From positions 1-64,000 of the forward strand of contig NZ_RRCH01000033.1 in NCBI RefSeq assembly GCF_003862495.1: DNA of 64,000 nucleotides, given 5' to 3'. Below the pieces are notes generated by a model. It did not search any database. It worked only from the letters and a program-made list of their open reading frames with translations, and was not told where the DNA came from. The translations under genes and the position numbers were made by a program. This DNA is from Halocatena pleomorpha (GTDB lineage Archaea > Halobacteriota > Halobacteria > Halobacteriales > Haloarculaceae). How positions within the stretch are numbered: the stretch's first letter is position 1; the number at the start of each line of letters is the position of its first letter. Shown piece after piece: positions 1-64,000 of the stretch.

Positions 1-494
1 AGCGCTATCGCCACGTCTCCAGCGAAACAGGTGAGTCCGTTACAGCAGGACCCTAGACGGGTTGAAGCAACCGACAGGAACACAGGTTGACGTTGGTGAA
101 CGATGTTACAGCAGGACCCTAGACGGGTTGAAGCCTTGGTGACTTCTTCAAGGGCTACGTCGGGTCGAGTTACAGCAGGACCCTAGACGAGTTGAAGCAC
201 GGCCGATTCATGTTTTTCGACGACCTGGTTCCAGAACTACCCTAGTAGGATTGAAGGGCCGTTCGAGATCACAGCGACCGGCCAGAAAGATGGTTTCAGA
301 ACCTACCTAGTAGAATTGAAGGAGGGATCGCTGGCGGGATCGTCGGCGTGTCATCGTGTTCCAGAATTGCCCTAATAGGATTGGAGGAGACGCCGAGAGC
401 GACAGCTGAGGCAATTCAAGCAGAACTCTCACCACCAAGACGAAGATTCTCCACGATCTCCCCCGTTACAGCAAGACGGTAAACGGGTTGAAGC
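1..494 (+). CRISPR. Trailer end of a degenerate CRISPR array with two repeat types
   Basis: Seven 30-base repeats are visible at 39-68, 105-134, 169-198, 228-257, 293-322, 358-387 and 465-494. Spacers are 29-36 bases, except 388-464, which is 77 bases and probably holds an erased unit. Repeats 1-3 and 7 start GTTACAGCA and end GGTTGAAGC (type A). Repeats 4-6 start GTTCCAGAA or a variant and end ATTGAAGG (type B). The two types share GTT-CAG, CCTA and TTGAAG and resemble haloarchaeal type I-B repeats. Repeats decay towards the right, so the leader and newer spacers should lie left of base 1, outside the window. No cas gene is present in the window. Confidence 0.9.
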
Positions 495-692
495 CCCTTA
501 CAGGAGTCTGATCAGCCGATACGCCTCGCCAACTGGGCCTATCGTCGCTTCACCATGATCGTTGCCGGTCAGATCACTCAGAGCAGCAATACCGAACTGC
601 GTGGTGATGACCGGCCGCCCTGACTCACGGCCGGTCGTTTGTTTTGAGTATCCTTGAATGCTGTCAGCAGGCATGTTGCCTCCGGCCCCGAC

Positions 693-1124
693 TTAGTGCG
701 AGAGTTGCGTTGCGGTCGCAGACGCGATTTCGATTTCGATTTCGACCAGCGATTCCGGTGGGTCATCGGTGAGCGCTTGCTGCAGGTAGTCAGGCCATGT
801 CGCATCATCCGGACCAATATATTTTGGAAATATCTCCCACGCCGCCTCGTTGACACGCGCTGCCTCATCAGCCACTGTTGCCGTTCCCAACAAGGTCACC
901 ATCCACCCTGCGTTTTCAGCAGTGTGTTGTTCGATTGAGACGGCGACTTGTGGATTCTGCCGTATATTTGCAAGCTTCTTCCCGGTGGTTAGGACCGAGA
1001 GTACTCCGTCGTCGTAGCCATACCAGACCGGAGCAACGTGGGGCCGGCCATTGACCGGGGTGGCAAGATAGGCCACGAGATCGGCATCCCTGATTCGGTC
1101 TGCAACAGCGGATGGAACTCCCAT
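693..1124 (-). CDS. Pyridoxamine 5'-phosphate oxidase (PPOX) family flavoprotein
   Basis: This 143-residue protein has the split-barrel FMN-binding fold of the PPOX family. Near the N-terminus it has the typical YLAT-x-GRPHVAPVWY segment, followed by the VLSVLTTGKKLANIRQNP strand-helix that contacts FMN phosphate. Archaeal members are usually cytoplasmic F420- or FMN-dependent oxidoreductases of unknown substrate, so the exact reaction cannot be named. The length is normal for the family and the ATG at 1124 is the only sensible start. It stands alone between the CRISPR array and a dispersed repeat, and nothing suggests a functional link to either. Confidence 0.85.
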   Translation of the reverse strand: MGVPSAVADRIRDADLVAYLATPVNGRPHVAPVWYGYDDGVLSVLTTGKKLANIRQNPQVAVSIEQHTAENAGWMVTLLGTATVADEAARVNEAAWEIFPKYIGPDDATWPDYLQQALTDDPPESLVEIEIEIASATATQLSH

Positions 1125-1210
1125 ACACCGACTTCAGTCGCTATCAGTAAAGCTTAGCCGGCCGCAACTGAATTGCGAGAATACGAGACCCTTCCTTGTG
1201 AGACAAAAAC

Positions 1211-1277
1211 AGAAAACACGCACGGAACCTCGTCTATATCTTCACCTTATCGCCAGAACCACTTAAAGAAGCAGCAG
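1211..1277. repeat. Dispersed repeat, copy 1
   Basis: About 65 bases nearly identical to 3092-3158. The core CGTCTATATCTTCACCTTAT is followed by CACTTAAA. A diverged third copy lies at 9452-9501. Read on the minus strand the unit starts with a TTTAAGTG box that resembles a haloarchaeal TATA element. It may be a conserved promoter or the end of a mobile element. Confidence 0.75.
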
Positions 1278-1392
1278 TCACGGTCTAACTCTCGTTCATC
1301 TCGATACCGGGGAGTGCTCCGATCGGTCTCGATCGTTTCGTAGTACTGGCTTAGATCGAGAGTGCCGTCGACTGCCCGTTCTGTTCGAGGGA

Positions 1393-2016
1393 TCAGTCCT
1401 CGCGGGTGAACAGTTTGTGGTAGTCTTTGAGCCACTCTACGTCGCGGTAGGTCACGTCGTCGCTGATGTCATATTCCAGCGGACGTGGCTTCGTTCTCCA
1501 GTTGTCGAACACAAGGTTGATTTCGATACAGGGGCCGTGGTCATGAACACAGTCGAATCCGTGTTCATCTGGGCAGACAACGCTGAACCAGCGGATGCGG
1601 AAGCCGAAGTGCTCACAGACATCGTTGACGACTGCTGCATCACAGAACGGCGTGTGAATCCATATCTCCCCGCCAGCATACGCGTTGGCTTTGACACACC
1701 ACACTGCATCGAGTGACTGAAAGCACTCGCCAGCACGATCGTAGTGGGCTTTCGTCAGCCGGTCCCACCAGTTGTACCGTGTGAGTACATCTTCGAGCAG
1801 TTCGAAACAGCGTTCGCACACGCTGTATGTCTCGTCACCAAGAGCCATGTCCTGCCGGCCGTCGTGGTGAGTGAGCTCGCACGCATCGCACGGCGGTCGA
1901 GACACCGTGGCGCAGGGCGGACGACAGTCCTCTCCCTCGCGAAGAGGAACGAGGCCACTCCTATCGCTTCCAGTCCGCTCAGTTGCATCAGCGTCAGTAT
2001 TCTCAGTCATTGTCAT
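1393..2016 (-). CDS. Hypothetical Cys-rich protein
   Basis: A 207-residue acidic protein that I cannot assign to a family. Residues 30-75 hold several Cys pairs (CRPPC, CDAC, then CERC), which suggests a zinc-binding knuckle. The remainder contains aromatic-rich segments (YNWWDRL, FGFRIRWF) and a CPDEH motif, and ends in TRED. Two in-register ATGs (2016 and 2010) could serve as start. It is a single gene with the NucS gene behind it in the same direction, 160 bases away. Metal binding is an inference from the Cys spacing only. Confidence 0.6.
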   Translation of the reverse strand: MTMTENTDADATERTGSDRSGLVPLREGEDCRPPCATVSRPPCDACELTHHDGRQDMALGDETYSVCERCFELLEDVLTRYNWWDRLTKAHYDRAGECFQSLDAVWCVKANAYAGGEIWIHTPFCDAAVVNDVCEHFGFRIRWFSVVCPDEHGFDCVHDHGPCIEINLVFDNWRTKPRPLEYDISDDVTYRDVEWLKDYHKLFTRED

Positions 2017-2176
2017 CTAACCGAAAACCATCAGCCACGCGACGTGACTGGGGTTCCGGTCAGAAGCTGACCGACGACGGACGAGCCATCTATTCCAGCA
2101 ACAGATCGTCTCTATTAAATAGTTTCTGTACAGCTGAATAATGCTTGCGTGCCCGGCGGTAGTGGTCTCTCAGCGG

Positions 2177-2899
2177 TTATACTGAGTGAATTGGATCAAG
2201 CGCGACCCATTTGAGCTCGTGCTGGGTAAGTTCGCGCTCGGCCCGGTCGGTGATCGAGGGAGCAATGAGGATGCCGCGGACGGTTTTGGTGGTGTATTCG
2301 CGTTCGGCGGCAGCGACATAACGCGCGAGTTGGCCGACGGCGTCGGGGCCGACGCGTCGGCGCTTACATTCGACGATGACGGGTGTCCCATTGGCATCCA
2401 CCCCATAGATGTCGACTGGCCCGGCACTCGTCTCACGTTCGGTCATCCGAGGCTGAAAGCCCTCCTCGACGAGTGTGGGCTGTTCAAGAATGCGCTGACG
2501 GAGATCGTCTTCGCTGCCGGTCACATCGCGGTCGTGGTCCTCTTCAAGCGCATACGCCGAGACCTGACGCAGGTCGGTAAAGCGGATCTCAACGCGTTCG
2601 TCGGGTGCATCGCGGCGACTCTGGAGGTGGAGTTCGCCATCGATGAGCGTGATGTCGTGCGTACCGCCGGGCGGTTGCCAGTTGACGGGCTTGTGGCCGG
2701 CGGCGTGGTGAACGAGGAGTGTTCCATCAGGTTTGCAGACGACGAGGCGCTCGCCCGCCGGTAGCGTGCTCTGGGTGCGCCCATCATAGGCCACCGTACA
2801 CCGACCGACGATCGAGCAAACATGACCGGCATCGAGGCTCTCATCGATGAGTTCAGCGGCCGTGTGGACATCCGGCCGTGATCGTGTTGTCACGCCCAT
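2177..2899 (-). CDS. nucS: Endonuclease NucS (EndoMS)
   Basis: NucS is a single-strand or mismatch-specific DNA endonuclease that works with PCNA; in archaea EndoMS cuts around mismatched bases. This protein has about 240 residues, normal for the family. The N-terminal beta-sandwich DNA-binding half includes GRCTVAYDGR and LVVCKPDGTLLVH. The C-terminal half is a RecB-like nuclease with GPVDIYGVD, then VIVECKRR and a QL-x-RYV helix, giving the D-ExK catalytic set. The open frame continues upstream to 3091, but family alignment places the start at the ATG at 2899 (MGVTTRS). Other haloarchaeal genomes carry it as a housekeeping repair gene. Confidence 0.9.
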   Translation of the reverse strand: MGVTTRSRPDVHTAAELIDESLDAGHVCSIVGRCTVAYDGRTQSTLPAGERLVVCKPDGTLLVHHAAGHKPVNWQPPGGTHDITLIDGELHLQSRRDAPDERVEIRFTDLRQVSAYALEEDHDRDVTGSEDDLRQRILEQPTLVEEGFQPRMTERETSAGPVDIYGVDANGTPVIVECKRRRVGPDAVGQLARYVAAAEREYTTKTVRGILIAPSITDRAERELTQHELKWVALDPIHSV

Positions 2900-3091
2900 A
2901 GCTGTTGTTGACCGGTCGCGCCTCTTGGAGGTTGATATACTGCCCGAGCACACCACCGACTGAAGTGCGTGTTGTCTATTAACGTGACACTCGAAGTAAG
3001 CGAAGTGGTAAGATCTACAACGGGATGCTGAGTCACGAGAATCCGAACTCTTCTTTCCATGAAATAAATTACCTGGCCCAAAACTACTCAC

Positions 3092-3158
3092 CGGAGAACA
3101 CGCACGGAACCTCGTCTATATCTTCACCTTATCGCTAGAATCACTTAAAGGAGCAGTG
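3092..3158. repeat. Dispersed repeat, copy 2
   Basis: This copy matches 1211-1277 with only a few substitutions, including the AACACGCACGGAACCTCGTC lead-in and the CACTTAAA end. It lies between nucS and the broken Mrr-like gene, with no gene of its own. Confidence 0.75.
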
Positions 3159-3596
3159 CACCGCTCGCTGTCACCCAGACAGTCGCCACTGACATCCATC
3201 CCGATAAGCAGGCCTTCCTCACTTGGTGAATACGCCGATACTATTGTGAACGCGCATCCCTTGGGCCGTCGTCAGGACGACGGTCCCTGTGAGGCTAATG
3301 AAATCACTCCCTCATCGTGGCGGTCGTCGGTCGCGGTGAGTACCTACTGGAGTGACTGCCGACGAAACCGAGCGACTGAACGAGGAACCGGACGATTTTG
3401 CCGGACGATAGTATCGGCAATGGGGACAACAACGTAGCGGGAGTACTCTCTCTACCGTGAGTTAGTCAGGCTCACCTTCTGCACCCGATGGCTGTTGGGA
3501 CTCGCTCTGGGTCTGTGGGTGCACTCTCTCACTAGGAGAACTGCACGGGGGTGGCCGTAGGAGAATGTCAGATTACTTTATGGCTATTTTGCGATT
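3159..3596. other. Gene-free stretch with a hairpin at 3266-3283
   Basis: I see no convincing gene here. The stretch has one perfect 8-bp stem (CCGTCGTC / GACGACGG) with a 2-base loop at 3266-3283. A small open frame on the plus strand (3156-3437) has no recognisable similarity. The hairpin could be left from an IS200/IS605-type element end, but that is only a guess. Confidence 0.4.
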
Positions 3597-4509
3597 TCAC
3601 CGCCACTGTTGATCCTCCTCACGGGAAGCCGCCACGTCTTGTCGTTCTATAACGAGAAGTTCTTCGTTTTCTTCAGCCAGACATGTCTGTCGCCGTCGGT
3701 AGAGATAGTATCCACCAACGATGGCATTAACAAACGGAATACCACCACCAGCAGCATATAGTAGTCCCTGTGGTGCCCACGCAGTTGCGTCAGCCAGACG
3801 AGCGGCCTCATAGTAGAGGGCGACCGGAAGGATGATCCAACTATTAATTGCTACGACACCAGCAGCCCTACCAATAAAGCCGCCATTGACACCAGCAATC
3901 CCGAACAGAAGACCAATACACCAGGTGATGGTGCCAATCAAGATAAACCCGAGATATACGTCTGCAGATATGTCTCTCCATGAAAATCCTCTCGCTGTTT
4001 CCAGTACACGCTCATACGTGGAGCGCTCTTGTTGATCTGGGCTCGGAATCTGTGACGGACTGGCTGCGGTTTCAGTCGTACTGAGATAGGTTTCGAGGAG
4101 ATCATAGGCATCAGTTTCATCGATAAGTGCGATGAGTTCGTTTCCGTCGACGAGTTTGACATTCAGTTCGGTCGCCCGGTCTCGTGCGTGAGTGGTAAAT
4201 CGATTCGTTGTGACTATCACGACCGCGTCTGCGTCGGGCACCTGCTGTTTAAGACTCGCGTATTGTTGGATATCAGGCCCCCCCGACGGTTGTCGTCGGT
4301 CCATACCGTTTTGCCTGAATGAGGTGCTTTTGATCGAACGGATCGTTTTTCGTTGCAACGACATCAATGCCAGCATCATTACTGAGTTGAGAGACCGTCG
4401 TGGTCCATCCCTGTCGCTCCCAGAGCTCACCGACGAATGATTCGAATGAGTCGGCATCCATCGTTTGCAACTGGTCGAGGAGCGTGTCCGAATTGTGTGT
4501 GGTCGTCAT
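3597..4509 (-). pseudogene. Mrr-like nuclease with C-terminal membrane segments, frameshifted at a G7 run
   Basis: The N-terminal part starts at ATG 4509 and carries the Mrr/HJC-type nuclease core: FESFVGELWERQGW, then DAGIDVVAT and LIQAKRY, the D-QxK catalytic set. Its frame breaks after TTTVGG in a run of seven G (plus-strand C at 4278-4284). With six G the frame continues through PDIQQYASLKQQV, VVIVTTNRFT and VDGNELIALI, which complete the fold. About 90 residues later come three hydrophobic segments, so the protein would be membrane-anchored. Such enzymes restrict modified or foreign DNA. The single-base slip could be a read error, a true mutation or a phase-variable tract. Confidence 0.8.
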
Positions 4510-4533
4510 TGTATTGCTGTGAACGTTCGTCGT

Positions 4534-5325
4534 TTACTGAAGTGATTCACACGCGATACCATTACCATCCCGATCCAAACCTGATGGATCGCCAGGTGTC
4601 TCTTCGAGGACCGTCTGAGCCTGTTCATGGGTATCAAAGTCAGAACAATCGTAGGGATCACTTGTGCCTCCGCTTGGTGGGGGGAGATCAACCGAGTCAT
4701 CAGAGGTCGATGGCTCTGTCGTCGGTGGGACGGATGCTGGTGTGTCTGTCGTCGTCGGAGTCGGAGTCGGTGTCGGTGTCGGCGTTGGTGTTGGTGTTGG
4801 TTCAGGCGTCTCACTTGTTGTTTCTGGCGTGGATGATGTCGGTGTTGAGGTGGATGGCGGCGGTGTTTCTGTCGGGGACGGAGTACTCACGACAGTTGTC
4901 GTTTTGGTCGTTGGAGATGGAGTCGACGTCGGTGTCGGGTCGGGAGTATTTGATAGCGGTGGTGTCATAGTCACTGTCGGTGTCGGTGTCCCTGTTTCGG
5001 TTGTATTGGTCGTGGGACTGGCTGTCTCCGGACTCCCACCAGGGGCGACGACGAGAATGGGAACGACAAGGCCATACCCAAACCCACCGATGGTGGTAAC
5101 CGTTCCACCGCCCTCCTGGATTCCCGGTAATCGAGAGAGGCGATCGGCGCACCCTCGGTAGTTAGTACCAAGAGCTAAGCCACATATAATTGGAAGTAAA
5201 TAGACTGTAAATACTAATAAAACCACAGCGATGCTCAGATAAGATAGGGCAACAATGACGTTTCTTCTTGGCTTGTTTTGGTGGAACCCTGGCAGAGTCT
5301 GCAGACGTCCGGCTGTGAAATCCAT
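4534..5325 (-). CDS. Membrane-anchored or exported protein with Excalibur calcium-binding domain
   Basis: This 263-residue protein has a short basic N-terminus and a hydrophobic segment at about residues 25-52. A second apolar stretch at about 78-95 is followed by a Thr/Pro-rich linker of about 110 residues (TPTPTP repeats), as in archaeal cell-surface spacers. The C-terminus is an Excalibur domain: [18 protein letters not shown], with two Cys and an EF-like Asp loop. Only calcium binding outside the cell can be proposed. The tail beginning VDLPPPS and DPYDC is shared with the thermonuclease lipoprotein at 8106-9071. The two genes lie on either side of the replication origin. Confidence 0.75.
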
Positions 5326-5732
5326 ATGCTAGGATGTATACTGGGAATATATAAATATCAATATCTGATTATTGTATAATATACAAACATGAATACATTA
5401 GATAATAATTTTTAGGTATAGACTGTCTTTTTGAGTTACTATATAGTGAGGCCCCTGTAATCGCTACTATACATCCCCTTGTTCGTCTTCGCTCCTTTGG
5501 GCACAAGTCAGGTACAATGAGGAGTGCTTTGAGAGGCACAAGACGTACATGGACTAGATATTGAGAAGTACTCAACGGGTGCAAAGACTACCACGTCCCC
5601 GCCAACGAGAGTGGGATGGGCGGAAACATGCTAGGAGTGGTCTGGGTGGAGCCCCGAAAGGTTCGCCTCCATTCTTTTTTCAGCGCATGATTTATATCCT
5701 ATTTGCTGGTAATCATATAGGAGTTACTAGAC
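5326..5732. other. Gene-free AT-rich stretch
   Basis: Nothing here looks like a real gene. The left 120 bases are very AT-rich and probably contain the promoter of the leftward Excalibur gene. A T-rich run at 5671-5680 follows an imperfect GC stem and might act as a rightward terminator, but no upstream gene uses it. Confidence 0.4.
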
Positions 5733-5978
5733 ATGGTCTTGTTGCTATTCGATCGCCTCCCGCTGTTGATGTGGGGACTATGTTTTGGTGTGGCGCTTGG
5801 GTGGTGGCTGTTCCAGTCACGGTCGCCGCCACAAACAACGTCGGGCCGCGAGCAGTATGAACCGGCAAGAATGAGTGAGTCGATCCGCTCCCAGCTCTCG
5901 GACAGTGATATTCCCGTTGAACGGATCGACAAACGCGATCCGGAAGGACCAGTGACACTTTTGATATCTCCAAGCTAA
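5733..5978 (+). CDS. Small single-pass membrane protein
   Basis: An 81-residue open frame. Residues 2-28 form one hydrophobic segment (LLMWGLCFGVALGWWLF), followed by a hydrophilic tail with charged stretches (ERIDKRDPEGPV). The layout is that of small haloarchaeal membrane proteins. There is no clear ribosome binding site and the ATG at 5733 is an estimate. I do not recognise a family. The opposite strand is also open over this stretch, which weakens the case. Confidence 0.45.
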   Translation: MVLLLFDRLPLLMWGLCFGVALGWWLFQSRSPPQTTSGREQYEPARMSESIRSQLSDSDIPVERIDKRDPEGPVTLLISPS

Positions 5979-6113
5979 CCAATTATTGGATCTATCTCTG
6001 AAGCTGAATACTGTTCATAGTCAGAAGTGACGTAATATGGTTAGAAACAGTGCTCATCTAACGAACCGATAAAGATCTAACCTAGTGGAGAGCCAAGCTA
6101 CGGGGAATCTATA

Positions 6114-7313
6114 CTAAACCTCGACTCGATCGATGTTTTCCAGTACGTTTTGAATCAGTTCAGGTCGGACCCCAAATTGATAGACATAATAACTCCCTCC
6201 CCTCGATCCCATGTTTTTTTCGTCAACAGTCAGAAATCCCTTAAGATTCAGCTGATTGAGCCGATTTCGAATCGTCCTGTCTGTTTTTTTCTGGGTTTGG
6301 AAGTGTGATGCTGCTTTTTCATATTCGTCGTATATTTCTCCTGTTTTGGCAGGCAAATTGTCCTTCTCGTGTAGCCTTAGCAAAGCATATAACGTAATAT
6401 GGCTCTGTGCAGGGAGTGACTGGAGTTCACTTTTTATCTTACCCTCCTTTATGAGTGGTTCAGCCTCACGCATATGAGATTCGGTGACTGCCTTCGCGTT
6501 GTCACCCCTCGCAAGATCTCCAGCTTTAAATAACAGCTTGAGAGCTTGTCGAGCAGACCCGGACTCCTGTCCAGCAATGGCCGCTGCCAACGGGACGACA
6601 TCGTCCTCTAGGACACCACTAATAAAAGCACGCTCTGCTCTTTGGTGCAGGATTGACCGAAGCTGATCCGAATCGTATGGCGGGAAATGGATCTCTTCAT
6701 CGCAGAGCGAGTCTGTGACCCGGGCAGATAACTGCTCTCGAAAGGTGAAATTGTTACTAATCCCGATCACACCAACTTTCGTTATCTCGGGAGGGACGTT
6801 TCCGTTGTCGTTACATCGGGGTAATTCGTAAAGAATATTATCATCCTTGCCTACGGCGTCGATCTCGTCGAGGATGAATAGTACGTGTGTGGCGTCGATT
6901 TCTTTGAGATGGTCCCACAGAAATTCATACACTGTGTCTGGTGGATACCCAGTAGATGGAAGCCTCTGGTCTTTTGGACGAAACTGGTTCACCAGTTTCA
7001 CGGCAACCTGATAAGATGAAGTTAGATTTTTGCAGATGATATTGATTGAGTGTACGTCTAGATTATCGATCTTCTTTTGGTCTGTTTGGAGACGATCGAT
7101 GACCATGTCGGTTGCAACTGTCTTTCCAACGCCCGTTTGTCCATATAAAAAGATGTTACGTGGACGAGCCCCGTTGATAACCGGTTGAAGAGAAGATTGG
7201 TACTCTCTCAATTCGTCTTCCCGTTCTAGCAACGTCTCTGGTTGGTGACTGTCTCGGAGGATATCCTCATTCTCGAAGATGGAATCCCCTGGTGTGAACG
7301 GTTCTAATCCCAT
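6114..7313 (-). CDS. orc1: Orc1/Cdc6 family replication initiator
   Basis: Orc1/Cdc6 binds origin repeats and loads the MCM helicase. The protein has 399 residues, typical of plasmid and accessory-origin versions. It has Walker A GQTGVGKT near residue 57, Walker B FILDEIDA near residue 145, a sensor segment VGVIGISNN, the arginine-rich SARVTDSL box, and a C-terminal winged helix (about 300-399). The start at 7313 follows haloarchaeal homologues (MGLEPFTPGDSIF). Directly upstream, on the side it is transcribed away from, lies an AT-rich stretch bracketed by inverted ORB-like repeats, so it very probably serves that origin. Confidence 0.93.
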   Translation of the reverse strand: MGLEPFTPGDSIFENEDILRDSHQPETLLEREDELREYQSSLQPVINGARPRNIFLYGQTGVGKTVATDMVIDRLQTDQKKIDNLDVHSINIICKNLTSSYQVAVKLVNQFRPKDQRLPSTGYPPDTVYEFLWDHLKEIDATHVLFILDEIDAVGKDDNILYELPRCNDNGNVPPEITKVGVIGISNNFTFREQLSARVTDSLCDEEIHFPPYDSDQLRSILHQRAERAFISGVLEDDVVPLAAAIAGQESGSARQALKLLFKAGDLARGDNAKAVTESHMREAEPLIKEGKIKSELQSLPAQSHITLYALLRLHEKDNLPAKTGEIYDEYEKAASHFQTQKKTDRTIRNRLNQLNLKGFLTVDEKNMGSRGGSYYVYQFGVRPELIQNVLENIDRVEV

Positions 7314-7344
7314 CGTCTATCGCCTTGCGTTCCATCCACATAAA

Positions 7345-7478
7345 CCCCCTCGTTTCCTGAGTTTCCCGAGAGTGATTTACTTATATACTACCCCCACTCC
7401 CCTATTTCTTGAGTTTCCCGAGTGACGATTGTTTATAAACCCCACACTCTCCTCATTTCCCGAGTATCGAGAAAGTGG
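7345..7478 (-). repeat. Left ORB-like repeats (three)
   Basis: Units lie at 7345-7374, 7399-7424 and 7449-7478. Each contains TTTCCCGAG or its close variant, and the first has the full CCCCCTCGTTTCCTGAGTTT core. They are oriented opposite to the right-hand set. Confidence 0.75.
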
Positions 7479-7693
7479 CTAGCAATCGGTATAGGCTAAC
7501 GATATATGAGTGTATTTTCATTATATCTTACAAACAATAACGCTAGCTAGTCTCCTAGATAACTAGTTCTAGAAAATTGTCTCTAGTAGAGAACCAGATT
7601 TTCTCCCAGTACGGCAACTGTTTGATACACTTTTACTTATAGCTTTCCCTCTTCTAGCAACCATCTATTATTGGTGCAGTATCCATGTACAGT

Positions 7694-7866
7694 CACTCAG
7701 GAAACGAGGAGAGTGTGGGGTACTTAAACGAACCACTCTCAGGAAACTCAGGAAACGAGGGGTAAGGAAATTCAGCGGATTCTACCAGGAGCCACACTCT
7801 CCGGAAGCAAGGAGGGTGGGTGGTACTTAAAGAAATGGCTCTTAGGAAACTCAGGAAACGAGGGGG
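7694..7866 (+). repeat. Right ORB-like repeats (four)
   Basis: Units lie at 7694-7720, 7734-7762, 7794-7820 and 7841-7866. The consensus is CACTCTCAGGAAAC followed by TCAGGAAACGAGGGG; the third unit is degenerate. Two of them are followed within 30 bases by GTACTTAAA, a possible promoter box. Confidence 0.75.
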
Positions 7867-8105
7867 CCAAATCAAGAGGGCAACGTCCATATCCGAATCT
7901 CACCGGCACAACAACTGTCAATCGTCCTTCCTTTCCCTGTCCGTTGAATTTAAAAACGCATTGGAGTTGCTGTCGATCATCATCCCAACCACCCCTTTGA
8001 GTCACCGTCATGCTTCGATGAGGGGAGCGAAATATGCTGAGCAACTCATAGGTACGGGAGCATCTGCCAGAAAGCTTATTGTCGGCTGTTTTGAGGGCTG
8101 AGACA

Positions 8106-9071
8106 ATGCTTCAAAAACAGACGCTTGCGGTCGTGGTGCTTGTGATTATGGTTCCGTTGGCTGGCTGTGCCGGATCGGACGACGCTGCTGCTCCGACTGA
8201 CACTGAGACGACGACACCCAGTCCGGCTCAGACAGCTACGCCATCGGCAACAGTGACGACTACTTCCTCCACGACGACACCCACAGCAACACCAACGTCG
8301 GCCACCTCAACAACACCGCCGACGCCGACGAGTACCTCACCGACACCGACACCAACGACGACGACAACGACACCGCCGCCCACCGACTCGGACGATGTCG
8401 ACAGTCCGATCGACGGTGGAACTGCGAGGCTGGCGACAGTCACGGACGTGACGGACGGTGACACGATCGAGGTCGAATTCACGGACGGCTCGACTGACAC
8501 CGTGCGACTGATTGGTGTCGATACTCCGGAAACACTGCCACAGAATGAAGATCCGTCAGAATTCAATGTGCCTGACACCGCTCACGGGAGCGAGTGGCTG
8601 CTCGACTGGGCGGATCGCGCTACTTCTTTTGCTGTAGAGGATATCGGTAGCAAGCAAGTCCGGATCGTCACCGATCCCGAGGGCGATACACGTGGGTCCT
8701 ACGGGCGTCTCTTGGCCTATGTGTACGTCGACGGCGAGAACTTCAATCAGGAGCTCATTGAGAAGGGCTACGCACGCCGCTATGACGACTCCTCATTTAC
8801 GCTCCGCGATGAGTTCGGACAACTCGAAGAAGAAGCGCAAAGTAACAACCGTGGGCTCTGGGCCTTCGAACGCGCTGAACCGACGGAGACAGCGTCGACT
8901 GTTGACCTCCCGCCTCCGAGCAACGACGGCGACCTGCCCGATCCATACGACTGCGGTGACTTCGACGGGTATCCGGATGAAGTGCTCAGGACGTACATGC
9001 AGAATAATCCGGACGATCCGTCAGAGCTTGATGCCGATGAAGACGGAGTAGCGTGTGGGGTCCGGTATTAA
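8106..9071 (+). CDS. Exported thermonuclease lipoprotein with Excalibur-type tail
   Basis: The mature protein should sit outside the membrane: residues 1-22 are a signal peptide ending in the lipobox LAGC. A Thr/Pro-rich linker follows. The SNase domain covers about residues 105-255 and shows VTDGDTIEVEF, then VRLIGVDTPET and YGRLLAYVYV, which hold the Asp, Arg, Glu and second Arg of staphylococcal nuclease. The C-terminus (DPYDCGDF, DADEDGVACG) is an Excalibur-like calcium-binding motif. The likely role is calcium-dependent degradation of external DNA or RNA. The upstream ATG at 8079 is less likely, because the ATG at 8106 starts the signal peptide. Confidence 0.9.
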   Translation: MLQKQTLAVVVLVIMVPLAGCAGSDDAAAPTDTETTTPSPAQTATPSATVTTTSSTTTPTATPTSATSTTPPTPTSTSPTPTPTTTTTTPPPTDSDDVDSPIDGGTARLATVTDVTDGDTIEVEFTDGSTDTVRLIGVDTPETLPQNEDPSEFNVPDTAHGSEWLLDWADRATSFAVEDIGSKQVRIVTDPEGDTRGSYGRLLAYVYVDGENFNQELIEKGYARRYDDSSFTLRDEFGQLEEEAQSNNRGLWAFERAEPTETASTVDLPPPSNDGDLPDPYDCGDFDGYPDEVLRTYMQNNPDDPSELDADEDGVACGVRY

Positions 9072-9099
9072 TTCCAGAAATCATATAAAAACAACGACC

Positions 9100-9345
9100 A
9101 TGCACAATTATTCCCGGTCCGACGGTCTCGACGAGCGGGGACGCCCGCAGTGTCCACACTGTGAAACCCGCTTTCGAGCCGCTGAGAGAGATCGTGAAAC
9201 CATCATTGATCCGGATGGAACCTCATACGCAACCATCGACGAGGCCGATTTTTCCAACGGACCGTTGTTCTGTCCGCCGTGTTGGGCGGCTCTAGAAACA
9301 ACTCGACTGGCGAGGCAATCCATCGATGGAAGTGGGAATGCATGA
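9100..9345 (+). CDS. Small zinc-ribbon protein, unknown function
   Basis: An 81-residue protein that starts MHNYSRSDG. It contains CPHC near residue 19 and CPPC near residue 60, so a single zinc ribbon is likely. The segment between is Asp/Glu-rich. The frame stays open upstream to 9055, but that part overlaps the end of the thermonuclease gene, and 9100 is the first ATG after it. Spacing of 28 bases suggests co-transcription with the nuclease. No function can be named. Confidence 0.6.
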   Translation: MHNYSRSDGLDERGRPQCPHCETRFRAAERDRETIIDPDGTSYATIDEADFSNGPLFCPPCWAALETTRLARQSIDGSGNA

Positions 9346-9451
9346 GCTGCAGTCCTCTCCCGATCGTTCGTTCAGCAACTGGTATTCCGGATCCAGAATA
9401 GTGCTCCCATGGGTGGTAGGTATCATCCCCTCCACGAACAGAACGGACCGA

Positions 9452-9501
9452 GCGCAAAACTCCCGTCTATATCTCCACCTTGTTGCGAGAACGACTTAAA
9501 T
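9452..9501. repeat. Dispersed repeat, diverged copy 3
   Basis: CGTCTATATCTCCACCTTGT, then GACTTAAAT, matches the core of the repeats at 1211 and 3092 at roughly three positions in four. It lies just after the end of the truncated IS630 transposase, which hints that the repeat family is tied to mobile-element remains. Confidence 0.5.
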
Positions 9502-9521
9502 GCCCGCCGGTCGCGTTCTCG

Positions 9522-10067
9522 TTAGACTGGATCATCCTCCTGTTCATCGGTATCCTCCTCGTCGAGTGCCTCGCCAAGGCGCTCGGCGAGTATTTCATCT
9601 GCGTTCTCTGGACTCCTGGGATCCATTGGACGGGGGTTGGCGTAGTGCATCCTACTCTCGCGTAACTTCCGGCTCAAGTGAGCCGGATCGTAGGTGACAC
9701 CGTAGCGTTCTTCGATAAGTGCGTGGATCGCTCGTGGCGTCCAGGGCTGGCCTTCTTCGAGAATATCACAGAGTTCGTCGAACTGTGCATTGGTGAGTTT
9801 CGGCGGGCGGCCGCCGCCGAAGCCTGGACGGAGGCCTTCAACGCCACCCTCATTCCACGCGCGTGTCCACCTCCGCGTTGTGGATCGGGAAATCCCAACG
9901 CGGTCGCCGGCTTCCTCACGCGTATCGTCGTGATAGAGGTTCTTCACATAACGCAGTCACCGGACGAGATGGATCTCGTCTGCCTTCTGAGCATCTGTAA
10001 TCGCGTGATCAATCTCACCACCCGACAGATTCACTACCAGACCTCGCCGATTGCTCTTCATCGCCAT
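9522..10067 (-). pseudogene. IS630-family transposase, N-terminal half, with in-frame stop
   Basis: Read from ATG 10067 the frame encodes MAMKSNRRGLVVNLSGGE and an Asp/Ala-rich helix. A TGA then interrupts it (plus-strand 9957-9959), and it continues as YVKNLYHDDTREEAGDRVGI. The following part has the helix-turn-helix GISRSTTRRWTRAWNEGG and the second HTH segment up to RPMDPRSPENADEI, as in haloarchaeal IS630 elements. The catalytic DDE half that normally follows is missing. It is therefore a truncated relic and cannot transpose. Confidence 0.85.
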
Positions 10068-10397
10068 AGAGAGGCTCTATAAGGGTTCAACTCTTTCGCA
10101 GATCACTCAACGGCGGGACTCTCTCCTTGATTCAGGTAGCAGACTGTCGCTCGGATACTCCTGGACTTCGAAGCGATCGAGGCCCGTGACAGGATGGCGC
10201 GAGCCTGCGATCGAGATCCGCCGTCGAATCTCTATATATCATATGACGCTATATACTTTTCAGACTGATATGCTGAGTGATATGTTCGCCGTCGACGGGA
10301 CGAGAAGCAGGGTTTTGGTCTTAGTCAGCAATCGGTGGGTGACAAAGGCATCTTGTTGACTAAGGCTTCGTGCCGATTGGGGCGGACCCCTCTCACC

Positions 10398-10425
10398 CTG
10401 TCAGCAGGCATCTCCCTGCTGACAG
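10398..10425. other. Perfect 11-bp hairpin
   Basis: CTGTCAGCAGG and CCTGCTGACAG are separated by six bases. The hairpin lies about 60 bases before the resolvase remnant. It could be a resolvase-associated palindrome, an operator or a transcription stop. Which one cannot be told. Confidence 0.6.
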
Positions 10426-10483
10426 ACTGTCAGTAACCCCTATTCTTTGTATAGATAGCACCCGGTCAGTACGTCGTACTCAG

Positions 10484-10648
10484 ATGAGTCGCTATGCGAC
10501 CTACATTCGCGCCTCAACCGACTCCCAAGAGACTACCCACCAGCGCAGCGCGATCGATAGCTGGCTCGATGACCGAATGCTTAATCCAGAACCGACGCTA
10601 TCGTTCCCGCGTTCTGGTTCGAATACGAGAGGATGCAGTGAACATTGA
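10484..10648 (+). pseudogene. Serine resolvase (Pin-like) N-terminal remnant
   Basis: From ATG 10484 the frame reads MSRYATYIRASTDSQETTHQ, the start of a serine recombinase catalytic domain with the nucleophile Ser after the IRAST-type motif. After about 37 residues the similarity ends and the frame runs into unrelated sequence and a stop. A complete enzyme would be at least 180 residues. The remnant cannot be active. Confidence 0.75.
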
Positions 10649-11090
10649 GATATGCGCTGGCCCATGCGTTGATCCTCATCCAGAGGGGGGAACAATCCGC
10701 GTAGCTCAGGCGGTGCGGGAAATAACCGTTGGCCACCGGATAGATTTCACGTTGACTGAGCAGCGCGACGTGACCGAGGACAAATATTTCAGATGGTTAT
10801 CTACAAGATCGGCGCGCTGTTTGACCTCTGTCTCGAACTGCCCCAACGCTGTACCGACACCGACCACGGAAGCGCGCCGTCACCTCGGGCCGTCGATATT
10901 CGCCTTGTATGGCACATTTGTCGGCATATCCTGATGATCGTTTCTGTGGCGAGGCAGGAACGCTATCTCCCGGTTGTTGAGTGATTCCTGTGGTAACGGG
11001 TTCGCTTGGATTTCTCAGGAAGTCGTCACGATCTCCTTACTGGTTTGTTCTAAGAGGGATCGCACATTCTTCCTCTACCGATAAATATGG
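10649..11090. other. Gene-free stretch
   Basis: I see no gene here. The open frames on both strands lack recognisable sequence or sensible starts. The DNA looks like decayed flank of the resolvase relic. Confidence 0.5.
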
Positions 11091-11696
11091 TCATTGCTTT
11101 ACCTCCGTATCGAACTGGTTCCGGTATCGCTCTTCAATCGTGGTGAACAATTCCTCTCCAATGTCCGTCTGGATTCGCGGTTCGGCTGTTGCGAAGAACT
11201 CGTCCAAGTGATCGTACTCAATGAAGTTCTCGTTGTCTTCGGTCTTATCGTATCGCTCCTGACGTTCATATTTAAGAGCCTGTAAGCAATTGTCAATTAA
11301 ATCCATGTCCTTGGTAAACTGAGAAAGCGGCGTGTTGCGAGCTTCATATTCTTCCCACAGCTCTTGGAATAGCTGGCTTGCAAGCCCATTCGCGAGGTCT
11401 CGCATGACTTCCTTTTCCTGCTGTTCCTTGGTGTCCGGATGAATTCTCTGCGCACCTTCTTCAGCTCGTGTTGGGATATCACCAGTCCGTGCCTCAGCGA
11501 GATCATGAACCAGCGCCATTGAAACCGCTTCATTTGGATTGATACCGGCCTCATCGGCAAAGAGAAGACAGAGCATAGCAGTTCCCCAAGTGTGGGCTGC
11601 AACAGATTCCGGGTCTTCGATTCCTCGTAGAACCCACCCCGATCGAAGTTCGTCCTTCAGTTCATACGCTTCTAAAAGTGAGTCAACTCGTGTCAT
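11091..11696 (-). CDS. HD-domain phosphohydrolase (YfbR/HDDC2-like)
   Basis: A 201-residue protein of the HD superfamily. The metal-binding set is visible as ESVAAHTWG (first His), ALVHDLAEA (His-Asp) and KDMDLIDN (last Asp). This arrangement matches 5'-deoxynucleotidases of the YfbR/HDDC2 group, which remove phosphate from deoxynucleoside monophosphates. The substrate here is an inference. It follows the FAD-dependent dehydrogenase by 73 bases on the same strand, so the two may form an operon. Base composition is more AT-rich than the NucS or AddAB genes, which suggests transfer. Confidence 0.85.
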   Translation of the reverse strand: MTRVDSLLEAYELKDELRSGWVLRGIEDPESVAAHTWGTAMLCLLFADEAGINPNEAVSMALVHDLAEARTGDIPTRAEEGAQRIHPDTKEQQEKEVMRDLANGLASQLFQELWEEYEARNTPLSQFTKDMDLIDNCLQALKYERQERYDKTEDNENFIEYDHLDEFFATAEPRIQTDIGEELFTTIEERYRNQFDTEVKQ

Positions 11697-11769
11697 AGGT
11701 TCTGTATTCCAAATAATTTGCTTGCAAATAAGTGTTTATCGGTGGCTCTTGGTAAAGTCAAAATCTCTA

Positions 11770-13155
11770 TTAAGGAGAATGATTCTCCTGATCCTTCAGG
11801 GATTGGTTTAGGATGTTTTCTGCACAGATCCGACCAGAACAGAACGATTGGAGGATACCTCGCATCCGGCCCGTACATTCACCAACGACATAGAGGCCCC
11901 TAAGAACTGAGTAATCAGGATTCACATCGAATCTGTATCCTGTATAATAGAGACCTGGAGCGTAGACGCTGACCCGATCCCTGTATTCATCGGAGAGAAG
12001 ATTTGACACAAAGTATTCTGTATTTTCTCGAACCTTCTGAGAAACGGGATCAGGGAAGAGCTGGTTAATGTCTCCCCACTGCCAGTATTTCACCGACGAT
12101 TCAATTTGGGCATCCTTCGTTGGAGGAACTTCGGATAGATAGTCGATTAGCCGCTGACGGACGATCACCCCATTACTCATCTCTCGAAGCCGATGTTTCG
12201 TCGTTTTGTAGAGTGTTCCGTTCTTTTCGTCAGGCGGCATACGTACCCGGATTCCAAAGTTCGTGAGGTCCGTCTCGTCGTGTTGATCAACGTGCCCATC
12301 TAGGATTGAGATTCCTTCGTGCCAATACGGCGCGAGTTTCCCGCCCTTGCACATACAGAAGGTCCGAGCATCATTAACCTTCAGTTTAAGATCGTTGTGC
12401 GCGGCGTCGATTTCGGGATAAAGCTCTTTGGGAAATTCAAGGCGAACGCCTAACTCTACTTTGCTCGGAGGTGCGTCGATTCCAAATTGGTTATTGAGTG
12501 TGTCAACAAGCTCACGACCAGGGATACCAACACCAAGAATGACGTTGTCAGCGATGGCAGTCGATTCTCCGTCTTCTGTTAGGAGTTGCAGTTCAAAGGT
12601 GTTCGATTCGGTACGTGTGAGACTAGTTACCTTTGTATTAAACGACATCTCTACACCTTTTTCCGCTAAGTCGGATCGAATGTCGGCGTACGTGTTCTTA
12701 ACATCTTCTTCATTCTCTTCAATTATATATGCATCATAGTACTTGAATCCAAAGCCAACATCGTCATAGCTCTCCTCTGCTTTCTCAATGGTCTGGTCTG
12801 AGAAAGTCGGTTCACGCATCTTAAACCGATCTTGAAACCACTGGAGAGACTCTGACATCTTATCTTCGACATACTCCTCAGAATCAGCGATCTCTTTGAG
12901 GCCGCTTCCAGCGGGTAGTGTACTGATCTTCCCTCCAGAGAGCAACGAGCTCCCTCCGAAGCCAGAGAGCACGTGGCACCCCTTACGGCGAAGACATCCT
13001 TTGTTATCAAGAACTGTACAGAATCGATTATTGGCTGCAGGTCCCATATCGAAACAGCGAACAGCAAGTGTATCTGTGTCTCCGAGTACATCTGCTGCTG
13101 CAATACCAGCAGGACCCAGCCCAACTATCGCAACATCCACTTTCTTTATTTCCAT
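11770..13155 (-). CDS. FAD-dependent dehydrogenase, COG2509-like
   Basis: A 461-residue flavoprotein. The N-terminal Rossmann motif is VDVAIVGLGPAGIAAADVL. A Cys-rich segment (CLRRKGCHVLSGFGG) follows, then SSLLSGGKIS, as in uncharacterised FAD-dependent dehydrogenases (COG2509). The C-terminal GLYVVGECTGRMRGI is the second FAD-contacting motif. Its substrate is unknown. The frame can start at TTG 13161, but the ATG at 13155 is preferred. A T/A-rich box (TACTTAT) lies about 30-36 bases upstream. The HD hydrolase gene is 73 bases downstream; a joint role in nucleotide or redox metabolism is only a guess. Confidence 0.8.
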   Translation of the reverse strand: MEIKKVDVAIVGLGPAGIAAADVLGDTDTLAVRCFDMGPAANNRFCTVLDNKGCLRRKGCHVLSGFGGSSLLSGGKISTLPAGSGLKEIADSEEYVEDKMSESLQWFQDRFKMREPTFSDQTIEKAEESYDDVGFGFKYYDAYIIEENEEDVKNTYADIRSDLAEKGVEMSFNTKVTSLTRTESNTFELQLLTEDGESTAIADNVILGVGIPGRELVDTLNNQFGIDAPPSKVELGVRLEFPKELYPEIDAAHNDLKLKVNDARTFCMCKGGKLAPYWHEGISILDGHVDQHDETDLTNFGIRVRMPPDEKNGTLYKTTKHRLREMSNGVIVRQRLIDYLSEVPPTKDAQIESSVKYWQWGDINQLFPDPVSQKVRENTEYFVSNLLSDEYRDRVSVYAPGLYYTGYRFDVNPDYSVLRGLYVVGECTGRMRGILQSFCSGRICAENILNQSLKDQENHSP

Positions 13156-13254
13156 GTACAAAATATATTCAGATTGGATTTGCCATAAGTATTTCTATAT
13201 GATAAAAAATATTATTAATTGTGTACTCAGAGAATATCGGCATGAAAAACCATA

Positions 13255-13480
13255 GACAATCTATGTGCAGAGCTGAGCTACGGCGTACCTTAGGGTCCCG
13301 CTCCTCGTCGTAGGCGACAGCGATGGCGTAGCCGATTGCAAGGTCACGCCTCTGGTCGGCAGCAATCACAGCAAAACACTCTGCCTACCGTTCGTCGGTC
13401 ATCTCGGTTCGCTCAGCAAAACCGTTGCAGTGACGCTAATACACTCTAACATCGACATCCCGTTCCGTGACGAACGTGTT
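13255..13480 (-). pseudogene. Relic of an unidentified protein
   Basis: The minus strand encodes FAVIAADQRRDLAIGYAIAV and AYDEERDPKV, interrupted by stops upstream (GFAERTEMTDER, stop, AECFAV). The sequence has clear protein character but I cannot name the family. Several stop codons show that it is dead. Confidence 0.3.
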
Positions 13481-13840
13481 GTTTACGATCCCATTAAGGC
13501 GCATGGTTACTCGACAGGACGTATGCCGATGATGCGATTGCTGATGGATTTGTAGGCTGGCCACCGTCGTTAGCGATGGACCATGGCTCTGTCCGTAGAT
13601 CGATACGATTTCGTGGTTATTCGGCTACGGAAGCGGCGGCTTGATCGACGGATTGACGGCCCCTACGAGTTCATCGCTCCGGGACAACTTCAGAGGCTAT
13701 ACAGGTCCAACCGCCTCAACATCATAGCATCCAGAATCGGGAATATCGGTCATGATATAGTAATATTCGTCTCCTACAAGCGGTCTGTAATCTCAGGGAC
13801 TTGGTCGACACGAGACTCGTGCTGGTCCATGATCTCCCCC

Positions 13841-13870
13841 ATTACAGCAGGATTCTAGATTGGTTGAAGT
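13841..13870 (+). repeat. Solitary degenerate CRISPR repeat
   Basis: ATTACAGCAGGATTCTAGAT followed by TGGTTGAAGT matches the type A repeat of the array at 1-494 at 24 of 30 positions. The 15 bases before it (TCCATGATCTCCCCC) match, with one difference, the bases before the last array repeat (TCCACGATCTCCCCC at 450-464). No second repeat is nearby. Confidence 0.75.
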
Positions 13871-14134
13871 CTCGTAGTCGTTGTACTTCGGCACCGGCGT
13901 CGTGTACAGCAAGTCATGGTCGTGAATCGTCGCGTAGACACCGTTACTGTAGAAGCCTCGGCCCAACAGCACTTCGTCAAGATCGATGTACTGTTGGGCA
14001 CTGGCCAGCAGTACGTCAACTACATCGCCTCTCAAATCAGTCGCGGCAGCGTCCGGTTCCCACTCCGAGCGTTCTTTGACTGGCTTGATGCCAAGGATGA
14101 TCGGAACGTATATCCATGCTTCAGTCACCGTCAT
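13871..14134 (-). pseudogene. Transposase fragment (DDE type, IS4/IS5-like)
   Basis: From ATG 14134 the frame encodes WIYVPIILGIKPVKERSEWE, then IDLDEVLLGRGFYSNGVY and LLYTTPVPKY. This is the central part of a haloarchaeal DDE transposase around the second catalytic Asp. There is no N- or C-terminal catalytic part, and the fragment stops at the solitary CRISPR repeat. The exact IS family is uncertain. Confidence 0.65.
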
Positions 14135-14446
14135 CCATGTAGCCGCTGACCATTAGCGGATATGCTACTTGTGGGATTTGTTCGTCCTTGTCAATCTACG
14201 GTCAGACGTGGTAGGAGACGTGCGTGAAGTCTGTGGCCACCACGTCGTGGCGGTCGTCGAAAAGCAGCTCCGGACAGTTCGTCGTGTTCAGGCAGCTATG
14301 AAATGGAGGCCGTTGAGAACGCCTTCTGGACTACTCGTATATGCAGGCGTCCCCTACTCCTTCTCGAGGAGTACGTGTCGATTACAGTATCACTGATGGC
14401 AGGGGGCGGCCAACGCGTGTCATCGTCGCTGCTGGAAAGGCATCGA
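14135..14446. other. Gene-free stretch
   Basis: No gene is recognised between the transposase fragment and the UspA gene. Open frames here are short and lack protein-like composition. Confidence 0.45.
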
Positions 14447-14902
14447 TTATCGGTCGTCCGGGAGGTCTTGATCACTGTGGACCGTAAGGACGGGTGCGCT
14501 TGAGGTTCGGAGCACTTGTTCGGCGACACTCCCGAGAAGGGCTCGAGTGACGCCCGTTCGTCCATGCGTTCCCATCACGACGAGGTCGATATCGTGCTCG
14601 GTAACGTAGTCGGTGATCGTTCGATCCGGCACTCCAAGCTGAATGACCGTTGTCGTCGGTTGATTCGCGTTGGTGGCTTTCTCCACGACCTTCTCGATGG
14701 CAGCTTCGTTCTCGGTGCGGTAGGCCGCCCGAAGCTGCTCGACATCGAGCTCGGTGGGCGTTGTGATGCCCACCGAACGGGTATCGATCACCGACAGCAC
14801 GTGGAGTGTCGCATCGAACCGGATTGCGATCGCTATCGCGTGCTTGGCGGCGGCGTTCGCGGCGTCACTTCCGTCCGTTGGGATCAGGATGGTGTCGTAC
14901 AT
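14447..14902 (-). CDS. Universal stress protein, UspA family
   Basis: A complete 151-residue UspA-domain protein. It starts MYDTILIPTDGSDAA, the beta1-loop that contacts ATP, and ends with the ATP-binding GTHGRTGVTRALLGSVAEQV followed by APVLTV. The G-x2-G-x9-G(S/T) signature indicates an ATP-binding member. UspA proteins take part in stress adaptation and often sit beside transporters, as here: a TauE-type permease gene lies 64 bases upstream on the same strand. Confidence 0.93.
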   Translation of the reverse strand: MYDTILIPTDGSDAANAAAKHAIAIAIRFDATLHVLSVIDTRSVGITTPTELDVEQLRAAYRTENEAAIEKVVEKATNANQPTTTVIQLGVPDRTITDYVTEHDIDLVVMGTHGRTGVTRALLGSVAEQVLRTSSAPVLTVHSDQDLPDDR

Positions 14903-14966
14903 GGGAGTTCGTATGAGTGTAGGATACGATCGACGATATCGGTGCTCGACGTAATACGCGGGAGTA

Positions 14967-16011
14967 TCAGACCTCGAGACCGATTGTCAGGCCGAGTACG
15001 CCGATCGCGAAGGCGTACAGCGGGATGACGTAGCGCCGACCTGGTTCGGAATGACGCGGACGAGGTACGGTGCACCAATAGCTGCGAGAAAGCCGCCCGT
15101 AAAGATGGATGGTAACAGGACGAGGTCGATACTCACCCCCTGCGTGGACAGGGTAACGAACGTGAGCACGCCGACGATCGAGACGATGCTCTCCGCGACG
15201 GAGGCGATGGCGATCGCGCTCTTTTCGTAGACTCCTGATAGGATCTGACCCAACGTGACGACTGGGCCGTAGCCCCCACCACCAATGCCTTTGTTGATGC
15301 CGGCAAGCGCGGCAAACGCCACTAACCGCCGCGGTTTGTACTCAATTGTCGTCACGACGCGCGCGCGGATGATCCCGATGAGCCCCATCGCAAGGACGAG
15401 TGCTGCCACATACGTTTCGATGTATGATTCGGATAGCGATAGCGCAAAGTACGTCAGCATGATTGAAACGATGCTCGCGACAGCACCTACGCTGCCCATG
15501 AGAAGCATCGTTTTCGTCTCGGCGTTCACCGGTCGAACCGAGAACGAGGCGTTCTTCAACTCGTGATGGACGCCTCCTGAGATGATCCCGGTGATGGACT
15601 CGGAAATGAGCAGCACGGGTGTCACTGCCAATGGATCGTAACCGAGGATGAACAGGAGCGGCGCGAGGGCCGTCCCAAATCCCATCCCAGCAGCTGAGTC
15701 CATCAACTCGAAGGTGAAGGCAACCCCAACGACGGTAGGGATGAGTGGCAACAGCACCGTCTCTGCCGTGGTGCCGAAAAACGGCACCATCACCCCTAAG
15801 CCGAGGAGGTAGATGAGGCCCAGATAACCGAGCCGACGAAGCGTCGCGCGCGGTAGTCGCATCCGTTCCGAGAGCGTGTAGCCGACGTCTAACTGCTGGG
15901 CTTCCATCCCGATCGAGACCGGTTCGATATCGACGAGCTCTGCTTCGAGCTCCGCAATGTGTTCGACGGAGGCTGCTCCGTTCTCGGTATATAGTCGTCG
16001 TTAGGTGTCAT
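14967..16011 (-). pseudogene. TauE/SafE (TSUP) family permease with two indels
   Basis: The main frame (15907 to about 15040) encodes a multi-span membrane protein with GMGFGTALAPLLFILGYDP and NKGIGGGGYGPVVTLGQILS, both typical of the sulfite exporter/TSUP family. Upstream, ATG 16011 gives MTPNDDY, then a two-base gain in TATATA shifts to ENGAASVEHIAELEAELVD. Downstream, a slip near 15035 moves YVIPLYAFAIGVLGLTIGLE to another frame. Rejoined, the product is about 348 residues, normal for the family. It probably exported a small sulfur or organic anion. Two independent indels favour a true pseudogene, though read errors cannot be excluded. Confidence 0.75.
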
Positions 16012-16646
16012 TGTTACCTCCGTCCCTAAAATGTGGGGGAATGAGTTATCTATACGATGTGTAACACTATTACGTTTGCGTGTTTATCCACATAATCCAG
16101 ATATTTGAAATCGAATATCAGATACTCTTCAAATAAATTAACAATATAGTTTTGTTCGGCATATGCGTGTGTGAGGAGTGAGGAAGTCTGCTGTTTTTCT
16201 CCTTATGCCATAAAAGTATGTTCGCTTCACTGACTCAGATCCTCCACATTACCCTCGTTCTGCACGTCACGAAGCTTGTCACAATTGAGCTGATATGCTG
16301 TGATCGCGAGCGTCCGAGTGATTAGATTTTTAACAAATATTGGATCAGCTTACCGAACCAAGTAGCATACCATAATTGGCTTTGTCTCGGCCTTACACAG
16401 CAAATACGCCCGTATTCCATACCAAAAAAATCCGTTTGCAGAAATACACCCTCCGAGCTATGAATGCTCGTATACAAGATTTTCTATATCGACATGCAAT
16501 TTATGTTCACCATGCATATTCTGATGGTATGAACCGTTGGTTTTCCAGACTGTCACCGTCTGTATACACGCAATATATGTACGCAATCTGTCTGTATCGC
16601 GCTCCCAACCGAATATGGCTGACTCAGATGCACCCCCAACCGCAGC
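16012..16646. other. Gene-free AT-rich stretch
   Basis: About 630 bases of AT-rich DNA without a convincing gene. A 102-codon open frame at 16376-16684 has no recognisable features and overlaps the integrase relic. The left edge probably held the promoter of the broken permease. Confidence 0.5.
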
Positions 16647-17567
16647 ATGACGGCTTCTTCTGGGAAACAACAGCACAATCGTAAGCAACGAGGCCAGTAC
16701 TATATTCCCCGAACGCTCGGAGCAGACCGACGATCCCGCATGGACGCTGCTCGATCTCAATGAACTCGTCGAGGCGTACTGGGAGCTCGTCGCTCCGGCG
16801 ATGCGTCAGGAGGGACTCGATCCCGAGACCGAGCGCCCGACCCACGAATGGCTCTCGGCCCACGGCTTTCGGGGGCTGATCGACGCACTTCGGGAGTACC
16901 ACGGCCGGACGTTCGGGGAGTTTTGGGCCAACGATCTCAATCTCAATGAACGTGACGACGGCTACGACTGGGGAACGACCCACGACCCGACGATCGAGCT
17001 TCTGGAAGCCTACCTCGAGAGTTGTTCCGAGCGCGGAGACCTCAGCGAGTCGTCCACTGATACGCTCCGGTATCGGCTCGCACACTACGTTCGCGCCTAC
17101 CGCATAATCAACGAAACAGGCGATCTGCTCACGCCGGTCGCTCGCGATAGCGATGTCCCAGCGTATGAGGCGACGGACGCTGCGTGGGCAGCCTTCGACG
17201 CACTCGACGACGACCTCGCCCCGCGAACAATGCGCCGGATCCATGAAGCCGTCGACAGTTGGTACGCACACTTGGTGCGACGTAAACGGACAGCGGTCAA
17301 TCCCGTTGCTGGGCTCGGGGACGAATACCGCTGGCGTCGCCGCACCGACACCACTGGTGATGCTCGTGCGAACCCGGCGCTCAACGCACCTACGTCCAAG
17401 CACTCTCTGACGCCGCCACGACACCGACCGACCGCCTCCTCGTCGTGGCACTGTTGTGGGGCCTGCGCTCAGGTGAGGTAGCTGCGTTGCACCGCTCTCA
17501 GATCGTGTTCAACCCTCCCGAGTCCGAAGTGCCCTACGTCGACTTTGAGGGCAACATCACCGAGTGA
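16647..17567 (+). pseudogene. Tyrosine recombinase/integrase with two frameshifts
   Basis: From ATG 16647 the frame gives MTASSGKQQHNRKQRGQYYI, slips in a CCCC run at about 16710, then gives PERSEQTDDPAWTLLDLNEL and a SAM-like N-terminal domain to about 17340. A second slip near 17375 leads to YVQALSDAA and LLWGLRSGEVAALHRSQIV, which contains the first catalytic Arg. The frame ends at a TGA at 17565-17567 before the His-x-x-Arg and Tyr motifs. It is an inactive, 3'-truncated integrase. A second, shorter copy lies at 24094-24266. Confidence 0.8.
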
Positions 17568-18226
17568 TCGGCATGCTGTACATTGCCCGTCGTCCAACAC
17601 GGGTGTACTGTATATAATATCGCAGGTGTCACACGTGTCATGGTGATTGTGACACAGATGCCCAGTGCCGAGTGATCTGGAGACACGGTGGGTGGAGCAC
17701 ACGATCTCTTCACCGACCGAACACTGAATTGCATGAGTCTGACAGAATGTTTTCACCTCCTCACCGTCTTGTCCCTCAGCACATGTCGCACATACCTCGG
17801 TATGTTCTTCACAGAGCGTCTCGCCACACGTGGTGCATATAGCACTGTGAGCGGAACAAATCAGGTCATCACAGGCTGAACACCGCTCAATATCTGTTTC
17901 ACATCGAGGCGATTCACAGACGCTACATCGCTGTGTATGTGCGTCACAGTGGTGATCATCACAGTCTGAGCAGTGCGTGAGATGAGAATCACAATGGAAC
18001 GTACCGCCTGTAGCGCACTCTTCACCACAGAGATGGCAGATTATTGATTCACAGATGTCGCAGAACTCGCTATGATCAGTACAGACTGCTGTTCCACATG
18101 AGGCGCACACGTCTGTAGACACCCCTGGCAAATATCCTCCCAACAGACCACACACGGTGTACATTCTTCAGCACCATCACAGTCCTCACAGTACGTCAAT
18201 CCACAGCTCGGCACGAACTGAGACAT
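17469..18226 (-). pseudogene. Tandem Cys/His-repeat (zinc-finger array) protein, frameshifted
   Basis: From ATG 18226 the frame reads MSQFVPSCGLTYCEDCDGAE and slips near 18115. The other frame continues with about ten units of the pattern CxxC-x4-CxxH, for example CSVCESPRCETD, CSACDDLICSAH and CTTCGETLCEEH. Each unit is 15-16 residues, so a chain of zinc knuckles is likely. The last 30 or so residues overlap the integrase relic on the other strand and are probably not original. I cannot name the family or role; binding of nucleic acid or protein is possible. One base restores the frame, so a read error is possible. Confidence 0.7.
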
Positions 18227-18549
18227 TTCCAGTCGGACAATAGAAGCCCTTAGAGTCCCTCATCTAGTGGGCGTATATAAATGAAGAACTGCCAATATCA
18301 CTGATCGCAAAAGCTGCTCCAGCAGTCCTCTTACTGGTGTTCTTTTTCGCTTTATTCATTGTGGGTCTGAATCACTACAGCCACGGTGGCTCTCGCGGTA
18401 TTGAGGCGTCTCAAAAGACGAACTGACAATGTATTTCAGATTGCTCTAGCTTCGATGGACAAATCCTCCACAAACCAAGGCAAGAAGCATTTAAACAAAT
18501 CGTCGAACGATTCTCTGACCCACTAATAATGCACCCAAAAATATTGAGA
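18227..18549. other. Gene-free stretch
   Basis: I see no gene. The right half becomes AT-rich and marks the boundary of the transferred-looking Panacea-nuclease segment. Confidence 0.45.
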
Positions 18550-19812
18550 CTAATTCATAAATTCCCCAATATTATTTTCACATTCTGACATTAAGCTATA
18601 ATACAGTTCATCAAAATTTTCTGAGAAGGACGTCGTCCCAACATGGTTTATACTGCCGGGATCCATATCGTCCTGGCTTACATTATTTGGTCGAGAGATT
18701 ATATCTGTTCTAATCCCGAGATCAGATAAGTTCTCTTGGACATCCTTGGTCGAAGAATCTGAGTGTAGATCGTCTGGATAGGCTCCAGTAGTCAAGAATA
18801 TATATTGTATATCTAGTTCATCATATCGCTTCTGCAAAGCGTGTAGCTGAAGAATTACGTTGTGTTTATTCCTTAATTTTCCTGAATTTATTTCTTTTTC
18901 ACCCTTAGTTTCGATGACAACTATTTTTTTCATACTATAATCGCATAGTACAATATCAAGTTCTTGCTCCATTTTAACTGGTTTAGTTAGTTCACAATTT
19001 AATTTTATTTCTTCAAATCCAAATTCAACACGTAATTTGAAAGCGAGGACAGCGTTGTATAGGAATTCTCCATTGTTATCTATCTCTAATGGTTTCCGCT
19101 CACCTTCATGACTAGCGATGAAATCATCACCCGTCTCAATCTCCGAAGGCGGATCTGATCCTGTTACGAGTTCCAATATATCGTATTCTTCAAATTTTTT
19201 GAATTCTCCGGGAATCGTATAATCTTCTGGGATCTTGTGAATCAAACCACTTCCTCCGAGTGCCCACAGATAATCTGGATTTTCCTTGATCTTTTGTGCA
19301 AGCCATGAGGACATGGATTGTTGGCACTCTTCACAGGCGTCGTTAGAGCCTTTGGCTGCGTAATCATCTGTAGCTGGAGTCTCAATTCCACTCATTTGAT
19401 CCTCAAGTGTGCTTCCAAGACGCGATCTTCCCAGATTGAACCCCAGAAGTGATTTCACTTGGCATGCATCGCAGTTCCCGAACGCATGTCTTAGATGAGT
19501 TAATGGATAACGAATATTTCCTCTCCCATATGGAATCATAGAATTGTCCTCGCACCAGACAGAGGCGATTAAGTCATCATCAAGGATCATATAGGAGAAA
19601 TTCCCATCGCCGCGATCTTGGTAATAGAAGGATAATAGACCCATCCTCCCAATATCGTCAAAAACACGTTGCTCTGCTATTTGAAAACTATTATTATCTT
19701 GAATTATAACATTATTTTCTCGAAGTATACTCAAAAACGCTGATTGTAGTCTTTCACTGTCTTTGCCTATGGTAAAGGTAAGACAATCACCCAATTGCTT
19801 TCCTTCTTTCAT
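18550..19812 (-). CDS. Putative PD-(D/E)xK nuclease, partner of Panacea protein
   Basis: A 420-residue protein. Near the N-terminus are mixed hydrophobic helices, then CDAC near residue 115 and CEEC near residue 160, which may hold a zinc ion. The C-terminal third contains ELDIVLCDYS followed by IVVIETKGE and a QLHAL helix. This is the D-ExK-Q arrangement of PD-(D/E)xK nucleases. It overlaps the upstream Panacea gene by 26 bases, so translation is coupled. The function is inferred: nuclease effector or toxin held by the Panacea partner. The AT-rich, ATA/AGA-rich coding style differs from neighbouring genes and suggests transfer. Confidence 0.7.
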   Translation of the reverse strand: MKEGKQLGDCLTFTIGKDSERLQSAFLSILRENNVIIQDNNSFQIAEQRVFDDIGRMGLLSFYYQDRGDGNFSYMILDDDLIASVWCEDNSMIPYGRGNIRYPLTHLRHAFGNCDACQVKSLLGFNLGRSRLGSTLEDQMSGIETPATDDYAAKGSNDACEECQQSMSSWLAQKIKENPDYLWALGGSGLIHKIPEDYTIPGEFKKFEEYDILELVTGSDPPSEIETGDDFIASHEGERKPLEIDNNGEFLYNAVLAFKLRVEFGFEEIKLNCELTKPVKMEQELDIVLCDYSMKKIVVIETKGEKEINSGKLRNKHNVILQLHALQKRYDELDIQYIFLTTGAYPDDLHSDSSTKDVQENLSDLGIRTDIISRPNNVSQDDMDPGSINHVGTTSFSENFDELYYSLMSECENNIGEFMN

Positions 19813-20263
19813 TCACATCTTGTTCCTGCAACAGCGGTGTATACTTCTCAATATCATGCAATTCGTCTAATTCGTAGACCGTTTCTACAAGTTCCTTTGT
19901 TGGTGTATTACTGAATTCTTGAATTATTTTATCTAAGATATTTCGTTCATCTGGAGTTAATTTCAATTCTTGACATTCGGTGTTAGATTTATACTGATAA
20001 AATGTACCGTTCTGAGATCGACCCGACAACTCAATAATTTCATGACCATCCATCTCCTTAACAGTGTCAACAATGTCTTCAGAGTAAGGACCGTAGTGGT
20101 ATTTAATATACTGGATGTTGGAAATCTGTCTTCTTCGTCTAATATAGGATTCTCTATCTGCCAAGTAAAGAAGCTTCACCAACTTTGTTCTGGTGAGTAC
20201 GTTACCCGAGAATTCACTCACGATATACTCAATCATATCGTTTATTTTAGCACCCCCGGGCAT
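19787..20263 (-). CDS. Panacea (DUF4065/SocA-like) domain protein, likely antitoxin
   Basis: The protein has the Panacea core: TRTKLVKLLYLADRESYIRR, then YIKYHYGPYSEDIVDTV. In bacteria and phages this domain acts as the antitoxin of diverse toxins (PanAT pairs) or as a proteolysis adaptor (SocA). Length of about 158 residues fits. The frame can begin at GTG 20284, but ATG 20263 (MPGGAKINDMIEYIV) is closer to the family start. The nuclease-like gene begins inside its last codons. The pair has the normal order of an antitoxin followed by its toxin. The role in this host is inferred. Confidence 0.8.
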   Translation of the reverse strand: MPGGAKINDMIEYIVSEFSGNVLTRTKLVKLLYLADRESYIRRRRQISNIQYIKYHYGPYSEDIVDTVKEMDGHEIIELSGRSQNGTFYQYKSNTECQELKLTPDERNILDKIIQEFSNTPTKELVETVYELDELHDIEKYTPLLQEQDVNERRKAIG

Positions 20264-20434
20264 TTCTCTAGTACTATTCAACACTTACATAGTGAAATAT
20301 TTTACTGTGGAGGAGATACTAGCTTCTATCTCAATTCCTTGTCTTACTCATCTTCTCCAAAATCCTTCTTCTAAATCCTCATTCCCACATTTTGCTTTCC
20401 TCGGCCGTGGTGAATCGCCAGACGTAGCTTGATT

Positions 20435-21178
20435 TCACGGGTTCAGGGACTGCTTGATGTTGTGAACTGCACACATCAAGATAAGCTCTCGAAATTCACC
20501 GTACCAAGTTCACGCACGCACGGCATCGCCGAGCGTGCGCTTGATCGTCGAGAAGACGGTTTCACACATCGTTCGTTGGCGGTATCGAGCGCGCGTTGTG
20601 CGCGTCGTAGGACCGGCAGTATGGTTACTGTGGCCGCGTTCGGTGGGAGCACGGCTAACGGCGACGGTCTCCGGGCGACGCTCGTCAGTCAGCTCGAATT
20701 CAAATACTGGCTCGGCGATGACGCGTATGCCGACTGGCATGCATCGACGGCAAACAGCAATTTCTCCACTATGCGTTCGATAAACTTCCAAGAATAGAGA
20801 ATCTACCGGGGTTAGCCAGCGCGAGCCGGTCGGCGGGCGTCGTGGGGATGCTGGTTGCTCAGGATCTTCATCAGGTTGAAGATCGATACGGAGAGATGGC
20901 AAAGAGCCTGTGGACGAACTGTCCGAACCGAGCCGCGTTCCGGTGAGGAGACATGGAAACCACTGATCTAGTATCGTCGGGAATTGGCCGTTACGAGATG
21001 AAACGTCAGTCACTGACCGAAGGTACGGATGCGACCAGCCAACGTGTATCGAAGACCATGGCCGTCCAACAGCCGCTGGTCTCAGGAGACCTAATGAGCC
21101 TCGACGTAGGCGAAGCGTTGATCCAGTCGCGCGATAGCTGGTGGCTCGGCAAGCTCGGTGAGCCATCCGGACAAGCAA
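20435..21178 (-). pseudogene. IS5-like transposase relic
   Basis: The clearest part is the C-terminus: RYRQRTMCETVFSTIKRTLG, an in-frame TGA at 20510-20512, then TWYGEFRELILMCAVHNIKQ. This is the last catalytic Glu region and tail of a haloarchaeal IS5-type transposase. The rest, up to about 21178, is broken into three frames with several stops. It is long dead. Confidence 0.65.
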
Positions 21179-21321
21179 CAGCAGGAGACGACTCCCGGTG
21201 CCAGAGAACGGGGTTGATATCTCCAGTCGGCCAAGGACCGATTACAGCGATTCACCCGCCATCAGCTGAACAACGGTGATCCGTGATTACGGTCAGAGAA
21301 ATCACTGTGTTGGATAGGATT

Positions 21322-21345
21322 GAGTTTGCCTTTAGAGGCAAACTC
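21322..21345. other. Perfect 10-bp hairpin
   Basis: GAGTTTGCCT and AGGCAAACTC are separated by TTAG. It lies directly before the first copy of a repeated box (21344-21366) and about 200 bases before a small zinc-ribbon gene. It may be a terminator or an operator. Confidence 0.6.
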
Positions 21346-21496
21346 TGTATAACATGATGCGGTCAAGCACCAATTACCTGGTTAGGTAATGTAGTACTTA
21401 GTTGTTTCGATTTTCAGGAGAAAATTTATATTGGTACAGTGACCCATATAATTTGGTGTCTCACCACGAGACATCTGTATAACATGAGCGGTCAAC
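21344..21496 (+). repeat. Two direct copies of a CTGTATAACATGA box
   Basis: CTGTATAACATGATGCGGTC begins at 21344 and CTGTATAACATGAGCGGTCA at 21475; they differ by one indel. The second lies about 50 bases before the small gene at 21545. The copies may be a duplicated promoter or leader. Confidence 0.6.
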
Positions 21497-21544
21497 TACC
21501 CTTCGGTCGGCGTATAGCGCCATCGATCATCGTGGTGATGATCA

Positions 21545-21664
21545 ATGGTTAACATGGACATTCGATGTCCAGAATGCGATGAACCAATGCTGATGATCAG
21601 CGGCGGTAGATACGAATGTCCAAATGGACATGGGATCTTTGATCCCAGCGACTACAGCAAGTAG
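21545..21664 (+). CDS. Small CPxC zinc-ribbon protein, 39 residues
   Basis: The frame starts MVNMDIRCPECDEPML and ends in PSDYSK. It contains CPEC and then ECPNGH, so it can form one complete zinc site (C-x2-C, C-x3-H). Haloarchaea encode many such very small zinc-finger proteins, some with regulatory effects. The ATG at 21545 or the one three codons later could start it. The duplicated box upstream may be its promoter region. Confidence 0.55.
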   Translation: MVNMDIRCPECDEPMLMISGGRYECPNGHGIFDPSDYSK

Positions 21665-21885
21665 GAACCTATAACCGTTGACCGGTTGCAGAGAAGATGA
21701 CATGATGTAGACCAGTTGGTCTGTGGCGATAAGCCGCCATATCATCTTCAGAATCAGACGCCTATGGGTACGATCGAATATGTCGGCAACGCGCCGAACT
21801 TCCCATCACAGTGGGATTGTCGCCCACGTATCCATATCATTTTACAGGAGAATGCGTGATAGTGCGATTGATAGATCCCCACTCT

Positions 21886-22194
21886 TCACTCAATGGTCCG
21901 TTCGTCAATTACATCCCACATTTCAAGCGTATCCAGTTCAAGATGCTTGCGCTGGATTTTACCATCAGGATATTGAACATATTCTATTTTCTCAGGCGGA
22001 GCATCCTCCTCATTATCGACTGAATGCCACACCCTCACTAAACAATTCCCCGTGCCCCAGATGGTGATTTGTGTCGTGATATTCTCCTCGGGCCAGCCTT
22101 CATCAATCAATCGTTGTCTCAGGTCTGCTGCAATCGTTCGTGGATCGGGTTGGGCATCTATCGGGCTTACACTCATCGTCTTAGTATACTCCAT
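21886..22194 (-). CDS. Hypothetical protein, 102 residues
   Basis: A short acidic protein with helix (TIAADLRQRLIDEGWPEENI) and strand (ITTQITIWGTGNCLVRVWHS) segments, then IEYVQYPDGKIQRK. No family is recognised. The open frame extends to 22227. ATG 22194 is preferred because TATGTATAC lies about 25 bases upstream, as in leaderless haloarchaeal transcripts; ATG 22176 (MSVSPIDAQ) is an alternative. It stands alone between relics. Confidence 0.6.
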   Translation of the reverse strand: MEYTKTMSVSPIDAQPDPRTIAADLRQRLIDEGWPEENITTQITIWGTGNCLVRVWHSVDNEEDAPPEKIEYVQYPDGKIQRKHLELDTLEMWDVIDERTIE

Positions 22195-22763
22195 TGAGCC
22201 AAGATATTGTATACATAACGGTATCATCGATTAATTAGTCATGTGTGAAAATAAGTCGTTTCCGACTCATTCGTCTTCTTCCAATGTTCTCGTCACCCAT
22301 TACGGCGAAAATGACCAAAGTAATAAAATAACATATCATATCGTCGTACTGTGTTCATCGGTCTAAATCATCGTTGTGCAGCCCTGGTCGGCGTGTAATA
22401 GGGCGGATCCTATTTCAGCACGGCATCTAGACTGACATCTCATGTTAGTGTAGATATAATATCCTGTCCGACTTTCTACTTGTTGAAGACATTTTTGACC
22501 CACATTTTGGGTATTTCTTTTCAGTTAGGGCCATATGAGTTCTCCTTTGTTGCCGATTCCTCGACGATACCGTTCTTGGTTTCGATAGCACATGGTTTGA
22601 GGGAGTCTGCTTGTTGCAGGCTTCCGTTTCAATACATCCAAGACAGTCACGTTCACCCATGTATAAGCTCCACAAAGCTTATTTAATATCCATATAGAGC
22701 TGGAATTGGGTTAAGAGATACGCTCATTCAGCACAAGCCAAGTCCCTCAACCCGTGGAGGGCC
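22195..22763. other. Mostly gene-free stretch with a possible dead small zinc-finger gene
   Basis: On the minus strand at 22445-22534 the frame MALTEKKYPKCGSKM resembles the start of a small CPxCG zinc-finger protein in which the first Cys has become Tyr. It is only 29 codons long. Nothing else gene-like is visible. Confidence 0.3.
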
Positions 22764-22873
22764 ATCACGACGCTCTATCACACCTAACTAGATCACGGAT
22801 ATCCCCCTGTTTTCGAGCTGTAAATAGAGGGACGGACAGGGGTCGAATCCTGCTGTTCCGACGGAAGCAGTCG
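22764..22873 (+). repeat. Long-range direct repeat, left copy
   Basis: About 110 bases that match 56087-56194 in the same orientation, with TTTCGAGCTGTAAATAGAGG and CCTGCTGTTCCGACGGAAGC as best-conserved blocks. There is no open frame in common, so it looks like a non-coding element. Confidence 0.7.
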
Positions 22874-23805
22874 TCAGCAGTGGCGAACAATGTCTTTTAC
22901 TATTGTTCGTCACGGGCAAACTCACGTGCGCATCTAGACGAGAACAAATCGAAATGAGAGCACGAATGAGACACACGTCTATAACTGTTCCATCGGAGGA
23001 TTCTTCATCTTGGAGTTGGTGTGTTCCGAGCGCAACTGATCAGTTGGCTCACGATCAGGAAACACTGGAAGTGGTGGTGTGTGATCCCCAGTTCGCCACG
23101 TAGTTTTTCACTTGTAATCAGGGGTGTCTGCACCGGTCGATCGGAACACACCGATACCGATGCTGCCAAATGACGTGTGGACAGCTACAGAGCACTGACC
23201 CCGTCGATCGGACCATGATTGCAGCTTGTCGTGGGATGACTAGGAGATTGTGTACTCGCCGTCATTGGCACCCAGGCTGTTGGTTTGCTCGTGAAATCCG
23301 GTGTATGTTTTATGAGGCCCCCAGATCAGTTGCAACCAGCTGGCACCCCACTATAGATGTGCCTGTTAGCATTCAGTCGATCGGCGTCATCGTGGTCGAG
23401 GAGATCGTCACGTAGGAGTACAGACTACGGAGCATATCGGGGAATAGAGTCGCATAGCACCCCATCGCATATTCCATTCAGATCACAGCGATACAACGCT
23501 GCTCGAAGAGCCATCCTCTGCGTGGGCGGCCCCTTATAAACAATCTGATTGTCGATATATATTAGTAAACTTTACTTGAAAAAATGATATTCTAATCATG
23601 GATTCGTCCGACTCTAATCGTTCGATTGAGGTCTCGTTCCATCGCTTCCGGCACAGATTGGTGTGTCTGAGACCGAATAGGTATTGTGCAATAACCAGCC
23701 CGATCGCGCAACTCATCACGGTTGGATTCGGTGTATACAGAAACTGGTCCCACTGATCGAACGCTTACTGTCGCTCTCAACCGATCGTGGCGATGTCGTC
23801 TGTGA
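22874..23805. other. Gene-free stretch
   Basis: About 930 bases in which I find no supportable gene on either strand. It probably consists of decayed insertion-sequence and integrase flanks. Confidence 0.5.
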
Positions 23806-24090
23806 TCAGTCCATGGGGAGCCCCAGACCGCCACTCATCACGGAGCCATCAGTAGGGGTTGTCTCGGCTGTGGCTGTGGTCTGTGCCACTCCCTGTTGTC
23901 CGATCGTGCTCCCAATCAGCGTCTGGTGGGCTCGGCGGAGGCGTTCTGAGAGTGCTTGGTGGGAGATGTCCAAGGTCTCGGCCACCGTCTCAAGGCCAAC
24001 GTCGCGTGGCACCTTGAAGTAGCCCATGTTGTCGGCTTGAGTAAGGGCCCTGTGTTGGGCGCTGGTCAGGCCATAGAGTGTGGACTGTTC
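23806..24090 (-). pseudogene. C-terminal fragment of an HTH-10 (Bat-type) regulator
   Basis: The frame begins without a start as EQSTLYGLTSAQHRALTQAD and continues GYFKVPRDVGLETVAETLDI and SHQALSERLRRAHQTLI. This is the HTH-10 DNA-binding domain of bacterio-opsin-activator-like regulators. The N-terminal sensor part is missing. The break coincides with the start of an integrase fragment on the other strand. Confidence 0.75.
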
Positions 24091-24093
24091 GTC

Positions 24094-24266
24094 GTCAACG
24101 GTTTGAATCGAGACGACAGCTACGACTGGGGAACAGCTCGCGATCCAACCGTCGACCTCTTGGAGGCGTACATAGAGAGCCGTTCTGAGCGCGGAGATCT
24201 GAGTGACTCATCTGTCGACACACTCCGCTATCGGCTCGCGAACTACGTCCGCACCTACAACCAGAG
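24094..24266 (+). pseudogene. Second integrase fragment
   Basis: The frame gives DDSYDWGTARDPTVDLLEAY and SDSSVDTLRYRLANYVRTY, closely matching the SAM-like domain of the broken integrase at 16647-17567. It ends abruptly at 24266, exactly where the left inverted repeat begins. Confidence 0.8.
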
Positions 24267-24370
24267 GTCGGCTAGGTGGATTCGTCATGCATAGCCACTG
24301 GCGAAATTTAGACTGCCGATATAGATTTCGAGCCAAATCGTGCATGAGCAATCCACCCTCCTGAAGAGGA
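24267..24370. repeat. Left inverted repeat of a 14.3-kb segment
   Basis: The outer 44 bases, starting GTCGGCTAGGT and containing TTCGTCATGCATAGCCAC, match the reverse complement of 38537-38581 with three mismatches and one gap. Weaker similarity continues inward to about 24370. Confidence 0.75.
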
Positions 24371-24472
24371 TCCTTTGGCACCATTTCAACCAATCCTTCA
24401 TGAATTGGTACGTAATCTACTACTTCCTTACATTGATATAGTTGGCTAGAATGTTGTTTATAGTGATCCTTT

Positions 24473-27400
24473 ATGACTGAGCCTTTCTCGCTGATTTCAG
24501 GACCCGATCCGGCTGAAGCGACAAAGCGAGCATTCAGCTGGGCTTCCGATACGGCTGCGGATGATCCCAACACCATTCTTTGTTTGACACAAAGTCGCGA
24601 ACGAGCGGACCATCTTTCACGCCAATGGCGAGAAGAGGAAGATCCTGTTCGTTTCACCGCAACAACGATAGACCAGTACATCGGTACGCTGTACGAACGG
24701 GCGAGTGTCTCAGTCGCCAGGAGTTCCCTGGCGAAGCCAGATCGGCTTCGTCTCGTTGAAGCAGCAATCGAACGATTCGAGGCGGATAGTGGCCCGTTTT
24801 CCAACGTTCAACAGCCGTCGAACGACCTCGTCGATCAGGTGCAGGGGTTGTTCTCGTTACTCGAGTACGCCGGGTACTCCTCTTCAGATGCAATCGAACA
24901 CGCACTACACTGCGCGGGAACGATGGGTGATGAGGGAATCGATCCCGACCTCTATGGATCGTTCCGCGATGAGGAACCTGACACCCTCAACGGAGCACTC
25001 GCCGAGCAGGCCGCGACCGTCTCCAATCTCTATTCGGCGTATCGAGAGCTACGTGACGAAATTCATCCGTTGTGGACGGCAGAACCCCCGGAGCAATACC
25101 TGGAGTTACTTGACCAGGAACTCCTCGTAGACACACTCCCGGCCTCCGTCGACGCTGTAATTCTGGACGGGTTGACTCGACTTGCGCCCGCTGAGCGAGA
25201 GGCAATCGCCCGAATCGCGAGGAATCGTCCTACTGTAGCGGTCGTTCCGCTCGTACACGATTCGATGAGCGGCACTGGGATTGATCTCGGTGTGAAACGC
25301 GCACTTCAGGTATTTCTCTCGATCGGCTTTACGCTCGATTACAGTACCCCAACGTCTACTGACCACGAACGAATCGACGCCATCAGAAGTCTCCAAACCC
25401 CAACTCACACTGGATCCACGTACTACCCAACCGACGTGGGGATAGAATGGCTCGAGCCATCGACGGAACGAGAGGAGGTGCGGACGACCGCTCGACGCGT
25501 TCGGGAGATGCTTGCGCGTGATAGCGTCAGGCCGGCCGATATTGGCATCGTTGTTACCGACCGGTCGACCTATCGGGGCATCTTGAGCGAAACGCTCACC
25601 GGGTACGATGTCCCGTTCACGTTCACGAACGACATCGGTATCGAACAGACGCTCGTCGGGAGTGCTCTCGAAGCTCTCCTCAACCTCGCTGACGACGATC
25701 CGAAGGGCAGCTCACTCGGAGCCCTTTGCTCGAACGTCTTTGTTTCGTTGAGCGACCTCGACATCGACGCGCCAGCTATCAACTCTGCCCGAGACAATGC
25801 CTCTACGGACTCGCTTCAGGGAATTCTCGAGGAACTCGAAGAGGCTGGAGCGATTGAGACAGCAGAGGGTATCGACCGTCTCAACGACGCGGTCGCCCCA
25901 GCTGACGATTCCCTCGCTGAGTACGCGATGTCGCTTCGAGAGATGCTTTCGCGTCTCGGCATCGAAGATGCCGTCGAAGGATATGGTTCGCCGGACGAAC
26001 CAACCGGGTCACACCAGCCTGCTTACGAAAAATCAGCGTGGTCGTCCATAGAGAGCGTGCTATCTTCCCTCGAAACGATCGCCCCTCATCTTCCTGATGG
26101 CGACCAACCGGGCCGCGTCCATCGGGCACTCCGAGCGGAGCTCGTGGGTGGGCCAGACCAACGAGATGGATACGTCCGTGTCCTTCCGCTGGCCGAAGCT
26201 GAAATGACGTCGTTCGATCACTTGTTCGTCTTGGGATTGACGTCAGGCTACTTCCCCAGCGAACAGGACACTATGGCGTTCTTCGGCGCAATCAACGACG
26301 CCGACGAGGAGTTCAGCCGGGCCCACACCGGCCGACGAGCACGGTACATCTTGGGGACGCTGTTGACCGGGTCCAGAAACGTAGTTCTCTCGACGCCCCG
26401 CCACACCGTCGACGGTACTGAACACGTCCCCGCACCGGTGGTATCGGAACTTCAGGAATCCGTCCAAGCACCGGAGGAGTCCGAAGAGCCATCTGACCAA
26501 GCACCCATCGTCTCCGCTGAAGACGTTCAGCGAGAATACGCAATGTGGGCTGGAGGGCAACAGTTCGATTCCCCGACCCGTGCTGTTGATGGCCTGAACA
26601 CCACCGAGGCCCTCTCAGATGATGCTCAAGTCTTCGCTATTCAGGGTTTGAATACGGTCTGGCGACGGTCTCAGCCTGAACTGACCGTCCACGATGCACA
26701 GATCGGGGGGATCCTCGACGACGTGTTCCCAGCTTGGCGCCGGGGTCCGTATAGCCCTAGTGCGCTGGAAGATTACGCGAGGTGCCCGTTCGTTTTCATG
26801 GCAAAGCGCATTCTCGGCTTCGAAGAGGATTACGGCGAAGAAAACGACATCAGTCGTGCCGACCGGGGAACCTACGTACACAACATGCTGGCGGAATTTC
26901 ACCGCGAGCTCCGTGAGGACACCCACGTCCCCGTCGACCTGAACCGGTCCGACGAGGACCGCCTCGAGGACGCACTACTCCACGCAGCTCTCGACCGACT
27001 TGATACTCTCGGCGACGTCGAAACGCCGTTTGCCCAACGAACAGTCACTAGATTACTCGCCGGACTCGGATCGCCCGTGGACAACCCGTACTATGGAACG
27101 CACGGCAGCGATGACGTGAGAGGTCTTTTCGGCCGCTTTCTCGACGAGGAGCTCGACGCCCATGAATCGGCTCAAGCCCGAGCGACCTACTTCGAGGCCG
27201 CGATAAACCTCGATTACGAAGACGTCGAATTACTCCAGGACGGGCCCGTTAGCATAGACACTCCACACGGGCAGGTGGAGGTTCACGGGATCGCGGATCG
27301 GGTCGACGTCGTCGATGGGGACTCGCGAGGAATCCACGTCCGTGACTACAAGACCGGTAGCACGCCGTCCCGGAACGACGTCACTCTCGGAACGAAGCTC

Positions 27401-27889
27401 CAGTTGCCCATGTATGGGCTCGTCCTTGAGTCCGTCTTGGAAGAGGAAACTGGGATTTCTCACGAGATGCTTGGGGGATCGTACTACAAGCTCAAATCGC
27501 CCGACGAGATCGGCGCCCTCACTGCAGAGGTTTCCTCCCGCGAGGCCGTTGATGACGAGGCTGGCACCCCAATGCTTCCGCCGCCGTCGCAGCCTTGGCG
27601 GCTGCCGTTCGACTCACGCAGAGAGTTCACCCGTCTCGTTCGCGATGTGACTCCTGCCCGTCTTGGAAAGATCGCGACCGGGATCGAAAACGGAGCCTTC
27701 CACCCGACGCTGCTTTCCGAGGATCTCGCGAACTGTAAGGATTGCTCCTTCAGGGATGCCTGCGACGTTCGTCACCATCATCAGCAAGATACCATAGCAG
27801 AGTTGGACGAAACCCGCCACTACGTTTCGGAGCGGGCTCGGGACGTAGAACTGGACCTCGACGCATACGCTCCAATGGGGGATGACTAA
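24473..27889 (+). CDS. AddB-like nuclease subunit with Fe-S cysteines
   Basis: A 1138-residue protein related to the AddB subunit of helicase-nucleases that process double-strand breaks. The N-terminal half is a UvrD-like fold without a good Walker A (LISGPDPAEATKRAF), as in many AddB proteins with an inactive helicase. The C-terminal nuclease shows HGIADRVDVV and HVRDYKTGS near residue 957, followed by QLPMYGL. One Cys near residue 770 (YARCPFVF) and three near 1087-1097 (CKDCSFRDAC) form the AddB-type 4Fe-4S staple. The stop overlaps the next ATG by one base, so the two proteins are made together. Confidence 0.85.
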   Translation: MTEPFSLISGPDPAEATKRAFSWASDTAADDPNTILCLTQSRERADHLSRQWREEEDPVRFTATTIDQYIGTLYERASVSVARSSLAKPDRLRLVEAAIERFEADSGPFSNVQQPSNDLVDQVQGLFSLLEYAGYSSSDAIEHALHCAGTMGDEGIDPDLYGSFRDEEPDTLNGALAEQAATVSNLYSAYRELRDEIHPLWTAEPPEQYLELLDQELLVDTLPASVDAVILDGLTRLAPAEREAIARIARNRPTVAVVPLVHDSMSGTGIDLGVKRALQVFLSIGFTLDYSTPTSTDHERIDAIRSLQTPTHTGSTYYPTDVGIEWLEPSTEREEVRTTARRVREMLARDSVRPADIGIVVTDRSTYRGILSETLTGYDVPFTFTNDIGIEQTLVGSALEALLNLADDDPKGSSLGALCSNVFVSLSDLDIDAPAINSARDNASTDSLQGILEELEEAGAIETAEGIDRLNDAVAPADDSLAEYAMSLREMLSRLGIEDAVEGYGSPDEPTGSHQPAYEKSAWSSIESVLSSLETIAPHLPDGDQPGRVHRALRAELVGGPDQRDGYVRVLPLAEAEMTSFDHLFVLGLTSGYFPSEQDTMAFFGAINDADEEFSRAHTGRRARYILGTLLTGSRNVVLSTPRHTVDGTEHVPAPVVSELQESVQAPEESEEPSDQAPIVSAEDVQREYAMWAGGQQFDSPTRAVDGLNTTEALSDDAQVFAIQGLNTVWRRSQPELTVHDAQIGGILDDVFPAWRRGPYSPSALEDYARCPFVFMAKRILGFEEDYGEENDISRADRGTYVHNMLAEFHRELREDTHVPVDLNRSDEDRLEDALLHAALDRLDTLGDVETPFAQRTVTRLLAGLGSPVDNPYYGTHGSDDVRGLFGRFLDEELDAHESAQARATYFEAAINLDYEDVELLQDGPVSIDTPHGQVEVHGIADRVDVVDGDSRGIHVRDYKTGSTPSRNDVTLGTKLQLPMYGLVLESVLEEETGISHEMLGGSYYKLKSPDEIGALTAEVSSREAVDDEAGTPMLPPPSQPWRLPFDSRREFTRLVRDVTPARLGKIATGIENGAFHPTLLSEDLANCKDCSFRDACDVRHHHQQDTIAELDETRHYVSERARDVELDLDAYAPMGDD

Positions 27890-30800
27890 TGGTGGAGTTC
27901 GAGCACTTGGAAGACCCACAGAAACTGGCTGCTCTGGCCCACGACCGCAACTATGCTGTCACAGCCGGGGCCGGTAGTGGCAAGACGACGACCTTTGCGA
28001 TGCGGTATCTGAAGCTGCTCGAAACTACCGACGCTGACCCGCATTCGACCGCCGCAATCACCTTCACTAAAAGCGGTGCGACAGAACTCAAAGAGCGCGT
28101 CCGAGAGTCCGTCAGCGGTCGACTGGACGAAGCAGACGGCGGCGAGTACGAACGGTGGCGTGAGTACCATGATGCACTCCCGGAAGCCTACATCCACACT
28201 ATTCACGGCTTCTGTTCGCGACTCCTCCATGAGCATGCCCTCGAAGCCGATGTGCCGGTCGGCTTCGACGTCATCGAAGGGACGGCGGCCCGGGGACACC
28301 AACTCGAGACCGTGGAGTCGTTCGTCGAGGATCATCTGAACGACGAACGAATCGAGGAGTTGACTCATATCTACTACCGAGATAGGCTCGAAGACCTTCT
28401 CGGAGATTTACTGGAGGAACATCACCACGCTCGGGAATGGGCGGACGAGTGGGCAGATCAAGATCCGTTGGACTACGTCGAATTCATCCGCGAGCGTTAC
28501 TCACCTATCGACGTTGGCGAAGCACGGACGCTACTTGACCGTTCGACCGTCGAGGAGGCACTTCGGGACATCCGGCAGGTGGCGGACGAAGAGAACGCGG
28601 GCAGAAATCGGATCAGTATCGCCCAGAACGTTGCAGCGGCCGTCGAGACGCACGATCTCATCGGCACGCCTCTGAATGACGTCGCTACCCATGACGCTGC
28701 AGCTGCTCTCTGTGAAGCTCTCACCTCGGACGGAACGCCGTACTATGGTAGCTGGGACAGTTGGTGTTACGGCGGACACGACGACTGGGACGACGAGAAT
28801 ACCGAACGATACGACGAAGCAACGTCCGCGTTAGTGGAGGCACTTCCTGTCGAACGATGGGCCATTTCAGGACGGCTTGCCGTCGAGCACAACGCCGCCC
28901 CGTACTACATTAGTCTCGCATCGCTATTCCGTGATCTTCACGACACATACGAAGATCGCAAGCGACGTGAGCGAGTCCTCGACTTCGCCGACCTGATCGA
29001 CGGTTGTATCGACCTACTACGATCGTCTCCGACAGTTCGGGCAGCCGTTCGAGAATCATTCGACCACGTCATGCTCGACGAGGTTCAAGACACGGACCCA
29101 AGACAATGGGAGCTGGTCGAGTTGTTGACCTCCCTGAACACCGAGTACGACGGGCTGAACGTCTTCGTGGTCGGCGACGAAAAACAGAGCATCTTCCGGT
29201 TCCGCGGCGCTGACGTTACACAGTACGCGGTAGAACGCGAGAGACTCGCCCAGGCAAACCAGCAGGCGTCGGTTTCACCGCTCGAAGAAACCTACGACGT
29301 CGGGGAGAGGAGAGATCTGTCGCGCAACTTCCGGTCACTTCCGGGCGTTCTCGAACCGATTAACGATCTTTTCGACGACCTCTTCGGCCAGGTTCCTCAA
29401 ACCCATCAGGATGCGCCGCCAGGGATCAGCGGGGACGATACCTCCTTCGAGCCAGATCCACAACGTCTGGCCCCAGATAGAGCTGACGAGTCCGAGATCG
29501 GCCTGGGTGCGACTTTCGTCCTCGTACCGGAAGAGCGGCCAGTGCGGGAGGAAGCCCTCACTGAAGACTACCAGCTTCGTGAACTCTCCGAAGATGGCGC
29601 CACCCTCGATGCACGAGCATTAGCTGCCGAGGTCGCAGCCTTCCTCGATGACGCACCTGAGCGCTACGAAGTTACTGGCTATGAGGATGGCGAACCCCTC
29701 GAGGAACCTGTCGAGCTGGAACCGAAGGACGTGGCTATTTTACTGCGGAAACGGACTCACCTCGAATCGTACGAACGAGCTCTCGCCTCGCTAAACGTTC
29801 CCTACACGGTGGCTTCGGGGATCGGGTTCTACGAGAGCACGGAGATCACAGCCATCCGGAATCTCCTCGCGGTGCTTCAGGATCCAACCGATGATCTCGC
29901 ACTGTTCGGCGTCTTACGCTCACCTCTATTCGGCTTCGAAGACACGGACGTGATCGGCCTCTGGGACAGTATCGAGCGGGACGACATCGGTGATGGTGAA
30001 CTTTGGCGCGCGCTCCAGCGAACTGACCACGACCGACTGACCACTGCTCGAGAGCGTATCGAAACCTGGCGCCGACTCGCTGGCTGTAGTGGGCCGACGC
30101 CACTGGTGGAAACCTGGGACGCGTTACTCGGCCGGATAATCGAAGATACTGGGTATCTTGCGAGTCTCGCACTCGACGAGCGCGGCCAGCAGGCTATCGC
30201 CAACGTCGAGAAGTTCCGCGATCGCCTTCGGGAGTGGGGTGAAGACGGACTACAGACTCTCCCAGAAGTCGTCGATCGAATCGATCGCGAGGTCGAGCTC
30301 TCGAGCCGGGAGGGTGAAGCGGCAGTACCCGAGGATGCCGATGGCGTCAGGATCATGACCGTCCACGATGCGAAGGGTCAGGAGTTCCCGGCTGTATTCG
30401 TCCCGGGCCTCTCGACGGACTTCAACCTCCGACCAGGCTATGGCGAGAACATTGCTGAGTTCGAAATCATCGAGGACCCGCTGACAGACGACTGGCAGCC
30501 ATTGCTTGGCATCCGTGCACCAGGAATCGTTGACGTCTTTGAGCAGCAAGACACGATCCTCAAACGACGACTCAACTTCTCCAGGAAACGCGAAGCCGTT
30601 GCCGAGGAGAAACGGATTCTCTACGTCGCTACGACGCGCGCCAGGGACCACCTCTTCCTGATCGGCACCGCTGGAAGCGACGACGAGTCGGTAGAATCAC
30701 TCGATACCGGTGATCGGGGCGACCCCTCGAATTGGTACGATATCGTTGCACCAGAGATACTCTCCGACGAAGTTCTCGAAGAACTCGCTGTGGCCGGATC

Positions 30801-31638
30801 GACGGCGGTTCCGGAGGAGGGAGAAACCACCGTAACAGTGCGGTTTCCCAGGGCGAGTACGGAGTCCACCACGGGCGATACCGCTGAACCAATTTCTCTG
30901 CAACCTGACGTCGATGCGTATGAGGTTGAACCGGAATACGATATTGCGGCGTCGTACTTGGGTTCGCTCATCGAGGATGGGGCGCCCGGGGACATCGTCG
31001 TCGACCATACTGGACGGTACGTCTCTTACGAGCCCCCAGAGGACGATTCGGGTTCAAGTTCCTCGGGCGGGGAGTATACGGGCCTTCCTCGGAACGTTTT
31101 CGGCGACGTCGTTCACAAGGCCGTCGAGTTGCGCGTCGATCCCGACGACGAGTCCGCCCTTCATCGATTGACCGAGCAGGTCGCGACTCGGCACGAAGTT
31201 TCTTCCGACAACGTGACTCAAACCGACCTTTCAGATATTTCGCGTCACGTGGCTACGGCATCGGAGTATCTGACTTCCCTTGATGAGGGTGGCAGCGTAG
31301 ACGAGAAAATGGTCCGAGCGATGCTGGATTCAGGACAACTGTACGGATACGCTGACCACATCTCGAAAACGGATGGCGGATACCACGTCATCGACTACAA
31401 GACCAACGACATTTCACGTCCACACCTGATCGATGCGAAGTCAAACTACTACGAGTGGCAGATGAAGGTGTACGCTGTGGCGCTTCACCAGTCTAATCCG
31501 CAGATGAACGTAGAGGCAACGCTGCTCTTTACCGAGGCTGGTGTCCGACGATCATTCCAGTGGAGTTCTGAGGAGCTCGAAGATCTGGAAACTGAGCTTG
31601 ACGCTACCGTCTGTTCGAGACTCTCGACTCATCTGTGA
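27889..31638 (+). CDS. AddA-like UvrD helicase with C-terminal nuclease
   Basis: A 1249-residue SF1A helicase-nuclease. Walker A is VTAGAGSGKTTTFAM near residue 26. Motif II is HVMLDEVQDTDPRQ near residue 393, motif III GDEKQSIFRFRGA, motif V VRIMTVHDAKGQEFPAVF near residue 820, and motif VI RILYVATTRARDHL near 906. The C-terminus is a RecB-like nuclease with YGYADHI and HVIDYKTND near residue 1167, then WQMKVYAVAL. Together with the AddB-like gene it should unwind and degrade DNA ends, for repair or against foreign DNA. AddAB is best known from bacteria. Confidence 0.88.
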   Translation: MVEFEHLEDPQKLAALAHDRNYAVTAGAGSGKTTTFAMRYLKLLETTDADPHSTAAITFTKSGATELKERVRESVSGRLDEADGGEYERWREYHDALPEAYIHTIHGFCSRLLHEHALEADVPVGFDVIEGTAARGHQLETVESFVEDHLNDERIEELTHIYYRDRLEDLLGDLLEEHHHAREWADEWADQDPLDYVEFIRERYSPIDVGEARTLLDRSTVEEALRDIRQVADEENAGRNRISIAQNVAAAVETHDLIGTPLNDVATHDAAAALCEALTSDGTPYYGSWDSWCYGGHDDWDDENTERYDEATSALVEALPVERWAISGRLAVEHNAAPYYISLASLFRDLHDTYEDRKRRERVLDFADLIDGCIDLLRSSPTVRAAVRESFDHVMLDEVQDTDPRQWELVELLTSLNTEYDGLNVFVVGDEKQSIFRFRGADVTQYAVERERLAQANQQASVSPLEETYDVGERRDLSRNFRSLPGVLEPINDLFDDLFGQVPQTHQDAPPGISGDDTSFEPDPQRLAPDRADESEIGLGATFVLVPEERPVREEALTEDYQLRELSEDGATLDARALAAEVAAFLDDAPERYEVTGYEDGEPLEEPVELEPKDVAILLRKRTHLESYERALASLNVPYTVASGIGFYESTEITAIRNLLAVLQDPTDDLALFGVLRSPLFGFEDTDVIGLWDSIERDDIGDGELWRALQRTDHDRLTTARERIETWRRLAGCSGPTPLVETWDALLGRIIEDTGYLASLALDERGQQAIANVEKFRDRLREWGEDGLQTLPEVVDRIDREVELSSREGEAAVPEDADGVRIMTVHDAKGQEFPAVFVPGLSTDFNLRPGYGENIAEFEIIEDPLTDDWQPLLGIRAPGIVDVFEQQDTILKRRLNFSRKREAVAEEKRILYVATTRARDHLFLIGTAGSDDESVESLDTGDRGDPSNWYDIVAPEILSDEVLEELAVAGSTAVPEEGETTVTVRFPRASTESTTGDTAEPISLQPDVDAYEVEPEYDIAASYLGSLIEDGAPGDIVVDHTGRYVSYEPPEDDSGSSSSGGEYTGLPRNVFGDVVHKAVELRVDPDDESALHRLTEQVATRHEVSSDNVTQTDLSDISRHVATASEYLTSLDEGGSVDEKMVRAMLDSGQLYGYADHISKTDGGYHVIDYKTNDISRPHLIDAKSNYYEWQMKVYAVALHQSNPQMNVEATLLFTEAGVRRSFQWSSEELEDLETELDATVCSRLSTHL

Positions 31639-31853
31639 GTAACCGTCTTCTGCTCCAGAGATTGCAATAGAGTTCGAGAGGTTGACGCGGTTCAAGATCC
31701 AGGACTCGCTGTAAGGCTGCAAACCAAGACTCGATACAGCCCGAACGAAATCTGGGGAAATCGGATTTAAGGTAGGTGAATGGGGCGAAATGGTACTGTT
31801 TGGCTGCTTGAGGACACTGGGCAAAACTGATTTAGCACCCCTTCTAATATTAG

Positions 31854-32306
31854 AATGGAATAAGTCTCTGGAGATCCAAACGGCGCTACGAGACAGGGCG
31901 CCAGATCAGCGATCAGGCTGATGATGCCCTGTATGAGCTCGCCCTTCTGCAGAGCGACGGGTTCGTCAGGAGAACGCACGCCGACGAACTCCATGACAAC
32001 CTCGAAGACGGAAAAGCTGTTCTCAAAACGCTCCGTGATGCGTTGGAGCACCCGGAGGAGGCTGACAATCACGTGTACACCTTAGCTCGCCGAGTGAGAG
32101 AACACTACGGCGATATCGACAAGTACGCGATCAATCGTCTAAGCCGGCATTTGAACATTTTAGGACGAACGAAGGATGATCTGGAGTATCGCGATGACCT
32201 CGACGAGGTCGTAGAAGTGTTGGAGTTAGTCGAGGAGTTGGCAAAGAGAACGACCGACATGGACGCAGAACAACTGCGGGACTACGTTGCCCACTCGGAT
32301 CATTGA
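31854..32306 (+). pseudogene. 5'-truncated hypothetical protein
   Basis: From a TAG at 31851 an open frame runs to 32306 and encodes RRYETGRQISDQADDALYEL, then helix-rich acidic sequence ending EQLRDYVAHSDH. There is no ATG or GTG in frame; a TTG at 32043 would give 87 residues. The protein character is clear but the family is unknown. It is probably the end of a longer lost gene. Confidence 0.4.
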
Positions 32307-32340
32307 TCATCGTGAGGATGATTCGGTTGATCTGATCGCT

Positions 32341-32545
32341 CGAAATCGTCGAGGTACTATATCATTCACTGATATGTCTGGGGATAGGAGACACTGGAGT
32401 GGTAGTGTGTACTCAGAACTCGTTGAAGAAGGTCGTCGCTGTCCGTGAGGTGGTGGAGATACGTGCCGTCTTCGGTACGTAGTGCAAAATAGTCTGGCTA
32501 CTTAGTAGTTGGTTTGCCCATTTGTTCCGCATCGATAACCACAAT
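32341..32545. repeat. Left direct repeat around the winged-helix/PIN cassette
   Basis: About 200 bases similar to 33773-33970. Shared blocks include GTCGAGGT, ATTCACTG, CTCAGAAC, TTGAAGAAG and GTACGTAG. The minus strand of this copy carries a small frame (32366-32521) with YFALRTEDGTYLHHLTDSDD and one early in-frame TAG. The repeat may be a dead small gene copied on both sides. Confidence 0.65.
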
Positions 32546-32604
32546 ACAAAGCGATCCTCCTCTGGCGAAAGAATTACTATGCTATACATGGAATATAGAT
32601 TGTG

Positions 32605-33171
32605 ATGTCTGTTGATAATCGACGGACGAACGCAACCAATCCCGAAGGATCAGTCGCAGATCTTCTTATCTACGCTGAGCTACTGAACACGCCCAAACTG
32701 GCCCAATTGTACATCTACATCCTTCAACACGATACGGTCGCCATCGAGACCATCAAAGACGAGCTTGATCTCCCCCATGCGACCACCTACAAATACATCG
32801 GCAAGCTCGAGGAGATGGACATCTTGACTCGGCACAAGGAGGAAACACCTACAACAGTGAATGTCACTCCGATTCAACTCACACTAGACACCCCCCACGG
32901 AGAGGTGCTCGTAACGCCCGCACTCGTCGACGCTGTCGCCCGCCAGCTCGATACAGAAGACATTCGTGTCTTCGTCGAGCGCCAGGGGATTGCCAAACTC
33001 GCTGCTGCTCTCCACTATACCCGCCGGGTGAGAGACGGCGACCTCACCCAGCGAACGGCCGCCGAGAAGCTCGGAGTCCACGCGATCGAGGGCATCACCG
33101 TGATCACGGCTCTTCAGGACGTGGTCGGGACAGCCACGGCAGACGATTCCATGTTGGCGTCCGATGAGTAA
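32605..33171 (+). CDS. Winged-helix regulator / antitoxin of a PIN cassette
   Basis: A 188-residue protein. Residues 18-85 form a winged helix: LLNTPKLAQLYIYILQHDTV, then IKDELDLPHATTYKYIGKLE and MDILTRH, a TrmB/ArsR-like arrangement. The C-terminal half is helical and probably contacts the partner. The ATG at 32605 follows a GTG at 32602; GCTATACATG lies about 22 bases upstream as a possible TATA box. Its stop overlaps the ATG of the PIN gene. The likely role is a repressor and antitoxin of that gene. Confidence 0.8.
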   Translation: MSVDNRRTNATNPEGSVADLLIYAELLNTPKLAQLYIYILQHDTVAIETIKDELDLPHATTYKYIGKLEEMDILTRHKEETPTTVNVTPIQLTLDTPHGEVLVTPALVDAVARQLDTEDIRVFVERQGIAKLAAALHYTRRVRDGDLTQRTAAEKLGVHAIEGITVITALQDVVGTATADDSMLASDE

Positions 33172-33719
33172 TGGTGGGGATGGAGCTTCCGAGGGACAGC
33201 ATTGCCGTCCTCGATAGTAGTGTGCTCATCGCCATGGGTGGGCCATCGACCGATAAATACCAAGCCTTCGAACGGGTTGTTATGCAGCGGGACGTTTCCG
33301 TCCGGATTCCGACGCATGTGGCTGATGAACTCGGTGAGAGTCCGAAAACATACACATATCAGCGTGATCGGCTCCGAGCGGCACAGGATGCGGGGTGGCT
33401 TGATCAGGCACCCATCGACTTTTCGAATCCACGTGTGTCGGAGGCTATCGATCGAACGCGAAAGCGAATGCTAAATCTCTCTGTCGATGACGTCACCGAA
33501 GACGAGATCGAGAAAACAGACACCGTTCTCACAGGCGTAGCCTATCAGTACGCGATCGAACAGACAAGCCACGTCACTGTATTAGTAAGCGATACGATTG
33601 CCGAACAAGCGATCGACGACGTGCTCTGTGCGATGGATGTTGGGAATGAGACGGCCGTTATCGAAGGGCGAGAGTTTCTGGAAGATCTCCTCGATAAGGA
33701 CTTTGAGAAGCGAAGATAA
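33171..33719 (+). CDS. PIN-domain ribonuclease, likely toxin
   Basis: A 182-residue PIN protein. The acidic residues of the active site are visible in AVLDSSVLIAMGG (first Asp), in THVADELGES (Glu), and in VTVLVSDTIAEQAI (last Asp). PIN toxins cleave tRNA or rRNA in many archaea. The gene is coupled to the winged-helix gene by a one-base overlap. The cassette lies between direct repeats, which suggests that it moved as a unit. Target and toxicity are inferred. Confidence 0.82.
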   Translation: MVGMELPRDSIAVLDSSVLIAMGGPSTDKYQAFERVVMQRDVSVRIPTHVADELGESPKTYTYQRDRLRAAQDAGWLDQAPIDFSNPRVSEAIDRTRKRMLNLSVDDVTEDEIEKTDTVLTGVAYQYAIEQTSHVTVLVSDTIAEQAIDDVLCAMDVGNETAVIEGREFLEDLLDKDFEKRR

Positions 33720-33772
33720 TCTTTTCAGATCTCTAGTAATCTCCCCATCGCTGGGGCAGTTTTAGTCCACTA

Positions 33773-33970
33773 GAATCGGTCGAGGTTGTTCATGATTCAC
33801 TGGTTGGTTATGATACAGGAATCGTTGGATAGGCGGGCTCAGAACGGATTGAAGAAGTGGTGTGCTGCCTGTGGGTGGTATTGATGCGTTCTATTCTCAG
33901 TACGTAGCGCAAATCAGTCTATACGCTTAGCAGTTAGTATAGTCGGTTGTCCTGTTTCGACAACGCAACA
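33773..33970. repeat. Right direct repeat around the winged-helix/PIN cassette
   Basis: This copy begins 53 bases after the PIN gene and matches 32341-32545 over about 200 bases. Its minus strand retains LRTENRTHQYHP in place of LRTEDGTYLHHL, with frameshifts, so it is the more decayed copy. Confidence 0.65.
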
Positions 33971-34330
33971 AACTGGTATAGGGGTTAAAATATGCTGAGA
34001 GAATAAAGTGCATATCGCTATATTAAATTCGCCAAAAATCCGCCCACTATTTCGGGACGTGTGAGCACGCAGCGACGACGGTGGCGATCACCGACGGCTG
34101 TTGAGGAGATGCATCCGACAGAACCAGGAAGCTGATTCCGATATTTCGGTGGCGGTCGCTGAAGAGAAATGACGACGCCATCAACATCACTCGCGTCCTA
34201 GCTCTGACTGATTGAGGAGGAGCTCGGTAGGCCTACCACGTATCGCTTGCCTGCGCGTCTATTTGGGATAGAGGGACTCAGTAGGGAGGCCGAGTCCCTG
34301 GTTCAACGTTTTGTACGCGTTCGTTACTCG

Positions 34331-34894
34331 TTACTCCTCTATATGGGCTATCTCGCTGATCTCGACCAGCAACCTCGAGAGACCGTTACACCGGCAGGTC
34401 CCGTACACGCTGGCTGCGGCGATGATCTCAATGGAGCGGCCACGAAGCAGATCTTCGTTCTGCACACTTCGGAAGAGCTTGAGGACACTCGTCAGCCGAC
34501 GAACCTCGGCCCAAGCTGTGTGCGAGATTCCGTTCAGCTTTCGACCGCCAGCGACCACGGGTTAGTTCACGGCGCATCCGAGCGAGTCGACGTCGTTTCT
34601 GGCTGGAGAGGTTGTTCCCCTTGCTGTCGATGCCGCGACCGATTTCCGTTGATAGGCCTCGATCGTGGCGAGCCGCAGTGGGCGGGTCACCCGTTCGCTC
34701 ACACTCCTTGTCGTCTGCCCGCCATTTCGGCCCGTGATCAATTCGCTGTTCATCGATAACCAGGCCACACCCCTCACAGACCGTTTCGACTGCGTTCGTC
34801 GTGACTCACCCCTCGCATTCGGGACACTGGTTAGCTCTCGACTCCATCTGGACGTCCTCGTTGAAGCCGTTTCGTAGATGTCTCTAGTTGCCAT
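34331..34894 (-). pseudogene. Transcription factor B (TFB) relic
   Basis: From ATG 34894 the strand encodes MATRDIYETA, then after a slip QMESRANQCPECEG, a TGA, and TVCEGCGLVIDEQRIDHGP, the zinc ribbon and B-finger start. The linker and B-reader follow (STEIGRGIDSKGNNLSSQKR). After another slip comes the first cyclin fold, VQNEDLLRGRSIEI and AAASVYGTCRCNGLSR. The second cyclin repeat is missing. TFB has about 320 residues, and here only about 188 codons remain. It is a dead paralogue of a basal transcription factor. Confidence 0.85.
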
Positions 34895-35135
34895 CGTTCT
34901 CACCATGATTCAGGGAACCCGCCAGTAGCGCGAGCCCCTCACCATTGAGGGGACAATAAACTCTATGTATGACTGAAGTACTCCTGCTATGAGGTGATGA
35001 GATTGTATTCCGATCCTCTAATTCCTCTATCTGGGGGTGGAGAGCTCTGTGAGTGCTGAAGTATTTCAAGCACGCCTTACAGTAGTTTTTAGTGATAAGG
35101 CATATTCAAGAGTAACAATATAAGGTCCCGATATT

Positions 35136-35837
35136 GTGATCACACAACCACCATTCAACGCCAACCTAGCGATACTGGAACCAGGTAAAGAGAACCACCA
35201 GGAAGCACTCAAAGGCATCAAGAATCTACAGTTTACGGAGAGTCGCTCATACGGTTTCAACATATCCGAAACAGGCGATATGACGATGGGGGGACACCTG
35301 GTAGAGAAAACTCTTGTAAAAAGAGAAACATTCGATGAGTCCACACAGCGAGTGGTAGACAAGGAGGTGGAGCAAACACTTCTGATCCCTTTCCAGCTTG
35401 ACTTCGATATCGGTCTACTTTCTATATTCTCCGATCAAAGCGACACCAGTAAGCTGATCTCAAGGGTCGGTGAGGCCAGCGATTTCAACTTTCCAATTAC
35501 CGAAACACAGCTTCCGATAGATAGATTGTACGCCGATCTACAGGACACGGCGTGGTCCATTGACGTGTCCAGTATACGAATCCAGAATTTTGAGGCAGAG
35601 GGTGGGATGTCCGGAACTTATACAATCAAGGATGTTGGGGATATGCGTATCCGTGCATTGATAGACTCACACAGCAGCGATATCACAATTTTAAGGGCGA
35701 ACATCAAAACGCCGTCACAAGAGGCTACTTTCGGCTTCTTCCAGAGTGGTACAGTCCGACTGTACTCCAGCCTGGAGTCAGAGGACCCGCTGTGGACTGA
35801 GGTAAAGAAGATAACTCGAGAGGCATACGATGGCTGA
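35136..35837 (+). CDS. Unknown protein, first gene of a three-gene operon
   Basis: A 233-residue protein that I cannot place. It starts with GTG (MITQPPFNANLAILEPGKEN), and AAGGT lies ten or so bases upstream. Alternating polar/apolar stretches (QTLLIPFQLDFDIGLLSIF, ISIRIQNF-like) suggest a mainly beta-strand fold. There are no Cys pairs, membrane segments or nucleotide-binding loops. It overlaps the nuclease gene behind it by eight bases. Frequent AGA/AGG and other codons unlike the AddAB genes suggest that the operon came from elsewhere. It may be a sensor or structural subunit; this is speculation. Confidence 0.7.
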   Translation: MITQPPFNANLAILEPGKENHQEALKGIKNLQFTESRSYGFNISETGDMTMGGHLVEKTLVKRETFDESTQRVVDKEVEQTLLIPFQLDFDIGLLSIFSDQSDTSKLISRVGEASDFNFPITETQLPIDRLYADLQDTAWSIDVSSIRIQNFEAEGGMSGTYTIKDVGDMRIRALIDSHSSDITILRANIKTPSQEATFGFFQSGTVRLYSSLESEDPLWTEVKKITREAYDG

Positions 35838-36798
35838 AGAAGAACGTAACTCCGGCGATAGGGCCGAAAAGAGGCTCATTGCCCTGTTGAAGGAGTTCGA
35901 GTGGGACTTCATCGGCGGTGGAAGAGACATCGACTGTGAGTCTCGAAAGCACGAGAAAGACGAACACGGTATTGACGGCTATATGGCCTACAGGGACCCA
36001 TACCTCTCATCTGAAAGGGGTGTCATTGTAGAATCTAAATCTAAACAGTGGGGCAGCTGGGGTCCTAGCTCGCTTCAGAAGGACGCAAAACAGGCCAGGA
36101 CCGCCTTGGAGTGCTCTACAAGATCTAAGGATTTTGAGGAGAAGCTAAACAATTACGAGAGTAGGAGGAGAGATACAGCAATTCTCGGCGCCTACACCAA
36201 CGACGATGATTACGACCATGAGACTTTCCAAGCCTATGTAGAGAGCTGCAGGGTCAAGAGAGGTGGAGGCCCCAACCACATCCTCATCCTCGGCAATAGA
36301 GAGCTTGGTCGTCTCGCCAGCATACAGAGGAAATACAGGGAGATTGAGGAAGCGCACACCAACGGTGAGGACATTATCGAAGGAGACCTCAACTTCTACT
36401 ACCCGTCACTCCAGGAGCCAAAGGCTGCTCCTGAACGGCGTAGTACTATGTCGTTTGAATACCTGTTTTCCGACTTTGTCTACGCGAAGCTTCAAAAGAC
36501 AGAGAGGACCGGTAGGGGTGCTGAAACGAGAGATATCAGTATTGTATTCAACTCTGCCGGAACTGATACGGACAGTCTTGAGTTCTTGTACTACTCGCTG
36601 CGCGACAACGAGCTACTGGACGCCAACGAGATCTGGATCTACTCGTATATGCAGCCTGGAGAAGAGGAAGACGAAATCTATGAAGCAGCAATCGACACGC
36701 TGGAGGAACGTATCCTTCCACCAGAGAAGCGGTTCGAGTTCAACCAGTTGCCGAAAGTTGATTTCAAATCATACGCAGATGACCTGAGGGAGGACTAA
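35830..36798 (+). CDS. Putative PD-(D/E)xK endonuclease, second gene of the operon
   Basis: A 322-residue protein. The first 100 residues show a nuclease core: RAEKRLIALLKEFEW helix, then DEHGIDGYMAY and GVIVESKSKQW, which supply the Asp and ExK of a PD-(D/E)xK site. A helix with KDAKQARTALE follows, at the place of the usual Q-helix. The second half (FYYPSLQEP, FVYAKLQKTERTGRG, PPEKRFEFNQLP) is unknown and may bind the partner. It starts inside the end of the first gene and ends two bases before the third. DNA cleavage is inferred from the motif; the target is unknown. Confidence 0.75.
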   Translation: MAEEERNSGDRAEKRLIALLKEFEWDFIGGGRDIDCESRKHEKDEHGIDGYMAYRDPYLSSERGVIVESKSKQWGSWGPSSLQKDAKQARTALECSTRSKDFEEKLNNYESRRRDTAILGAYTNDDDYDHETFQAYVESCRVKRGGGPNHILILGNRELGRLASIQRKYREIEEAHTNGEDIIEGDLNFYYPSLQEPKAAPERRSTMSFEYLFSDFVYAKLQKTERTGRGAETRDISIVFNSAGTDTDSLEFLYYSLRDNELLDANEIWIYSYMQPGEEEDEIYEAAIDTLEERILPPEKRFEFNQLPKVDFKSYADDLRED

Positions 36799-36800
36799 CT

Positions 36801-38102
36801 ATGGACGAGTACCCCAGCGACCAGGACTACAAAGCCATCGTTAAGGAAAAGTATGGACGTAACAAGGCACAGACCTTCTTCCGCAAACACTCCAACGTAC
36901 TAGTACACTCCGGCGAAACAGAGGACTTGGCTAACCTTACACGCCGGATGTTCTTTGGATACGAACAGACTGTTTCTCTCAAAAAAGACGTACTGGAAAA
37001 GGATAAGAGAAAGAAAGCCACCGCATTCATCTTTGAGAGTGAAGTAGATGAAGAGGATCTCATAGAAGATCTGGAGACAAACATGGGGAGAGGATACCAG
37101 TATAACGAGAACAAAGACCTGGAAGTACAAAGTGTGGCCAAAACAGACGATGGCTTCGATATCAACCTGCAGTACGAGGATCGCAATCCGTCTCGACGTC
37201 CTCTCCAAAGCCAACAGAGCCGTTCGGTCACCGTCTCCCTCATACAGACAGACGAAGACGGGGTCTGGCAAGGAACCCAAGAATACCGCTACTCGGACGA
37301 GTTCAACGCTGCCAGCGACTTCTTCAAAGATTGGGAGTCAAAGAGACTCAGCGAGCGAAAACGGGGAATCAAGAGAGTCAATTTCAATCTGGAGACGATC
37401 CCTGCAGAAGACAGCGTTGAGATGTTCAACAAATTCCTCCGGAATACACCAGGGGAATGGAGATTTGAGCAGGTCCTTGAACTCGGTATCAAGCAAAGCG
37501 GAGAGGTCGGTGACATACTTGAGGAAGAAGAAGCCGAATTTGAGGACGAGGAAGAGATCGAGGAAGAACTGGACGAAGAGCTTAGGGGTATAACAGATGC
37601 TGTATTCAAGGGGACTAGTCTGAGAGAGAACCGGTTTGTGCAGGACTGCCTGGACAGCGGCTTTTACTTCAACTCTGTCAGGGCTCTATTCGACGACCTA
37701 GACTCAACAGACTCGATGGAGCTTGAGCTCAAGTTCAAACAACGACCAAAGACGACCTTCGACATCTCCATTGTGGAAGAGTATGAGCGACGTGATGACG
37801 GCTACGAATCTGGAACCCTTGGTCCAGATAAAAGAGGGAAGACACGAGAAGCGTTTAGAAGCTCCATCGTGGATCTGTACGGCGAATACACCGACCGAAC
37901 CGCCCTGATCCAGGACCAATACGGGGAGGAGCTAATCGAGTTCAACGGAATCACTGGGAACAATATCGATCAGCTCCACAACCTCGGTATTGAAACGCCA
38001 CAAGATCTCTACGATGCTGGACCCCAGACCTTGATAGATGAAGTGGAAGGAATCGGTAAGATGAGAGCCGAAGACTTCACTGGAGAAACGGTATCGGACT
38101 AA
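36801..38102 (+). CDS. Acidic protein ending in helix-hairpin-helix, third gene of the operon
   Basis: A 433-residue protein of unknown family. It begins with a basic helical part (YKAIVKEKYGRNKAQTFFRK), continues with mixed strands, and has a very acidic coiled stretch near residues 235-260 (EEEEAEFEDEEEIEEELDEE). The C-terminal 50 residues hold HNLGIETPQDLYDAGPQTL and EGIGKMRAEDF, a helix-hairpin-helix repeat as in DNA repair proteins. It therefore probably touches DNA without sequence specificity. It follows the nuclease gene by two bases. I suggest a DNA-guiding subunit for that nuclease, as inference. Confidence 0.7.
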   Translation: MDEYPSDQDYKAIVKEKYGRNKAQTFFRKHSNVLVHSGETEDLANLTRRMFFGYEQTVSLKKDVLEKDKRKKATAFIFESEVDEEDLIEDLETNMGRGYQYNENKDLEVQSVAKTDDGFDINLQYEDRNPSRRPLQSQQSRSVTVSLIQTDEDGVWQGTQEYRYSDEFNAASDFFKDWESKRLSERKRGIKRVNFNLETIPAEDSVEMFNKFLRNTPGEWRFEQVLELGIKQSGEVGDILEEEEAEFEDEEEIEEELDEELRGITDAVFKGTSLRENRFVQDCLDSGFYFNSVRALFDDLDSTDSMELELKFKQRPKTTFDISIVEEYERRDDGYESGTLGPDKRGKTREAFRSSIVDLYGEYTDRTALIQDQYGEELIEFNGITGNNIDQLHNLGIETPQDLYDAGPQTLIDEVEGIGKMRAEDFTGETVSD

Positions 38103-38479
38103 CTCTAATAGCGGCCACAATATAGGCTCACTCAGGTTTCAAAATTCAGACTAGCAGCCCTGTGCGTCTTTCTCCCTGTTCCTGGCATAAATGTCAGACC
38201 GATTCTCAACCACCTCACATCTGCGCTAGCCGTCCCGAATCTATTCGGTGGTTTCGCATCGGTGATGCTCGCATTTGGGACTCTTCTACTCGGTACTGCA
38301 ACTAGGCCCTACTTCGGAGGATGTATTTCTGTAAATGGACCTATCTCAGCAATATCACTCTAGAATTTGTTGTATGATGGCGATAGAGGGCTTGTGTCGG
38401 TATGCGACACGATACGGCGACACGGTCAGTTTCTCCCAGAGTGCGCGCTGGAGGTGAAGTCACTGTCTCTTCGACTTGA
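38103..38479. other. Stretch without a clear gene; membrane-like open frame without start
   Basis: In one plus frame the DNA reads openly from a TAG near 38112 to a TAG at about 38363. It encodes apolar sequence such as LAALCVFLPVPGINVRPI and GGFASVMLAFGTLLLGTA. No ATG, GTG or TTG is well placed, so it may be the tail of a lost membrane protein or a chance frame. The rest shows nothing. Confidence 0.3.
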
Positions 38480-38581
38480 TGATGGACAGGTACGATTTCT
38501 CATGTACAGTCTACTGTACAATTTGGACTGTCGAGCTACATTTCGCCGGTGGCTATGCATGACGAATCGTACCTAGCCGAC
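38480..38581. repeat. Right inverted repeat of the 14.3-kb segment
   Basis: Reverse complement of 24267-24370. The outer 45 bases (ending ACCTAGCCGAC) are best conserved. Inside them, TTTCTCATGTAC matches the left copy in weaker form. Confidence 0.75.
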
Positions 38582-38678
38582 TTCAGAGACTTGGATGAAA
38601 CTACTAAGGATCATCTCACAGGCAATGCAAAGCTCGAAGATTCGGATGAAGGATGTGTTAATCATGTGCTTGGGGTAG

Positions 38679-38688
38679 AATTATATAG
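38679..38688 (+). promoter_or_regulatory. TATA-like box of the KTSC gene
   Basis: ATTATATAG lies 21-30 bases before the ATG at 38709. This spacing fits a leaderless haloarchaeal transcript. Confidence 0.5.
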
Positions 38689-38708
38689 TTCTGTTTATAC
38701 TCAGAGAT

Positions 38709-38921
38709 ATGAACAGAACATCGGTGTCTTCAAGCAATCTGAGAAGCGTCGGATACGACCAGGACAACCGTATCTTGGAGATTGAATTTAACAGTAATAG
38801 TGTCTATCGATATTTCGACGTTCCTTCAAGCATCCATGCAAACCTGATGAATGCGTCTTCCCACGGAAAGTATTTCCATAGGAATATCAAGGATGTGTAC
38901 CGATATGAGCAGGTTCGATAA
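38709..38921 (+). CDS. KTSC-domain protein
   Basis: A 70-residue single-domain protein with the KTSC signature: SNLRSVGYDQDNRILEIEF, then SVYRYFDVPSSIHANLM and SSHGKYFHRNIKDVYRY. KTSC domains are small, sometimes fused to lysyl-tRNA synthetases, nucleases or phage proteins, and their biochemical role is unknown. It is the first gene outside the right inverted repeat and converges with the Mrr-type gene. Confidence 0.85.
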   Translation: MNRTSVSSSNLRSVGYDQDNRILEIEFNSNSVYRYFDVPSSIHANLMNASSHGKYFHRNIKDVYRYEQVR

Positions 38922-39030
38922 ATCTCAGTTATATAGGTTGATTAGATGGAACTTCAACGGCTTGGAATATCTCGTTCAATACGGGAGAGCCATCAGATCT
39001 CGTCAATTCCACCTCAACTAAGCGCTATCG

Positions 39031-40053
39031 TTACTCCTTGAGTGGCGGATCCTGAGACGGGATATAGACCCGCTTCAGCGGGACCGTGGCCTGATACTCG
39101 GCTTCGAGTTCGTCGTAGTGCTGAATCAGGAGATCAATGAACGCATCCCGGTCGATGAGCGTCACCCGCTGTTCAGCAGTGCGTGCCGCATCCCGTGCAT
39201 CCTTCGTATATCCACCAGTCGAAACGAACAATCCCCGTTCGCCATTTCCAAGGGTTCCCGTAAACGCTCGCATATCCGGAGACCCGACCGTCGACTGCTG
39301 GCGCTTAACCTGAACCTTGATGTAGGGCTCTTCGAATCCCAACGCGTCGGGATGTGCGATGACGTCAATCCCCCGATCCTGCCGGTCTCGAGTTTTCTTT
39401 GCATGGTACCCCATCGCTCGCAGGACTGCCGCAACCAGTTCCTCGAAGACGAATGGGTCCATGTTCGCCAGAATATCGGAGATGAGTTCGTCTGCTTGGT
39501 TTGCAACCTCGTCGACGAACGGGACACTCTCCTCGTCGTCTTCGCTCCCATCGGGGATATTCCCCGCTAGAACGGCCCTGATCTCGTCAAGACGGTCGTC
39601 CAGCGAAAACACCGTCAACGTGCTTCCGAGCGTGTTCTTCGTTGCCGTAGTAAACACATCCCGTGAGATGGAGTCCTTCCAGTCGACACGCCTGACGTGC
39701 GGATAGCCTGGTGGATGGTCGCCGGGCTCCCACTCGTAATCGCCTGTGACTTGCCCAATGAGATACTCCCGTTCCGTTTTGTCATAACTCAACACCAGAT
39801 GACCCTCCTCCATCTCAACTGCAAATCGATGCACCTGCCCCGCACTTTGGGCAATGTGTCGGTCATTGTGTTTGGAATACGCATCGATCGCGTTGAACTG
39901 GGATTTCATCTCATCGTATGACCGGATCTCCGAAACATCGCCAAGCTCTGCCCAGCTGATCGCAACGAGGGAACGAGATTCGAAGTCTTCGACTAACTCG
40001 TTATCGTTTCCCGCGCGAACCATGAACGCTCGCTCTACAATCATACCAAACAT
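39031..40053 (-). CDS. Mrr-type restriction endonuclease with N-terminal EVE/MrcB-like segment
   Basis: A 340-residue protein. The N-terminal half (RAFMVRAGNDNEL, SLVAISWAELGDVS, RVDWKDSISRD) is the domain that precedes many archaeal Mrr nucleases and probably binds DNA. The C-terminal half is the nuclease: FEELVAAVLRAMGYHAKK, RDRQDRGIDVIAHPD, YIKVQVKRQ, the D-QxK site. Type IV enzymes of this kind cut modified foreign DNA. Starts at 40053, 40044 or 40023 are all possible; family members begin just before RAFMVRAG, and a TTTAAA box directly precedes 40053. It follows herA by 112 bases on the same strand. Confidence 0.88.
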   Translation of the reverse strand: MFGMIVERAFMVRAGNDNELVEDFESRSLVAISWAELGDVSEIRSYDEMKSQFNAIDAYSKHNDRHIAQSAGQVHRFAVEMEEGHLVLSYDKTEREYLIGQVTGDYEWEPGDHPPGYPHVRRVDWKDSISRDVFTTATKNTLGSTLTVFSLDDRLDEIRAVLAGNIPDGSEDDEESVPFVDEVANQADELISDILANMDPFVFEELVAAVLRAMGYHAKKTRDRQDRGIDVIAHPDALGFEEPYIKVQVKRQQSTVGSPDMRAFTGTLGNGERGLFVSTGGYTKDARDAARTAEQRVTLIDRDAFIDLLIQHYDELEAEYQATVPLKRVYIPSQDPPLKE

Positions 40054-40165
40054 ATTTTAAACCGATAAATATCAATATTCGCATGTAGTGGCAACCCCAC
40101 CCACTAAATACACCCACACGGTCCACATACCGGTCGTAATCTATCGAAAGTGATGCGTCCCAATG

Positions 40166-41809
40166 CTAGTCCAGACTTTGGACGCCGGTGGACTCTCCTC
40201 CACCGAAGTCAGCAGCTTCGGAGTGCGTCGGCTCGCGTTGCTGTTGCTCATACGCATCACGCCACTTCTCAATCACCGGTAAACTTCCGGCACCATGTTG
40301 TGTGCGCCGACCACGCACCTGTATCAGTGCTGGTGTATTCATCGCGTCGCCAGAAACAACCGCTTGGCCAGGTGTCAGTCCAGGTAACTCGCGGAGAACG
40401 TCTTCGCCCGCCGCCTCAATAGATTTCTTGATCGCGTCTTGGTCGTTCGGATTCTGAATCTGCATCGAAATCTGCGTCCCGCACTGGGACAACACGTCCT
40501 GATCGATCTTGGATGGCCGTTGGCTGATAATGCCCAGTCCGAAGCCGAACTTGCGTCCTTCGGACGTGATTGTTCGCATGATTCCGAGCGACGGGGCATC
40601 ACCAGATGCCGGTGCGAACCGGTGTCCCTCCTCGAACAGTGCAAAAATCGGATGTTCGATCTCGGAGTCTCGGCCTCGAACAGCATCGAGCCGTTCTCGA
40701 TACATCCGCCGGAGTAATACCGTCGTGATGAGTTGTTGATTCCGGCGATCTAACGTATCCATCTGTAGCACTGTACATTGGCCAGGATCTACGATATCAT
40801 TTAGCGGGACATTGTCTTCGGGATGGAACAGATCGTTCCGTTCAATTGACCGGCGAAGCCGCCATTCTAGTGCACCGACACTCGCATCGTCCTCTCCGTA
40901 TATCCCTTCCATCTCATTGATGAGTTCATTGATGCCCCACGTCCGACTCTCCTGTCGCTGCATCGAACGCCATGCCGTCGACAAGCGGTCTTGCATCCGA
41001 TTGCTCGGATTGTCCAAGACCGCCATGACGTCGCCAATCTCCAGTTCCGAGATGCGAACGCGAAGGCGTTCAGGATCGTAGTACACAACGCCCGGCTCAT
41101 ATCCGTCCTCGCCTTTGAACGTCTCATGGCCTTGCATCTCTGCTAGGGTATCGTACTCGCCGTGCGGGTCGAATACGAGTAGCGACGCGCGAGCACCGGG
41201 GCCCATCATCTCTTCGATCAACACAGACGCCGTATATGATTTCCCGCTCCCAGTAGACGCAAGGATCGCCAAGTGCGTCGACGCGAACTCCTCAATTGGA
41301 ATGTGTATGTTCGTCGCCTCTGGCGACCGATTCAATAGCCACCCAATGTGGGCAATTCCATCCAGGTCCGTCACATCAGCACTGTCGGTGTCACAGCCGA
41401 GGTTCGGAAGAACTGTTTCGAGTTGTCGGTCAGGCGCGATCGACAGAGGTGTCCCTGGTTCAGGGAGTTGTCGCGGATTAGCAAACGTTGTCATATCGGT
41501 ATTATAATACCCGATGACTGTCGCTGTCAGTCGATACAGTTCGGTGTCATCGGTCGGGACTCCGAGTGTTGTCGCGACCGTCTCCGGCGCCACCTGAGGA
41601 TCAGCGAGGAACCCTTCAGGCAACCCCCTGATTAGTTCCCGATTTGTGACGCGAGCAAACACCGACCGGTTCTCGCCATCGACTGTAACGGTGTAGGTGA
41701 TGAACTCCCCCGTCTTGAGCGACTTCTCTGCAGGGGTGATGAAGACGAACTCGTTCGGGTCATCACCCGGCCCAGCGACGGTTCCGACTGCCGATGAGTG
41801 TCCGGACAT
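40166..41809 (-). CDS. herA: HerA-like DNA translocase
   Basis: HerA is a hexameric FtsK-like ATPase that moves along DNA ends and activates NurA. The 547-residue protein has an N-terminal HAS barrel (VFARVTNRELIRGLP, TATVIGYYN). Walker A is ILASTGSGKSYTASV near residue 183, Walker B PIFALFEEGHRFAP near 389, and SEGRKFGFGLGIISQRPSKI follows as the sensor region. The length is normal. Its ATG overlaps the stop of the HAS-barrel gene by one base, and the order mre11-rad50-nurA-HAS-herA predicts one transcript. Confidence 0.92.
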   Translation of the reverse strand: MSGHSSAVGTVAGPGDDPNEFVFITPAEKSLKTGEFITYTVTVDGENRSVFARVTNRELIRGLPEGFLADPQVAPETVATTLGVPTDDTELYRLTATVIGYYNTDMTTFANPRQLPEPGTPLSIAPDRQLETVLPNLGCDTDSADVTDLDGIAHIGWLLNRSPEATNIHIPIEEFASTHLAILASTGSGKSYTASVLIEEMMGPGARASLLVFDPHGEYDTLAEMQGHETFKGEDGYEPGVVYYDPERLRVRISELEIGDVMAVLDNPSNRMQDRLSTAWRSMQRQESRTWGINELINEMEGIYGEDDASVGALEWRLRRSIERNDLFHPEDNVPLNDIVDPGQCTVLQMDTLDRRNQQLITTVLLRRMYRERLDAVRGRDSEIEHPIFALFEEGHRFAPASGDAPSLGIMRTITSEGRKFGFGLGIISQRPSKIDQDVLSQCGTQISMQIQNPNDQDAIKKSIEAAGEDVLRELPGLTPGQAVVSGDAMNTPALIQVRGRRTQHGAGSLPVIEKWRDAYEQQQREPTHSEAADFGGGESTGVQSLD

Positions 41810-42474
41810 TAGACCACCCCCCGACGTTCACGTGCCTGCCACTCGATATTCTGCTCAACCACGTCCAACGTCCGTTGGCTTGGATCATCCTCGGGAAGCA
41901 TCCGTCGCAACCGATCGATCAATGCGACGATGACCTCTGAACCGAGATCACCTGCGATATCGACGAGTCGGTCGAGATAGGCTAATTGGAGCTGTTCGTC
42001 GACGGTGTGGAACGACAGGGCCACTTCATCTGGACAGTGATAGACTGTATCATCGACTTCCAATGTCCACCGTGGCATTCGATGGGTCGGATCCGCGATT
42101 GACCGGTTGTCAGTAATGACGGCTGTCCCAAGGAGTGCCACACCAGCAAGTGTGGTTCGCTCCTCAATGTATCCGGGCGTGAACTGTGCCTGATCGTCTT
42201 GGGCTAACCGGGGACCGGTTCGCCCCTGGTCAGGATCGACGAGCTTCGTGTCGTAAATCACGCCCATGACCGCGTGCTCCGTTCCATCGACGACCTTCTT
42301 GATGAAGACGGGTTGTCCGAACTCCCGCTCGTGGAGTTCTGGCGGCCGATCACAATCACGTCCCTTGAGGATCTCGACCACATAGTCGAGATGGCTATTC
42401 GAGGAAACGATGCTTCCAATTCGGACACATGAGTCGAGATTCGGTGTGACAACATCTGTTGCTGACTCTGTCAT
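41809..42474 (-). CDS. Stand-alone HAS-barrel-like protein
   Basis: A 221-residue protein between nurA and herA. Its first 120 residues (CVRIGSIVSSNSHLDYVVEI, FGQPVFIKK, HAVMGVIYDTKLVDP, VALLGTAVI) resemble the HAS barrel found at the N-terminus of HerA and of ATP synthase subunits. The rest is helical (LAYLDRLVDIAGDLGSE, LIDRLRRMLPEDDP). It has no Walker motifs. It could cap or regulate the HerA hexamer. This role is inferred from fold resemblance and position only. Confidence 0.7.
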   Translation of the reverse strand: MTESATDVVTPNLDSCVRIGSIVSSNSHLDYVVEILKGRDCDRPPELHEREFGQPVFIKKVVDGTEHAVMGVIYDTKLVDPDQGRTGPRLAQDDQAQFTPGYIEERTTLAGVALLGTAVITDNRSIADPTHRMPRWTLEVDDTVYHCPDEVALSFHTVDEQLQLAYLDRLVDIAGDLGSEVIVALIDRLRRMLPEDDPSQRTLDVVEQNIEWQARERRGVV

Positions 42475-42547
42475 AGATTCACCTCTGAAGTGCTGCGTAG
42501 TGGGTGGGCGAGTGGTGCTCTGACTGCTTTTGTCGTTTTTTCGTTGG

Positions 42548-43813
42548 TCATCGGCGGCGAAGTTCTTTGCTCAGTGCTTTGGCGTTCCATTCTAGCGGTA
42601 CATCGTTTGAGTCAGCCCACCGCTGCACGACCCGGTGGAACTCTTGCCGGTCCTTTTGGTCCAGCACAGCATCGCTATCCACCTGCTGGAGGATTTCGGG
42701 ATATCCACGCCCGATACCGGCCTCTGCACGCACGATCTCGACGGTGTACTCGTACATCGACTCGTACCCGTCAGGACCGTCGCTGCGGCACAGCCATCCC
42801 GGGAACTCAATTCGGTCAAGGCCAGCACCTGGCGGCACGTTCAGATACGAAAATAGGATGTCATCACGGAATTTGTATGTTTCATCCTCATAGGTCGTCT
42901 GTAACGCGTCGATGCTGCCATCACGCTTTGAGATGAACGGAACCGTTGTGTCGCCCCACGGGCTCATCAACTCTGTTAACACATGCGCATCTGGAATGAC
43001 GCGATCTGTCTCGAATTCCTCGGGTAACAAGAGTCGCGTCATTTTCACCAGTTCTGTCGCGCTCGAATCCGCGACGTACCCAACTAGTGGAATCTCGTGG
43101 TGCTGACTCGCCGCAATCACTCGACTCAACGTTGAGATGTATCGTTCTCGTGTCTCGGGTTTCAACGGATTCGTAAACGACGCGATCAGTGGCCCGTCGT
43201 AGAACACGACCGGTGTGTGGGTAATTTCGTCTGCATTATAGGCGGCAGCGAGGTCGGACAACCGGTCGATCAAGAGCCGCCCTTCATGTTCGAATCGATG
43301 ATGGCCGACGAGCTGTGAATCGACGAACCGGTAGTCACCATTTTCTGGTTCCTGTGTCACCTCACCAGGCGTCAGGAGCTGTCCTTCAACGTCACGGTCA
43401 AATCGTCCTTCCGCATGGTGGTGGTTCACTGCCCACGCCGACTGGACATACGCAACCGGAACGTTGAACTGCGTAGTGGGTGGGAGCTGGGACCCGTCAA
43501 CAGCCATCACGGGGATGTCACGGATAATGTCACGTGCCCACTCGTTAACCTCCTCGTGGTTTTCCCATTCATTGCTTTCCGAGTGCGGCACGATGATACT
43601 GGTCGCGTCATCGAATACGTCTGTTGGGGACGCGCCTGGATACGATACGTTCTGTAGCGCTTCCCGAATTTCCTCACTCGTCCACTCTTGGGGGAGTCGC
43701 TGGAATGCGTCCTGGTACCGCTCAACGATCCTGGAATCATCCTCTAAGTACGCTTTAATCGTCTCAACGTTGGCCTCTAACTCGGTGGCAACCCCATGTT
43801 TGTCAATCGGCAT
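42548..43813 (-). CDS. nurA: NurA-domain nuclease
   Basis: NurA is a 5'-3' nuclease that forms the resection machine with HerA, Mre11 and Rad50. This protein has 421 residues. The catalytic Asp lies in PVMAVDGSQLPP near residue 105. Further NurA elements are VVFYDGPLI, PLVGYVADSSATELVKM and the late motif GRGYPEILQQVDSDAVL. The ATG at 43813 overlaps the end of rad50 by one base. The RNase H-like fold and the operon agree. Confidence 0.9.
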   Translation of the reverse strand: MPIDKHGVATELEANVETIKAYLEDDSRIVERYQDAFQRLPQEWTSEEIREALQNVSYPGASPTDVFDDATSIIVPHSESNEWENHEEVNEWARDIIRDIPVMAVDGSQLPPTTQFNVPVAYVQSAWAVNHHHAEGRFDRDVEGQLLTPGEVTQEPENGDYRFVDSQLVGHHRFEHEGRLLIDRLSDLAAAYNADEITHTPVVFYDGPLIASFTNPLKPETRERYISTLSRVIAASQHHEIPLVGYVADSSATELVKMTRLLLPEEFETDRVIPDAHVLTELMSPWGDTTVPFISKRDGSIDALQTTYEDETYKFRDDILFSYLNVPPGAGLDRIEFPGWLCRSDGPDGYESMYEYTVEIVRAEAGIGRGYPEILQQVDSDAVLDQKDRQEFHRVVQRWADSNDVPLEWNAKALSKELRRR

Positions 43814-46524
43814 TAATTGACCGTCACCTCCGATATCTGCCGATCTTTCGTCACCGAAATGGTGTAGTCGGTCATTGAATCGAACGTTTCGTCGTGACTG
43901 ATAACCGTAAGCTGTTCGAAGCTATCCAGTTGTTTTAACTGTGTGACTAAATTTCGTTTCTTCTGCCGATCGAGATTCGCCGTCGGCTCATCCAAAAATG
44001 CGACGCCGATTGATGCCAGCTGTTCGAGGATGGCAAGCCGCACAGCGAGTGCAGCCGCCATCTTCTCACCGCCACTCAACGTCGTAAACGATTTCCTCAC
44101 GTCTGCATCGTGCACGACGATCTCGTAATCACTTGTCCACTCAAGTGTCTCGGCAGATGCTCCCCGAATCGTCCGGAACAACTCGTTCGCCCGCGTGCCG
44201 ATCCGGTCGGTGATGATCTCCCGCATCTTGGGTCCGGCTTCTCTGACGTTCTCCCGAACCCATTCCGCGAACTGCTGGTCTGCCTTCAACTCCTTCAGCT
44301 GCTGCAGCTTCTCCTGGCGTTCTCCTAACTTCGTCTCCAAGCGTTCGATTTCTTCGTGTGCGTCGCGGAGGGTCTCCTCTTTCTCTTCGAGAGCACCTTT
44401 CGCTCGCTGTATCTCCCCTTTCAGATCCTCAATGTCCGACTCAAGTGTCTCCAGCCGATCCTCCTCAAACGATGCTTCCGTCTCTTCAAGTTTGGTCTCT
44501 GTCTCTTCGAGAGCTCCTTCGAGCTCCTCACGTTCATCCTGCAAGTCGTCGACAGTTTCCTGGCGAGCCTCCACTTGTGAGGCCTGTTGCTCGTGCTTGA
44601 TATACGTCTGGTACGCCGACTCAGTCTCCTCTAGCGTCTCTTTGGCCTCCGCCAATTTCTCATCTACCTCCTCATACTCCTGCAACTCGTCTTCGATTTC
44701 CTCCAACGTCGAAGTAGCAGAGTCAAGGTCCGCGCGTTTTTCCTCCAGCTTGTCCGGCACGTCGGTGTGCTCCTGTACTCGGAACGTAGCAGTCCGGTAC
44801 TCTTCGTATGCGTCCTTCAGTTCGTCCCGCTCCGCTTCGAGAGCTGGGAGTTCCGCTAACCCTTCTTCGAGATTTTCTAGCTTTGTCCTCGTCTCTTCCT
44901 TCTCTCCCCGGAATTTGTCGAGGTCGACTTCCAGTGACTCAATCATCTCACGGTAGATCGGGAGCTTATCAGCACGTCGCTTGACTTCCTGGGCCTCCTC
45001 ACGTCGCTCACGCAAGTTGGATAACTCTTCACTGAGGCTCTCGCGTTCCGTCTTAATCTCGTCAATCCGGGCTTCACGTTGCTCAATCGCGTCCAACTGG
45101 TGTTCTTCGTTCAACGGACGGTCACACGTCGGGCACGGTGCATTCACATCCGTGTCACGCAACCGTTCCAACTGATTTTTCAGCCGTTTCCGTTCGTTCG
45201 TTAGTTGCTGTCGGCGAGCCGTCCGGTCATTGATTTCATTGTCGAGTTCTTCCGGATTCGTCGTTGCCTCCCACTCGTCCTCAATCTCTTCGACCGTCTC
45301 ATCTAGCGACTCAATCTCTTCTTGCTTCGAGTCGATGTCTCTGGAAAGGCTCTGGATCTGCTCTTGTAACTCCTCAACCTCGTCCTCGCGTTGCTGCAGC
45401 GAGACGATCTTTTCGTCAAGTTCTTCATATCGTTCCGTCTCGTCCTTACACGTCTCCAGCGTTTCCCGAGCCGATTTTAACGTCTCTAAATCATCCTCAA
45501 GCTGTTCAACTTTGAATGTGATCGACGCGATCTTCTGTTCGTGATCGTTTTTCTGTTCAACGAGTTCAGCCCGTTCCTCCTCTCGTTTTTCTAATTCGTT
45601 CAGCCGGTCATTCACCTCCGTATGCAGACGGTATTCCTCACGATTGGCTTCACACTGCTCCTGAGCCGTCTCAGCGGCACGAAGCTCATCTCTTGCAGTC
45701 TCTAACGCTTCCCTGGTAGATTCAAGCTCCAGTTCTAATGAAGAGATAGTCTGTTCGAGGCTGTCAATCTCCGCCTGCACTTGCTCCAACTCATCACGTT
45801 GTGCATCTTTCGCGGCTACCTCACTCGTCATCCGATCAATCTTCGCCTCGATTGCTTCGATCTCCTCAGCCAGTGATTCCGCTTTCGCACGCTCGTTCGG
45901 CAGATCCGCCACTGTACTCGTGAGTCCCACAATCTCATCACGGAGTGCGCGTTGCTCTTTCTCAATCGCATCCGGAACCTCCTTGAGTCGCTCCCAGGAC
46001 GTTTCATACGCATCAAGATTCAGTAGCGCATCGAACGTTGCCTTCCGGGGCTTGGGATTCTGCGCAAAGTCAGACAGAAATCGGGTCTGTGGGACACCAA
46101 TACACGTCTTCCACAGACTCTGTAGTTCCGTTTTATCATCAACGTCAAATCGGGTGCATAACCATCGAATCAGCTCAGATTTAGAATCGATATCCTGATC
46201 AACCCAGTTATCGCCCTCGAAAGCATACTGGTGCACACCATAGTTCGACCGGCCAGCTGATCGTGTGACTCGGAATCGCTGCCGTCCGCTTTGTGTCTCC
46301 TGTTCGAACGTAACCTCGACAGTCCCGGAACTTGTACCCTCGCGCACGAAGTCTTTATTGTTGAATGGCAGTGAATCGAACAACGCGAACCCAATTGCTT
46401 CCTGAATCGTCGATTTCCCTGCGCCGTTCTCTCCGAGAATCGCCGTCACACCACCCTTGATTGGCACGACCGTTCGATCCTCGTATGACTTGATATCCTC
46501 CAACGCAACTTCCGTAACCCTCAT
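43813..46524 (-). CDS. rad50: Rad50-like SMC ATPase
   Basis: A 903-residue SMC-type ATPase. Walker A is ILGENGAGKSTIQEA near residue 30, the zinc hook CPTCDRPL near residue 463 between two long coiled coils, the signature TLSGGEKMAAALAVRL near 813, and Walker B VAFLDEPTANLDRQ near 845. With Mre11 it tethers and processes DNA ends. It overlaps mre11 by four bases (ATGA). It need not be the housekeeping copy, because the four-gene set with nurA and herA lies inside a defence island. Confidence 0.95.
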   Translation of the reverse strand: MRVTEVALEDIKSYEDRTVVPIKGGVTAILGENGAGKSTIQEAIGFALFDSLPFNNKDFVREGTSSGTVEVTFEQETQSGRQRFRVTRSAGRSNYGVHQYAFEGDNWVDQDIDSKSELIRWLCTRFDVDDKTELQSLWKTCIGVPQTRFLSDFAQNPKPRKATFDALLNLDAYETSWERLKEVPDAIEKEQRALRDEIVGLTSTVADLPNERAKAESLAEEIEAIEAKIDRMTSEVAAKDAQRDELEQVQAEIDSLEQTISSLELELESTREALETARDELRAAETAQEQCEANREEYRLHTEVNDRLNELEKREEERAELVEQKNDHEQKIASITFKVEQLEDDLETLKSARETLETCKDETERYEELDEKIVSLQQREDEVEELQEQIQSLSRDIDSKQEEIESLDETVEEIEDEWEATTNPEELDNEINDRTARRQQLTNERKRLKNQLERLRDTDVNAPCPTCDRPLNEEHQLDAIEQREARIDEIKTERESLSEELSNLRERREEAQEVKRRADKLPIYREMIESLEVDLDKFRGEKEETRTKLENLEEGLAELPALEAERDELKDAYEEYRTATFRVQEHTDVPDKLEEKRADLDSATSTLEEIEDELQEYEEVDEKLAEAKETLEETESAYQTYIKHEQQASQVEARQETVDDLQDEREELEGALEETETKLEETEASFEEDRLETLESDIEDLKGEIQRAKGALEEKEETLRDAHEEIERLETKLGERQEKLQQLKELKADQQFAEWVRENVREAGPKMREIITDRIGTRANELFRTIRGASAETLEWTSDYEIVVHDADVRKSFTTLSGGEKMAAALAVRLAILEQLASIGVAFLDEPTANLDRQKKRNLVTQLKQLDSFEQLTVISHDETFDSMTDYTISVTKDRQISEVTVN

Positions 46525-48041
46525 CGCTGTACTACCTCGGTTTCATCGCTAGCCTTACCGACCGGTTCACCATCCATCAATTCCATATCTTCCTCAAAAT
46601 CACTGTCCATGAATGGAGCTTCATCGATATCCAATACGACATCATCGGCTAACTCCGGAAACAGGTCGCGTCGTGCCGAACTCACCGAATCACAGAGAGC
46701 ATCAACGGCCTCCTCAGCCTGTGCCATCTGATGTGCGTTCCCCAATACGTTAGCGACATCTGTCGCTTGCTCATCGTAGCTGGATTCGTTCGCTATCGTC
46801 TCGAACACTCGGTGTTCCAGCGCCGTCGTGTTCAACCGCCCATTTTTGAACACTTCGCCTTCATCGATCTCCGAGATTAGCTGTTGTACGTCCGCCGTCC
46901 GAATCCCCGTGTTCACCTGCACATATAGTGCATCGCACTCGTCTTGCAGCCACGCTGCGAGTTCGTCTGTCCGGAAGTCCCCACGATCGAACTGTAACGT
47001 CCCAGTGAACCGCAAATCGATAATCGGCGCTCGCGGTTCACCACGGGCCATGAATGTGTCCTGCCGACAATATTCCTCGATCCGTGCTTGCTCTTCGCGA
47101 ACGTACTCTTGAAACTCGGTTTCGAGTTCACTCGGCGACTCATATGCCGTCACATCGAACTCTACGCGGTAGTATGGCCGTCGCTTCGTTGGATGATGGG
47201 TCACCTCATACTCGACCGTGTCATTAGCTGTTGCTCCGTTGGAGGACAGCGCAATCGAACAGTAGCCGTGTTCCCAGTCATTCCGACCTTCTCGCGTGTT
47301 GTGCGCTTCCGGAGAGCCAGGATTGAAGATCCATCCGGCAGACGCGTACCGCTTGTGAATATGCCCGAGTGCCAAGTAATCCACGTGTTCTTTCACGTCA
47401 CGGAGTTCTGCATGCGTTACTGTCCCGCCTAGCGTCGGGACTTTATCCTCGATTCCGAAATGCGCCAATAACACGGTCGCAACCGGAGCACCGTGCTCTG
47501 TGTTCACTGCTTCAATTCCGTTTGCCACCTGTTGTAACGCCTGCCCGGTTCTCGCACCTCGCCACTGTAATCCGAATACTCGAACTGGCCTATCAAACCC
47601 TTCTGCCTCGATATCGTAAAATCCAGCGCAATCACCTGGTTCATCCGGATCGTATGGTTCGAATTGGGCTGTTTCTGAATCAGCCTCTAGATCTGCCTTC
47701 AAAAACACGATATGACCACGACGATGCAGGTAATTCAACCACGTCACCTCGCGCGGCGTCAAGTTCTCGTCGTGATTTCCGCGGGACACCAACACGGGGA
47801 CATCGTCAGGTAACTGGCGTAGTTCCTGTTCGGCCTGGTCAAGGATCTTGGGGCGAAGATCTCGGGAGTGGAATAAATCGCCTGGTAAGAGAATCGCGTC
47901 CGTCCCGCGCTTCTTAATCATCTCCTGGAACGCAGTGCGCATGGTCGACACCATATCATCTTCTCGTTGTTTCAGGCCATACTGTCGATGACCAAGGTGT
48001 GTATCCGCAATATGTGTAAGCGTCAACATAGTGGTATCCAT
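46521..48041 (-). CDS. mre11: Mre11-like nuclease
   Basis: A metallophosphoesterase nuclease of about 506 residues. Motifs appear in order: HIADTHLGHRQYG, LLPGDLFHSRDL, VSRGNHDEN, LLAHFG and YLALGHIHKRYA. The C-terminal part is acidic and probably holds the Rad50-binding helix. The frame extends to 48107, but ATG 48041 (MDTTMLTLTH) is preferred because a CTTAAACTATT box lies about 20-30 bases upstream; ATG 48029 is an alternative. It is the first gene of the operon. Confidence 0.93.
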   Translation of the reverse strand: MDTTMLTLTHIADTHLGHRQYGLKQREDDMVSTMRTAFQEMIKKRGTDAILLPGDLFHSRDLRPKILDQAEQELRQLPDDVPVLVSRGNHDENLTPREVTWLNYLHRRGHIVFLKADLEADSETAQFEPYDPDEPGDCAGFYDIEAEGFDRPVRVFGLQWRGARTGQALQQVANGIEAVNTEHGAPVATVLLAHFGIEDKVPTLGGTVTHAELRDVKEHVDYLALGHIHKRYASAGWIFNPGSPEAHNTREGRNDWEHGYCSIALSSNGATANDTVEYEVTHHPTKRRPYYRVEFDVTAYESPSELETEFQEYVREEQARIEEYCRQDTFMARGEPRAPIIDLRFTGTLQFDRGDFRTDELAAWLQDECDALYVQVNTGIRTADVQQLISEIDEGEVFKNGRLNTTALEHRVFETIANESSYDEQATDVANVLGNAHQMAQAEEAVDALCDSVSSARRDLFPELADDVVLDIDEAPFMDSDFEEDMELMDGEPVGKASDETEVVQR

Positions 48042-48057
48042 AACCAATAGACCTGAA

Positions 48058-48068
48058 TAGTTTAAGAT
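48058..48068 (-). promoter_or_regulatory. TATA-like box of the mre11 operon
   Basis: On the minus strand ATCTTAAACTATTC lies 18-30 bases before ATG 48041, consistent with a leaderless start. It supports 48041 over the longer frame. Confidence 0.5.
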
Positions 48069-48478
48069 ATTGGATCTGATGAGCTCGGATAGCGGAGACA
48101 AAGACAAGGGGGATCTTTGTTCGAGAAGGATGTGAATGTGGACAGTAGGGAGCGACGGTGCTTCGTGGAATCTGTTGTCGGAGTCACGACCGTCCTAAAG
48201 AGGATTCTCTCCTTGAAGGAAGATAGTCTAAACAAAACTTATGTACCACGCCCTCTCGTTTTACGAGTGAATTATATGATGTGGAAACTGATCGGGCATA
48301 GAGCTATAGAAGCTATTCGGACTACTATCTCTAGTGCCGGGTTCGACCGACCAGAATTCCTACTTGAAAGCACGATCGGTGTTAATACCCCAGAATCACT
48401 ATCGACAGCACAGACTACTATCGCCAGTAAAAACTCAAAATCGTTCGTTAATAGTATTACCACTCAATAATTCCTCAT
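48069..48478. other. Divergent promoter stretch without a gene
   Basis: About 410 bases separate the leftward mre11 operon from the rightward restriction-methylation pair. I see no gene. AT-rich boxes near 48230-48250 and 48445-48460 may be promoter elements. Divergent starts leave room for joint regulation. Confidence 0.5.
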
Positions 48479-51400
48479 ATGCAAACAACACTCACCTATC
48501 GGACGAATCGCGACTTATTTTCCAATTACTATCTCGATGAGCATCTCCCCGAAACCGAAGCGTGGGACGAAATCAGCGAAGAAGAACTCCAGGAGGCCTA
48601 CGACGATATTATGGGCCTCTGGGAGAGCGAGAAGAGTACGGCTCCCAAGCGCAACGAATCCCAACTCGAGGAGAAGTTCATTCGGCCGATGTTCCGGAAA
48701 TTGGGAATTCCGTTCGAGGTCGAAGAGAGCACCAGTCGTACCCAACGCCGGCCAGACTACGGATTCTTCAAAACCGAAGAAGCTGCCCGTGACTCATTCG
48801 AACGTCGTGAAGAAGGTGGTGACTTCTATAAAAACGCCGTCGCCGTCGCAGACGCGAAACGATGGGGTCGCCCACTTGACACTCGGGGAAGCGGCGAGCA
48901 CGATCGCGATTTCGAGAACCCGAGCTACCAGATCCACGTTTATCTGCAGGAAACGCCCGCCCGTTGGGCCGTCCTGACTGATGGGAAGAAGTGGCGGTTG
49001 TACTACGGTCCGACCAGTCATCGGCTCGACTCCTACTACGAGGTAGATCTCCCGACGATTTTGAAGAGTGGTGACCTCGCCGACTTCAAATACTTCTACC
49101 TTTTCTTCCGGCACGAGGCGTTCCTCGAAGACGCCAGCGGTGACTGCTTTCTCGACGACGTCTACGGCGAGTCGAACGTCTTCGCCCAGGAGCTGGGAGA
49201 GGACCTGCAGGACAACATCTACGAAGCGATTAAGATCCTTTCGGAGGGCTTTCTGCAGTACCCCGACAACGACCTCAACGAAGATGACCTCGAACTGATT
49301 CACGACAGTTCACTCATCTACCTGTATCGGCTCATCTTCGTGTTGTACGCCGAAGCTGAGGGTCGTAAGCTGCTCGACACAAGCAACGAGATTTACGAAC
49401 AGTCCTACAGTCTGAATTCTCTCAAGCAAGAGGTCGCAGAAGAACTCGATAGTGGTAATCCGAGGTATCGTGACTGGCAGGACAACTTGTGGGACCAGCT
49501 GGACGAGCTGTTCAAGCTCATCGACCAGGGAAGCAACTCCCGTGGGATCCCTGAAAAGGATCTGTACATCCCGGCCTACAACGGCGGGCTGTTTCGCACC
49601 GATCCTGACGAAGACGACAGTCGAGAAGCGCGCTTTCTCGCCACCCACAATGTCGGCGACGTCTACCTCGCGCGAGTCATCGAACTCCTGACCCGCAGTC
49701 GGAATGACAACGGCGACGGGAAGATCTTCGTCGATTACTCCTCACTCGACGTCCGCCATCTCGGGTCGATCTACGAGGGACTGCTGGAGTACAAGCTCAA
49801 CGTCGCCGACGAGTCGCTTGCGCTTTACGATGGAGAGTACGAGAGTGCCGGCAAGGGCGACGACATCGTCATTGAAGAGGGGGGAGTGTATCTTACGACG
49901 GATAGTGGCGAACGGAAGTCTACGGGCTCGTACTACACGCCCGAGCACGTCGTCGAGTACATCGTCGAGAACACGCTGGAACCGCTCGTTGAAGACATCC
50001 GTGAGGACCTGATCGGATACGATTCGTACAGCGACGGTGGATTTGCCGAAGAATTCGCTGACCGCGTCTTCGACCTGAAGATCCTCGATCCTGCGATGGG
50101 CAGCGGGCACTTTCTCACAAGTGCAGTTGACTATCTGGCCCGCGAAATCATCGACGCCCAGGAGAAGCAGGCTGCACAGCAGGGCATCGAGACTGTCGAT
50201 GAGGAACACGACATCAACTGGGCACGACGAAAGGTCGCCCAGCTGTGTATCTACGGTGTGGATCTGAATCCATTGGCAGTGGAGCTGGCAAAGGTGTCAC
50301 TATGGCTTCGGACGCTCGCCGCCGAACAACCACTTGCCTTTCTTGATCACCATCTCAAGACCGGCAACTCGTTGGTTGGGAGTGATATTGAAGACGTGCT
50401 GTCAAACAGTGATGACACAACGGAAGAAGGCCAACTCACGCTCAAGCAGTCGTTTGCCCACACACGCCAGCGGGCACTCGAACACGTCACTGACCAGTTC
50501 CAGTCGCTGCTCTCGATTGACAATGAGACGCTCGCCGACGTCAAGGAGATGGAGGCAGTCTTCGAGGATGTCCGAGACGATCCGCTCTACCAGCACCTGC
50601 TGGCGATGGCGAACGTCCACACCGCCGACGAGTTCGGCCTGGACGTTCCGGAGGACGCATACGAGCGGATGGCAACAGCGCTGCGGGACGATTCATGGAG
50701 GGAGATCGAGAGTCAGGACTGGTTCGAGAGAGCACAGATGGTGGCCGCCGAGGAGGGCTTCTTCCACTGGGAGTTAGAGTTCCCGGTGGCGTTCTACGGC
50801 GAAGACGGTGATCGGGAGGAGGAGGCTGGATTCGACGCAGTCATCGGGAATCCGCCATATATGCGGATACAAACAATCCAGAGCACAGATCCTACTATCG
50901 CAGAGTACTATTCCAAAATATATAATTCATCCACTGGGAATTATGATATATATGTCATATTCACGGAAGGAGGATATGATCTGCTCAAGGAGTCAGGTCT
51001 TTTAGGATATATTGAGCCACACAAATTCTTCAGAGGTGAATTTGGACAAGGACTCCGCCAATACATAGCTGATGAGAAGGCGCTGCATCAGATAATTTCC
51101 TTCGGACATGAACAAGTTTGGAATCAGGTATCGGTCTATACTTGCATCTTAACTTTGCGGAAAAGTGCGAACAACTCTTTCCAATACGCAGAGGTTGATC
51201 CAGACCAAATGACAAAGCAATCTATTGAATTTCGAGATATTGAGTCGACGTATTCTTCCGAATCCTGGGTTTTCCATACAAAGAATGTGACGGAAACTTT
51301 AGAAAGTATTGAGAATGCAGGGCCGACATTGGGAGAATTGACCGAAGTTTTTGTTGGTCTGCAGACTAGCGCCGATCAGGTCTATCTCTTGGAGAGAACG

Positions 51401-52756
51401 GGCAACAAGACCAAAGATGGACTAATTGAAGTTGTAGATCAATTTGATGGAGACACTTGGCAACTGGAACCTGAACTCCTTAAGCCGTACCTCAAAGGCG
51501 AGGATGTTCACCGCTATGAACCATTAGAACCGAGATACTGGGTCATTTTCCCATATAATATCAGTGGGAATACTGCTACTTTTGTGAAAGAAGACGAGCT
51601 ACAGACAACGTATCCACATATTTATGAATATCTACAAGAACATGAAGGTGAGCTACGTGGACGAGAAGGTGGTAAAATGGATCATGAGCGGTGGTACGAC
51701 TACGTATACCCGAAAAATTTGACTAAATTCAAGAGAGAGAAAATCGTCACCCCCGAGATCAGCTATGGGCCTAACTTCACATATGACCCAGGGGATACAT
51801 ACCATAAAACGAAAGTATATGGTATTTTGCTTAAAGATTCAACAAATATCTCTCTGGAATACCTGCTGTCTGTATTGAATAGTCCTGTTCTCTGGTTCTT
51901 CCTTAGTAACACAGGATACACTCTACGCGGCGGCTATTTCACGTTTAAAAGAAACTACTTGAACCCATTTTCAATCCCGAGAGTTAGTGACGCTGGAGAT
52001 CCATTTGAAGTTGAGCGATTACAGGACTGGTACGAAGAGTATATTGATGGGGGAGAAATGTCGAGTTGTCCCCTGATCTCGGAAAATCTACGTGGAGGGA
52101 CTATTCACGACTTCTTGAGCTGGCTTGCCAGTGAAATGATCAAGTATAAGAAGAAGAAGAATTCACTGAATCTTTCCCTCCTCAACTACCTCGGCAACTA
52201 CAACGAAGGTCTCACCCTTCCAGACATCGGCCTCTTTCAGCCCACCACCCAAGACATCCTTAACACAACAACAGAGGAATACGAGAAGCTCCGTGTCGGA
52301 TCCGTCAGAACCGAGCACGACAAGTCCACCATCACCATCTATGCTACCGCTCGTTACAAACCTGAGGACGAAGACGACTTCAAGACCGACCAATGGGGAT
52401 ACACGGAAACAGACTACCTCGAAGCATTCTCGCTCACTGACCTCTCAGAGAACGAAGCCACACTCATCAACGCGTTCGTCCCCGTTGCCGTCGAGAAAGG
52501 TGGCGGTTTCGCCGACTTCCGAGAAAACGCCACCAAGACCAACTCAATCATAGATCGGCTGAAAGCGATAACGCTACCCGAACTCAATGACGTCGCCGCC
52601 GACCTCGATCGGTACATCCAGGTGAAAGAACGTACCGACGAACTCGACGCAAAAATTGAGAAGACCGACCAGCTCATCGACGAAATTGTCTACGATCTGT
52701 ACGATCTCACAGACGAAGAAATCGAGCTCGTCGAATCCGCAGTGCAGGATGACTGA
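48479..52756 (+). CDS. Fused restriction-methylation enzyme (Eco57I/type IIG-like)
   Basis: A 1425-residue protein. Near the N-terminus RRPDYGFF (about 91) and VAVADAKRWGRP (about 124) form a nuclease site of the D-(D/E)xK type. The N6-adenine methyltransferase has motif I ILDPAMGSGHFLTSA near 535 and motif IV IGNPPY near 790. A target-recognition part follows (GLQTSADQVYLLERTG, LNSPVLWFFLSNTGYTLRGG), and a coiled coil closes the protein. Part of the middle (about 50,860-52,150) is more AT-rich, so the recognition part may have been exchanged. It overlaps the SNF2 gene by eight bases. Confidence 0.88.
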   Translation: MQTTLTYRTNRDLFSNYYLDEHLPETEAWDEISEEELQEAYDDIMGLWESEKSTAPKRNESQLEEKFIRPMFRKLGIPFEVEESTSRTQRRPDYGFFKTEEAARDSFERREEGGDFYKNAVAVADAKRWGRPLDTRGSGEHDRDFENPSYQIHVYLQETPARWAVLTDGKKWRLYYGPTSHRLDSYYEVDLPTILKSGDLADFKYFYLFFRHEAFLEDASGDCFLDDVYGESNVFAQELGEDLQDNIYEAIKILSEGFLQYPDNDLNEDDLELIHDSSLIYLYRLIFVLYAEAEGRKLLDTSNEIYEQSYSLNSLKQEVAEELDSGNPRYRDWQDNLWDQLDELFKLIDQGSNSRGIPEKDLYIPAYNGGLFRTDPDEDDSREARFLATHNVGDVYLARVIELLTRSRNDNGDGKIFVDYSSLDVRHLGSIYEGLLEYKLNVADESLALYDGEYESAGKGDDIVIEEGGVYLTTDSGERKSTGSYYTPEHVVEYIVENTLEPLVEDIREDLIGYDSYSDGGFAEEFADRVFDLKILDPAMGSGHFLTSAVDYLAREIIDAQEKQAAQQGIETVDEEHDINWARRKVAQLCIYGVDLNPLAVELAKVSLWLRTLAAEQPLAFLDHHLKTGNSLVGSDIEDVLSNSDDTTEEGQLTLKQSFAHTRQRALEHVTDQFQSLLSIDNETLADVKEMEAVFEDVRDDPLYQHLLAMANVHTADEFGLDVPEDAYERMATALRDDSWREIESQDWFERAQMVAAEEGFFHWELEFPVAFYGEDGDREEEAGFDAVIGNPPYMRIQTIQSTDPTIAEYYSKIYNSSTGNYDIYVIFTEGGYDLLKESGLLGYIEPHKFFRGEFGQGLRQYIADEKALHQIISFGHEQVWNQVSVYTCILTLRKSANNSFQYAEVDPDQMTKQSIEFRDIESTYSSESWVFHTKNVTETLESIENAGPTLGELTEVFVGLQTSADQVYLLERTGNKTKDGLIEVVDQFDGDTWQLEPELLKPYLKGEDVHRYEPLEPRYWVIFPYNISGNTATFVKEDELQTTYPHIYEYLQEHEGELRGREGGKMDHERWYDYVYPKNLTKFKREKIVTPEISYGPNFTYDPGDTYHKTKVYGILLKDSTNISLEYLLSVLNSPVLWFFLSNTGYTLRGGYFTFKRNYLNPFSIPRVSDAGDPFEVERLQDWYEEYIDGGEMSSCPLISENLRGGTIHDFLSWLASEMIKYKKKKNSLNLSLLNYLGNYNEGLTLPDIGLFQPTTQDILNTTTEEYEKLRVGSVRTEHDKSTITIYATARYKPEDEDDFKTDQWGYTETDYLEAFSLTDLSENEATLINAFVPVAVEKGGGFADFRENATKTNSIIDRLKAITLPELNDVAADLDRYIQVKERTDELDAKIEKTDQLIDEIVYDLYDLTDEEIELVESAVQDD

Positions 52757-55688
52757 CTTCGATGTCGGCGATCACATCAAGTTCGCCGGCGGGGAGGGCG
52801 AAATCACCAAAATCGAAGCCCGCCCGAACGGAGGCCAACTCCTCCACGTCTACACCACGGAGGGCCAACTCCGCAAACTCCCGAATGGCTTGCCTCACAT
52901 CGAGCGGATCGACTCCATCGTTGACCGCCTCACAGCGCAACAGATCGATTCGCCCGTCCACCACGATCTCCGGGAGCGTGCAACCCGCCTCGACCTCGCG
53001 TACCGGTACGACCGATTTCTCTCGCTGTCGAACAATCGTATCGAGATCGAACCGTACCAGGTGCAGGCCGCTTACGAAATCCTGAACTCCTACGACCACC
53101 GCTATCTCATTGGCGACGAGGTCGGTCTCGGGAAGACTATTGAGGCCGGTATCGTCACCGAGGAACTCATCGCACGCGGCCGTGCCCAGCGCGTGCTCAT
53201 CGTCGCGCCAGCGCCGCTCACTGTACAGTGGCAACAGGAGCTGCGCGAGAAGTTCGATCGTAACTTCGTGATTTATGACCGGGAGACAGTGCGTACTCAC
53301 CGCCAGTCGCACCCGAACCAGAACGTCTGGCAGCAGGAGGATCTCATCATCACGTCCATCGACTTTGCGAAGCAGGACGATATCCGCGAAGCCCTCCGCA
53401 ATCTCGACGTTTCGTGGGACATTGCCGTGTTCGACGAGGCACACCACCTGACCGCCCGCCGAGGAAGTGACGACTCCATCGAACGCACCCAGCGCTACAT
53501 GGTTGGTGAGGCCGTCGCGGAGAACTCCGACGCTCTTTTGCTACTGACTGGGACACCACACAAGGGCAAATCTGACCAGTTCTACTTCCTCGTAAGTCTG
53601 CTTGATCCGTATCGCTTCGGGCACGAATCCCAAATCAACCCCGACGGGCTCGACGACTTGATGATTCGACGGTTGAAAGACGACATGTTCGAAACTGACG
53701 GGACCCATATGTTCCCGGAGAAAAACATCGAAGCACTCGGGGTTGATATGTCGCCAGCCGAGCGGAAGCTGTACAACGACGTTACGGAGTACATCCGCGA
53801 GAACTACAATCTCGCTCAACAAGAAGAGAACAGGGCCGCTGGTTTCACGATGGTCATCTATCAGAAGCGGCTGGTGTCGAGTATCTACGCCATCCAAAAG
53901 TCGCTGGAAAATCGGATGCGAGCCATTCAAAACGACGCTGTCGCTGAGGATCTTTCAGAGGAGGTTCAGAAACTCCTCCCTCAGTATAGCACTGAACCGG
54001 AGACGTTGACAGAGGCCGAACGACAGCGCGTTGAAGAGGAGCTAGAAACCGTCACGATCACACTGAATCGCACACAGATCGAACAGGAATTGTATCAAGT
54101 CAAGCAGCTGTGGCAGCAGGCCAAGAACATCGAGACCGATTCGAAGGCGCAGCTCCTGCAGACGTTCGTCGAAGACATTCTGGCTGAGGATCCCGACGAG
54201 AAAATTCTAATTTTCACTGAATACACGGACACCCTCGAATACCTGCGCGATCAAATCTTCCCCGAACATGATATTGCACAGGTGTACGGTGATCTCGACC
54301 AAGACCGTCGTCGCCAAGAGATGGAGAAGTTCGAGCAGGAAGCGAACCTGATGCTTGCGACGGACGCGGCTCAAGAGGGACTCAACCTACAGTTTGCCCA
54401 CATCATGGTCAATTACGATCTTCCGTGGAACCCAATCCGGATCGACCAGCGAATGGGCCGGCTCCACCGCTACGGACAGGAGCATACCGTCGAGATTCGG
54501 AATCTCTTCTTCAAGAACACACGTGAGAGCGAGATCCTCAATCTGCTAATCGAGAAGATGAATCAGATTGAATCCGATCTCGGGATGCGGTCAGAGGTCC
54601 TCGGTCGTGTATTGGAGAACGTGGACCTAGACGACACGATCATGACTGCCATCGCCGAGGATCAACCTACAGATCTGGTCGTAGCGAATATCGAGGCGAC
54701 CATCGAAAAGCGTCGGAAAGCCCTTCAGACGGTGGAAAACGAATTTCTCATCCGCGACCGATTCGACCTCTCCGATGAGGACAAAGAGATCTTAGAGGTT
54801 ATCGAACGTAGCCAGCACGGCAACGTCAACGAGGATGATATCGAAATACTGGTCCGACTATTCTTTGATGAATTCGGTGGCAATATTCGTGGTGTACGGC
54901 CGGGCCCAGCTCGTACAGGCGGCGATATCTTCCAATTCGATGTCCCAGACGTTCTCTCCGGCAATCAAGTCAAAGATCAGTATGATCAGGCGACGTTCGC
55001 ACGCGAAGTGGCGATGAAACAAGAGGATGTCGAGTTCATCGCCCTCGATCATCCGCTCGTACAGTCGCTCATTGAGTTCTGTATTGACTCAAACCATATT
55101 CAAGGACAAGTCGCTGTCAAAGTCGCTGAGGATAATGAATCTACCCCCGGGATCCTCTTCAACTACCGACTTGGGTATGTATCCGGTGCGGGGGAGTCAG
55201 TGACTGAGAAGCTGAGCTCATTATATGTCACTTTGGACGAAGACGTTTCAACAACCAAGCCAACGATCATCGATACTCTGCCATCAGAAGAGGTAGCCGA
55301 TAGCGAAACACTTGCCCGATTGACGTCGATGGCATCCGATTTACATGGGATAGCTGAGATGGAAGCATGGGATCAGGTCGAATCCTTCGCAGGGGAAGCG
55401 AGAGAGGAACGAGAACGTGAGGTAGAAATCAAGCGACAGCATGCGGAATGCCACTTTGAAGAACAAATTAACGAGTGGGAAGAGCGTCTAGAAACGTACA
55501 AACAGCATGACGAACGAGAGAAGGACATGTCGGCCCCCATCGGGAATGCGAAGCGTCAGCTCGAGTCTCTCCGACGTGAACGCGATGAGGAATTGACTCG
55601 GTTAGAAGAGGAAAAGCATGTCACGCCCGAAGAGCCTAAACTAGTCACTGCCTCCATAGTGTTAGATTCGACTCCTCATACCTCATAA
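52749..55688 (+). CDS. SNF2/RapA-type helicase, partner of the restriction-methylation enzyme
   Basis: A protein of about 979 residues starting at ATG 52749 (MTDFDVGDHI). The first 60 residues form a small beta domain. SF2 motifs are IGDEVGLGKTIEAGI near 122, AVFDEAHHL near 229, LLLTGTPHKG, ATDAAQEGLNLQ near 537 and RMGRLHRYGQ near 566. The C-terminal 350 residues are helical and end in a coiled coil. Such helicases translocate on duplex DNA in type ISP-like, DISARM class 1 (DrmD) and related systems. Coupling to the methyltransferase gene suggests a two-component system that scans foreign DNA. The DISARM core genes are absent. Confidence 0.88.
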   Translation: MTDFDVGDHIKFAGGEGEITKIEARPNGGQLLHVYTTEGQLRKLPNGLPHIERIDSIVDRLTAQQIDSPVHHDLRERATRLDLAYRYDRFLSLSNNRIEIEPYQVQAAYEILNSYDHRYLIGDEVGLGKTIEAGIVTEELIARGRAQRVLIVAPAPLTVQWQQELREKFDRNFVIYDRETVRTHRQSHPNQNVWQQEDLIITSIDFAKQDDIREALRNLDVSWDIAVFDEAHHLTARRGSDDSIERTQRYMVGEAVAENSDALLLLTGTPHKGKSDQFYFLVSLLDPYRFGHESQINPDGLDDLMIRRLKDDMFETDGTHMFPEKNIEALGVDMSPAERKLYNDVTEYIRENYNLAQQEENRAAGFTMVIYQKRLVSSIYAIQKSLENRMRAIQNDAVAEDLSEEVQKLLPQYSTEPETLTEAERQRVEEELETVTITLNRTQIEQELYQVKQLWQQAKNIETDSKAQLLQTFVEDILAEDPDEKILIFTEYTDTLEYLRDQIFPEHDIAQVYGDLDQDRRRQEMEKFEQEANLMLATDAAQEGLNLQFAHIMVNYDLPWNPIRIDQRMGRLHRYGQEHTVEIRNLFFKNTRESEILNLLIEKMNQIESDLGMRSEVLGRVLENVDLDDTIMTAIAEDQPTDLVVANIEATIEKRRKALQTVENEFLIRDRFDLSDEDKEILEVIERSQHGNVNEDDIEILVRLFFDEFGGNIRGVRPGPARTGGDIFQFDVPDVLSGNQVKDQYDQATFAREVAMKQEDVEFIALDHPLVQSLIEFCIDSNHIQGQVAVKVAEDNESTPGILFNYRLGYVSGAGESVTEKLSSLYVTLDEDVSTTKPTIIDTLPSEEVADSETLARLTSMASDLHGIAEMEAWDQVESFAGEAREEREREVEIKRQHAECHFEEQINEWEERLETYKQHDEREKDMSAPIGNAKRQLESLRRERDEELTRLEEEKHVTPEEPKLVTASIVLDSTPHTS

Positions 55689-55690
55689 GT

Positions 55691-56020
55691 GTCGAAATTG
55701 TGAACGTCGTCGGGTCAGGTGATTTCGGCACCGAATTAGATCTGGAAGTGCTTGAGGGAGATCTTGTTACACCCTATCTCGAGTACGATCCTTCTAATTA
55801 CCACGGCCTGTATGTTAGACTCGAAGATACGGGTCCGTTGGTCACTGTTTACAGAAGTGGCAAATACATCATTAGCGGATGTTCGTGTTACGAGAACCTC
55901 GATAAGACGAACCTATGATTCCTGGCAAACATGGCCGAGTTGGAAGTTATCAAGCAAGAACGAGACACCGAGTTCAGTGTACAAAACGTCGTATGCACTG
56001 CGACGCTTAATGAGGGAGGG
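55691..56020 (+). pseudogene. TBP-like (TATA-binding protein) relic with in-frame stop
   Basis: The frame VEIVNVVGSGDFGTELDLEV, then YHGLYVRLEDTGPLVTVYRS and GKYIISG, is one TBP repeat. A TGA at 55916-55918 interrupts it. The same frame continues FLANMAELEVIKQERDTEFS and VQNVVCTATLNE, the start of the second TBP repeat, and then diverges after about 56015. It follows the helicase gene by only a few bases. It may once have been co-transcribed with that gene. It is dead now unless the stop is a read error, and the second half is missing in any case. Confidence 0.75.
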
Positions 56021-56086
56021 CAATCGATCACAGAAACGGGCACTCCGGACGAGTACTGCAATAGGATGGCCAAGCGACATGATTCT

Positions 56087-56194
56087 GTCACGACGCTAGA
56101 TTACGCCCACGCAGATCAAGAACACCCCCCGTTTCGAGTTGTAAATGGAGGGACAGACCGGAGGCGACTCCTGCTGTTCCAACGGAAGCATCGT
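56087..56194 (+). repeat. Long-range direct repeat, right copy
   Basis: It matches 22764-22873 in the same orientation, with TTTCGAGTTGTAAATGGAGG and CCTGCTGTTCCAACGGAAGC. The two copies enclose 33 kb that contain nearly all the defence genes except McrBC and the Panacea pair. Confidence 0.7.
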
Positions 56195-56355
56195 TGGTGC
56201 TATTGAGTGGTGTTTTTCACTGGTGTTCGTTACCTCACGATCTACGACACGCTTGTCGAAAGCGAGCGACCCAACCATGGCGACCGATCGCCACAGCGAT
56301 CGTCACAGCTCTCCAGCCGTATCTGAGCACGTAGAACAGGTCCCCTGACAATCGG

Positions 56356-56872
56356 CTAGAGGACTCGTGGATCACGGTTGACGACACTGGCAAACGCGAC
56401 GTTGTCTCGAACCTGATCGATTTCGACAGTGAGCTCATCACCAGGGTGGCCACCGGGAACGATCACGACGTACCCACGTTCAACTTTGGCGATGCCGTCA
56501 CCTTGGTCACCGATGGTCTCGTCTCGAATCTCGCCCGTCTCGACTGGAGGGTCGGAGTGAGGCTGGCTCGTATGGTGCTGTGAGTGAGACTCCTGTGAAT
56601 CTGGCTGAGGTCGTGCATCAGTGGAGGATGGTGCGTCAAGAAGTGCGACGCGGTACGTCTTCTCAGCAGCGAGCGCTCCCTGCTCGATTTCATTCGAGGG
56701 GACTTCGATAACGTATCTCCCATCGTGCTCTGCAACTGTTGCGCTGAACAAAGAGGTCCTGAAAGAACTGGGTCGCTGCCTCCCCAGTGGATCGGTAATC
56801 GCGTTCAAACTCATCTAAGGAGAGGTCTTCATCCAAACGCTGGCGAATCTCTTCGGTTTGCTCGTCAGTCAT
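56356..56872 (-). pseudogene. TRAM-domain protein, frameshifted
   Basis: From ATG 56872 the frame gives MTDEQTEEIRQRLDEDLSLD and EAATQFFQDLF, slips near 56755, and continues SATVAEHDGRYVIEVPSNEI, a Gln/His-rich linker and the TRAM domain ETIGDQGDGIAKVERGYVV and VPGGHPGDELTVEIDQV. TRAM proteins bind RNA and may act as archaeal cold-shock-type chaperones. A single base separates the two frames, so a read error is possible. Joined length of about 172 residues is normal. Confidence 0.75.
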
Positions 56873-57030
56873 GGATATCGAATTCGGAGGAAGCGGTTTC
56901 TTCGAAGTGAATGGACATAAAGCACTATGCTCCGTCACATGTCTTAAAAGCATCCGTTCTAGACCAGGCTGAGAGCTAGGGTTGATCGCTATAGCGTCAA
57001 CTGCTTGGAGGTGGAGGATCCGGTGGAAGA

Positions 57031-57153
57031 ATGAATGACCCTACTCCCGGATACTGTGACAGAAGAACGACTGACAATTCTGAGGAGGCCTGCGAGTGTC
57101 ATGATTACTATACGGATTGGTACTTGGTGATTCAAGTTCAGCGAGAGCCGTGA
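57031..57153 (+). CDS. Very small Cys-containing protein, uncertain
   Basis: A 40-residue frame (MNDPTPGYCDRRTTDNSEEA, then CECHDYYTDWYLVIQVQREP). Three Cys and one His could bind a metal. GGAGGATCCGGTGGA before the ATG may serve as a ribosome binding site. No family is known to me. It is acidic like haloarchaeal proteins but may be a chance frame. Confidence 0.35.
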   Translation: MNDPTPGYCDRRTTDNSEEACECHDYYTDWYLVIQVQREP

Positions 57154-57174
57154 TGAGCCACTTCTGTTGAAACG

Positions 57175-57395
57175 CTATCTCTGGATATTTGTCGAAAGCG
57201 TCGGTGAGTCGATCGTCTCTGTAACGTCACCATCGGCGTGTTCGAGCGTCGAGTAACGAGTTGAATGTTCGTGGCCCTCGGGCAAGTTGGCAAAGTCTCC
57301 ACGAGATTGACGATAACTGTCTTGAGAAGAGGTATCTCTGTACGAAGGCTGAACAGGAAATCGTAGGCTTCGAACACCTCCGCACGTGTCAGCAT
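57175..57395 (-). pseudogene. Frameshifted small protein, family unknown
   Basis: From ATG 57395 the frame MLTRAEVFEAYDFLFSLRTE and IPLLKTVIVNLVETLP looks like real protein. After a slip near 57285 the next frame gives EGHEHSTRYSTLEHADGDVT ETIDS and stops at 57175. The composition is haloarchaeal. I cannot name it. Confidence 0.4.
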
Positions 57396-57688
57396 GCGTA
57401 CTGGACCCGTAGGGACTTCCTTGATGTCCTCTGGCTGTCTGCCAAATGCGATCTAGATTCTAAATGCCTCTATATATAATAATATGGGAGATTAGATAAA
57501 GATTAAATTAGTAAAATTATAATATTGCTCCCATAAAATTCACGCCGATTTTATCCAAACGACCGTTGAGTTGATCACTTTTAGTACAGACCACTCAAAG
57601 AATGAATTTCTTCACACTTTATCCATATTTTACTATCGTCTCTACGCTCTATCACAAAGAGATTGAATATACTGGCAATAAAGTTACT

Positions 57689-58327
57689 CTAAATTAAACT
57701 TATAATTATAACTGGTACTACAATAAGAACAAGCCAAAGTACGAGTATGCCGATAGCAATCAAATATAGTTTTTCGAGCGCCCCATCTGATTTTTTCCAT
57801 CTTCTCACAGCTAAGTTGTCTTCTTTATTGATATTATTTATACTCCCTTCCCCATTTGTGTCTGATATTCCTTGTGACCGCGACTCCACTACCACATCCG
57901 GCTCATCAATAAGTTCATATTCCTCACTTTTACAACGCGATCTGAACCGTTTTGTTGCCACTTCAATACTATCTGTATGAACGGGAAGGACTAAGGTGGT
58001 TGTTTTCCCAGTTTCCATATTTGTAACTTTACCACTAACGCGGAGAATAGTATTATTATTGGAAATACCATTATTTAATCCAGTACTGTAACTTCTCACA
58101 CTGCCTATGATAACAAGAAGAATTCCAAACCCAATAGTCGGTGCCTTTGTTGGATTCGTCGTAGTAACTTCTGCAGATGATTCTATCCCAGAACAGTGAC
58201 TGTCTCCTGTAATCCCATATTCACCTTCTATACATCCATTCACAGTGCTCGTCTGTGTTGAGGGCATCATAAATCCCCCAACGATGATTATTAATCCAAT
58301 GAAAACAATAATAGATGCACCTTTCAT
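57689..58327 (-). CDS. Hypothetical membrane protein with three hydrophobic segments
   Basis: A 212-residue protein. Apolar segments lie near residues 4-21 (ASIIVFIGLIIIVGGFMM), 66-78 (IGFGILLVIIGSV) and 190-212 (LYLIAIGILVLWLVLIVVPV). A Cys-containing loop follows the first, and a charged domain of about 100 residues precedes the last. It is AT-rich with ATA/AGT codons, unlike the surrounding DNA, and stands alone. No function can be proposed. Confidence 0.65.
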   Translation of the reverse strand: MKGASIIVFIGLIIIVGGFMMPSTQTSTVNGCIEGEYGITGDSHCSGIESSAEVTTTNPTKAPTIGFGILLVIIGSVRSYSTGLNNGISNNNTILRVSGKVTNMETGKTTTLVLPVHTDSIEVATKRFRSRCKSEEYELIDEPDVVVESRSQGISDTNGEGSINNINKEDNLAVRRWKKSDGALEKLYLIAIGILVLWLVLIVVPVIIISLI

Positions 58328-59036
58328 GTGTTATTAACCCAGATATGCACACACCCTATATATCATTTCCCCATTAGTTATTTATATGTAAAATATAATA
58401 TGGTTATATCATATGGTGACAACTACAGTAGTATAAAATATACAGGCTGGTCTAGTTCGACTGTATTGAATCACTAGGTGTAGCATAACTCCACCATTAT
58501 AGAAATATATAAATATTATTTAAGATGTTTATATTAAATATACCTAAATATTATATAATAAATTATAGAACAATTTCTGGCAGCAGTCGCTAGCAGTAAT
58601 AAGACTCATTAACCACGCGCATAGCGTGTTGATTAAGAGTCTAGAATTCATTATAAAATATGAATATTATATCTTCGCATATATCACTTAGTTGTTGCCG
58701 ACCGAACTTGATGTCAATGCCGCTTCTCGGTGTTAAGAACAGCTTGGGGTCTGTATTGACAAGAGTAATCTTTCTGAACATTTAAACACAGTGTTCTATA
58801 CAGTAGTGGTGTTCACTCTTGCTCTCATTGGGGAACATCCATTCCTACGCTGTCTCTATCTCAACAACTCGTAGATCTGGATGACTATTCCAGCAAGGTG
58901 ATCTACTCGTCGGCCTTTAAGTAGTCTATTAATTATCTAAATTCGTATGAACTAAAATGCCTATCGGGAGGAGAGAATAGATCACAACGGGCTCAGATAC
59001 CCAAACATTCTAATAGAAATAGCCGAACTCAGATTT
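58328..59036. other. AT-rich stretch with an imperfect palindrome at 58602-58642
   Basis: About 700 bases without a gene, very AT-rich at 58330-58570. The palindrome has AGACTC / GAGTCT outer arms and CACGC / GCGTG inner arms around GCATA. It lies about 400 bases before mcrB and may be a regulatory or terminator structure. Confidence 0.5.
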
Positions 59037-61163
59037 ATGGCAGACACAACACATTTTACACGTGATGATTTCGAGCAGCTCGGAACGACAAAATCGAATC
59101 TACAGTCGATACGGCGTCATCTACAGCAAATCGGCGAAGACGTATATAATCGGGCACCAAAACAGTTCCAAAACATCAGTAGTGACCCAACAGCATCACG
59201 CATCCGGCCACAACACACGGAAAAAGACTATCGCGAGTACATGTGGACGATGTACGGTCGAGCAGGTGATGATCGAGGCCCACACGAACTCGTTCATCCA
59301 GAATTCCTTATTGGGGAAGACGATGACGGACCCTTTGTTGATGTGCGTTTCAATGCAGGCACGGCGGGTGATGCGACCCCGGTAGCTGACCAACGTGAGA
59401 CGCTAAAAACGAATATTGGTGAACAATCAGAGACCTTTCTCACGATTCTTTCACAGTTCGACGATGCTACCGTCAGTTATCAGCCGAAATATGGAAACAG
59501 CTACTCGATGCCAGTAGACGAGTTTACTGGAGATGATATAGACCGGTTGGCTGCCAACGGTATCACGCGGTTTGCCGCAAAACGACGCTATCGCGAAGCC
59601 GATGGAATCTTTAACACGTCATTTATCGATATTATAGCCGAAACGTTTGCCGATGTACTCTTTCCACTTCTCGGATTTGCCCGTGATGATGTACCTGAGT
59701 GTGTGATTCGATACGCTGAGACTGGGGACCTTACACGGGGCTCAGAGGAGTCCAGTGAAAAGCCTGAACGAGCAGACGACATCGCACGACAGCTTGAAAC
59801 GACAAAGCAGGTCGTGTTCTATGGCCCACCAGGAACCGGAAAAACGTATTCAGCGAACCAATTCGCTGAGTGGTGGGTGAGTGAAGGTCCTCCAGTCACA
59901 ACATCAATGTCACAGGTCCATATCGTCACATTCCATCCTTCATTCTCCTATGAAGATTTCGTCGAAGGACTGTCCGCTGAGGCCACTGACAGCGGCACCG
60001 TCAACTACGACATCAGCCCAGGGCGGTTCAAGCGTGTCTGTGAAGCTGCACAAGAAGCCTACGAGATGGTCTCCAAAAAAGAGACCCCGCCGCGATTCGT
60101 GCTGATTATCGATGAGATTAATCGAGGCAATCTGGCGCAAATCTTCGGTGAAACCATTACACAACTAGAAGCCGATAAACGTCGTGATGAAGCAAACGAA
60201 GTTCAGGTACAGCTTGCTCATTCGGGAGAGTCGTTCGTCGTGCCGCCGAATCTCTTCGTCATCGGCACGATGAATACTGCAGATCGCTCTATCGCACTCG
60301 TTGACGCAGCTCTTCGTCGCCGGTTCCGATTCATCAATTTCCCACCGGACTACGACGCACTCTATGAAGAGTACAACTTTGATCACAAACGCGATGTGCA
60401 CGCCACAGCTGAGTCAGGTGCGTCTCTGCGTGCGCTGCTCGCCCTCTCACTCCTTGCTCTTGAGGAACTCAACGAGCGGATTCGGAGCCTGCCGGACCTT
60501 GGCAAGGGAAAGCAGATCGGGCATTCGTATCTCTTTGGGTGCACACGGGATGATGGACAGATCGACGAAGATGCGCTTGTCGATACCTGGAAGTACGAAA
60601 TCCTCCCCCTCCTAGAGGAATATTACTTCGGACAATTCGAGCGTATCGAACAGGATCTCCTCGCAGGGACTGATGATCGCCTCGTCGATTGGCGTACCAA
60701 GCAGATCAAAGACTTCACCGCAGATGATCTTCACACAGCTCTCGCATCACTCCTCAATATTGAACCAGAGACGACATCACGACAGACAGTAGATATCCTG
60801 TCTGAAAATGGTGTCCTCGAAGCAGGAGATATCCTCGAATTTAACCGTGAACAGCTGCGGAACGGGACAACGGTCTCAGATACAGACATAGAGCGAGCAG
60901 TGGCTGAGCGTGATGCTGCGTTTTGGCAGAGTGAGGTAATCGATGCCACCGCTGAGTCGGGCGACATTCGATGGCTAAATGATGGCGACTTATATTCGCT
61001 ATCGGGGGCGGCACAACAGATTTTCGATGAACTAACGAACGGAGACGAGACCACTGTCGGACAACCAGACCACTGGTGCCATCCGCAATTCAATGACCGA
61101 AACCTCTACCAACTCCGCGACAACGGTGTTGCTGGCACTGATCGGTCCGTATCTACGGAGTGA
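59037..61163 (+). CDS. mcrB: McrB-type AAA+ restriction motor
   Basis: A 708-residue McrB. The N-terminal 230 residues are unlike E. coli McrB and probably recognise the modified target. The AAA+ motor has Walker A FYGPPGTGKTYSA near 261, Walker B LIIDEINRGNLAQIFGE near 356 and the McrB signature GTMNTADRSIALVDAALRRR near 409. McrB uses GTP to translocate DNA and drives the McrC nuclease against methylated DNA. Its stop overlaps the GTG of mcrC by four bases. Confidence 0.93.
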   Translation: MADTTHFTRDDFEQLGTTKSNLQSIRRHLQQIGEDVYNRAPKQFQNISSDPTASRIRPQHTEKDYREYMWTMYGRAGDDRGPHELVHPEFLIGEDDDGPFVDVRFNAGTAGDATPVADQRETLKTNIGEQSETFLTILSQFDDATVSYQPKYGNSYSMPVDEFTGDDIDRLAANGITRFAAKRRYREADGIFNTSFIDIIAETFADVLFPLLGFARDDVPECVIRYAETGDLTRGSEESSEKPERADDIARQLETTKQVVFYGPPGTGKTYSANQFAEWWVSEGPPVTTSMSQVHIVTFHPSFSYEDFVEGLSAEATDSGTVNYDISPGRFKRVCEAAQEAYEMVSKKETPPRFVLIIDEINRGNLAQIFGETITQLEADKRRDEANEVQVQLAHSGESFVVPPNLFVIGTMNTADRSIALVDAALRRRFRFINFPPDYDALYEEYNFDHKRDVHATAESGASLRALLALSLLALEELNERIRSLPDLGKGKQIGHSYLFGCTRDDGQIDEDALVDTWKYEILPLLEEYYFGQFERIEQDLLAGTDDRLVDWRTKQIKDFTADDLHTALASLLNIEPETTSRQTVDILSENGVLEAGDILEFNREQLRNGTTVSDTDIERAVAERDAAFWQSEVIDATAESGDIRWLNDGDLYSLSGAAQQIFDELTNGDETTVGQPDHWCHPQFNDRNLYQLRDNGVAGTDRSVSTE

Positions 61164-62431
61164 GTATGGCATTGCACGAACAGACAGTAGGTCGTTCCCA
61201 GTCGCCGTCCGCACCAGTCCCGACCATCACGCTCACAGAACACGACGAAACACAGTTGGATACTCAATTGTCAGAGCGAGACCGGGAATTCATCGAACAG
61301 ACACTGTCATCGCAACAAATGACAGTGAGCTTTGACCACGAGAGGCAACCGATGCTTCGTACCTCACAGTACGTTGGCATTGTCTCACTGCCAGATGGGC
61401 CGACGATTCAGATCCGTCCCAAAGCAGCAGGAGACAATCTGCTGTCACTCCTTCAGTATGCGCACGGAACCGAAGCAACGACGATCAAACAGGAAACATC
61501 GATCCAAACCGGAGCCACATTCATCGACATCCTCGCTGCACTCTACCTCGCCGAGCTGGAGCAGCTCATCAAGCGTGGCCTCCAACAAGCGTATCGACGC
61601 TCCAGCAATACCGAGGACTATCTCCGCGGGCGTCTCGATCTGCAACAGCAGCTACAGCGACAGGGTCCCTGTGCAACGACGTTTAAATGTTCGTATGATG
61701 AACTCACGTATGAAACGCCAGCAAATCAGGCAATTCTGTATACGGTATCCGTTCTCTTGGGGCTCGTCAGCGACGAAGACCTCGGCCAGTCACTACAGCG
61801 ATATCAGACGCGCATTCGCCGTCGTGTGACGCTTCGATCGGTTCGTGTCCAAGAGGTACGCGACATCGAACTCACTCGCCTCAGTGAGCACTATACAGCT
61901 ATCTTGCGACTCACTGAGCTACTTCTCGATAACGCTCACGTCGATCGATTAGAGCGCGGCAACCGGGACTCCTATTCACTATTAATAGACATGAATCGTG
62001 TCTTCGAAGACGTTGTAGAACGGGCAGTTCGCGGAGCATTGGAGTCACGTACCGATTGGTCCATCGAACCACAGGCAACGAGACGGGGACTCGTCACTGG
62101 TGGATCGCCATCGATTACGATGCGGCCAGACATCCTCGTTCGTGACCAGTATGAGACCGTTCAGTTTGTTGCAGACGCAAAGTGGAAGACACCGGAGTCA
62201 GTCGACAACGCAGACATCTATCAGATGGTCGCGTATCAACTCACGGATGATGTATCCGGATTGCTTATATATCCCAGTCAAGAAGGATCCCTTACAACTA
62301 ACTATGCCGTTCAGAACGCAGGAGAACTAGCTGTCGTCGAATTGCCGACTCGGAAACCAGCCGCAACCGCTGAGGCGCTAGGGACCCGTCTGGAGCGTTG
62401 CCTCAACCACCGGATTCGACAGCTCTGTTGA
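61160..62431 (+). CDS. mcrC: McrC-type nuclease subunit
   Basis: A 423-residue McrC. The N-terminal half binds the McrB ring: YVGIVSLPDGPTIQIRPKA, and later YLRGRLDLQQQL. The C-terminal nuclease has TMRPDILVRD near residue 320 and FVADAKWK near 337, the PD-DxK site. The frame begins at GTG 61160; an ATG two codons later is also possible. With McrB it forms a complete type IV restriction system. Confidence 0.92.
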   Translation: MSMALHEQTVGRSQSPSAPVPTITLTEHDETQLDTQLSERDREFIEQTLSSQQMTVSFDHERQPMLRTSQYVGIVSLPDGPTIQIRPKAAGDNLLSLLQYAHGTEATTIKQETSIQTGATFIDILAALYLAELEQLIKRGLQQAYRRSSNTEDYLRGRLDLQQQLQRQGPCATTFKCSYDELTYETPANQAILYTVSVLLGLVSDEDLGQSLQRYQTRIRRRVTLRSVRVQEVRDIELTRLSEHYTAILRLTELLLDNAHVDRLERGNRDSYSLLIDMNRVFEDVVERAVRGALESRTDWSIEPQATRRGLVTGGSPSITMRPDILVRDQYETVQFVADAKWKTPESVDNADIYQMVAYQLTDDVSGLLIYPSQEGSLTTNYAVQNAGELAVVELPTRKPAATAEALGTRLERCLNHRIRQLC

Positions 62432-62876
62432 GCAGTACCACGGATTGACGGGGGCTTAATTACGTACCTTGATCTCGATGAAGGGTGCGGATACAACTTT
62501 GGCGGCTTCGACAACTACTGGGACGACAGCGAAGAAATCCAGTTAAAACTCGCTCAAGGATCGTGGATTAACAAGATCTACGATCCAGACGACGGGTGAA
62601 ACTCTAGGGAGCGGAAAAGAGCTGTCCTCCACACAACTATATTGAATCCCTAGATAACGTCAGGTACAGCAATCACACCAGTTACCATGTTGAATAGCGA
62701 CCGATACCGGTAATTGAAGCGGCTTACAGAGGTATTTGATGTTCGAAATGGTAAACGAGAACGTCCCCATGAAGCACACGGTGCCAATCTGAATCTATTC
62801 TTATCTCGTATCCCAATCCATTATATCTAATGCATATTAACTAATCTTTTTCACACATAGCAGTGTGCAGCGATGT
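62432..62876. other. Stretch without a clear gene
   Basis: Directly after the mcrC stop the same frame stays open to 62599 and encodes LITYLDLDEGCGYNFGGFDN YWDDSEE, which looks like real protein without a start. It may be the rest of a lost small gene. The remaining 280 bases show nothing. Confidence 0.35.
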
Positions 62877-63782
62877 ATGGACACAGATCATGCCGAGGGC
62901 GTCCTCCTCGGGCTCGCGTGTGGTGACGCCCTCGGGCGGCCCGTTGAGTTCAAATCAGCCGCCGAGATCGAAGCAGAGCACGGCACCCTCCGGGAGATGG
63001 TCGGCCACGGGACGTGGAGACAGCCAGCCGGGACAGTCACAGACGACACGGCTCAGGCGCGCTGTCTCGCTCGGAGTGTAGCTGATCGTTCGGAGTTCGA
63101 TCCCGCAGACATCGCAGATCGCTTCGTCGAGTGGTATGACACAGAGCCGTTTGACATCGGGATCATGACACGCCGTTCGCTGCAGAAGCTAAAACAAGGC
63201 GCGACATGGGAAACGGCTGGCCGTGACGTGTGGGAAGCCAGTGCTGAAGGAAGCAATGCAGGCAATGGGAGTGTGATGCGCTGCCCACCGCTTGCAGTCG
63301 CGTACACGGATGATCCCTCCCGACTCGTTCGGGCGAGTCGGCACTCGTCCGAAATTACGCACGCCGATCCACGCTGTACCTATGGATGTGCAGTGGTGAA
63401 CCTCACCATTGCAGCAGCGATGCAAGGCGATGCAGAACCGCTCACGACGGCCCTAAACTACGTCGAACCCAAGGCACCTGCGGAGCTCGTTACGGCACTC
63501 GAACCCATTGCTCACGGGAGCGAACTGGAGTCACTTCCGACATCGGGCTACGTGCTTCATACCCTCCAGACGGCACTGTACGATGGACTCCGGGCAGCAG
63601 ACGGTGAGGAGGCGATCGTGCGGAGTGTGAATCGAGGAGGTGATACAGATACGATCGGCGCTGTCACCGGAGCCATCGCCGGAGCCCGATTCGGGGCAAC
63701 TGCGCTTCCCGACCGCTGGCTGGCAGCACTCGATGAGGAGACCGAACTGCGAACGCTGGCAGCACAACTCATGAAACTGTAA
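62877..63782 (+). CDS. ADP-ribosylglycohydrolase (DraG/ARH family)
   Basis: A 301-residue member of the family that removes ADP-ribose from proteins or nucleic acids. Metal-binding residues lie in GLACGDALGRP, TVTDDTAQA and GGDTDTIGAVTGAIAGA, and NGSVMRCPP is the substrate loop. The length is normal. The frame begins at GTG 62865, but ATG 62877 (MDTDHAEGVLLGLA) fits the family better. It may reverse an ADP-ribosylating toxin or act in metabolism. Its place next to McrBC suggests, but does not prove, a defence-related role. Confidence 0.9.
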   Translation: MDTDHAEGVLLGLACGDALGRPVEFKSAAEIEAEHGTLREMVGHGTWRQPAGTVTDDTAQARCLARSVADRSEFDPADIADRFVEWYDTEPFDIGIMTRRSLQKLKQGATWETAGRDVWEASAEGSNAGNGSVMRCPPLAVAYTDDPSRLVRASRHSSEITHADPRCTYGCAVVNLTIAAAMQGDAEPLTTALNYVEPKAPAELVTALEPIAHGSELESLPTSGYVLHTLQTALYDGLRAADGEEAIVRSVNRGGDTDTIGAVTGAIAGARFGATALPDRWLAALDEETELRTLAAQLMKL

Positions 63783-64000
63783 CCAGAGTACTGCATTATT
63801 CGGAATCAGCACAGAAAGGATGAACTGACGGTCATATCGCCTCTCCTCAGTCGTTATGGCAATACATTCACCTAGAATAGTATATATTACCGACATGGTG
63901 ACTATCAGTATGGTATAAACGTCGGATACATTCATCCTCGCGCGCAGAGGCGGTCCATCGAACCGAGAGGGAATGAGAGAGGCCTCACAAACGGCTCCAT

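Follow-up and report, generated by a model that had tools for sequence, protein, structure and literature searches.

A three-gene haloarchaeal operon as a divergent variant of the 3HP antiphage system, with a predicted nuclease and a predicted RdgC-type fold

Three adjacent genes in the haloarchaeon Halocatena pleomorpha raise the question of whether they form a defence system of their own kind or a distant version of one already known, and of how their products might act together. The genes, here called A, B and C, lie on the forward strand of the window, by which is meant the whole 64,000-nucleotide stretch that was analysed (contig NZ_RRCH01000033.1, positions 1 to 64,000). Gene A (35136..35837) begins with a GTG start and encodes 233 amino acids, gene B (35830..36798) encodes 322 and gene C (36801..38102) encodes 433. 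The original prediction, made from the sequence alone, placed an 8-base overlap between A and B and a 2-base gap between B and C, and the open reading frame coordinates agree with both junctions. Identical junctions are found in the three closest relatives, namely the locus on the Halobacterium DL1 plasmid and loci L020 and L021, which share 75-80% nucleotide identity with the window copy. Comparison with these relatives gives dN/dS values of 0.02-0.07 for each gene; A, B and C are therefore genuine coding genes that are selected as proteins, and all three are under strong purifying selection.

The operon was also predicted to differ from its neighbours in codon style. This is true mainly of arginine, for which AGA and AGG account for 34 of the 67 codons in the operon versus about 56 of 650 across 14 genes of the neighbourhood, and of GC content (48-50% in the three genes, 51-59% in the neighbours). 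In total codon-usage distance, however, A, B and C do not exceed other short genes in the vicinity. It is probable that the operon was acquired independently of the genes around it.

Those surroundings are a defence island, as the original prediction had it, with several defence-type operons flanking A-B-C in the window. Upstream lies an AddB/AddA-like pair (24473-31638) composed of a PD-(D/E)XK protein followed by a UvrD helicase with a C-terminal PD-(D/E)XK domain. Just downstream of C is a short open reading frame of 70 amino acids (38709-38921) that presumably resembles a KTSC domain, followed on the reverse strand by an Mrr-domain gene (39031-40053) that matches the PADLOC candidate PDC-S02 with an E-value of 2e-112. 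A five-gene operon on the same strand (40166-48107) encodes a HerA-like protein, a 221-amino-acid protein of unknown type, NurA, a Rad50/LmuB-like SMC protein and an Mre11-like phosphoesterase, and is possibly a combined end-resection or Lamassu/MADS-like defence operon. Further along, a large Eco57I-type methylase gene, with DrmMI and type IIG enzymes as its best matches, overlaps a gene for a SNF2-type helicase (48479-55688) in what may be a DISARM-like or a type IIG-helicase pair, and a McrB-like AAA protein is encoded together with McrC (59037-62431) as a McrBC type IV restriction system.

Homologues of B are present on plasmids of Halobacterium DL1 and Natronorubrum daqingense, in Halosimplex salinum and Halolamina salifodinae, and in further haloarchaea. 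The neighbourhood comparison proposed with the original prediction bears out its expectation that the three genes belong together: all ten distinct haloarchaeal loci that have B (the window, L004, L005, L018, L020-L023, L039 and L040) carry the genes in the order A-B-C and in one direction. A census of 391 Halobacteria genomes found A in 12 and B in 9, with full-length C in each genome that has B and in no other, such that B and full-length C never occur without A. The profile for C matched all 391 genomes, and nearly all of these matches covered only the helix-hairpin-helix (HhH) region at profile positions ~340-423 and were discarded. A pattern scan of genomes with B alone found nothing, and scans of viral contigs using the haloarchaeal profiles revealed no halovirus copy. 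Three genomes (G096, G122 and G418) have A with neither B nor C, so A can have another role. Stand-alone homologues of A were located in three haloarchaeal genomes at L036 5197-5910, L037 5205-5918 and L038 5346-6068; judged by eye, the neighbours in L036 and L037 look chromosomal and include a NAD synthase-like gene and a PAS-domain regulator.

The first and third genes had been thought to match no known family. As far as Pfam goes this is correct, yet PHROG families are matched by all three genes: A matches phrog_5850 (E 5.8e-7), B matches phrog_7059 (E 9.5e-18) and C matches phrog_6531 (E 3.8e-12), all of which are listed in PHROGs with function unknown. The same three families are matched by the Pseudomonas proteins Hp3, Hp1 and Hp2, respectively (E 3e-40, 2e-105 and 3e-91). 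A three-gene system in a P2-prophage hotspot is reported to protect against phage P1 (Rousset et al. 2022, PMC9122126), and Rst_3HP is the DefenseFinder name for a prophage-borne system (PMC9090908). In a Klebsiella P2-like phage, a trio located between the portal and replication endonuclease genes matches the PADLOC models Hp1, Hp2 and Hp3 over their full length with 722, 820 and 521 bits, and an E. coli prophage carries the trio at the same site. Following the naming used by the tool, we equate PADLOC Hp1-Hp3 with the 3HP system that Rousset et al. described; the location in the P2 hotspot and the full-length model match support this equation short of proving it. Trios from Aliarcobacter and Pseudomonas likewise match Hp1, Hp2 and Hp3, and bacterial copies are carried by temperate elements of the P2-like and Pf-like kinds and of Vibrio. 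All bacterial 3HP loci found comprise these three families. The 13 kb record of Pseudomonas phage 54-4, a filamentous phage, contains the whole Hp1-Hp2-Hp3 set, which is unusual cargo for such a phage.

Profile-profile comparison with hhalign pairs the haloarchaeal and bacterial families one-to-one, giving 98.2% for A with Hp3, 99.0% for B with Hp1 and 97.7% for C with Hp2, with all off-diagonal pairs below 1%. On this sequence evidence, the assignment of A, B and C as homologues of Hp3, Hp1 and Hp2 is firm. Trees of the three proteins, whether separate or combined, split the haloarchaea together with a Bacteroides-type locus (L007) from the other bacteria with 100% bootstrap support. Such concordance is what joint transfer and evolution of the three genes would produce, and the split parallels gene order: the ten haloarchaeal loci and the Bacteroides-type loci L007 and L035 all have A-B-C, or Hp3-Hp1-Hp2, whereas other bacteria have B, then C, then A (Hp1-Hp2-Hp3), as in the plasmid-borne copies of Aliarcobacter, Vibrio and Pseudomonas.

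The window trio thus shares with 3HP all three homologues, their adjacency in one operon, the nuclease active site and a setting in mobile elements and defence islands. It differs not only in gene order but also in the HhH tail of C, which bacterial Hp2 does not have, and in sequence, the haloarchaeal proteins being 13-20% identical to bacterial members. When the PADLOC profiles are applied to the window trio, Hp1 alone gives a match, with an E-value of 0.0018, and Hp2 and Hp3 give none at E 10. Because the published profiles miss it and its gene order is different, the trio is classified as a divergent variant of 3HP and not as a detected member. The system had originally been thought undescribed, an idea that has to be given up, since the three-gene 3HP system is already known in bacteria. 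Clear assignment to a known restriction or phage-structural operon had been named in advance as grounds for abandoning the prediction; the trio does have a known operon as its counterpart, in the spirit of that reservation, but 3HP falls into neither of these two classes.

Turning to the individual proteins, B is predicted to be a PD-(D/E)xK nuclease. The residues originally pointed out in the motifs HGID and VESK are present, namely Asp49 of the former (codon 35974..35976) and Glu68 and Lys70 of the latter, which together with Ser69 make up the (D/E)xK motif ESK (codons 36031..36039). In an alignment of 20 homologues, Asp49 and Lys70 are retained in every sequence and position 68 is always Glu or Asp. 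An E. coli homologue of B is annotated PD-(D/E)XK. A sequence search of the PDB using the A, B and C families as well as GapS4a and GapS4b returned no relative.

For A, a model was built with AF2 from a 12-sequence alignment (pLDDT 83, pTM 0.77), and it has a two-part, TBP-like architecture. The best Foldseek matches to this model are E. coli RdgC and another RdgC, with E-values of 7e-8 to 1e-6 and a probability of 1.0, at a moderate TM-score of 0.55 by query length and an rmsd of 8.5. CENP-L and TBP come next, and phage RdgC homologues are matched in BFVD. In Pseudomonas phage 54-4, the Hp3 homologue is independently annotated as an 'RdgC-like exonuclease'. Structural work on lambda RexA groups RdgC, RexA and Iml3-Chl4 type structures as one DNA-binding fold, in which RdgC holds DNA in a ring and Iml3(CENP-L)-Chl4(CENP-N) is a heterodimer that contacts DNA (PMC11077077). 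Both RdgC and the kinetochore protein CENP-L/Iml3 bind DNA as dimers shaped like a ring or a horseshoe. The model suggests that A has a fold of this RdgC/CENP-L type, which is meant as a structural resemblance and not as a claim of membership. Differences from the RdgC-fold proteins are that no sequence similarity to A was detected, with no match of A to RdgC in Pfam or the PDB, that these proteins have no nuclease partner, and that A, at 233 amino acids, is shorter than RdgC at about 300. No prominent conserved basic patch was found in A or C, each of which has one such column at 80% or more, and sequence comparison lends no support to homology between A and C or to internal repeats in either.

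The C-terminal extension of C is specific to haloarchaea. Its HhH-like tail, delimited as residues 376-424 (37926..38072) from alignments, protein lengths and the Pfam profile HHH_5, scores below the cut-off for that profile (E 0.007; 17.2 bits versus 27). The tail had been predicted from the sequence, and although the Pfam match is sub-threshold, 8 of 10 haloarchaeal C proteins retain it; it is missing in L039, and the L023 protein is truncated near a contig end. Every bacterial homologue of C lacks it. The AF2 model of C is poor (pLDDT 48) and gives no Foldseek match at an E-value of 0.001; RdgC and CENP-N appear among its matches at 0.018-0.1, which is a hint, and only that, of a resemblance to these proteins. 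These results cast doubt on the division of labour first put forward, with A as a sensor and C binding DNA through its HhH domain: A itself has the predicted RdgC-type DNA-binding fold, and the HhH domain looks like a haloarchaeal addition that is absent from all bacterial homologues and from L039.

Combining these lines of evidence, we put at roughly 0.75 the probability that the operon is a haloarchaeal branch of 3HP and that it attacks foreign DNA by means of a nuclease carried on a scaffold that clamps DNA. The parts of this reading that we infer are the formation of a complex, the clamping of DNA, the feature recognised and the defence activity in haloarchaea. It retains from the original prediction the core idea of a three-component unit with a PD-(D/E)xK nuclease acting against mobile genetic elements, as the trio is a conserved unit in a defence island and most likely has that role. 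As a hypothesis for its action, A, probably with C, would form a clamp on duplex DNA and recognise some feature that marks the invader; from the biology of RdgC, this might be DNA ends, replication forks or recombination structures. The clamp would then place the active site of B, which would cut the invading DNA, with C serving as a third, obligate subunit that gained its HhH tail in haloarchaea. That A and C make up a heteromeric clamp like those of RdgC or Iml3-Chl4, threading onto invading DNA or closing around it and licensing the nuclease, is a tentative proposal that we regard as somewhat less probable than its converse.

Other explanations of the locus can be weighed against this one. 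GAPS4 is a two-gene antiphage system consisting of the nuclease GapS4a and GapS4b, and the operon could be a member of it with an extra gene. B matches the NCBIfam model for GapS4a (NF047933) with an E-value of 1.1e-12, the B family pairs with the Pantoea GapS4a at 97.8% in profile-profile comparison, and the second gene, immediately downstream of the nuclease, is of similar size in both systems; B and GapS4a are thus distantly homologous nucleases. However, the 47.8 bits of B are far below the curated cut-off of 270, which none of the 391 Halobacteria genomes passes. C is not recognisable as GapS4b, with no match to NF047934 and a profile comparison of 0.7%, and the Pantoea locus has no counterpart of A. 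In the aligned Pantoea GapS4a (L010 6001-6927), Ser stands where the (D/E)xK motif has its acid, giving SAK, an alignment which suggests that the acid may be displaced in that protein. GAPS4 membership was rejected on the scores of B and C, and this explanation is accordingly very unlikely. Hardly worth entertaining is the idea that three unrelated genes came to lie together by chance, which has nothing in its favour beyond the lack of Pfam families and is ruled out by the constant order in ten of ten loci, the concordant trees and the recurrence of the three families in all bacterial 3HP loci.

Two further explanations accept the trio as a unit and assign it a different task. It could be an accessory module for DNA repair or recombination, pairing an RdgC-like protein with a nuclease outside of defence: the predicted fold of A is that of a recombination-associated protein, stand-alone A has ordinary chromosomal neighbours in G096 and G122, and the window also contains the AddAB-like and HerA-NurA-Rad50-Mre11-like genes. 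Core repair genes are not as sporadic as this trio, which occurs in 9 of 391 genomes, and its locations in plasmids, prophages and satellites, along with the antiphage activity published for the P2-hotspot trio, make a repair module improbable. A better candidate, if still an unlikely one, is a module for the maintenance of mobile elements or for competition between them, whose targets would be other mobile elements such as rival plasmids and proviruses instead of lytic viruses. The haloarchaeal plasmid copies lie near TFB, ParA and integrase genes and the bacterial copies reside in temperate elements, as such a role would have it, but the surroundings of the window copy are a defence island made up of several systems, and the published bacterial activity is directed against phage P1. 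The mechanism proposed above would be the same under this explanation, the one difference being the natural target.

The reading of the operon as a haloarchaeal 3HP branch bears on a system that has hitherto been a black box, consisting of three hypothetical proteins with antiphage activity. A deep archaeal branch extends 3HP across domains, and as the profiles used for finding defence systems miss this branch, inventories of archaeal defence undercount 3HP. The RdgC-type fold predicted for A and Hp3, together with the GapS4a-related nuclease B, provides 3HP with a mechanism that can be tested. If the mechanism is true, a nuclease that encircles DNA would be an immune principle common to bacteria and archaea, distinct from restriction based on sequence or modification.
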